Shown here: one piece after another, positions 1 through 26,422 of the stretch | How positions within the stretch are numbered: position 1 is the first letter of the stretch | How the letters are laid out: the number at the start of each line of letters is the position of its first letter | IMG/VR virus record: IMGVR_UViG_3300044641_004328 | Coordinates: 1 to 26,422 of that record | DNA length: 26,422 nucleotides | Source: a virus | Strand: one strand, 5' to 3' | The notes under the pieces: model-generated | What the model saw: the letters and a program-made list of their open reading frames with translations, nothing else | Databases searched by the model: none | What the model was told of the DNA's origin: nothing | Position numbers and translations under genes: made by a program

Positions 1-84
1 AAAGTTTCGGATCCAGGAGTTTATCTATTATCATTGACTGTTGATGAAGAATTGTGTTTTGAAAGTGATATAATTGTTTTATGA
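1..84 (+). CDS. C-terminal end of an unrecognised protein (partial)
   Basis: Frame 1 is open from the window edge to a TGA at 82-84 and gives 27 residues ending in ...CFESDIIVL. Its stop overlaps the ATG of the next gene in an ATGA junction, the same coupling seen at many later junctions, so this is very likely the tail of a real gene in the same operon. The fragment is a short mix of acidic and hydrophobic residues with no motif I recognise. From position alone it could be a virion protein or another member of the oxygenase cassette. Confidence 0.7.
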   Translation, partial: KVSDPGVYLLSLTVDEELCFESDIIVL

Positions 85-668
85 AAAAATATGAAAGTAT
101 GGAGAATCCAATTGTCGGTATTTCCATATATCATGGTGTTTTTGATGCATCAAAATTTTTGCTTACTCTTGAAAGTTCCTGCGGTTCATCACAAGATCCT
201 CTTGTATGGGAGGATTCCCATGTTGGTCCTAACGGGGGTTACGTTTCTGAATACAGGACATCGGTAAATTGCCATCTTGAGTCAATAATGTCAAATGTAA
301 GCAAACATCAGTTGAAACCATCTTTGTATGAACTAAAAGACAAAATTGATGCTTGCGCATTTGATTACTCAGAACAATATGATTGCAATATGGGAATACA
401 TGAGCCATATCAAGTCTTGAAGTACACAGAAGGCGCAAATTATCGTGCTCATCACGATAGGAGCAGTCTAAACGGCAGAACCGTGAGTATTGTTGCATCT
501 CTCCAAGCTCCAGAAGAAGGTGGGGAACTTGAGTTTCCTTTTTTTGATTATACTTTCAAACCAGTTAGTGGAAGTTTAGCGATTTTCCCCTCAACACACC
601 CATACACTCATATAGCGCATCCAGTTAAGAAAGGGCTAAAGTATTCTTTAGTTACATGGTATTTATGA
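81..668 (+). CDS. Fe(II)/2-oxoglutarate oxygenase, prolyl-4-hydroxylase-like (first of three)
   Basis: 195 residues, the size of a single double-stranded beta-helix oxygenase domain. The iron ligands are readable: H124-x-D126 in YRAHHD, and a distal His, best placed at H177 in the pattern H-x-x-x-P-V. K187 in GLKYSL sits where P4H-type enzymes place the basic residue binding 2-oxoglutarate. The EEGGELEF segment (about 145-152) matches the usual strand after the HxD turn. Family members hydroxylate C-H bonds using O2 and 2-oxoglutarate, often on Pro or Lys side chains. The substrate cannot be read from sequence. The 81 start is preferred over the in-frame ATG at 99 because it forms an ATGA overlap with the upstream gene. 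The stop overlaps the halogenase start in the same way. Confidence 0.88.
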   Translation: MKKYESMENPIVGISIYHGVFDASKFLLTLESSCGSSQDPLVWEDSHVGPNGGYVSEYRTSVNCHLESIMSNVSKHQLKPSLYELKDKIDACAFDYSEQYDCNMGIHEPYQVLKYTEGANYRAHHDRSSLNGRTVSIVASLQAPEEGGELEFPFFDYTFKPVSGSLAIFPSTHPYTHIAHPVKKGLKYSLVTWYL

Positions 669-2152
669 AAAATGATAAAGAGCAGATAGAGATTGCAGTT
701 GTTGGTAGCGGAACTGCTGGTTTCGTAGCAGCCTTATTGCTAAAAACAGCATTCCCGGTTTTAAACATCAAGCTTGTTTCGTCTTCAAAAATTGGAATTA
801 TTGGTGTTGGTGAGGGATCAACTGAGCATTGGAAACAGTTTATGAATCTGTGCAAGATACCGCTTCTTGACATGATCAAGGAAACTGATGCAACACATAA
901 ATACGGAATAAGGTTTGAAAATTGGTCAAATGCTCATCCCGACTATTTCCATAGCGTTTCGGGTGATGATCAAATTTTTGCTTATGGCTTGTTTCCGATG
1001 TATATGGGTTTTATAGATAACAATATGCTTCTTACTAACCAAACAACTTCCGTTGGGTTAATACAGAATAAAATTCGTGTAAAAAATTTACATGAAAATA
1101 CAAATCAATATCATTTTGATACAAACAAGTTGAATAAATACTTTGACAAATTGTGTTTTGAAAGAAGGATAGAAAAAATTGATGGTGAAGTAAAGCATGT
1201 TAATATAAATACTGAAACTGGGAATATAGATTCAATTGATCTTGATGACAACACAAATGTTGTTGCTGATTTTTGGTTTGATGCAACAGGATTTAATAGA
1301 GTTTTAATGACAGCTTTAGGAAATACAGAATGGGAGTCTTTTAAGGATTATCTTCTTTGTGATTCAGCATTTGCTTTCCCAACAGAATCTGACCCTTCAA
1401 AACAAATAAGACCTTATACAAGAGCGAGAGCACTATCTTCTGGCTGGGCGTTTGAGATACCAACTGTTGCCAGAAGGGGGAATGGTTATGTTTATTCCTC
1501 TCAGCACATCACTGAAGATAAAGCAGTTGATGAAATGTCTGCACTTCTTGGAATTGAAGTACAGCCATCTAAGACATTCAAATTTGATCCCGGCTACCTA
1601 AAGAAGTCTTGGGTAAAGAACTGCGCAAGCGTTGGTCTCTCAAGTTCTTTTGTTGAACCTCTTGAGGCAACATCAATAGGAACATCAATAATGCAAATGA
1701 TGATGATTGTTCCGTATGTTGCTTCGTACCAGTCATACTACGAACACTCGCAAAATCATTACAACAAGCGCATGGAAGCCATGATGGATAACATCTTGAC
1801 AATGATAAGGCTTCACTACCACACTGACAAAACAAATAGCCAGTTCTGGATTGACGCAAAAAATGCAAAGCTGAACGAAGAACTAGAAGATTCACTTAAC
1901 TTGTGGAAAGAAAGAACCCCAACACGCTATGATTTCCCAAATAATTCAAACCAACTATTTGGTGGTGCTCATCTAATTCATGTAGCGCAAGGGCAAAATG
2001 TCATCAATCGTGATTCAATAGATCCAGCATTAGTTAGGATGCAATTAAAAGGGTTTGTTGGTGACGCAATGTCTCAATCACGTATAAACAGATCAAATCA
2101 TGAATTGATTGATCATAGAGAGGCGCTGGAAAACATAGATGTTTGGCAGTAA
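665..2152 (+). CDS. Flavin-dependent tryptophan-halogenase-like oxidoreductase
   Basis: About 495 residues, typical of flavin-dependent halogenases. Numbering from the alternative in-frame ATG at 656: the FAD-binding loop GSGTAG is at 17-22, the GVGEGS segment at 50-55, the catalytic-type lysine K82 in THKYGIRFENW (aligning with K79 of PrnA by motif), the second signature SGWAFEIP at 262-269, and PLEAT at 335-339 whose E337 aligns with the PrnA active-site glutamate. The second signature is usually WxWxIP; here the second Trp is Phe. I choose 665 because it makes an ATGA junction with the preceding stop; neither start has a clear ribosome site. Known family members oxidise halide to hypohalous acid with FADH2 and O2 and need a separate flavin reductase; none is visible here. 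Halogenation is inferred; another flavin oxidation is possible. Confidence 0.9.
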   Translation: MKNDKEQIEIAVVGSGTAGFVAALLLKTAFPVLNIKLVSSSKIGIIGVGEGSTEHWKQFMNLCKIPLLDMIKETDATHKYGIRFENWSNAHPDYFHSVSGDDQIFAYGLFPMYMGFIDNNMLLTNQTTSVGLIQNKIRVKNLHENTNQYHFDTNKLNKYFDKLCFERRIEKIDGEVKHVNINTETGNIDSIDLDDNTNVVADFWFDATGFNRVLMTALGNTEWESFKDYLLCDSAFAFPTESDPSKQIRPYTRARALSSGWAFEIPTVARRGNGYVYSSQHITEDKAVDEMSALLGIEVQPSKTFKFDPGYLKKSWVKNCASVGLSSSFVEPLEATSIGTSIMQMMMIVPYVASYQSYYEHSQNHYNKRMEAMMDNILTMIRLHYHTDKTNSQFWIDAKNAKLNEELEDSLNLWKERTPTRYDFPNNSNQLFGGAHLIHVAQGQNVINRDSIDPALVRMQLKGFVGDAMSQSRINRSNHELIDHREALENIDVWQ

Positions 2153-2948
2153 AAAACAAGTTCGTACATACAAAGACATTAAAAAACCGAAGCCTGGGCA
2201 AATCATGGTTTTTCCCCGGGATAATCGGCTTTACGAAACTGGTCCATTTGTTAATTCAGCAAGAACATTGCCAGACTGGTTTAAGGGTATTGATAAAAAT
2301 CGTGGTTCAATAAGATCTTGCTCTGGAACACTTGATTTCTTGCAATTAGGAATAACAGTTCCTATGTGGACAAATGCATATTTTACTCCAAACTTAGCTT
2401 CTCCAAGTCAATGGGATATCAGAATGGATCAAATGCCGTATTCAGAATCTTTTGGCAATGAACCATTCCCTTTCCATTCGGTAGGGAAATGCCCCATGAC
2501 TGAAGTACGGAGCATTGAGAAAAGTGCATTCCCAAAACTAATCAACCCCTGGTGTTTTGTAACAGCCCCTGGTTGGTCATCTATTGTCATTCATCCAATG
2601 TTTGAACCAAACAAGGATTGGACAACTGTTGCCTCAATCGTTCATACTGATTTTTATCATAACCTAAATGTTGTTTTAAATATCACAACAGAAAACCCAT
2701 TTACAATAAAAGCAGGAGCTCCTGTAATGCACATCATCCCTTTTAAAAGGAATATGGACACAGAAAAAATATTGATGGAAGACTCTGACTTGTTTAGATT
2801 CGTAAATGCTCGTGGGTTTGGAGACAATGCGGTTATACCGATTTCTAGCACAGGAGGGTCTTATAAGTCTTACCAAAGACAGATTGATGAAGGCATTGAG
2901 GCAAAAGAGTCTTCAAGAAATTTTTTTCAAAGATTAAAAAATGGCTAA
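2139..2948 (+). CDS. Conserved phage protein of unknown function, halogenase neighbour
   Basis: 269 residues, overlapping the halogenase by 14 bases and the next oxygenase by 8, so it is translated as part of the same cassette. The sequence has the look of a phage protein family I recall beside oxygenases and halogenases (possibly DUF6065, not checked). Its features are an N-terminal LPDWFK segment, a central CSGTLDFLQLGITVPMW stretch, a PWCFVTAPGWSSIVIHPMF strand pair, an acidic VHTDFYHNLNVVLN stretch and a conserved-looking PVMHIIPFKRN near 210-220. The Gly/Pro-rich beta pattern and GAPVMHIIPF would fit a cupin or jelly-roll-like fold, but I see no clear metal triad. No signal peptide or membrane segment. 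No function is assigned. Confidence 0.75.
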   Translation: MFGSKKQVRTYKDIKKPKPGQIMVFPRDNRLYETGPFVNSARTLPDWFKGIDKNRGSIRSCSGTLDFLQLGITVPMWTNAYFTPNLASPSQWDIRMDQMPYSESFGNEPFPFHSVGKCPMTEVRSIEKSAFPKLINPWCFVTAPGWSSIVIHPMFEPNKDWTTVASIVHTDFYHNLNVVLNITTENPFTIKAGAPVMHIIPFKRNMDTEKILMEDSDLFRFVNARGFGDNAVIPISSTGGSYKSYQRQIDEGIEAKESSRNFFQRLKNG

Positions 2949-3444
2949 AATTGAATATATAAAAAATGCAATTAGTGACTTCTATAAAGAAGAAATTCTT
3001 GCTGAGGTGAATAGAAGCTTTGACACTCCAATTTGGGTAAGTAGCCATAAGTGGAGTGAGGTGTTGACAAACAATATGCGCCCGATTCTTATGAGAAATC
3101 TTGAGAACGAAAAGGATACCCTCCATAATATTCTTTGTTCAAAGACAGAAACTTTGAGAGGGTTGACCCCAATGAACCCAGTACTTTACCTATGGGAGCC
3201 TGGTTCCCACATAGACTGGCATGACGATGCTGGGTGGACTGCAGCAGCGTCAATATATCTTACAACACAGGACAGGAGGGGTGGAGGTGCGTTTGCTTGG
3301 GAAGAAGATGATGGTACAATCAAAATGATTTTCCCAGAACAATGTTCTGCAATAATTCAAAGTGAAAACACAAATCATCATGTTACGATGATTCACCCAA
3401 CCAATCCTTCGTACAGAATGTCAATTCAAATATTCTACCGTTGA
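2941..3444 (+). CDS. Fe(II)/2-oxoglutarate oxygenase (second of three)
   Basis: 167 residues, short but complete for a 2OG oxygenase core. H94-x-D96 lies in HIDWHDDAGW, the glycine-rich turn GGGAFAWEEDD follows (114-124), and the distal His is H146 or H147 in NTNHHVTMI. R159 in SYRMSIQIFY is the expected 2-oxoglutarate-binding Arg. It begins 8 bases inside the preceding gene and ends 4 bases before the next open frame, consistent with one transcript. It differs enough from the first and third oxygenases in length and motif context to suggest separate origins rather than recent duplication. The substrate is unknown; proteins of this size in phages are commonly annotated only as 2OG-Fe(II) oxygenase. 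Confidence 0.85.
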   Translation: MAKIEYIKNAISDFYKEEILAEVNRSFDTPIWVSSHKWSEVLTNNMRPILMRNLENEKDTLHNILCSKTETLRGLTPMNPVLYLWEPGSHIDWHDDAGWTAAASIYLTTQDRRGGGAFAWEEDDGTIKMIFPEQCSAIIQSENTNHHVTMIHPTNPSYRMSIQIFYR

Positions 3445-3463
3445 TTGAATGAAAGAAGAAAAG

Positions 3464-4174
3464 ATGACTCATTACAATGTTGTTATATGTACACCTGGAG
3501 ATATGCTGTTTAAATCATACGTAGGTTGCCTTGTAGATACAATAAAATATATGGAAGACAATGATATTACATGGACATGCGTAATAGAGTCATCCCCTCA
3601 TATACCAAAAACAAGGGCTTTGATTCTGAACAACGGGTATTTGCCAAATGGTGGATTTGAAGAGTTTATGCCGGAAGACAAACTTAAAAAGTGGCAGACA
3701 TTTGGTGGAGCCTTTACGTATGATCAAATTTTATGGATAGATAACGACATAACTTGGACAATTGAACAATTTAAAAAAATATTAAGCCATCAAGAGGAGG
3801 TTGTCTCTGGAGTGTATATGTTTGACAATAATAAAGATGTTGTCGCTTCAATGGAGCCGGGGTCTGTTCTGAGCGTTGATGAATTGTTGAGATTAAACCA
3901 ATCTGAACTGCACGAAGTCCATACTTGCGGAATGGGTTTTATGAAGGTTAGATATGGAGTATTTGAAAAACTGCAGCACCCAATGTTTCTTGTCCATTCG
4001 TATGATTATTTTGTAAAAAAATATAATAAAACGTATTGTTTTTACACAACAGATGAAGACACTTCATTTTGCCATAGGGTGAGAGAGAGTGGATCAAAAG
4101 TTTATCTTGACCCATCAATACGTGTTGGGCACTTTAAAAGAGTTACTCTTTCTGCGCCAGCAGTTGAGTTTTAG
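3464..4174 (+). CDS. GT-A fold glycosyltransferase
   Basis: About 236 residues. From the 3464 ATG, the DxD-type metal/nucleotide-sugar motif is D93-N94-D95 in ILWIDNDITW. A GMGFMKVRYGVFEKL segment follows, as in GT-A enzymes that recognise an acceptor. The C-terminal TDEDTSFCHRV...KVYLDPSIRVGHFK is the usual catalytic ED plus late His block. These enzymes move a sugar from a nucleotide donor to an acceptor in the cytoplasm; donor and acceptor cannot be read. An in-frame ATG at 3449 is possible, but only 3464 has a purine-rich AGAAGAAAAG in front. Lying between two hydroxylase-type oxygenases, it invites the idea of hydroxylation followed by glycosylation, as on collagen hydroxylysine; this is inference. 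Confidence 0.85.
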   Translation: MTHYNVVICTPGDMLFKSYVGCLVDTIKYMEDNDITWTCVIESSPHIPKTRALILNNGYLPNGGFEEFMPEDKLKKWQTFGGAFTYDQILWIDNDITWTIEQFKKILSHQEEVVSGVYMFDNNKDVVASMEPGSVLSVDELLRLNQSELHEVHTCGMGFMKVRYGVFEKLQHPMFLVHSYDYFVKKYNKTYCFYTTDEDTSFCHRVRESGSKVYLDPSIRVGHFKRVTLSAPAVEF

Positions 4175-4185
4175 GAGAAAAAAAA

Positions 4186-4821
4186 ATGTCTTATACAAAT
4201 ACAAATAATTCAATTTGCTGGTACGACAATGCTGTTCCGAATGAACTGTGTGACGATCTAATTCAGTTATACGAGGCAAACAAGGATTACCACCTCCCTG
4301 GCAGAACGCTGGAAGGCGTTGCCGATGTAAAAATATCAACCGACATGGCTTTGTGCTCTCCAGAATTTGGAAACGATTCTGAAGATAAAATCCGGTTCAA
4401 GACAATTCTTGATGACGAACTTGCTGGTTTTGTGAATAATCGCATATACGAATACATCTCTGTGTTTGATTGGATAACCTCTTCGTTAAACACGTATCAC
4501 ACTAATTATGTGATTCAAAAATATCAAGCAATGAAGGGGCAGTACCAGGAACACATAGATGGAGCCTCGTGGAGCGAGCCATCAAGGGAGAGAATTTGCG
4601 GAATAATTGTTTATCTTAATGACGTAGAAGAAGGTGGTGGAACATATTTCCGTCATCAAAATACGTATATAGATGCCAAAAAAGGTCGTATTGCCATTTT
4701 CCCTGCAAACTGGACACACCCTCACACGGGGACAGTTCCTATTTCAAGTGATAAATATATTGTTACCAGCTTCTTGATGCCAACAGAGATAATCAGTGTT
4801 AAAGAAAAGTATGTTTTATGA
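4186..4821 (+). CDS. Fe(II)/2-oxoglutarate oxygenase (third of three)
   Basis: 211 residues, preceded by AGGAG at 4173-4177 that overlaps the previous stop codon and sits 8 bases before the ATG. Iron site: H123-x-D125 in YQEHIDGASW, then the turn EEGGGTYFRH (149-157) and FPANWTHPHTG with H178 or H180 as third ligand. K190 in SDKYIVTSF is the 2-oxoglutarate anchor. This layout is close to the oxygenases that are frequent in cyanophage and other aquatic phage genomes. The N-terminal 110 residues may carry substrate specificity. It overlaps the following membrane-protein gene by an ATGA junction. Substrate unknown. Confidence 0.88.
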   Translation: MSYTNTNNSICWYDNAVPNELCDDLIQLYEANKDYHLPGRTLEGVADVKISTDMALCSPEFGNDSEDKIRFKTILDDELAGFVNNRIYEYISVFDWITSSLNTYHTNYVIQKYQAMKGQYQEHIDGASWSEPSRERICGIIVYLNDVEEGGGTYFRHQNTYIDAKKGRIAIFPANWTHPHTGTVPISSDKYIVTSFLMPTEIISVKEKYVL

Positions 4822-5099
4822 ACAAGATAGTTAATGCAGTAAAAACAATGAGTTCCAAAAAATACTGGAACCGTGTTAACACAGTTGAAGCATGGGGCTT
4901 TGCAACAAAGATTGCAATTATTTTCCCTGGTCTATTGCTTGGCAAGCAGTTCTGGTGGCTCTACATCTTTGCCATTATTTCAAGCGTCGCTCTTATTTGG
5001 ACTTCAACTCGCAAAACACTCCCAACAATTATTTTGTTTAATTGCGCTTGGGTTGTTCTTGCATCACTTTCAATCCTTAAACACTTCTGGTGGTTCTGA
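4818..5099 (+). CDS. Small three-helix membrane protein of unknown function
   Basis: 93 residues coupled by ATGA to the third oxygenase. Hydrophobic segments are visible at about 28-42, 44-61 and 68-93, the last ending in HFWWF at the C-terminus; the N-terminus is basic and amphipathic (several Lys). It is Trp-rich, with W at positions including 20, 26, 46 and 47. No enzyme motif. It could anchor the cassette's products at the membrane, could be an extra holin-like protein, or could be an unrelated passenger; the sequence does not decide. About 40 AT-rich bases containing a promoter separate it from the next gene. Confidence 0.7.
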   Translation: MNKIVNAVKTMSSKKYWNRVNTVEAWGFATKIAIIFPGLLLGKQFWWLYIFAIISSVALIWTSTRKTLPTIILFNCAWVVLASLSILKHFWWF

Positions 5100-5124
5100 T
5101 TAATCTTAATTAATAGTTATCATC

Positions 5125-5137
5125 TATACTTAACTAT
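5125..5137 (+). promoter_or_regulatory. Promoter with -10 box giving a likely leaderless transcript
   Basis: TATACT at 5125-5130 is followed by 7 bases and then the GTG start at 5138. Transcription normally begins 6-8 bases after a -10 box, so the mRNA would start at or next to the start codon. No Shine-Dalgarno sequence precedes the GTG, which fits. No good -35 box is visible. Confidence 0.5.
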
Positions 5138-6964
5138 GTGATATACTCAAGAAAATTAAGATTTAGAAAAGGATCGTGGTTAATACTCCCTGCTATCGTC
5201 TTGGGGTTGTTTTCATCACCAGTCAAAGCAGATACCTTCAGAACAGAAGGCGCTAATGACTTTTATTTTGAACTAGAGTCCGGCACAACCTTTACCGCAA
5301 GAGCGACTGCTCAAGTGTATGGCATTGACAGTCAGCTATGGTTATACGACAGCACTAATACGGTAGTCGCTGTAAATGATGACTATTTTGGCTTAGATTC
5401 CTATATTTCTTATAATGTCCAACAAAGCGGTGTTTATAGAATGAGAACGAGTGTTTGCTGCGGGGATCCAAATAGGTGGTACAACCAGTTCTATACCGTA
5501 GAGACAAGTTCTCAGCCAACAAATGTTCCGACAACGACTACAAGCACCACAACAACAACCAGTACAACTACGACCACAATTGCTCCGTACCTGAATGCTC
5601 CTCAAAACCTACAGGTTACTTCAACCAATGCAAGCAAGGTTTATCTAAGCTGGGATGCTCCGAGTCCATCAAACGTGGAGTTAGAGAGGTATGCCGTTTT
5701 TGGATCATGCAATAACTGGGTTACAGGCTTTGCAATCTCAACTACACAAACTGTTGCGGTCATAGAGGATCTTGATTCAGGGACCTCTTGTCAATTTAAA
5801 GTTCGTGCTGATAATGATACGTTGTCGGTTTATTCAAATTTTACTGAAGATGTAACAGGAGTCACTCAGACTACAACCACGACTTCTACGACTACAACAA
5901 CTACTACCGTGGTCCCAACCACCATGTTGCAAACAACAACAACGGAACTACCGAGTACCACAACAAGTTCAACAACACAGGCTCCTGTTGTTACTCAACC
6001 CGATGTTCCTTTGACAACCGTTGCCACAGCAACGACTCTTTCCTCCACAACCACCAGCAGACCCCCGCAAACAACGACCCTGCCATCAACAACAACTTCT
6101 TCAACGACAACCTCCACAACTATTGTTAACACAACTACGACGCTAGATATTCCTGAAGAAGCAAACGTGCTTGCAACAAGCATTTTGGCAAACTCAGATA
6201 ATCCGGCTGAACTGAGTGCTGCTGTTGACAACGCTGTTGCCTCAGTAGAATCCCCAGAAGAACTTGCTTCAATTGTATCATCGTTGCTTGACAAACCTCT
6301 TACTGATGACCAGTTTTCTGCTGTTATTGACGCTGTGTTTACCGAAAGTCTTACTACCGAAGAATTAAGTGCAGCCCTGGATGCTGTTTTTGCGGAACCA
6401 ATTTCTGATGAGAAGTTCACAGAAGTTCTGTCTGCAGTCTTGGATAATCCACTTGATGCCGAGCAGTTCGCTGCAGTTGTGGACATCCTTGAATCAGATT
6501 CTGTTTCGGAAGAACAGGTGTCTCTTGCTGTGGACAATATTTTGGAAAACGGTATTACGGATAGTCAAGCAACAGACTTAGCAACAAGTCCAAAAGTTCT
6601 GGAGAGCATTGACCCAGAACAGGCTTCCTCTGTATTTGAGCAGATACCCGTAAGTGATTTAACAACAGAAGAAGAAAAGGCGCTCGTTGAGGCAGTATCG
6701 GATGCTCCAACTGAAGTAAAAAATGCTTTTGAAAACACAATTGATATTTTTGGGGCAGGTCTTGATGAGTATGAAGCGGTTGGTTCCAGCGTCAATGTTG
6801 GCACCAGAAGAGTAGTTATCGCAGCAATAGGAGTAGTTACTTCTATAACAGTTGTTGTGCCTCCAGTCCCAACAGCACCAATTGGGTCAGGAGGAGGCTC
6901 TAGCAGTCCATCCGGCGGTTCTAATGCAGGAACCGGGGGTTCAAGGCAGCGAAGGCTGAAATAG
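5138..6964 (+). CDS. Secreted, membrane-anchored Thr-tract protein with FN3 domain and 17-residue helical repeats
   Basis: 608 residues from a GTG start. In order: a signal peptide (basic 1-11, hydrophobic core 13-27, likely cleavage after VKA at 31); a beta domain at about 32-123 resembling prepeptidase C-terminal domains (QLWLYDS... NVQQSGVYRMR) with a Cys pair at 107-108; a Thr tract at 132-147; a fibronectin type III domain at about 152-240 with Cys 191 and 218; a second Thr/Ser/Pro tract at 244-335; about eight 17-residue acidic helical repeats at 388-524; a hydrophobic segment at about 557-578 (RRVVIAAIGVVTSITVVV); and a Gly/Ser tail ending in RQRRLK. Proteins with this plan are, to my recollection, widespread in aquatic Actinobacteria, so host origin is likely. 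It is probably displayed on the cell surface. Receptor masking, adhesion and a virion role are all open. Confidence 0.85.
   Translation: MIYSRKLRFRKGSWLILPAIVLGLFSSPVKADTFRTEGANDFYFELESGTTFTARATAQVYGIDSQLWLYDSTNTVVAVNDDYFGLDSYISYNVQQSGVYRMRTSVCCGDPNRWYNQFYTVETSSQPTNVPTTTTSTTTTTSTTTTTIAPYLNAPQNLQVTSTNASKVYLSWDAPSPSNVELERYAVFGSCNNWVTGFAISTTQTVAVIEDLDSGTSCQFKVRADNDTLSVYSNFTEDVTGVTQTTTTTSTTTTTTTVVPTTMLQTTTTELPSTTTSSTTQAPVVTQPDVPLTTVATATTLSSTTTSRPPQTTTLPSTTTSSTTTSTTIVNTTTTLDIPEEANVLATSILANSDNPAELSAAVDNAVASVESPEELASIVSSLLDKPLTDDQFSAVIDAVFTESLTTEELSAALDAVFAEPISDEKFTEVLSAVLDNPLDAEQFAAVVDILESDSVSEEQVSLAVDNILENGITDSQATDLATSPKVLESIDPEQASSVFEQIPVSDLTTEEEKALVEAVSDAPTEVKNAFENTIDIFGAGLDEYEAVGSSVNVGTRRVVIAAIGVVTSITVVVPPVPTAPIGSGGGSSSPSGGSNAGTGGSRQRRLK
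6299..6709 (+). repeat. 17-residue (51-base) helical repeat block inside the secreted protein
   Basis: Successive units read LTDDQFSAVIDAVFTES, LTTEELSAALDAVFAEP, ISDEKFTEVLSAVLDNP, LDAEQFAAVVDILESDS and VSEEQVSLAVDNILENG, then three more diverged units, one of 18 residues. The pattern is hydrophobic-x-x-E-x-F-x-x-x-hydrophobic, as in short stacked helices. Weaker copies precede the block from about residue 356. Nucleotide identity between units is low, so the array is old rather than freshly expanded. Confidence 0.8.
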
Positions 6965-6990
6965 AAAAGAAAACCAATGGGAGGTCGGTG

Positions 6991-7164
6991 ATGTTTAAAA
7001 AATTAATTAATGAGATTCATGCTTTGGCATGGACACTTGGCGGAAGCGGAATTGTTCTTATAACGCTTTCTGGTCAAACAAGGTTTTGGGGTATATGGAT
7101 AACCATTGCCTCACTTGCAGTGCACCTTATCGGTGTGCTTATAAAAGGAGATAGTGATGAATAA
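6991..7164 (+). CDS. Small two-helix membrane protein, holin candidate
   Basis: A 57-codon frame starts MFKKLINEIHALAWTLGGSG and ends IKGDSDE. GGGAGGT-like purines (GGGAGG at 6979-6984) lie about 6 bases before the ATG, a good ribosome site. Two hydrophobic segments, about 12-27 and 33-52, are separated by a short polar turn (SGQTRF), with a basic N-terminus and acidic C-terminus, the layout of class II holins. The last codons overlap the next small membrane-protein gene by 8 bases. It opens a run of three small membrane proteins that ends at the endolysin, the main support for a lysis role. The sequence itself matches no holin family I can name. Confidence 0.72.
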   Translation: MFKKLINEIHALAWTLGGSGIVLITLSGQTRFWGIWITIASLAVHLIGVLIKGDSDE

Positions 7165-7393
7165 ACTTAATAACATTTTATTAAGAATACTTGCTGTATT
7201 TGGAGCATCTGGTCTTGGAGTGATTGGGGCTGGCGCTATTGCTGGAGTCAATCTTCCAAAAGCCATTTTTATGGCTGGAATTGGCGGAGTAGCCAAAGTT
7301 GTTGAGGGTCTAGCCAAAGCATTCCTTGATGATGGCAAACTTGATGATAGCGAAATAGCTGAAGTTTTCAACGGTAAAAATAAGACAGCCTAA
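7157..7393 (+). CDS. Small hydrophobic membrane protein, holin candidate
   Basis: 78 residues from the ATG at 7157, which has AAGGAG at 7145-7150, 6 bases upstream; a GTG one codon earlier is less likely. Residues 8-30 and 33-55 form two Gly/Ala-rich hydrophobic stretches (ILAVFGASGLGVIGAGAIAG, then AIFMAGIGGVAKVVEGLAKA), followed by an acidic soluble tail (DDGKLDDSEIAEVF). The tail looks loosely like an EF-hand or dockerin-type acidic loop but is too short to call. Position directly before the endolysin and size support a holin or holin regulator. Confidence 0.72.
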   Translation: MNKLNNILLRILAVFGASGLGVIGAGAIAGVNLPKAIFMAGIGGVAKVVEGLAKAFLDDGKLDDSEIAEVFNGKNKTA

Positions 7394-7408
7394 AAATACT
7401 GATTAAGG

Positions 7409-7414
7409 TATAAT
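7409..7414 (+). promoter_or_regulatory. Promoter -10 box before the third lysis gene
   Basis: TATAAT, a perfect consensus -10, lies in the 58-base gap between two lysis genes. A start near 7421 would give a leader of about 30 bases containing AAGGAG before the ATG at 7452. No clear -35 box is seen. An ATG overlapping the box at 7413 is in frame with the downstream gene but is not the likely start. Confidence 0.45.
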
Positions 7415-7451
7415 GTTGTATGTAGTGATTCAATGTCACAAAGGAGATTCT

Positions 7452-7643
7452 ATGATTAAAGTTTCGGAACAGAATAAAGCAATCCTTGCCTCTTATGCAA
7501 GAAGTGTGCTCGGCGCAGCTGTTGCAGTATATGCATCAACTGGTGATGTTAAGATGGCAGCAAATGCTTTGTGGGCAGCAGCTCTGCCTGTAATCATTCG
7601 CTTCCTTAACCCCAACGATGGGGCATTTGGGAGAACAAAATAA
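7452..7643 (+). CDS. Small membrane-associated protein, third holin-type candidate
   Basis: 63 residues from the ATG at 7452, chosen because AAGGAG at 7441-7446 precedes it by 5 bases; the longer frame from 7413 begins inside a promoter box. Residues about 10-26 (ILASYARSVLGAAVAVY) and 33-52 (MAANALWAAALPVIIRFL) are hydrophobic or amphipathic, and the C-terminus reads NPNDGAFGR. I have the impression of a recurrent small protein next to endolysins in actinophages, not verified. It overlaps the endolysin by one base (TAATG), so translation is coupled, which fits a holin-endolysin pair. Confidence 0.75.
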   Translation: MIKVSEQNKAILASYARSVLGAAVAVYASTGDVKMAANALWAAALPVIIRFLNPNDGAFGRTK

Positions 7644-8215
7644 TGACACCTAAGTACCCATACAAAAAAATGACTTTACCAAAAGAACTTGTCCCAATGA
7701 AAGACGAGACAGGTAAACTTACCCCAGAGATGCTTACAACTTCAGTTAATGGAGCAAAGTTTTGGCGCTGGGCAGGTATTGCTTTTAATCAAATGTTTAA
7801 TGATGCAAAAAAAGCAGGTTTGAATCTACAGAATATCGGAGACTTCCGTTCATATGATCAGCAATTGGCTATGTTCAAGGAAAGATATTCAACCACAGAT
7901 GGTGGTCGTAAGCCTACTGTCACAAGAACTTGGGATGGAAAGACTTGGTACCTTAAGCCAAAAATGAGTCCATCAAGCAGCCCTGGCAAGAGCAACCACG
8001 GTTTGGGTCTTGCAATTGACTTGAATGTTACTGATCCTAAAGTTCTAAACTGGCTGTGCGAAAATGCCCCAAGTTACGGGTTCTATCTCCAATCATCAGA
8101 TCCCAAGTCCCCAGAATTTGAGGCTTGGCATTGGCAGTATGTAGAAGGCGATGCTACTCCAGCAGCAGTTAAAGAGCGTTTTGAAAAAAATGAGGCAAAG
8201 AAGGCTGCTAAGTAA
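7643..8215 (+). CDS. Endolysin, M15-family (VanY-like) L,D- or D,D-peptidase
   Basis: 190 residues with a single zinc-peptidase domain. H119 in SNHGLGLAIDL and D126 of that motif are the first two zinc ligands; E160-A-W-H163 gives the general base and third ligand; R69 in GDFRSYDQQ is the usual substrate-binding position. M15 peptidases cut peptide cross-links of peptidoglycan and are common phage lysins. There is no signal peptide, so release would depend on a holin from the three membrane proteins directly upstream. The last 20 residues are Lys/Ala/Glu-rich and may aid wall binding. The stop overlaps the start of a cysteine-rich microprotein. Confidence 0.92.
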   Translation: MTPKYPYKKMTLPKELVPMKDETGKLTPEMLTTSVNGAKFWRWAGIAFNQMFNDAKKAGLNLQNIGDFRSYDQQLAMFKERYSTTDGGRKPTVTRTWDGKTWYLKPKMSPSSSPGKSNHGLGLAIDLNVTDPKVLNWLCENAPSYGFYLQSSDPKSPEFEAWHWQYVEGDATPAAVKERFEKNEAKKAAK

Positions 8216-8313
8216 TGGATGATGATTTAAACAAATCAAGAGTCAAGAGTTGCAGTTGTGGCTGTGAATGCACAGACCAGTGTGATTGTGGCTGTGAGGA
8301 TTGTGATTGCTAG
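8215..8313 (+). CDS. Cysteine-rich microprotein, metallothionein-like
   Basis: A 32-codon frame begins at the ATG of a TAATG junction with the endolysin. Nine of the last 20 residues are Cys, at positions 13, 15, 17, 19, 23, 25, 27, 30 and 32, arranged CxCxCxC-x3-CxCxC-x2-CxC with acidic and Gly spacers. The N-terminal 12 residues are polar (MDDDLNKSRVKS). Dense CxC patterns are what metallothioneins use to hold soft-metal clusters such as Zn or Cu(I). No aromatic residue is present, also typical of them. Its stop is followed at once by the ribosome site (AGAGGAA) of the next gene, so it fills the intergenic space exactly. No homologue is recognised. Translation is inferred from position and composition; metal binding is a hypothesis. 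Confidence 0.65.
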   Translation: MDDDLNKSRVKSCSCGCECTDQCDCGCEDCDC

Positions 8314-8323
8314 AGGAACATAA

Positions 8324-8659
8324 ATGGCTGGATTAAGAAATATAACTATTTATGCTGGAGATACTTACCTTCATGAATTGAGGATAAAAGACTCTGCTAA
8401 TGCTGCGATCAATATCACTTCGCATACATTTACTGGACAGATTAAGGTCGGGAAACTTGAATCAGAAAAGGTTGCGACGTTTACAGCAAACATTTCTAAT
8501 GGGGCAGCAGGTATTGTCCAATTCCTTTTGACTTCAAATGTGACTGCGAATATAACTCCGGGTACATATTATTATGATATTCAACAAATTAACGGAACAG
8601 TTGTCACGACTCTTTTGGGAGGTAAGGTAATTGTACAAGGAGATATAACCCGTGGCTGA
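8324..8659 (+). CDS. Virion protein with BppU-N-like beta domain
   Basis: 111 residues with AGAGGAA (8312-8318) before the ATG. The pattern is an early IYAGDTYLHELRIKD, a polar beta core, then ITPGTYYYDIQQINGTVVTTLLGGKVIVQGDITR, which resembles the N-terminal domain of phage baseplate upper proteins (BppU) and related Ig-like structural proteins: x-PGxYxYDI, then a strand ending in xVxxDxTR. Such domains sit in baseplate or fibre attachment proteins. Start of a fibre-type gene set; overlaps the next gene by 8 bases. Exact role unverified. Confidence 0.65.
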   Translation: MAGLRNITIYAGDTYLHELRIKDSANAAINITSHTFTGQIKVGKLESEKVATFTANISNGAAGIVQFLLTSNVTANITPGTYYYDIQQINGTVVTTLLGGKVIVQGDITRG

Positions 8660-8924
8660 TATTACGACAGTAAGAATAGAGTCCGGGGATGTAACTCAGG
8701 TTAATTTAAGCAATACAGATACAACAACAGTATCAATAAGTTCTGGTGATGTTACGGTCTTAACAGGAGTTACTGCATCAATAAGTGCAGCGTCTTTAAG
8801 TTTTTCTGCTGATACACCACAGGATATAGCAAGGTCTGGGTCAGCTGGCTCCAGCGCTGCAGCAAGTAGAGCGGATCATGTCCACTCAATTGCAAACACA
8901 TTACTTGATGGAGGTAATTACTAA
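8652..8924 (+). CDS. Small fibre-type virion protein
   Basis: 90 residues from a GTG that lies 8 bases inside the preceding gene. Beta-rich, Ser/Thr/Val-rich sequence with a repeated ...ESGDVTQVNLSN / SSGDVTVLTG pattern, ending in SAAASRADHVHS, a motif common in phage tail fibres and collar proteins where the His may hold a metal in a trimer axis. Its stop is one base from the next gene's start. Likely part of the receptor-binding apparatus or a fibre adaptor. Confidence 0.6.
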   Translation: MADITTVRIESGDVTQVNLSNTDTTTVSISSGDVTVLTGVTASISAASLSFSADTPQDIARSGSAGSSAAASRADHVHSIANTLLDGGNY

Positions 8925-8925
8925 A

Positions 8926-10014
8926 ATGGCTAATACAATTAGAATCAAAAGAAGAGCATCTGGAGGAGCAGCCGGTGCACCAGCCTCTCTGGAAAATGCA
9001 GAACTTGCGTATAACGAAGTAGATGATGTTCTTTATTATGGTAAAGGAACAGGTGGAGCAGGTGGAACTGCTACGAGTGTTGAGGCAGTTGCTGGTGCAG
9101 GCGCATACCTCACATTGTCTGGGGTTCAGACAATCACAGGAAACAAAACATTTACTGGCACAGTAATTGTTCCAACCCCAACAGCCAATACACATGCTGT
9201 AACAAAAGTTTATGTTGACAACGCAATTTCTGGAGTTACTCTTGGCAATACATCAGTAACAGTTGGTTCATATGGCGGTGCAGGCACTGTTGCTACATTT
9301 ACAGTTCAAGGTGATGGTCGCCTCACTGCTGCTGGAAATACTACAATCTCAATCACTGCTTCACAAGTTAGTGATAGGGCTACAAACCTCGTAACTGGTC
9401 TTACTGGCACTGCGAATGAAATTGCGGTATCAAACTCTGGTGTTGGTGCAGTAACGCTTAGTCTTCCAGCCAATGTCACTATTTCTAACAATTTAACTGT
9501 AACTGGGGATTTGACTGTCAATGGCAACACTACTACTTTAAACACATCAACACTCACCGTTGAAGATAAGAATATTGTTCTTGCAAATGTTGATACACCA
9601 ACAGACACGACTGCAGACGGTGCCGGTTTCACAATAAAAGGCGCAACAGATAAAACTTTAAATTGGGTTGATGCAACAGATGCATGGACTTCATCGGAAA
9701 ATTTCAACCTGCTTACAGGAAAAGTTTATGAAATCAATGGAACCTCAGTTCTTTCCAGCACAACTTTGGGTTCAGGTGTCACAGGCTCAAGTTTGACATC
9801 ACTTGGTACCATTGCGACTGGTGTATGGAATGGTACAGCAATAGGTTATGCCTATGGCGGTACTGGTCTTACGTCTTACACAACTGGTGATTTAGTTTAT
9901 GCATCAGCAACAAACACTGTTTCTAAATTAGGGATCGGTTCAGCCGGACAATTCCTCAAGGTTGTAAGCGGAGTACCAGCATGGTCTGATACAGTAGATG
10001 GCGGTACTTTCTAA
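8926..10014 (+). CDS. Tail fibre / receptor-binding-type protein
   Basis: 362 residues from the ATG at 8926, chosen over an upstream in-frame ATG because GGAGG at 8910-8914 precedes it and the N-terminus MANTIRIKRR matches that of a paralogue at 10027. Residues 1-45 form the short fibre N-terminal domain seen in many phages (IKRRxSG...PASLENAELAYNEVDDVLYYG). The middle is Gly/Thr/Val-rich beta sequence with LTVTGDLTVNGNTTTLNTST. The C-terminal part has the common trimeric-fibre element (YGGTGLTSYTTGDLVYAS...LGIGSAGQFLKV...PAWSD). It probably recognises the host surface or decorates the virion. Its place before the neck genes, rather than after the distal tail genes, is notable. Confidence 0.8.
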   Translation: MANTIRIKRRASGGAAGAPASLENAELAYNEVDDVLYYGKGTGGAGGTATSVEAVAGAGAYLTLSGVQTITGNKTFTGTVIVPTPTANTHAVTKVYVDNAISGVTLGNTSVTVGSYGGAGTVATFTVQGDGRLTAAGNTTISITASQVSDRATNLVTGLTGTANEIAVSNSGVGAVTLSLPANVTISNNLTVTGDLTVNGNTTTLNTSTLTVEDKNIVLANVDTPTDTTADGAGFTIKGATDKTLNWVDATDAWTSSENFNLLTGKVYEINGTSVLSSTTLGSGVTGSSLTSLGTIATGVWNGTAIGYAYGGTGLTSYTTGDLVYASATNTVSKLGIGSAGQFLKVVSGVPAWSDTVDGGTF

Positions 10015-10026
10015 CAGGAGGAAGTA

Positions 10027-10236
10027 ATGGCTAACACCATTAAAATAAAAAACTCAGGTACAGCAGCTAGTGTCCCAGCCTCTTTGGAGTTTGGAGAATT
10101 GGCAATCAACTATGCTGATGGAGTTCTTTATTATAAAAATTTAAGCAATACTGTTGTTTCTTTATCAACGGCTGGTGGTTCACCGTCACAAGCTATTTTG
10201 GATTTACAAGTAAGTTTAGCTATGGAGATACCATAG
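10027..10236 (+). CDS. Short paralogue of the fibre N-terminal domain
   Basis: 69 residues with AGGAGG (10017-10022) before the ATG. Residues 1-45 (MANTIKIKNSG...PASLEFGELAINYADGVLYY) match the start of the 8926 gene closely in protein and partly in DNA (shared PASLE, ttctttattat). After SLSTAGGSPSQ it ends abruptly with AILDLQVSLAMEIP, with no fibre body. It may be a truncated copy of a once longer fibre or a standalone capping subunit. The strong ribosome site and intact frame favour expression. Confidence 0.7.
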   Translation: MANTIKIKNSGTAASVPASLEFGELAINYADGVLYYKNLSNTVVSLSTAGGSPSQAILDLQVSLAMEIP

Positions 10237-10251
10237 GGGTTGAAACCCTTA
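10234..10251 (+). terminator. Stem-loop at the end of the fibre gene set
   Basis: TAGGGGT-TGAA-ACCCTTA forms a 7-pair stem (one G-U) with a TGAA tetraloop, beginning on the stop codon of the short fibre paralogue. There is no U run after it, so it may be a weak terminator, an mRNA 3' protector or a processing site rather than a classic intrinsic terminator. Confidence 0.4.
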
Positions 10252-10254
10252 TGC

Positions 10255-10263
10255 TGTTATAAT
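10255..10263 (+). promoter_or_regulatory. Extended -10 promoter, likely leaderless start of the neck operon
   Basis: TGTTATAAT is a perfect extended -10 (TGnTATAAT). Seven bases separate it from the ATG at 10271, so transcription should begin at the start codon itself. No Shine-Dalgarno sequence is present. A TTGAAA at 10240 is only 12 bases upstream and too close to act as a -35. Confidence 0.6.
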
Positions 10264-10270
10264 ATAAAGT

Positions 10271-11197
10271 ATGGATGAAGTTAAAATTGATACATCAAAA
10301 ACAATAACATTGACTCTACCTGTTGACCCAACATCAAACGCAGTATCGGTTTCTTTGTACCATGAATTTAACGATTTAGTCAGTGGTCCTACTGCTGCAA
10401 CAAGAGTTTCTACGGGTGTCTATACGATTACCTATGGTCAGCAAAACAGCGGTCATTATGTCCTTAATGCTGCCGGAAAATATAATGTCGTTTTTACATA
10501 TACGGTCTCTGGCACCCAGTACACAAAGAGCGAGTACATTAACGTCTACACACCCTATATGACCGCTACAGAGTTCTTTACGGTCCACCCTGAACTTCAG
10601 GAGGAAAAGGGAGCTTTATTTGATAGATACGAAAGGAGAGCTCGTAATATCATTAATACATATTGCGGTCAGTCTTTTGATTATTACCCAAATAAAACAA
10701 TCACCATAGAAGGGAATGGTCATTACAAACTGCACCTTCCTTTCCCGATTTACACCTTGACAAAAGTAACGCAGGATCCGGGTCGTGATTATGCTGAAAT
10801 TATTTTTGATTTGACAACGGATATTTCAAGAAATGTTGAGAAGGTAAGGCAACCACATAATTTTGAGTCTTCTTATTATATAAGATTTAGACCAGATACT
10901 TTGGATAGAAACAATACAGTTATTGTTCCCGTCAGATTTAGAGCAAAATCTGATTACAAGATTGAGGGTGATTTTGGCTGGAAGTATGTTCCAACAAATG
11001 TTCAACAGGCTGCTGATCTTATTATTGCGGATTTAATGAATGATGATTCTGATTACAGAAGACATGGTATTCATACTATTGACATGGATGTTGTTAAGAT
11101 GCAATTTAATCAGTCCTTCTACGAAACAACCGGAAATATTGAGGCAGACGTTCTCCTTATGGATTACACACTGTTCGTTATGGATTATGTCGTATAA
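10271..11197 (+). CDS. Head-tail connector (adaptor) protein with extra N-terminal beta domain
   Basis: 308 residues. Residues about 1-95 form an Ig-like beta domain (KTITLTLPVDPTSNAVSV ... KYNVVFTYTVSGTQYTKSEYINV). From about 97 on, YMTATEFFTVHPELQEEK then RYERRARNIINTYCGQSF is typical of the helical start of gp6/gp15-like adaptors, followed by a beta insertion and a C-terminal helix with QQAADLIIADLMNDDSDYRRHGI. Adaptors bind under the portal and begin the neck. Gene order (adaptor, stopper, neck, terminator, tube) supports the call. The stop overlaps the next start (TAATG). Confidence 0.75.
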   Translation: MDEVKIDTSKTITLTLPVDPTSNAVSVSLYHEFNDLVSGPTAATRVSTGVYTITYGQQNSGHYVLNAAGKYNVVFTYTVSGTQYTKSEYINVYTPYMTATEFFTVHPELQEEKGALFDRYERRARNIINTYCGQSFDYYPNKTITIEGNGHYKLHLPFPIYTLTKVTQDPGRDYAEIIFDLTTDISRNVEKVRQPHNFESSYYIRFRPDTLDRNNTVIVPVRFRAKSDYKIEGDFGWKYVPTNVQQAADLIIADLMNDDSDYRRHGIHTIDMDVVKMQFNQSFYETTGNIEADVLLMDYTLFVMDYVV

Positions 11198-11589
11198 TGT
11201 CTGCAAAAACATATTTGCGTTTTGTCCAAACGGCTGATGTTTATTCAAAAACCGTTGTCGTAAGCCCTGCGGGTCAGAAGACTTACGAGTATTCTTTCTT
11301 GACTTCTATTCCTGTGCATGTGCAATCACCTACTGATACAACTTCGTCAGGCGGAGATAGAAGGCTTTCTCCTTACCAAGACTTTATCGCAACTCATGAG
11401 ATCATTGTCCCAGGAAACTCTGCTTCATATGTGGACTACCAGAACAGAATTCTTAATATAAAAGATAGATACGGAAACCAACTTGAGGCTGGACCATTTG
11501 AGATTGTTCAGATCAACCCGAAGTTTGGTTTTAATGGCAAGAAGCATCATGTCTTGGCTACAATTAGAAAAGTGGTTGAAACGACATGA
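11197..11589 (+). CDS. Head closure (stopper) protein
   Basis: 130 residues, all-beta, with the pattern of SPP1 gp16-type stoppers: an N-terminal strand with TADVYSKTVVVSPAGQKTYEY, an EIIVPGNSASYVDYQNRIL segment and a final KFGFNGKKHHVLATIRKVV. The protein would close the channel below the adaptor. The family is short and divergent, so the call rests equally on place in the gene order. It overlaps the next gene by ATGA. Confidence 0.65.
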   Translation: MSAKTYLRFVQTADVYSKTVVVSPAGQKTYEYSFLTSIPVHVQSPTDTTSSGGDRRLSPYQDFIATHEIIVPGNSASYVDYQNRILNIKDRYGNQLEAGPFEIVQINPKFGFNGKKHHVLATIRKVVETT

Positions 11590-11915
11590 TTTATATCAAC
11601 AGTAATTTACCACAACTTGCCGACAAGATTTCGTCAATACCTAACGACGTTAGCGCTGCTTTTTCTTCAACTGCTGAGCAGATTACTTCCGTTGTTGAAA
11701 ATGAGTTGAATTCAAACTACAGTAATACCTTTGTTGAGGCTAGTGTTGATGTTTACCACGATGGGACAACTATTACAATAGACATAATGAACTTCAATGA
11801 ATATCATCTAATGAACGCATCGGGTCTTACTATTGAAGAGGTTAAGGATCGTCTAGTAGAATTGATAGATGAGGCTTTAGCCCGGAATTTAAGTTCAATA
11901 GGATTCTTTAACTAA
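11586..11915 (+). CDS. Neck / tail-joining protein
   Basis: 109 residues, alpha-beta: an N-terminal helical half (QLADKISSIPNDVSAAF... ITSVVENELNS), then a beta hairpin (EASVDVYHDGTTITIDIMNF) and a final helix (TIEEVKDRLVELIDEALARNL). Size and position between stopper and tail terminator are those of HK97 gp10-type neck proteins. The assignment is by synteny; the sequence alone is not diagnostic. Confidence 0.55.
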   Translation: MIYINSNLPQLADKISSIPNDVSAAFSSTAEQITSVVENELNSNYSNTFVEASVDVYHDGTTITIDIMNFNEYHLMNASGLTIEEVKDRLVELIDEALARNLSSIGFFN

Positions 11916-11916
11916 C

Positions 11917-12336
11917 ATGTCCGTAATAAGCGTTTATGATGTCAACAATTTTTTAAAAGCTGATGCTACAGTAGTTAGCATTGCTGGGAAACAGATGAGT
12001 TTCTTCCCAGTGGTTGCTACCGATAACGAGGCAGCCCCTTTTGTTGTTTATTTCTACAACCCAGTGATTCCTGATGTTGAGCAATACTGGCATAGATACG
12101 ACTACATCAAGTATTCAATCTTGGATACGGATGTGGACAGGCTCCTCCAACTCTCGGAGAGGTTTGTTGAGGTTCTTGGTCGTGGCGATCAGATAGCCCA
12201 GTCGGGTGGAATTGGCGGAACCAATGTCAGAATCCTGTCTTCTCATCAGGTTGGATCTAATTTAGTAGCTCCGTTAGAAATAAATGGTTGGTATAGAATG
12301 AATTTAGACTTTAAAATATGTTTTGTAGCAAGATAA
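11917..12336 (+). CDS. Tail terminator / tail completion protein
   Basis: 139 residues, alpha-beta. The run of strands and helices (FFPVVATDNEAAPFVVYFY, then DYIKYSILDTDVDRLLQLSERFVEVLGRG, then a long last strand WYRMNLDFKICFV) fits the U-like or gp17-like terminator fold, which caps the tube at the head-proximal end. The TDVDRLLQL helix and closing beta strand are the parts that look most family-like. It starts one base after the previous stop and is followed by a promoter. Confidence 0.65.
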   Translation: MSVISVYDVNNFLKADATVVSIAGKQMSFFPVVATDNEAAPFVVYFYNPVIPDVEQYWHRYDYIKYSILDTDVDRLLQLSERFVEVLGRGDQIAQSGGIGGTNVRILSSHQVGSNLVAPLEINGWYRMNLDFKICFVAR

Positions 12337-12338
12337 AG

Positions 12339-12347
12339 TGGTAGAAT
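12339..12347 (+). promoter_or_regulatory. Extended -10 promoter, likely leaderless
   Basis: TGGTAGAAT (TGnTAGAAT, one mismatch from consensus) ends 8 bases before the ATG at 12356. An AAGGA lies only 1-2 bases before that ATG, too close to act as a ribosome site, so a leaderless transcript is the simpler reading. It would also serve the tail tube gene. Confidence 0.5.
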
Positions 12348-12355
12348 AAAAGGAT

Positions 12356-12550
12356 ATGAAGTATACTACTATTACATACGTCGGAAGAAATTCCGGCTAT
12401 ATTGCGAAGGTCGGAAAGATTACATACGAATTTGAGTGGAATAAATCCCTTGGAATCGGAGGTAGAAATGAAGAGGTCCGATTGGAGCATGTAAACAAGA
12501 TCGCTAAATGGCGTGATAAAAAAGGCAAAAAAATTTTTGTTCTTGAATAA
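12356..12550 (+). CDS. Small basic protein of unknown function
   Basis: 64 residues, Lys/Gly-rich, beta-prone: TTITYVGRNSGYIAKVGKITYEFEW followed by a basic C-terminus (NKIAKWRDKKGKKIF). It sits between the tail terminator and tube genes, with its own promoter box. No family recognised; the first half could be a small SH3-like or OB-like barrel. It could be a tail assembly accessory or a regulatory protein. Confidence 0.65.
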   Translation: MKYTTITYVGRNSGYIAKVGKITYEFEWNKSLGIGGRNEEVRLEHVNKIAKWRDKKGKKIFVLE

Positions 12551-12567
12551 ATTTGGAGGAATACAAA

Positions 12568-13146
12568 ATGGCAGTTAATGTTTCAAACATTGTAGTCGGT
12601 GAAGCAACCATTCAGGTTGGCGACTCGGCTAACGCAACATCCATCGGTACGATGGATTCTTTTGGCGATATTGGTGCAACTCAGAACGGTGTTGAAATTT
12701 CATGGGAACCAGATATGGTTGACATTGAAATTGATCAGTTCGGTGACGCAGCAAGAATCGTGCAATCAAAGGTAAAAGTAATGGTCAAGACGACCCTTGC
12801 AGAGGCAACCTTGAACAACCTCGCTCTCGCATGGAACTATGATTCCGTTGGTGCAACTGATGTTATCGCCAACAATGACGGTGCAAATACCAAGTCATTC
12901 TTGTTCGGAGCACAGACCGTGTTCCCATATGAGAAGGCACTTGTTATTACTGGTACAGCACCAGGATCGTCAGCAAGCGGCATTAAGACTCGTAAGTTTT
13001 ACACAAAACGTGCGATCTCAATGGAAGCATCAACCATCTCAATGAAGAGAGCCGAAGCTTCGGTATTCGCAGTTGGCTTTAGAATTTTGCCAAAGGTTGA
13101 GGATACTGGTTATGAATACGGCAAGATCATTGATCAAACCGCATAA
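12568..13146 (+). CDS. Major tail tube protein
   Basis: 192 residues from the ATG at 12568 with GGAGGA at 12555-12560; an in-frame ATG at 12553 would place the ribosome site inside the gene. Sequence features of siphophage tube proteins are visible: an early VGEATIQVGD strand, GVEISWEPDMVDIEIDQFGD with its acidic loop, KVKVMVKTTLAEATLNNLALAW, and a C-terminal FYTKRAISMEASTISMKRAEASVFAVGFRILP barrel end. It stacks in rings around the tape measure. The strong terminator just after it fits a highly expressed gene, as does the regular codon use. Confidence 0.85.
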   Translation: MAVNVSNIVVGEATIQVGDSANATSIGTMDSFGDIGATQNGVEISWEPDMVDIEIDQFGDAARIVQSKVKVMVKTTLAEATLNNLALAWNYDSVGATDVIANNDGANTKSFLFGAQTVFPYEKALVITGTAPGSSASGIKTRKFYTKRAISMEASTISMKRAEASVFAVGFRILPKVEDTGYEYGKIIDQTA

Positions 13147-13166
13147 TAAAATTTAATAATTGTCCT

Positions 13167-13219
13167 AAAACTTCCCAAGTGCTTGTGCTATACTTGTCAC
13201 TTGGGAAGTTTTATTTTCC
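13167..13219 (+). terminator. Strong intrinsic terminator after the tail tube gene, with a promoter in its loop
   Basis: A perfect 15-base inverted repeat (13167-13181 pairs with 13198-13212, arms AAAACTTCCCAAGTG / CACTTGGGAAGTTTT) encloses a 16-base loop and runs into TTTTATTTT. The A and T ends make it work in either direction. The gap between tube and chaperone genes is a usual place for a terminator that sets high tube and low chaperone/tape measure levels. Confidence 0.85.
13186..13194 (+). promoter_or_regulatory. Extended -10 promoter inside the terminator loop
   Basis: TGCTATACT (TGnTATACT) occupies most of the terminator loop. A start near 13201 would lie in the right-hand arm, so the new transcript lacks the left arm and cannot form the terminator hairpin, and would have a roughly 45-base leader with GAGAGGA at 13232-13238 before the chaperone ATG. 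No -35 box is evident. Confidence 0.5.
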
Positions 13220-13246
13220 CCCTACATTAATGAGAGGATTATTCAA

Positions 13247-13549
13247 ATGGTAGATAAAAATAAAGATATTATTGGCGGAACTGAGATTCTTTTTGCTGAT
13301 GGCAAGAAGAGAGTTGTTAGACCACTTACAATCAGAAACTTGAGAAAGTTCATGAAAGTTGTTAAGGATCTTAAGACTGACGATAACCTTGAAGACAAAG
13401 ATATTGACGTTATGGTTGAAGCAGCAGGTATTGCCCTCATCAGCGTTGACCCAGAACTTGCTGAAGACACAGAAGCCTTAGAAGATGCATTAGATCTTCG
13501 TTGCTTCGGTGAACTCATGAATGCAGCAATGGGGTCCGACCCTTCCTAA
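13247..13549 (+). CDS. Tail assembly chaperone G
   Basis: 100 residues with GAGAGGA 8 bases before the ATG. Short, acidic and mostly helical after an initial beta hairpin (GTEILFADGKKRVVRPLTIRNLRKFMK), with LEDKDIDVMVEAAGIAL and ALDLRCFGELMNAAMG typical of siphophage G-type chaperones. It lies directly between tube and tape measure genes, the invariant place for this pair. It is thought to coat the tape measure during tail assembly. The same transcript probably yields a longer G-T product by -1 frameshift near the end of this frame. Confidence 0.82.
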   Translation: MVDKNKDIIGGTEILFADGKKRVVRPLTIRNLRKFMKVVKDLKTDDNLEDKDIDVMVEAAGIALISVDPELAEDTEALEDALDLRCFGELMNAAMGSDPS

Positions 13550-13863
13550 CAGGCGAGGGGGGATCAGGTGACTCCCAGTCGTGGGAGGACATCCCCCTCC
13601 TCAAGTATGAATCAGAGATATTCATAAGAACAGGTGCTTGGAAAAGCATAACCGAATTAGAAGAGAATCTCACAATGGATGAGATGTTTTTGCTATATCG
13701 TGCATGTATGAATGAAAATTCAACAAACATGAAAATGCTCGCTGCTGCGCAAGGTGCAGATGTTGATCTCAATGAAGATTGGTTTGATCCACAACCTGAA
13801 AGTGTTCTTGACGCAGATTCAATACGTTATGTCCCATTTGGTTTGGGTTATGAGGGTGGTTAA
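13534..13863 (+). CDS. Tail assembly chaperone T part, expressed as a G-T fusion by -1 frameshift
   Basis: The frame that is -1 relative to G is open from 13513 to the stop at 13863. It has no ATG, GTG or TTG until 13675, yet the part before that reads like coding sequence (SWEDIPLLKYESEIFIRTGAWKSITELEENLTMDEM, resembling T-type chaperones). So it is most likely reached by slippage from G within 13513-13549. Two candidate sites are GGGGTCC (13531-13537, exact P-site re-pairing) and CCCTTCC (13540-13546). A hairpin CTCCCA-GTCG-TGGGAG at 13572-13587 follows. I give the start for the first site; the second would begin at 13543. Reinitiation at 13675 is a less likely alternative. Confidence 0.72.
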   Translation, partial: VRPFLTGEGGSGDSQSWEDIPLLKYESEIFIRTGAWKSITELEENLTMDEMFLLYRACMNENSTNMKMLAAAQGADVDLNEDWFDPQPESVLDADSIRYVPFGLGYEGG

Positions 13864-13866
13864 TAT

Positions 13867-13875
13867 TGCTAATAT
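13867..13875 (+). promoter_or_regulatory. Weak extended -10-like box before the tape measure gene
   Basis: TGCTAATAT matches TGn plus 4 of 6 -10 positions and lies within a 5-base inverted repeat (ATTGC / GCAAT). The tape measure ATG at 13909 has its own ribosome site (AGGA at 13900-13903). In an AT-rich gap such matches arise by chance, so this is tentative. Confidence 0.25.
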
Positions 13876-13908
13876 GCAATTAATCAACTATTATTAAACA
13901 GGACAATT

Positions 13909-16900
13909 ATGGCTGACGCAACTGGACATATTAGAGTAGAAACTATCATTGACGACTCGCTCAAGAGCGGGCTTAAAGGTGTCTCTGATAGCATATTCTT
14001 AGTCTCAGCCAGAATTAATGGTCTTAATCTTCTTACAAGAAGTTTGACAAATTCCAACTATGCGGTGTCGCAGTCGTTGAAGAGTGTGTCCTCAGCCCAA
14101 TCTGGAGTTGCCAAATCAGCAAGAGAATTGGCTGCAAATCAAGCAATTGTTGCTAATTATTTGAAACAAGTTCGCATTGAAGCAGATGCTGCTAAAACTG
14201 CATTGCACTCACATCAGATGACTCTTTCACAAACGTCTGCTAGTTACAAGCAAGCCGGTGCTGAGATTGCTTTCATTGATCAAAAATTAAGACATCTGAA
14301 TTCAACACAAAAAGTTGTTGATAGGACAATGCGAGCAAACGCAATGCAAACGATGTCTAAGCAATACAATAAGCAAGCAACTGAATTGAGTTATGTTGGT
14401 CAACGTCTCACGATGGGGTTGACACTTCCTCTTGTAACGCTCGGTCGCTTAGGGTTTAGTTCACTAAAGAAGTTGGACCAAGAACTTATTAGAACCAGAA
14501 AGCTTCTTGATGACACAGGTGATGGTGCTGACAACCTTGAAGGAAGAATGAAAGTTCTGGGGGAAAGACTTGATGACATCTCTTACAAATGGGGTGTATC
14601 AAGAGAGTTGCTACAGGGTCTTGCTGGAGACTTTGCTGAATTAGGCATATCCGATCCAAAAACATTGGCAAACCTCGTTCAGATTACAAATGAGATTGAA
14701 AAACTTGGTAACGTAGATATAACTGATGCCGGTAAATTGACTCAATCAATTTATCAAAACTTGTTGAGAATTAGAAGACTCCAGGGGATGAGTGTTACTG
14801 ATCCAATGGCTCTGCAGCAGATTACGCAAGAAGTTCGTGGAGCAATTGCACTATTCAACTATGCTGAAAACAAAACTTCTCTTTCGTTGAAGAACATTGC
14901 TGACGCATTCCCAGAAGTTTCTGGTGCTGCAACAAGCTTTGGTCTCAACATGGCTACAACAGCAGCATTGCTTGTTCCGATGGTTTCTGCTGGTTTTCAA
15001 GTAGGGGCATCAGCAAACTCAATCAAGGTTTCTTTACAGAAACTTGTTCTTCCAACAAAAGACACGAGAAAGTTGATAAACGCTCTCCGTCAAGAACTTG
15101 GACCAAACTTCAAGATGTCTGCTGACATTGGAGGAGAAGGTCTGCAAAACTTAGTTGATGGCTATATTGAGTTGGAAAAATCCCTATACAAAACGCAAGG
15201 TACGATGCAATTGTTTGGAAAGGCTTTTGGTGTTAGGCAGGGACCTAGAATGGAAGTTGCTATTCAACAAATGGCTGCTTTCCAGAAACAATTGAATAAT
15301 GCAAAAAGCAGTGAGACCCTAGTTCTGTCTACTTTGGAGCAAAGCATCAATGCTCAGTTAAGGAAGAACGGCTTAGAGGAAGTTAGTCTTAAAAATATTA
15401 AGGGTATTCAAGACTTGAACTCTGCTTCAACTGAGAGAAGTAAGGAGAATAATCTTGAGTACACTGAAAGAGCCAAGATTATTCAGAAAATACAGGCGCA
15501 AGAGGCTAAGCAACTTATAACGTCGGACAAGATGAGAAAAGCAATGCAGGATATATCAACTGAATCTGGAAAGATATTAATTGGTGGTGCTTTTGGTCAA
15601 GAAGAAACCGGCAGAACGATGGAAGAGGAATTAAGGAAGTCTGAGCAGTCACTGAACGTACAGGCTGGTCGGGTAAGAGAATCTGTTAAATCAATCGCTA
15701 GAGACTTTACAGTTGCTTTTGGTGAAATATTAAAAGTTGTTAGTCCAATCTTCATCAAGATTGCAAAAACAATTAGAGAGTTAAGTCCTGGTTTTAAAAA
15801 AGTAATTGGGCTTGCAGCAATTTTCTTAGTCACCATTGGACCAATAATTAGAATATTCTCTTTGTTCAAACAATCACAAAGCCTTGCAATGCTTGGTTTG
15901 GCAAAAGGTCTTACGGTAGGTCGTACACAGGCACAACAATTAGATGCGCAATTGTTGAAAACAAGCGATAGTCTTTTGCGATTAGGCAAGATCGGTAAAG
16001 TAACTCAGATAGGCGACAAAATTTTCCTTGAGGGCAAAGCAAAGACTAATAAGAAAGCAATGGAACTTGTTGGTCTTGAATCACAATATGACCCAACAGA
16101 CACAAGCCGTTCCTCACGTAGAACTGGTAAGAAAATTTCAAGTCTTAAAAAAGATTTAGGTATTGTACGGGGGGGAAGAACTAGCGACATGGATGTATCT
16201 GGCTTGATGCCAGGAACCTTAGACGCTCTTGGTTTAAACCCACTTGCTCAAAACAGACCAAAAAATTCAGCACAAATGAAAGCACAGCGTCTGGCAAATA
16301 TAGATATAGCCAAGCAATATTCTGCTCAATTAAAAGCTGCAGCAGCCAGTGCCGCTGCAGCAGCCAATGCCGTTGCTGTACCCGCTGTTGCTGTGCCGAC
16401 TGTTGCATCCACAGCGGGAGGTTCTGTATCTACTGTAGGTAGTGTTGCAACCACAGTCGGAAGTGTTGCAAACAAATCAATAAACCAAGGTCTCGGACAA
16501 GCATTGGGCAAGATAATTGCAATCTTGCAGGCAATAAAAAACTGTGCCTGCAATGGCAAGAACGTATTGGCTCCAAATCCACAGGGGATTCCGGGCGCAG
16601 GAGGCATATCACCAACTGGACCTCCTGCTGCAACCCCTACCCCTGCAAAACCTGCAGCAGCAAACGCACCGAATGCAACACCCGGAGGCATACCTAAGAG
16701 AACAACTAAAGGACCACTAAGAACGCCTGATGCACAAGCAGACGCTGTTAGTGGTCCTTCAATCTATACCAGCACAACGCCTGGAGGCATACCTAAGAGA
16801 ACAGTTAAAACTCCATCTGCACAACCTGCTGGGAAACCTATAGTTACAGAATTTAAAATTGGAGACAGAGATGCGACCTCTACTGTATACCCTGTCCAAA

Positions 16901-19900
16901 CTCCTGACCAAACTGAGAATGAAAGATTTCCTCATGGCTTACGTGTAGGTCCAGGACCTGAAGGATTTACAAGACTTGGAGACACTGTTAGAGAAACTGT
17001 TAACGATGTTGCTAACAAGATAGAAGCACAAGTACGTCAAATAGGTCCTGGACTACAAATAATTCCAAAATCTCAGGCGTTTGCAAGTATTGGAGACGCT
17101 GCTGAAAAAACTGTTGATGATGTTATTGAAAATGTAAACGAACAGGTTGCGGATGCAACTAAGTCTGCGCAGTCAACAATAAAGAGAATTACCAATACTG
17201 ACCTTTCCGAAGAGGCTTCGCAGCCAACTAGGGGAGACGGTTCTGGTACAGAGTCAAGAGCATCTAGGCGTAGCAAGCGTGACCTTGCCTCTGATGCTTC
17301 AATGTCTCAAAGTGAAAAACTTGATGTTCAATTCAAGAGAAGTAGTGCCTATCGCACTCAACTAAAAGATGCTAAAGAAGCAGCAGAGAGGGATATAAAA
17401 GATGCTCTTGAGAGTGCAGCAAATTCTGTTGCACAAGTTGTTGATGAAGTAGAAGTGGCATTAAATAAACTTGGTTCTGATGTAACCGCTGATGTAAAAG
17501 TAGTTGCCTCGGCAGGAAAAGCCGTTGAAGATAAAGTTGAGAAAGCAGTAGAGACGGCAAAGGATTCTACAAGAATCCCTAGAGAACTGCTAAACAGAAG
17601 TAGACCAGCTCCCCGTGTTAGCACTCAAGAAGAAATATCAGACATTGCTTTCTCTCTAGGTAACGAGACAGGGAGTACTCCCTTGCCTTCAACTAAAGCA
17701 GAAAAACTTGATGCCCAACGTATATTAGGATCTTCGGTACCGCCTGCTCCACCAGTTCGTGAAAACCAAGGACCAATTGGTTATCCAGCACAACTGTATG
17801 CAATGCTTAAAAAAGATATACAAGATAGAGGGCTTAGTCCAAACGAGGCTGCAATGACAGCTTTTAAGGCAACAATAGAGGGAATTAAGAGAAAGGCTGC
17901 TCGCAGCCAGCGTTCTAATCTTGGAACAGTATTTGGTATTGGCTTAGGAGAACAAAAAATCGGGGAAGATGGAGAGCCAATAGATACCGATGCAACGTAC
18001 CAATACAAGATTGTTGACAAAAAAGCCGAAAGAGAAAGAGCCTTGGCTATTGGGCGAGATGCCTCTCGTGCTTCTCGTGCTGTACCAGCACCAATTGACA
18101 CTTCTCCTCGCCCATTAGAACCTCAAGAGGTTGAAGACGTTGCTAATTTAAGAGAAGCACGAAGGAAGGCGGGGAGAGGCGACCTATCCGAAGCTGATAA
18201 AGATCTTGAACAAAAAGTTAATAAAAGAATACAAGACGACGCAAACGATCTTGCTAAAAGAAGAGAGGCTGCTGCGCTTCAGCAACAACGGGCTAGACGA
18301 GCAGAAGCGAGTGCTGGTTTAGTAGAAGGACAAAGACTACCTGCCTACGCTTCTGACGAACCGGATCCAAAAGTTCTAGAAGCTCAGCGACAGGCTAGAC
18401 CAGACCTCTTGGGTGAAAAAGCAAGGATGCAAATGCAAAGCGTAACCCAGCAAGCAGTTGCTGAAGTTAAGGAAGTGCAAGGTCTTGTCCATGAAACTAG
18501 AGCAAGATTTGAGTTAACAAAAGACAGTTTGATTGCAACATTCCGTGAATTAGGAATAAAACCACCTGACGACTTGTTGGCTGCTTCTGAATTTGCGGTA
18601 AAAATAAATCAAAAAACTGGTCAAAAAATAGTAGAAACCCTATCAAACCTTAAGAAAGCGGGTAAGATAGATCCCCAACAATTATACAAGAGAGGCGTGG
18701 TCAAAAGTCTTACTGGTGGAAAAGAGAAGGTAGCAGTTGATGATGCAATCGCTGCTGCTATGCCGAAAAAAACAGTTCTAGACAATCCAGAAAAGGCTAG
18801 GAGAGCAATCAGGATAACGTCAGCTTCTGTCGGCTTAAGGTATGGAGATAAAGACCCAAGTTATCCAGCAAGAATGCGTCGCATAATAGGCAGGTTTGGA
18901 AGTTTTGCTGGAGATGCAAAAGCCCAGGGTGAAAGTGTATTTAACAGGACTGCTGCCGCTATTAGTCAGATAAATATTAAAAGAGAAACAGATGCTGAAG
19001 AACGTAGAAGAAAATATGACGAAAGAGTAGCAGCAGGAGAAAGACCAACAAGCGAACCGAATCCTGCAGTTAAGATGCTCAACCCTGAGTCCCCAACAGA
19101 AGCAAGGGAACTAGCAAGAACAACAGGAAGGAGATACGTTGATATTGCCTATCCTAATATTAGGAGATCAAGAAAAAAAACCTTAGACGCAAGAAAAAAA
19201 GCTTTAGTCCAAACAACCCCAGAACAAGAAGCCGTAAAGCAAGCACAAAGGGAAGCGGATAGGGAAAGAGTTCGTCTTTCTACAGCTGCTATAGCAGCAG
19301 GGGAAGTGGAGACAAGAGGTCGCAAAGAAAAAAGAGATCAGGTAGTAGCAGAAGCCATTCAGAAACAAAATGAAGAAAAAGCCATACGTGCAGCAGAAAA
19401 AGCTGCCAAGGAAGCAGATAAGGCAGCTGAGAAGGCAAGCAAGACAGGTCCAAGACCAGTCACCGTTAAGACTTTTGAAGATCTCCCTGCGTTGATTCAA
19501 AACGACCCAGAATCCGCAAGTAAAAGAATGGAGGTCATGCGAGCATCATTGCCAGAGGCTCCTGTTATTCCAAAGCCCAGTTTAGAACCCCCTGCTCGTA
19601 TTGCCGAGGGGCGAAGAGCGCTGGTTATTTCGGATCTCAAGAAGCGGGTCAGGGATGCTGCAGAAAAAGCAAAAAGAGAAGGAAAGAAACCTGATGACAG
19701 CCTTAAAGGTCTTAAAGGAAAAGAGTTGGAAGATGCATTGCTGGCTCAATATGAGGAAAGTCAAAAGAAAAAAAGAGAAGAAGCCCTGGAGCGTATGGAG
19801 AAAAAACGTGCTGACGCTGCAGCAGGCGGAAGCGCCCCAGACATATCCGAAAGTAAGAGACCTAAATCGCTAAGTGCAGCAGCAGCATCTGGTCCAACGA

Positions 19901-22900
19901 TGCTCAATGCTCTTAACCAGCAACTTGCTACAACGCTTCAAATGCCTACACAAATGCTTGATTCATTTGTTGAAACACTTAAGGTTAAAGGTGGTGGACT
20001 TGCCGAACTTGCAACTGGAACAGAATCGGCATTGCAACAAGAACTTGCTCTATTGCAAAAAGCTCTAGCAGATGTTGGTTTAACAGTTCAAAAGGCAATT
20101 CAGGATCCTATAGATGCATATGCAAAACTTGGAAAGAATAAAGCATTTACTAAAGGTGGTGTCAATGAAGTGTTCCAACGCCTTGTCTTGTTCCAGAAGA
20201 CAATCAATGAACAGATTGAGCAAGGTCTTGATGTAACTTCGGCTATTGATGCTGCCAAAGCAAAAACTATTTCACGATTCCAGAAAACAGGTGCACCAGA
20301 AGGCGCACCAGCAACAGGAACTCCTTCTACTGCAGGAACCACTACTCCTACTGGTGGTAAGAGTGCTAAGGGATCATTAACTGCTGGTATGGCAAACCCT
20401 GAAATCAAAGTTGTTGCAGATCAACTTGCGTCAAGGATTAGAGCCGGAGAAAAGATTGAGATTGATTTCTATGCTGAAAAAGTAAAACTTGTTGAGTACC
20501 TGTCTAGAACATTTAATGCAAAAGGAAGAGGCAAAGGCAAACAAGAGGTTATTGTCCCGGAATTAATTAAAGCAATTGATAAGTTCCAAGAGTCTCTAGG
20601 CGGAGTTGTTGAAGAAGCAGTCGTTTCTCTTAAAGTAGCAGAGACTGCCGTTGAAGCAACTCCTTCTACAGTCCCGACAGTTGCTGATGATGTTGTTGTC
20701 GGCGTTAAACAATTGGATCAGGCAGTTAAGAACAATATTCAAAAGATTATTGCAGTACAAGCCTCAGCGTATCTGGGTGTTCAGCAAGCACAGCAAGGGT
20801 TGAGTAATTTAGGTACGTCAGTAAAGAGACCAGCACCAACAACTCAAGCTTCTCCTGGAGGCAAACTTGATGTAACGCCTTACGTTGGTGGTGGTTTCGG
20901 TGCAGTTGCAGCAGCGGTTGCAGCAGCAAAACAGTCTGCACAGACTCCAACACCAACTGCCTCTGCAGTACCTAAATCTTATGCCCAGTTCTACGCAAAT
21001 AGAGGTATTGAGGAGCCAGTCAAGAGGTCAAGAATTAAAGAGGCAATGGCATCAGGTAAAGAACGTGTTGGTGCATTGGTCAGTAAAGCAAGGTCTATAC
21101 CAATGGGTCGGGGTACGGAACCCCTCTTCCCAGCACAACTTGCTTCTCCTGTTAAATCATGGACAGCTGCATATGCCAAATGGGGTGCAGAGAAACTCAA
21201 GAACCCAGCACCTGTACCGAAGTCTTGGAAAACAGCATACGAGAAATGGGGTGCAGAGAAACTCAAGAATCCAGCGCCTGTACCAAAGTCATGGGCAACT
21301 GCTTATGAAAAATGGGGTATCCAAGGTCTCAAGAAACCACCAGTTCTCCAGACAGCAATGCAAGGAGTAAAAAAGGTTGCAAAAGTTGCTGGGAAAGAAG
21401 CGCTATCTGCGACAGTGCTGGGTCCTTTCTATGGAATATCTAAAGTTGTAAAAGCATTGAAGGCTGTGAATCAAGAGATTGATGCAGGATCAAATCGTTT
21501 TACGCAAAAAGTATTAAAGCTTAAAAAGGGAATCACGTTCCTTGGATACACAGTTGCGGATGAACTAAACAAAGTTGCTGGTAAACCTATTGCTGACAAG
21601 TTCCGTTCAGCCAATGCAAAAATGGGCGGGACAACAAGACTTAGAACTGCAAGAAACGCTGTTGGCATGGGTGCGGGAGCCTTTGCGGGGTTGGCTGCAA
21701 GCCCTCTGCTTGTTCCTGCAGCGATGGTTGCTGGCACAGTCGGTCTTGGTAAGGGGGCAGCAAGTCTCGGTAGAAAAGTAATAGGTTCTGATAAAGCACA
21801 GAATTTCTTGCAGAATACAAGAACGGGTCAGGATGTCCAGAAAGGTCTAGATCTTGTTGCTAGTACTGTCAACAAGGGTGGTGCTTTAATTCTGCAAGCC
21901 GGACAATCAATTCAGAATAAAGTAATGCCAGTTTGGGAATCAACAAAACAAGTTGGTATTGCTATTGGTCAGGCAGTAGCCCATCCCGTAGTTGCTCTCC
22001 AGGATGCTGGGAGAAAAGTAACAAATGCATTACTAGGTCTTGGGAAAAGTGTACTCAAAGACACTAAGGATTTCACAGTGAAGACAGCCAAATCTATTAA
22101 AGAAAGATTGGTCGGTGGAACTACTACTTACGACACTCAACTTGGAACAGTCACAAAGAGTGGTGGAATCTTTAAAGCAGATCAGACGTTGGACCAGTCA
22201 ACGGGTGTCACAACAAAGGGTCGTGGATTCTTTGGCAAAGGTATTGCTGGAGCAGCATCTGGAGTAAAGAGGGGCGTTGGTGGTGTAAAGAAAGGCATCG
22301 GTGGAGCGGTTAGTGGTGGTGCTGGTATGGCACAGAATGCTTTGTCAATGGTGGTTCCTCCTCAGTTCCAGTTCCTGACAATGCTGTTCCCTCAATTGAT
22401 TAAGTTCGCACAAAGATTTACAAAAACATTTAGCTTAATTACGATTGTTGTTCTAGCAGCCGTTGGGGTATTCAAGTTCCTGCAATCAACATTTGGTGAA
22501 TGGAAGGATTCTGCTGGACCATTCTTGACCAACTTTAAGGCAGCATGGACAGCGCTTGCTGGAATATTTACAACAGTGAAAATTGCTCTTTCCGATTTCT
22601 TTAAATCTTTCTTTGGAGGTAGCCAAAAGAGTTCTGGCTCAATGCAAGATATGGGCAAGAAGATACTCAAGGTCTCCGAGATTGTTCGGGACTTTGCTAT
22701 CAAATTTGTACGTTTCTTTAACTTAACAATAAAGCCAGCCCTCTATTCCTTCCTTTCTGGTTTGAAACTCGTTATTCAGGGTGCAATCAAAATCTTTGGT
22801 GGAATATTTAATGTCATAAAGGGCATTGTGCAAAAGTTCCAAGGGCAGGGTGACGAAGCTGGAAAGAGTTTCAGCAAAGGCTTTGAGATGATTAAGTCTG

Positions 22901-25893
22901 GAGCATTCAAGTTGTTTAAGGGTGTAATCAAAGCTCTTTCAGTGTTCCTTATTATCTTCATAAGAGCAATTGAAAAAGTAGCAGCTTTTATTATTAATAT
23001 CTTTGAGAAAGTAGTTATTCTTGTTGTTAAGCTTATTTCCCTGCTTGTAAGAGGCGTTGTCAATCTATTCTTTATGATTGTAAAGGGTCTTGTGGTAATT
23101 ATTCAACAGATGTTGAATATATGGAAAGAGTTGCAAACGGCTTACATAAAAATTGTTGCTGAACTTGTAAAAATTGTTGTATCACTCTTCTTTGGTCTTC
23201 CAAAATTCATTGTTGATCTTGTTAAAAAACTTATTGATGTTTTTGCATTCATAATTACTGGATGGGGAACCATTCTTGATAAAATGTCTGAATTATTTAT
23301 TGAATGGACAGGCAAAATTCTTGATTATGCAAAAAATCAAGATGGAATCCTTGGGGCTTTTTTTGATGTCACAGGGATCACAGCCATCTCTAAGGGGCTA
23401 AAGCTTGTTACTGGTCTTGTTGGTAAGGGAATCAGTGCAATAGGAAGCGTCTATGAGACTGCTGGTGGTTTGATTAAAGGAGTCAGCGATAAAGTTTTGG
23501 GCGGAATAAGTGATGGGCTTGAGGGCTTCACAAAGAAAGCAACAGATGGTGTTGATACTCTTGCCAATAAACTGCTCAACGGTGTAACGGCTATTGCTGG
23601 TGTTGGTCAGACTATATATAAGGTTGTGCAGGATGCCAATAATGGCGTACTAAGCCTTATTGATCAAGCAACTGGGGCAGTGATTAAGACAATTAATAGT
23701 GCCAGTGATCTTCCAGGAGTGCTTGCAGACTTGTTGGTTGGTTGGATTGAAAAGATATCTATTGGTGATGACATTGAAAGATCATTGGGTGATGACTTCA
23801 AGGGCAAGGTAAAAGAAAAAATTGATGATGCGCTAGAGAACCTTGACCCAGAAGCAGCAGTTGCTGCAGGTGAAGATATTGCAAACGCAGTAACTGAAGG
23901 TCTAAAGACATTGAAGACTAACTTCTTTGACAAGGTTGTAGACAATCTTGGCAAGGCGCTGGAGAAACAGAAGAACAAGATTACTGATGCATTGAATCTC
24001 CAGAAAGATAATCAATTGAAAATCTTTGATGACCAGATTGCTGCGATTGATGCTCTCGCTGATGCGGAAGAAAAACTTACTGCAACTATTGAGTTTGAAA
24101 ATCAGAAAAGAGAGGCTGAGGCTGAAAGAGCGCTTCAGAAGAAGAATTATGAGAAGCAAAGAGCTCTTGCCATTTATGAGGGCAGAATTGATGATGCAAG
24201 AACTTTGGATCAGGAAGAGACAAAGAACCGCAAGGATGCAGAAAAGAGTCTCAAGGATTTAGAAACTGGTCGCCAAAAAACATTGCAGGCTGAAAATCGT
24301 GAGACCGCTAAGACAATTATTGGTGCCCAGAAAACAAAAGCAGCAGAGGCTTTTGATGCAGACATTAAGGCTTTTGAAGAGTTCGCAGCAGAGATCCTTG
24401 CTCAAGGAACTTTCACACAAGCAGAACTTGAAGCCCAATTCGCAGCAATTTCAGGGAAAGCAACTGCGATGTCCGGAACTATGCGAGCAAGTTTTGAGAC
24501 TTTCTATACAGCAATACCTGGCATTATTTCTGCAAATACAGAAAACACAGCGGGTACGTTCAGCACAGACATGCAAAAACTTGTTGATGCTGCAAAACTC
24601 AAATTTGGTTCAACGAACGACATAGCCAATCCAGCAACAATTCTTGGTGCAACAGGAGCGATGCTGACTGGTTCAGCAGAACTCTTTGCAACCATGATGC
24701 CTGCCGTGGTTGCGCAATATAGTACTGGTGTTAATGATCTTGCTGAAATCAACAGAAACTTTGCGGATCCAGCAAATGCAAATAGTCCAGGAAAACTCTT
24801 TGAAAAAGCAATTTCTGATGCAAATGAGGCTTTGAAGAGAGAATACATCAAGATGCAAACAAGTTCCACAAGTGCATTTGCAGCAATTGTTACGGGTATT
24901 AATGCAGAATTAAATAAATTAGCAATTGATACAGCCCTGGATGCAGCAATTGAAAAACTACAAGGACTAAAGAAGGCTCCAGGTGCAGACGCTGGCTCAG
25001 GTTCTGGATCAGGAGCAGGTTCTGGATCAGGTTCTGGCTCGGGTTCTGGCTCGGGATCTGGAGCAGGTACTCCAGCAACCCGAACCGATGATTTTGGTGG
25101 ACTTCTTGGAAGTATTAATGCTGAAAGAAATATGCCTACCACGGCACCTTCTGCGCCTGCCGGACCGAGATCCCCTGCTAAAAATAAAACACTTGCTCAG
25201 TTTCAACAAGAAGTCGGAACAAAAGGATACTTTGGATATAACGACAGGGGTTCATTAATACCCATAATCAAAGGCGCACTCAAGTTCTATGGCTACGATA
25301 CTGGGAGTACAAGTGAGACATTGGGTCAATCCGCTCTATCAGCAGTCACAGGTTTCAAAGTAAAATACGGTCTTGGCGACAACCCCAGAGTAGGAGAAAC
25401 CACAGCCGAGAAGTTGGGTTTGTTCAACCAACCTGGAGTGCCAAAGAAATACTATGGTGGTGCTATTAAGAGAATGATGGGTGGTCCTGTCGGTGCTTAT
25501 GGCGCTGGAGGAACAGTTCCTGGATTTGCAATGCAAGCAGTTCCTGCCCTGCTTCATGGTGGAGAGTACGTAATCAATGCCAAGGCTGTTCAAAACCTCG
25601 GCTCAGGATTCCTTCAGTATCTTAATAACCTCAAGTATGGAATGCCTAAGTTCAGTGTTCCAAACCCAAGTATGCCAAATGTTAATATCAACCAGACTGT
25701 GAATGTTAATGGCGGTAACTCAGAAAATATCAATAATTACAACTTCTATGTTGACAACTTTATCGGTGAAGATAAGTGGTTTGAAGGAATGATGAATGAG
25801 TACAATGTTAAAGTTGTGCCTAATAAACAAAAGTCTGCGGGCTTGGAATCAAGGGTGATAAGATCGTATAATGGAATTAACAAGGGGATCTAA
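13909..25893 (+). CDS. Giant tape measure protein, 3,994 residues
   Basis: An uninterrupted 12-kb frame directly after the chaperone pair. In order: helical N-terminus (1-155); a core resembling TP901-type tape measure domains (about 160-520, SYVGQRLTMGLTLPLVTLG at its start); a hydrophobic segment (628-650); Ala/Val- and Pro-rich linkers (809-1000) holding the only two cysteines (879, 881); a highly charged Lys/Arg/Glu/Ala region (about 1000-2150), probably disordered or coiled coil; three 22-residue KWG repeats (2416-2481); hydrophobic stretches at about 2842-2860 and 3011-3069; a coiled coil (3355-3465); a Gly-Ser linker (about 3695-3721); a peptidoglycan-binding-like domain (about 3773-3841); and PALLHGGEYVINAKAV near 3880. 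It sets tail length and is ejected into the host. At about 0.15 nm per residue it predicts a tail near 600 nm. Confidence 0.93.
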   Translation: MADATGHIRVETIIDDSLKSGLKGVSDSIFLVSARINGLNLLTRSLTNSNYAVSQSLKSVSSAQSGVAKSARELAANQAIVANYLKQVRIEADAAKTALHSHQMTLSQTSASYKQAGAEIAFIDQKLRHLNSTQKVVDRTMRANAMQTMSKQYNKQATELSYVGQRLTMGLTLPLVTLGRLGFSSLKKLDQELIRTRKLLDDTGDGADNLEGRMKVLGERLDDISYKWGVSRELLQGLAGDFAELGISDPKTLANLVQITNEIEKLGNVDITDAGKLTQSIYQNLLRIRRLQGMSVTDPMALQQITQEVRGAIALFNYAENKTSLSLKNIADAFPEVSGAATSFGLNMATTAALLVPMVSAGFQVGASANSIKVSLQKLVLPTKDTRKLINALRQELGPNFKMSADIGGEGLQNLVDGYIELEKSLYKTQGTMQLFGKAFGVRQGPRMEVAIQQMAAFQKQLNNAKSSETLVLSTLEQSINAQLRKNGLEEVSLKNIKGIQDLNSASTERSKENNLEYTERAKIIQKIQAQEAKQLITSDKMRKAMQDISTESGKILIGGAFGQEETGRTMEEELRKSEQSLNVQAGRVRESVKSIARDFTVAFGEILKVVSPIFIKIAKTIRELSPGFKKVIGLAAIFLVTIGPIIRIFSLFKQSQSLAMLGLAKGLTVGRTQAQQLDAQLLKTSDSLLRLGKIGKVTQIGDKIFLEGKAKTNKKAMELVGLESQYDPTDTSRSSRRTGKKISSLKKDLGIVRGGRTSDMDVSGLMPGTLDALGLNPLAQNRPKNSAQMKAQRLANIDIAKQYSAQLKAAAASAAAAANAVAVPAVAVPTVASTAGGSVSTVGSVATTVGSVANKSINQGLGQALGKIIAILQAIKNCACNGKNVLAPNPQGIPGAGGISPTGPPAATPTPAKPAAANAPNATPGGIPKRTTKGPLRTPDAQADAVSGPSIYTSTTPGGIPKRTVKTPSAQPAGKPIVTEFKIGDRDATSTVYPVQTPDQTENERFPHGLRVGPGPEGFTRLGDTVRETVNDVANKIEAQVRQIGPGLQIIPKSQAFASIGDAAEKTVDDVIENVNEQVADATKSAQSTIKRITNTDLSEEASQPTRGDGSGTESRASRRSKRDLASDASMSQSEKLDVQFKRSSAYRTQLKDAKEAAERDIKDALESAANSVAQVVDEVEVALNKLGSDVTADVKVVASAGKAVEDKVEKAVETAKDSTRIPRELLNRSRPAPRVSTQEEISDIAFSLGNETGSTPLPSTKAEKLDAQRILGSSVPPAPPVRENQGPIGYPAQLYAMLKKDIQDRGLSPNEAAMTAFKATIEGIKRKAARSQRSNLGTVFGIGLGEQKIGEDGEPIDTDATYQYKIVDKKAERERALAIGRDASRASRAVPAPIDTSPRPLEPQEVEDVANLREARRKAGRGDLSEADKDLEQKVNKRIQDDANDLAKRREAAALQQQRARRAEASAGLVEGQRLPAYASDEPDPKVLEAQRQARPDLLGEKARMQMQSVTQQAVAEVKEVQGLVHETRARFELTKDSLIATFRELGIKPPDDLLAASEFAVKINQKTGQKIVETLSNLKKAGKIDPQQLYKRGVVKSLTGGKEKVAVDDAIAAAMPKKTVLDNPEKARRAIRITSASVGLRYGDKDPSYPARMRRIIGRFGSFAGDAKAQGESVFNRTAAAISQINIKRETDAEERRRKYDERVAAGERPTSEPNPAVKMLNPESPTEARELARTTGRRYVDIAYPNIRRSRKKTLDARKKALVQTTPEQEAVKQAQREADRERVRLSTAAIAAGEVETRGRKEKRDQVVAEAIQKQNEEKAIRAAEKAAKEADKAAEKASKTGPRPVTVKTFEDLPALIQNDPESASKRMEVMRASLPEAPVIPKPSLEPPARIAEGRRALVISDLKKRVRDAAEKAKREGKKPDDSLKGLKGKELEDALLAQYEESQKKKREEALERMEKKRADAAAGGSAPDISESKRPKSLSAAAASGPTMLNALNQQLATTLQMPTQMLDSFVETLKVKGGGLAELATGTESALQQELALLQKALADVGLTVQKAIQDPIDAYAKLGKNKAFTKGGVNEVFQRLVLFQKTINEQIEQGLDVTSAIDAAKAKTISRFQKTGAPEGAPATGTPSTAGTTTPTGGKSAKGSLTAGMANPEIKVVADQLASRIRAGEKIEIDFYAEKVKLVEYLSRTFNAKGRGKGKQEVIVPELIKAIDKFQESLGGVVEEAVVSLKVAETAVEATPSTVPTVADDVVVGVKQLDQAVKNNIQKIIAVQASAYLGVQQAQQGLSNLGTSVKRPAPTTQASPGGKLDVTPYVGGGFGAVAAAVAAAKQSAQTPTPTASAVPKSYAQFYANRGIEEPVKRSRIKEAMASGKERVGALVSKARSIPMGRGTEPLFPAQLASPVKSWTAAYAKWGAEKLKNPAPVPKSWKTAYEKWGAEKLKNPAPVPKSWATAYEKWGIQGLKKPPVLQTAMQGVKKVAKVAGKEALSATVLGPFYGISKVVKALKAVNQEIDAGSNRFTQKVLKLKKGITFLGYTVADELNKVAGKPIADKFRSANAKMGGTTRLRTARNAVGMGAGAFAGLAASPLLVPAAMVAGTVGLGKGAASLGRKVIGSDKAQNFLQNTRTGQDVQKGLDLVASTVNKGGALILQAGQSIQNKVMPVWESTKQVGIAIGQAVAHPVVALQDAGRKVTNALLGLGKSVLKDTKDFTVKTAKSIKERLVGGTTTYDTQLGTVTKSGGIFKADQTLDQSTGVTTKGRGFFGKGIAGAASGVKRGVGGVKKGIGGAVSGGAGMAQNALSMVVPPQFQFLTMLFPQLIKFAQRFTKTFSLITIVVLAAVGVFKFLQSTFGEWKDSAGPFLTNFKAAWTALAGIFTTVKIALSDFFKSFFGGSQKSSGSMQDMGKKILKVSEIVRDFAIKFVRFFNLTIKPALYSFLSGLKLVIQGAIKIFGGIFNVIKGIVQKFQGQGDEAGKSFSKGFEMIKSGAFKLFKGVIKALSVFLIIFIRAIEKVAAFIINIFEKVVILVVKLISLLVRGVVNLFFMIVKGLVVIIQQMLNIWKELQTAYIKIVAELVKIVVSLFFGLPKFIVDLVKKLIDVFAFIITGWGTILDKMSELFIEWTGKILDYAKNQDGILGAFFDVTGITAISKGLKLVTGLVGKGISAIGSVYETAGGLIKGVSDKVLGGISDGLEGFTKKATDGVDTLANKLLNGVTAIAGVGQTIYKVVQDANNGVLSLIDQATGAVIKTINSASDLPGVLADLLVGWIEKISIGDDIERSLGDDFKGKVKEKIDDALENLDPEAAVAAGEDIANAVTEGLKTLKTNFFDKVVDNLGKALEKQKNKITDALNLQKDNQLKIFDDQIAAIDALADAEEKLTATIEFENQKREAEAERALQKKNYEKQRALAIYEGRIDDARTLDQEETKNRKDAEKSLKDLETGRQKTLQAENRETAKTIIGAQKTKAAEAFDADIKAFEEFAAEILAQGTFTQAELEAQFAAISGKATAMSGTMRASFETFYTAIPGIISANTENTAGTFSTDMQKLVDAAKLKFGSTNDIANPATILGATGAMLTGSAELFATMMPAVVAQYSTGVNDLAEINRNFADPANANSPGKLFEKAISDANEALKREYIKMQTSSTSAFAAIVTGINAELNKLAIDTALDAAIEKLQGLKKAPGADAGSGSGSGAGSGSGSGSGSGSGSGAGTPATRTDDFGGLLGSINAERNMPTTAPSAPAGPRSPAKNKTLAQFQQEVGTKGYFGYNDRGSLIPIIKGALKFYGYDTGSTSETLGQSALSAVTGFKVKYGLGDNPRVGETTAEKLGLFNQPGVPKKYYGGAIKRMMGGPVGAYGAGGTVPGFAMQAVPALLHGGEYVINAKAVQNLGSGFLQYLNNLKYGMPKFSVPNPSMPNVNINQTVNVNGGNSENINNYNFYVDNFIGEDKWFEGMMNEYNVKVVPNKQKSAGLESRVIRSYNGINKGI
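16684..16803 (+). repeat. Direct repeat encoding PGGIPKRT inside the tape measure
   Basis: A 21-base identical block (ggaggcatacc...gagaaca) occurs at 16684-16704 and 16783-16803, 99 bases apart, in a Pro-rich linker. A shorter relative (ggaggcata) is at about 16600. It suggests local duplication within a flexible region. Confidence 0.7.
21154..21351 (+). repeat. Three tandem 66-base units encoding a 22-residue KWG repeat
   Basis: Units begin at 21154, 21220 and 21286 and encode KSWxxAYxKWGAEKLKNPAPVP, with the last unit diverged after KWG. Nucleotide identity between units 1 and 2 is high (agaaactcaagaa identical), pointing to fairly recent duplication. A weaker related stretch (PKSYAQFYANRGIEEPVK) lies near 20974. 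Confidence 0.85.
24990..25074 (+). repeat. Gly-Ser coding repeat in the tape measure
   Basis: A run of ggatcaggttct-like 6- and 12-base units encodes alternating Gly and Ser with a few Ala. It separates the coiled-coil part from the peptidoglycan-binding-like domain and is likely a flexible tether; length may vary among relatives by slippage. Confidence 0.8.
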
Positions 25894-26318
25894 TGGGTAG
25901 TATCAACAATCTAATTACAATAGATCAGTACACTGGCTCAATCCCCTCACCTTTATCAAAACTTACGGAAGGCAACAGGAAGTTTTCGGATAATGAAGTT
26001 ATCTCTGCTGCAGATGTAAACTTAGACTCTGGATTGACTAGAAGATATATAAAGAAGAATAAGAAGTCTTTCTCTTTATCTTGGACTTATCTGCCAGAGA
26101 AACCAGAGCACACCATTGATGGCATGTATGCAAGAAACTATGTTAGAGGTTTGGCTAATTCAGTTAACAAACTTTATTTAACAATCAAGGATTCACCAGA
26201 TTCAGATACTCAATCTTTTTTTGTTTATCCAACAAGTTACTCAGAAACTTTAATTAGAAGAGATATTGCAATTGATTGTTCGTATTATGACGTAACTTTT
26301 GTTTGTGAGGAAATCTAA
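25893..26318 (+). CDS. Distal tail protein (Dit-like) / minor tail protein
   Basis: 141 residues, starting on the TAATG junction with the tape measure gene. The gene directly after the tape measure is normally the distal tail protein. Sequence support is moderate: RRYIKKNKKSFSLSWTYLPEKPEHTIDG is a beta pair like the Dit N-terminal hub domain, and a mid segment (LYLTIKDSPDSDTQSFFVYP) followed by DIAIDCSYYDVTFVCEEI closes the barrel. It would form the hexameric ring joining the tube to the baseplate. It is shorter than typical two-domain Dit proteins, so only the hub part is present. Ends in TAATG. Confidence 0.65.
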   Translation: MGSINNLITIDQYTGSIPSPLSKLTEGNRKFSDNEVISAADVNLDSGLTRRYIKKNKKSFSLSWTYLPEKPEHTIDGMYARNYVRGLANSVNKLYLTIKDSPDSDTQSFFVYPTSYSETLIRRDIAIDCSYYDVTFVCEEI

Positions 26319-26422
26319 TGAGTTTTGATTACAAATTCAACATAACTGAAGACCTAAAGTCAGGTATTGATTTATATACTCAAGCTGGACTAAAACTTGC
26401 TGACATATCAGTTAGTGTAACG
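26318..26422 (+). CDS. Start of the next minor tail / baseplate gene (partial)
   Basis: The ATG at 26318 overlaps the preceding stop (TAATG). Thirty-five codons are visible to the window edge, starting MSFDYKFNITEDLKSGIDLY. There is no motif to assign. By position it should be a tail-associated or baseplate hub protein. Confidence 0.7.
   Translation, partial: MSFDYKFNITEDLKSGIDLYTQAGLKLADISVSVT

Follow-up and report, generated by a model that had tools for sequence, protein, structure and literature searches.

We know of no natural substrate for the halogenases and 2OG oxygenases of phages. Flavin-dependent halogenases of the PF04820 kind usually act on small aromatics, and the related flavoenzymes LodB, GoxB and QhpG tailor proteins. 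Viral members of the halogenase family include VirX1 (PDB 6qgm) and the products of the prnA genes of P-SSM2 and S-H38. Halogenases, like 2OG oxygenases, are frequent in aquatic phages; among 153 cyanophages halogenases were found in 20 and 2OG oxygenases in 76 (PMC10452541). A viral 2OG hydroxylase together with a glycosyltransferase (GT) occurs in the Mimivirus/PBCV-1 collagen-type system, the PBCV-1-type prolyl 4-hydroxylase being a known viral enzyme (PMC9301287). The archaeal virus STIV has an essential GT, A197, whose presumed substrate is the major capsid protein, and no oxygenase or halogenase partner is described for it in the accessible part of that report (PMC10551542). Iron-binding HxH motifs have been described in the fibres of T4 (gp37) and Alteromonas phage R22Y, with possible metal binding (PMC11705849), and the Gly/His-rich structural protein Nvjp-1 of the Nereis jaw is described as halogenated (PMC13120676, citing Birkedal 2006).

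The locus described here lies in a viral sequence of 26,422 nt (positions 1 to 26,422 of IMG/VR record IMGVR_UViG_3300044641_004328, hereafter the window) and encodes a halogenase of the same family as VirX1, 35–39% identical to the S-H38 and P-SSM2 enzymes. 2OG-type genes are found near the halogenase in P-SSM2 and S-SCSM2R as well, but enzymes of the VirX1, P-SSM2 and S-H38 kind have neither an adjacent His-rich fibre nor the conserved core of C0, DUF6065-like protein and C7 described below. Matches of window proteins to LodB, GoxB and QhpG in NCBIfam are weak and far below the cut-offs, and no LodA/QhpC-type partner was seen. The Mimivirus/PBCV-1 system is similar in combining a viral 2OG hydroxylase with a GT; here, however, halogenase and dUTPase-like protein belong to the core and the GT can be absent, and the closest fibre is rich in His instead of being a long collagen.

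Gene order and predicted enzymes of the cassette

The first-pass annotation described six coupled genes with overlapping or nearly abutting ends at 81–4821, and this is borne out by the ORF coordinates, by Pfam and phrog matches, and by a relative with the same gene order. All are on the plus strand: the core genes 2OGa (81–668), halogenase (656–2152) and an 'orphan' (2139–2948), followed by a second-type 2OG oxygenase, 2OGb (2941–3444), the GT (3449–4174) and a third oxygenase, 2OGc (4186–4821). The first four genes overlap in succession by 13, 14 and 8 nt, and 4 and 11 nt separate 2OGb from the GT and the GT from 2OGc. The cassette extends past both of these borders. The start of 2OGa is overlapped by 4 nt by C0, a conserved 138-aa protein of unassigned function, of which the window holds the 3' end (1–84, plus strand); the gene is complete (8490–8906) in contig L001, which is 99.8% identical to the window over 12,149 bp. 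At the other end, 2OGc is overlapped by 4 nt by C7 (4818–5099, plus strand), a strongly conserved, Trp-rich, putative membrane protein of 93 aa and the last gene of the cassette. A second contig (L002, 72% identical) preserves the order of all six genes, 2OGc being in the same place and interrupted by the contig end. Between the window and this contig, 10–18% of the nonsynonymous sites differ in the five complete genes while synonymous sites are saturated, which indicates purifying selection. The six-gene arrangement is real and not due to chance. A promoter-like site 5' of the cassette (L001, 8186–8214) was discarded, as none is listed at L002 and the counts are near chance.

In alignments, the HxD...H iron triad and the K/R for 2OG are complete in all three oxygenases. 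2OGa matches 2OG-FeII_Oxy_3 (PF13640) at E = 9e-13, with a facial triad of H124, D126 and H177 and the 2OG-binding K187; both triad and K/R are retained in 86/86 homologues of its type. The corresponding match of 2OGc (HxD, H and K) has E = 1.8e-9, and that of 2OGb (H94, D96, H147, R159) has E = 1.4e-4, its 23.2 bits lying below the curated cut-off of 27. The closest solved sequences to 2OGa (E = 2.6e-4) and 2OGc (E = 2.2e-7) are prolyl 4-hydroxylases; going by these nearest solved sequences, both are prolyl-4-hydroxylase-like, with peptidyl-proline hydroxylation as a putative activity. The halogenase is assigned to its family by the Trp_halogenase match (PF04820, E = 1.5e-95, 321 bits against a cut-off of 21) and by its motifs, and halogenation is the predicted activity. 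Its GxGxxG flavin motif is intact, and K82 and E337, the equivalents of the catalytic K79 and E346 of PrnA, align with solved halogenases and are present in 73/73 module homologues. The WxWxIP motif reads WAFEIP in the window, the second W position being W in 61 and F in 12 of the 73. No flavin reductase gene was seen in the cassette.

The GT has no Pfam match but belongs to phrog_1574 (E = 1.9e-33), and its model (pLDDT 86.8) matches GT-A folds in the PDB, the best matches including LH3, COLGALT1 and mimivirus R699. The DxD (D98/D100), E203-D204 and H228 are invariant in 24 sequences, and we assign the protein a GT-A fold with a DxD and a catalytic acid, transferase activity being predicted. 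STIV A197 is its best match (profile E = 1.5e-5, fold E = 3e-10), although the two share 16% identity.

The 'orphan' falls in phrog_7084 (E = 1.2e-23). It does not itself match DUF6065 (PF19541), for which its best relative (L011) scores 24.0 against a gathering cut-off of 26.6 bits, but 10/44 family members match weakly, suggesting a distant relationship. All 24 PDB matches of the family profile are dUTPases or dUTPase-like proteins (best E = 0.0028), and 10/44 members match the Pfam dUTPase family (PF00692, best E = 6.4e-6). The dUTPase motif III (GVIDxxY) is absent, the family reading IVHTDYY opposite GVIDSDY, and an AF2 model from 8 sequences was poor (pLDDT 47.6) and gave no significant fold match. 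The similarity to dUTPases (beta-clip) is weak but consistent, and would be the first fold hint for the widespread DUF6065-related family.

A conserved core linked to a histidine-rich fibre

A scan anchored on the halogenase gave 80 viral loci (45–100% identity). A 2OG oxygenase and the DUF6065-like 'orphan' each lie beside the halogenase in 75/80, a 244-aa fibre protein is found in 66, C0 in 58 and C7 in 48, whereas the window-type GT and 2OGb are present in only three. The core of the cassette is C0-2OG-halogenase-DUF6065-like-C7, so that the 'orphan' is a core member rather than the odd one out, and the GT and 2OGb are lineage-specific add-ons. When anchored on C7, in which about 45 positions are nearly invariant across 44 sequences, 63/66 loci carried the halogenase and the 'orphan'. 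At a 90% identity threshold the halogenase relatives fall into 66 clusters, and their active sites do not vary. The six-gene order recurs in L002, but the six genes as a set are not a conserved unit. Halogenase, 2OG oxygenase and 'orphan' are, however, co-inherited in about 94% of the 80 relatives, with 100% conservation of the catalytic residues among homologues; neither of the outcomes that the first-pass annotation had named as evidence against a pathway, genes scattered singly or degraded active sites, therefore applies.

The phage backbones differ: backbone genes, among them the head-tail adaptor, are shared by only 8–9 of the halogenase loci, and the module is also present in L189, whose tail module is of another kind. 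This contig and L188, which matched as bacterial genomes, appear to be phage contigs that ended up in MAG bins. No cassette partners were detected by profiles around the closest halogenases of cellular organisms, those of Shewanella and other proteobacteria. A nucleotide search of annotated phages gave no matches, and neither C7 nor the fibre protein has a relative there.

Directly upstream of the cassette, outside the window but present in L001, is a Gly-rich, fibre-like protein with a segment of about 166 aa that is 24% His. The label 'fibre' is based on composition, position, an Lcl_C lectin-like domain below cut-off (two members) and collagen repeats (one member). Using a threshold of 12 or more His in 60 aa, a His-rich segment is encoded upstream in 62/79 halogenase loci and in 0/80 loci of a GT-anchored control; a few halogenase loci (e.g., L165, L176, L177 and L180) have no His-rich ORF. 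The reverse scan, with the N-terminal domain of the fibre as query, placed the cassette within 6 kb of the fibre in 61/61 informative loci. The halogenase is within 6 kb and on the same strand in 57 of these, and in the remaining four, all from one virus, it is convergent on the opposite strand, representing an inverted cassette. With 75% identity and a pn/ps of 0.235, the His segment is true coding sequence. Fibre, halogenase, 2OG oxygenase and 'orphan' have correlated distances (Mantel rho 0.40–0.82, 0/500 permutations), a signal that shared descent also predicts. The likeness to T4 gp37 and R22Y is that of His in a phage fibre, but here His makes up 24% of about 166 aa and an enzyme cassette is attached; an HxH iron motif was rejected as an account of the segment, since a His spacing of 2 shows no enrichment (ratio 1.02).

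Candidate substrates

The module is almost always found directly after the His-rich fibre, which suggests that these phages modify, and perhaps halogenate, their own fibres. In the module, a small beta-rich fibre protein, the Gly/His-rich fibre, a 79-aa protein, C0, a 2OG oxygenase, the halogenase, the dUTPase-fold/DUF6065-like protein, variable add-ons and C7 follow in that order, and the proposal is that its enzymes are dedicated to the oxidative, post-translational modification of the fibre encoded just upstream. With the substrate deduced from linkage, we give this proposal a slightly better than even chance. The 2OG enzymes would hydroxylate residues in the His/Pro/Asn/Gly-rich segment, and the halogenase would oxidize or halogenate the aromatic side chains of His, Tyr and Trp. 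In the window lineage the GT could add sugar to hydroxylated residues or to Ser, Thr or Asn. The DUF6065-like protein may be an adaptor or a further modifying enzyme. As a benefit, the virion might become more stable, bind metal or bind its receptor differently. Of the targets proposed in the first-pass annotation, a phage fibre is the best candidate by linkage, while the Thr-tract protein is not conserved beside the halogenase; no such cluster occurs in six or more halogenase loci, though low-complexity masking could hide one. A more specific version, that a dUTPase-fold scaffold organizes the halogenase and 2OG hydroxylases to halogenate and hydroxylate the Gly/His-rich fibre, is doubtful; it would be the first viral protein-directed halogenation system, chemically convergent with the halogenated His/Gly-rich hard tissues of animals. 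Nvjp-1 is Gly/His-rich like the phage fibre but is an animal protein without homology, an analogy only, and we know of no such enzyme cassette for it.

That the enzymes instead modify a glycan or protein of the host envelope during infection, or act in superinfection, and adjoin the fibre because both concern the receptor, is unlikely in our view. A conserved C7 placed in the membrane and strongly linked to halogenase and 'orphan' would fit, as would the GT, GT4 and sulfotransferase genes that recur near fibres, but the window-type GT is missing from the core in 77/80 loci, the cassette directly follows late structural genes, and no envelope-directed signal was identified. Somewhat lower is the probability of an auxiliary metabolic role, in which a small halogenated or hydroxylated metabolite, or the use of 2-oxoglutarate, steers the physiology of the host; proposals of this kind have been published for the 2OG oxygenases and halogenases of cyanophages (PMC3037559, PMC10452541). 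VirX1 iodinates diverse substrates, according to PMC10452541 (citing Gkotsi 2019), but near-obligate linkage to one fibre type would be unexpected for a metabolic gene, and the cassette lacks a biosynthetic core enzyme. No positive evidence was found for the small-molecule product suggested earlier.

The resemblance to collagen-type hydroxylation and glycosylation that had been noted holds in part, and leads to another candidate, a different fibre with collagen-like (Gly-X-Y) or Gly-rich repeats modified by prolyl/lysyl hydroxylation and glycosylation. Collagen-like ORFs occur in 42/80 halogenase-anchored relatives, a collagen operon adjoins halogenase and GT in DSL-LC01 (in the order collagen operon-halogenase-GT), and both the GT fold and the nearest solved relatives of 2OGa and 2OGc agree with it. 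We nevertheless think it improbable, since runs of 10 or more triplets are lacking in about half of the loci, including the available sequence of the window's own phage (L001), whose fibre is Gly/His-rich; moreover, the GT is rare, and it is the His-rich fibre that accompanies the cassette more consistently. Fibre loci recombine often, and most loci come from related viruses, so fibre and cassette may travel together. That the cassette is cargo with no functional link, passed on together with a fibre hotspot within a single broad group of phages, is nonetheless highly improbable given the 66 halogenase clusters with invariant active sites, the linkage retained after inversion, and the differing phage backbones.

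The His-rich fibre is a concrete and testable candidate substrate for the halogenase and 2OG enzymes, as they are nearly inseparable from one odd fibre across a large phage group, and the halogenase, hydroxylase and dUTPase-like protein define a conserved and widespread phage module. If the fibre proposal is correct, virions of uncultured phages would carry halogenated or hydroxylated protein, which would matter for adsorption, for stability in the environment, for metal binding, and for biocatalysis by enzymes acting on whole proteins. The halogenases of cyanophages, pelagiphages, L014 and DSL-LC01 have no His-rich neighbour, and there is thus no general tie between halogenase chemistry and His. 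As in DSL-LC01, halogenases adjoin fibre or structural genes in other phages too: L014 has GT-halogenase-C7 close to a collagen-like fibre, S-SCSM1 has GT-halogenase-baseplate, and in HTVC008M a 2OG-halogenase pair lies amid neck and terminase genes.

Coupled genes and their active sites

ORF mapping of the window, a complete virus record of 26,422 bases, placed the six tightly coupled genes of the first-pass annotation at the same positions (81-4821, + strand). Family searches bore out the identities given there: three PF13640-type 2OG-Fe(II) oxygenases (2OGa, 2OGb and 2OGc), a PF04820 halogenase, a glycosyltransferase (GT, phrog_1574) and an orphan protein (phrog_7084, 2139-2948). Two more coupled genes lie beside these: C7 (4818-5099), which overlaps the cassette by 4 nt and encodes a Trp-rich putative membrane protein of 93 aa, and C0, the 3' end of which occupies bases 1-84. 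With about 45 near-invariant positions across 44 sequences, C7 ranks with the best-conserved members of the module (fibre, C0, 2OG, halogenase, orphan and C7).

The flavin motif, K82 and E337 of the halogenase align with solved halogenases and are invariant in 73 homologues. Alignment showed HxD, H and K/R to be present in all three 2OG enzymes, and in 86/86 2OGa-type homologues. No flavin reductase gene was seen in the cassette, and reduced flavin for the halogenase would need to come from the host. The GT model is a confident GT-A; its best PDB matches (STIV A197, Mnn9, mimivirus R699, LH3 and COLGALT1) are at fold level only, with TM about 0.5 and 10-16% identity.

DUF6065 picks up orphan relatives in the related contig L011, halovirus HF2 and cyanophage S-RIM4, with scores below the cut-off. 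An orphan profile (44 sequences) gave 24 PDB matches at E up to 1 (best 0.0028), all of them dUTPases or dUTPase-like chains aligned on dUTPase motif III, and Pfam dUTPase was matched by 10 of the 44 family members (best 6.4e-6). The structure model is poor, so it is from these matches that we infer a dUTPase fold for the orphan, with the catalytic motif of dUTPases missing.

The histidine-rich fibre

Contig L001 shares 99.8% identity with the window across 12,149 bases and continues upstream. There, 5' of the cassette, lie genes for a capsid-type protein and for several small beta-rich proteins, together with those for a 234-aa fibre-like protein, a 79-aa protein and a 734-aa protein rich in Gly. 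This last protein, itself fibre-like (L001:5970-8174), has a 196-aa segment of NPHHTT / NGGHH repeats within a Gly-rich frame, and an N-terminal lectin-like Lcl_C domain that scored below the cut-off. Comparison of L001 with L002, a 72%-identical relative, shows purifying selection on the His segment; the enzymes of this pair show 71-85% amino-acid identity, and synonymous divergence is saturated.

His segments were surveyed at 79 loci, comprising 77 of the 80 viral halogenase loci plus L188 and L189, and an upstream protein with at least 12 His per 60 residues (up to 27) was found in 62. The 56 distinct segments average 166 aa, with 24% His and 8.5% Pro; their flanks are Gly-rich, and the remainder of the same proteins has 0.8% His and 4.2% Pro. 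A His-rich ORF of at least 200 aa was present at 61/78 halogenase loci but at none of 80 GT-anchored control loci, which are shorter on average (0.84 vs 1.38 Mb in total). In the reverse scan, the 84-aa N-terminal domain of the fibre was the query, and 61 loci had a complete fibre end and sufficient downstream sequence; the halogenase lay downstream on the same strand in 57, and the other four represent one virus with the cassette on the opposite strand.

The fibre/C0/2OG/halogenase/orphan module is also carried by L189 (a Gammaproteobacteria MAG contig) and L188 (an Actinomycetota MAG contig). Both look like phage contigs from bacterial bins; they point to different host phyla, and the binning may be wrong.

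Since linkage to one fibre is constant, and is kept through inversion and on different backbones, and since the sites of the O2-dependent enzymes are intact, the His-rich fibre is the likeliest candidate substrate of the cassette enzymes. Precedents are the Nereis jaw, for a halogenated Gly/His-rich structural protein (PMC13120676), and mimivirus and PBCV-1, for viral hydroxylation together with glycosylation (PMC9546862, PMC9301287). Single viral halogenases and single viral 2OG oxygenases are already known; no description of the module or its link to a His-rich fibre was found in a search of open-access papers. The module would fall under virus-encoded modification of virion fibres, a known kind of system, and fibre halogenation, if confirmed, would make it a new kind.

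Conservation of the module and related gene runs

The suggestion that the six genes form one pathway found partial support. L002 keeps all six in order (the last truncated), and local profiles found 2OG and orphan each at 75, C0 at 58 and C7 at 48 of the best 80 halogenase loci in IMG/VR (45-100% identity), but GT and 2OGb at only three each; because these are the best 80 of more matches to the halogenase alignment, the proportions hold for close relatives and not for all phage halogenases. Neighbour clustering of these loci recovered a 244-aa fibre-like protein at 66, a 79-aa protein at 58 and, under strict clustering, the Gly-rich fibre at 39. Halogenase and orphan occur at 63/66 C7-anchored loci. 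C7 was found three times without a halogenase, twice beside the GT family.

Other lineages combine these kinds of enzyme differently. GT, halogenase and C7 accompany a collagen-like fibre in L014; GT and halogenase lie beside baseplate genes in S-SCSM1 and L064, and are also paired in L075. The lake actinophage DSL-LC01 has the order collagen operon-halogenase-GT, and 2OG and halogenase genes overlap in pelagiphage HTVC008M. Other loci carry a GT-GT-orphan run behind a fibre-like gene, to which L044 adds a sulfotransferase (sulfotransferase-GT-GT-DUF6065-like, 4190-7092, directly behind a repeat-rich tail-type protein). At 6288-10049 of L011, three DUF6065-like paralogues alternate with a 2OG oxygenase and a GlcNAc-transferase of PF11397, to which hydroxyproline GlcNAc-transferases belong. 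At 71 of the 80 GT-anchored loci, no clear collagen-like ORF was seen and none of the partners covered by the profiles; GT itself is therefore not tied to the module.

The 2OG-type oxygenases here match PHROGs 274, 2297, 3531 and 2954, labelled 'DNA endonuclease (V)' and 'ferrochelatase'; these labels, which also appear in the record of cyanophage S-H38, seem to be mistaken. Between the cassette and a VanY-type endolysin (7643-8215), the window encodes a secreted-looking 608-aa protein (5138-6964) with a signal-like N-terminus, an FN3 domain and long Thr tracts. A 3,994-aa tape-measure protein with Pro/Ala/Lys-rich stretches (13909-25893) accounts for almost half the contig.

Follow-up and report, generated by a model that had tools for sequence, protein, structure and literature searches.

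Genes and signals around the microgene

The analyzed window is an IMG/VR virus record of 26,422 bases and represents a fragment of a tailed phage. The microgene and its surrounding features are listed in Table 1. The microgene ATG at 8215 overlaps the TAA stop codon of the endolysin (8213–8215), and the final base of its TAG stop codon (8311–8313) starts the GAGGA ribosome site of the following gene, whose ATG lies at 8324. The encoded microprotein contains nine cysteines in 20 residues, spaced CxCxCxC-x3-CxCxC-x2-CxC, and zero aromatic residues. The nine-cysteine array is far beyond chance. The first-pass annotation had described this frame with its cysteine spacing, the TAATG overlap, and an end just before the next ribosome site, and all of these were confirmed on the sequence (ORF 8215–8313, plus strand). 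The adjoining lysin, which had been called zinc-dependent, was placed in a zinc peptidase family by its Pfam match. Scanning the window for Rfam families and tRNAs gave no hits.

Table 1. Features of the microgene region in the window
Feature	Position	Strand	Description and evidence
Microgene	8215..8313	+	32 aa, MDDDLNKSRVKSCSCGCECTDQCDCGCEDCDC; sequence and homologues
Nine-cysteine array	8251..8310	+	20 residues; invariant across all homologues
TAATG stop-start overlap with endolysin	8213..8217	+	Translational coupling; sequence; TGATG/TAATG likewise in L122, L155, L195, L210, L225, L253, and L256
AGAAGG	8199..8204	+	Possible ribosome-binding site, 10 nt 5′ of microgene ATG, within the lysin gene; sequence
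Endolysin	7643..8215	+	VanY/M15 zinc D-Ala-D-Ala carboxypeptidase family; PF02557, E 2.9e-18
LtfC-like structural protein	8324..8659	+	phrog_1084, E 1.4e-22; Pfam LtfC under cut-off
Head-tail adaptor	10271..11197	+	phrog_442
Promoter-like -10, AGGTATAATG	7406..7415	+	5′ of the holin-like/lysin/microgene gene run; alone not beyond chance
Holin-like hydrophobic small protein	7154..7393	+	Lysis cassette; phrog_26427, E 4.4e-21; weak holin match, E 0.039
Second holin-like small protein	7452..7643	+	Weak holin match, E 0.03
Microprotein peptide			SCSCGCECTDQCDCGCEDCDC

A GGTATAATG-type box, possibly a phage promoter, was located before the lysis genes of the window (7406–7415) and directly before the microgene in L206, L218, L239, and L245. 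The phrog_26427 label of the 79-aa holin-like protein (7154–7393), 'nuclease', looks doubtful. Elsewhere in the window, a tryptophan-halogenase family gene (PF04820, E 1.5e-95) at 656–2152 and 2OG-Fe(II) oxygenases, two clear and one weak, at 81–668, 2941–3444, and 4186–4821 form an oxidative cluster that is unusual for a phage. The gene at 5138–6964 encodes a Thr-rich protein that contains fn3, long TTTTTST repeats, and a tail rich in Gly, and similar proteins lie directly 5′ of the microgene in relatives (L218, L239, L245, and L266). The region 13909–25893 encodes a tape measure protein of 3994 aa (PhageMin_Tail) with a long low-complexity, Lys/Ala-rich middle.

Recovery and conservation of the microprotein family

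DNA patterns back-translated from the cysteine codons were scanned over 2.9 million IMG/VR contigs. With the two CGC glycines partly fixed, the pattern returned 73 stretches, and the same microprotein was present in about 64 viral contigs with 32 distinct cores; many of these contigs are near-identical copies, and the effective number is closer to 32 distinct proteins. The remaining pattern matches were repeats or low-complexity frames. When the Gly positions were omitted, the matches listed were dominated by low-complexity repeats with CCC runs. An independent search for the LtfC-like neighbor gave a sole distant match, IMGVR_UViG_3300009163_000758 (67% identity), which carries the microgene directly upstream and also belongs to the cysteine-pattern set. 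The proposal of a real hidden microprotein that gene finders usually miss is strongly supported.

A nine-cysteine pattern can only return nine cysteines, and two less biased half-array scans were therefore made. With R-x-K and the first four cysteines fixed, 52 stretches were obtained, all of them already in the known set, and the five free cysteines were kept in 52/52. With the last five cysteines, Q, and the stop codon fixed, the four free cysteines were kept in 24/24 stretches. Furthermore, 80 loci were fetched through the LtfC-like gene alone. The microgene was directly upstream in 35 of these, always with nine cysteines, and was missing from that place in the other 45, although at least four of the latter contigs carry it elsewhere. 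An HMM run over six-frame ORFs of all fetched loci separated true copies (E ≤2.5e-6) from the next best match (0.48), and revealed no decayed or degenerate copies among these loci, including the LtfC-anchored ones not chosen for cysteines.

The expectation that the microprotein would follow endolysins in related contigs held only in part: it was found in the contigs described above, but it was missing after 88%-identical lysins in L003, L004, L005, and L017, where a different small ORF occupies the place. These four loci represent loss or absence of the microgene, not frame decay; decay of the frame or of the cysteines, or internal stop codons in close relatives, would have spoken against the microprotein, and no such copies were seen. 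Two contigs nearly identical to the window have the microgene and are uninformative on selection. In L003, L004, L005, L006, L008, L017, and L022, which have no microgene there, the lysin is followed by a conserved ORF whose product has a hydrophobic N-terminus and a charged tail (ENKADHNFVVDKIENLGK...). Against named phages, tblastn of the microprotein gave no match, the low-complexity filter probably masking the query, and blastn yielded a weak partial hit in Cronobacter phage GAP31 (E 0.03), located within a hypothetical gene of 276 bases.

The members are 25–33 aa long, and nine cysteines make up 27–36% of their residues. The consensus is a short N-terminus ending in [RK]-x-K-x, followed by C-x-C-[G/D]-C-x-C-x-x-[QHY]-C-x-C-G-C-[ED]-x-C-x-C-stop; a few members deviate at bracketed positions. 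In many members, the leader consists of only about five residues (MRNKS). The microprotein is short and polar, without a signal peptide or transmembrane stretch. A variant with a tenth cysteine (CGCGCECTECCECGCEECDC) occurs in L208, L220, L223, L228, and L230. Each of ten contigs of 58–106 kb contains a single copy of the microgene.

Three start contexts were observed: a TAATG/TGATG overlap with the gene before it, which is the arrangement of the window; a strong AGGAG-type SD; and a TATAAT box 27–71 nt 5′ of the first Cys codon, mostly accompanied by an SD. These contexts fit real genes.

Both TGT and TGC occur at each of the nine Cys codons, and the residue is always Cys. Across 32 sequences, invariance extends beyond the nine cysteines to G26 and to K11 (window numbering), which precedes the first Cys by two residues; of the glycines in the CGC motifs, one is invariant and one nearly so. 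The residues between the cysteines are mostly acidic (Asp/Glu), and most of them vary. Non-Cys codons have a dN/dS of about 0.28, with synonymous change near saturation, and pS over all codons was 0.82 vs a pN of 0.19. This pattern reflects purifying selection on a protein. The microgene is a conserved protein-coding gene with every cysteine under purifying selection, and the selection on Cys codons that had been named as a check of the microprotein was found.

Gene neighborhood, lineage, and host

The gene upstream of the microgene is usually an endolysin, of several kinds. A VanY lysin adjoins it in the window and in L253, and in L122 and many others the lysin is of an M15-like family, which has no Pfam match and was recognized by eye from its HATGRAxD and WxHxE motifs. 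In L109, the neighbor is an Rv2525c-like glycoside hydrolase lysin with a peptidoglycan-binding domain. Between lysin and microgene, an SNase-type nuclease or a relative is inserted in L129, L206, and L237 (Pfam match run on L129 only), and a long Thr- or Gly-rich adhesin-like protein in L218 and L245. Downstream lies either the LtfC-like gene, which in the anchor scan was the synteny anchor immediately 3′ of the microgene in many members, or a head-tail adaptor homologous to that of the window. The contigs of L286, L287, and L303 carry the microgene before the adaptor (L258, L227, and L256) and not at the LtfC gene. On the LtfC tree, presence at the LtfC gene takes two changes vs 14 in shuffles. 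Because the lysin types vary, the positions shift, and the LtfC tree needs few changes, the microgene is tied not to one lysin but to the place where the lysis and structural modules meet, and it is inherited with the phage lineage.

These neighbors bear on the earlier suggestion that the microprotein buffers metal for the zinc lysin. It would then keep the M15 lysin inactive up to the time of lysis by holding or stripping its zinc, or it would load the lysin with zinc. In the window and many relatives, the microgene is coupled to the lysin by a stop-start overlap, which is consistent with such control, and most neighboring lysins have M15-type HxxGxAxD...WxHxE motifs (by eye). However, the microgene stays while the lysin family changes, as in L109; the nuclease or adhesin-like genes intervene in the five loci named above; and VanY lysins occur without a microgene in L003–L005, L329, and L335. 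The microgene is found neither only with M15 zinc lysins nor always beside them. A role in lysin zinc is possible, but the neighbor survey contradicts it as a general rule; the suggestion was not supported, and we regard this explanation as unlikely.

The head-tail adaptor shares about 25–29% identity with homologues of the large Streptomyces phages (Stanwilliamsviridae), and the window lysin is related to those of Microbacterium and other actinobacterial phages. Because of these two relationships, the host is likely to belong to the Actinobacteria. The microgene is absent from both named large phages that were checked, DSL-LC01 and Daubenski; the latter, the one member of Stanwilliamsviridae checked, differs in this from the window.

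Cellular copies were sought in 84,980 bacterial and archaeal genomes with the exact nine-cysteine pattern, which also required the glycines and an acidic residue and would miss more diverged relatives, and no true match was obtained; all three matches fell in long frames that were of low complexity or unrelated for other reasons. Among 396 genomes of the Streptomyces phylum, no true copy was detected, and only partial matches with an E of 0.008 or weaker appeared.

Metallothionein-like anatomy and alternative readings

With nine thiols packed into 20 residues and no hydrophobic core, the microprotein has the signature of a metal-thiolate peptide and would be expected to bind metal. The family shows the features of metallothioneins in the broad sense: low mass, a Cys content of about 20–30% or more, CxC motifs, few aromatics, and cysteines conserved under purifying selection. 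One reading of the array is [CxC]x[CxC]x3Cx[CxC]x2[CxC] (n = 1,3,1,2), and its overlapping CxC runs permit others. Gastropod beta1 domains follow this generic nine-cysteine formula and coordinate three divalent ions in an M3(SCys)9 arrangement (PMC10235030). Nine-cysteine beta and beta1 domains (vertebrate beta, gastropod beta1) resemble the phage protein in having nine cysteines in about 20–30 residues and four CxC plus a lone Cys that can be arranged in the beta1 order, with M3Cys9 predicted. In contrast, the phage protein is viral and single-domain, has shorter spacers (1–3) that are acidic instead of Lys/Ser, and has no detected homology to them. The agreement with the gastropod beta1 order is likely to reflect convergence, not homology. 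The Asp/Glu residues between the cysteines, in place of the Lys/Ser of animal metallothioneins, count against the metallothionein reading.

The fungal Cu-metallothioneins of Neurospora and Agaricus have 26 aa and 7 Cys (PMC4755600). They are alike in size, CxC density, and being a minimal thionein of one domain, whereas they are copper-thioneins of cellular genes with the spacing CxCx5CxCx3CxCx2C. Bacterial metallothioneins (SmtA/BmtA, PF02069; MymT) share the prokaryotic setting and presumed thiolate metal binding. SmtA (56 aa) uses eight Cys and two His to coordinate three Zn (PMC12193353); compared with the SmtA/BmtA family, the phage protein is shorter and mostly lacks His. Phytochelatins, (gamma-Glu-Cys)n-Gly, and synthetic (Glu-Cys)n peptides likewise alternate an acidic residue with Cys (CECGCEC...), but phytochelatins are made by an enzyme, not the ribosome, and have no fixed array.

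The microprotein had no match in Pfam, NCBIfam, PHROG, or PDB. With control sequences run alongside, PF02069 (SmtA/BmtA) gave no match at E up to 10 (SmtA control, 4.5e-21), PF00131 (vertebrate metallothionein) gave none (human MT2 control, 5.6e-23), and the 26-aa Neurospora metallothionein control matched no Pfam family either. Because a genuine Neurospora metallothionein matches none, library silence is expected for so short a protein and is a weak counter-argument. The microprotein is metallothionein-like in anatomy and, by these profile searches, not a member of PF00131 or PF02069. An AlphaFold2 model was of low confidence (pLDDT 68, pTM 0.26) and uninformative. No metal-responsive regulation was found, which also counts against the metallothionein reading, as does the lack of the gene at the LtfC place in 45 of 80 loci.

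A thiol redox or disulfide peptide, either a small virion or secreted protein with its cysteines in disulfides or an oxidant sink, is quite improbable. The microgene heads a structural gene block and its product is Cys-rich, as such a peptide would be; however, nearly every member keeps an odd number of cysteines (the L208 group has ten), metal thiolates typically show such CxC runs, and the short polar sequence has neither a signal peptide nor a transmembrane stretch. Very little probability was given to a metal-thiolate adaptor that inhibits or redirects a host protein for takeover or counter-defence, with the metal only for folding. The conserved R/K-x-K before the array, the two CGC motifs, the [QH] before the fifth Cys, and the C-terminal CxC would suit it, but its surface would be very small, most inter-Cys residues vary, and the microgene lies beside lysis and structural genes, not in an early region. 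A RiPP-like precursor of a modified peptide, to which a short Cys-rich product could point, was rejected: the leader of about five residues is too short, conservation lies in the tail and not in the leader, and no shared modifying enzyme lies alongside. A chance open frame or a conserved DNA/RNA element, as suggested by the short ORF and by the low-complexity CCC-run noise of the scans, was refuted by the codon pattern with free wobble and fixed amino acids, dN/dS, the start signals, and the half-array scans.

The microgene is a genuine phage gene, probably late-expressed, and probably encodes a minimal metallothionein-like protein. The peptide, too small for a hydrophobic core, would fold around thiolate-bound d10 metal ions. 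A beta1-like array order and equally short fungal thioneins lead us to predict a cluster of three Zn(II) or Cd(II) as M3Cys9 most likely, or of several Cu(I), and a late buffer or sink. Presumably made together with the lysis and virion genes, the microprotein may soak up or pass on Zn/Cu while infected cells are dismantled, and free metal would stay low during phage late-protein synthesis and assembly. Giving zinc to an M15 lysin, or keeping it from one, would be one possible target, which is not established. We infer metal binding, the identity of the metal, the late timing, and the purpose. The wider proposal is evenly balanced: the members would form a phage-restricted minimal metallothionein family of 25–33 residues, for which no ancestor in cells was found, and a group of aquatic phages that probably infect Actinobacteria would use it to take over host zinc/copper buffering late in infection.

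The openly accessible literature, which leaves out most subscription journals, yielded no article describing a phage metallothionein. A metallothionein-like protein has reportedly been described from a marine Vibrio phage; a literature search for it found nothing. Short back-translated patterns recover families that are missed by BLAST masking and gene callers, and the microprotein is among the smallest natural thionein candidates for metal-cluster chemistry. Many auxiliary genes have already been described in phages. The family makes metal buffering in infected cells directly testable, and a dedicated nine-cysteine gene, intact across diverse phages and not found in the cellular genomes scanned, suggests that thiol-bound metal control is worthwhile during infection.
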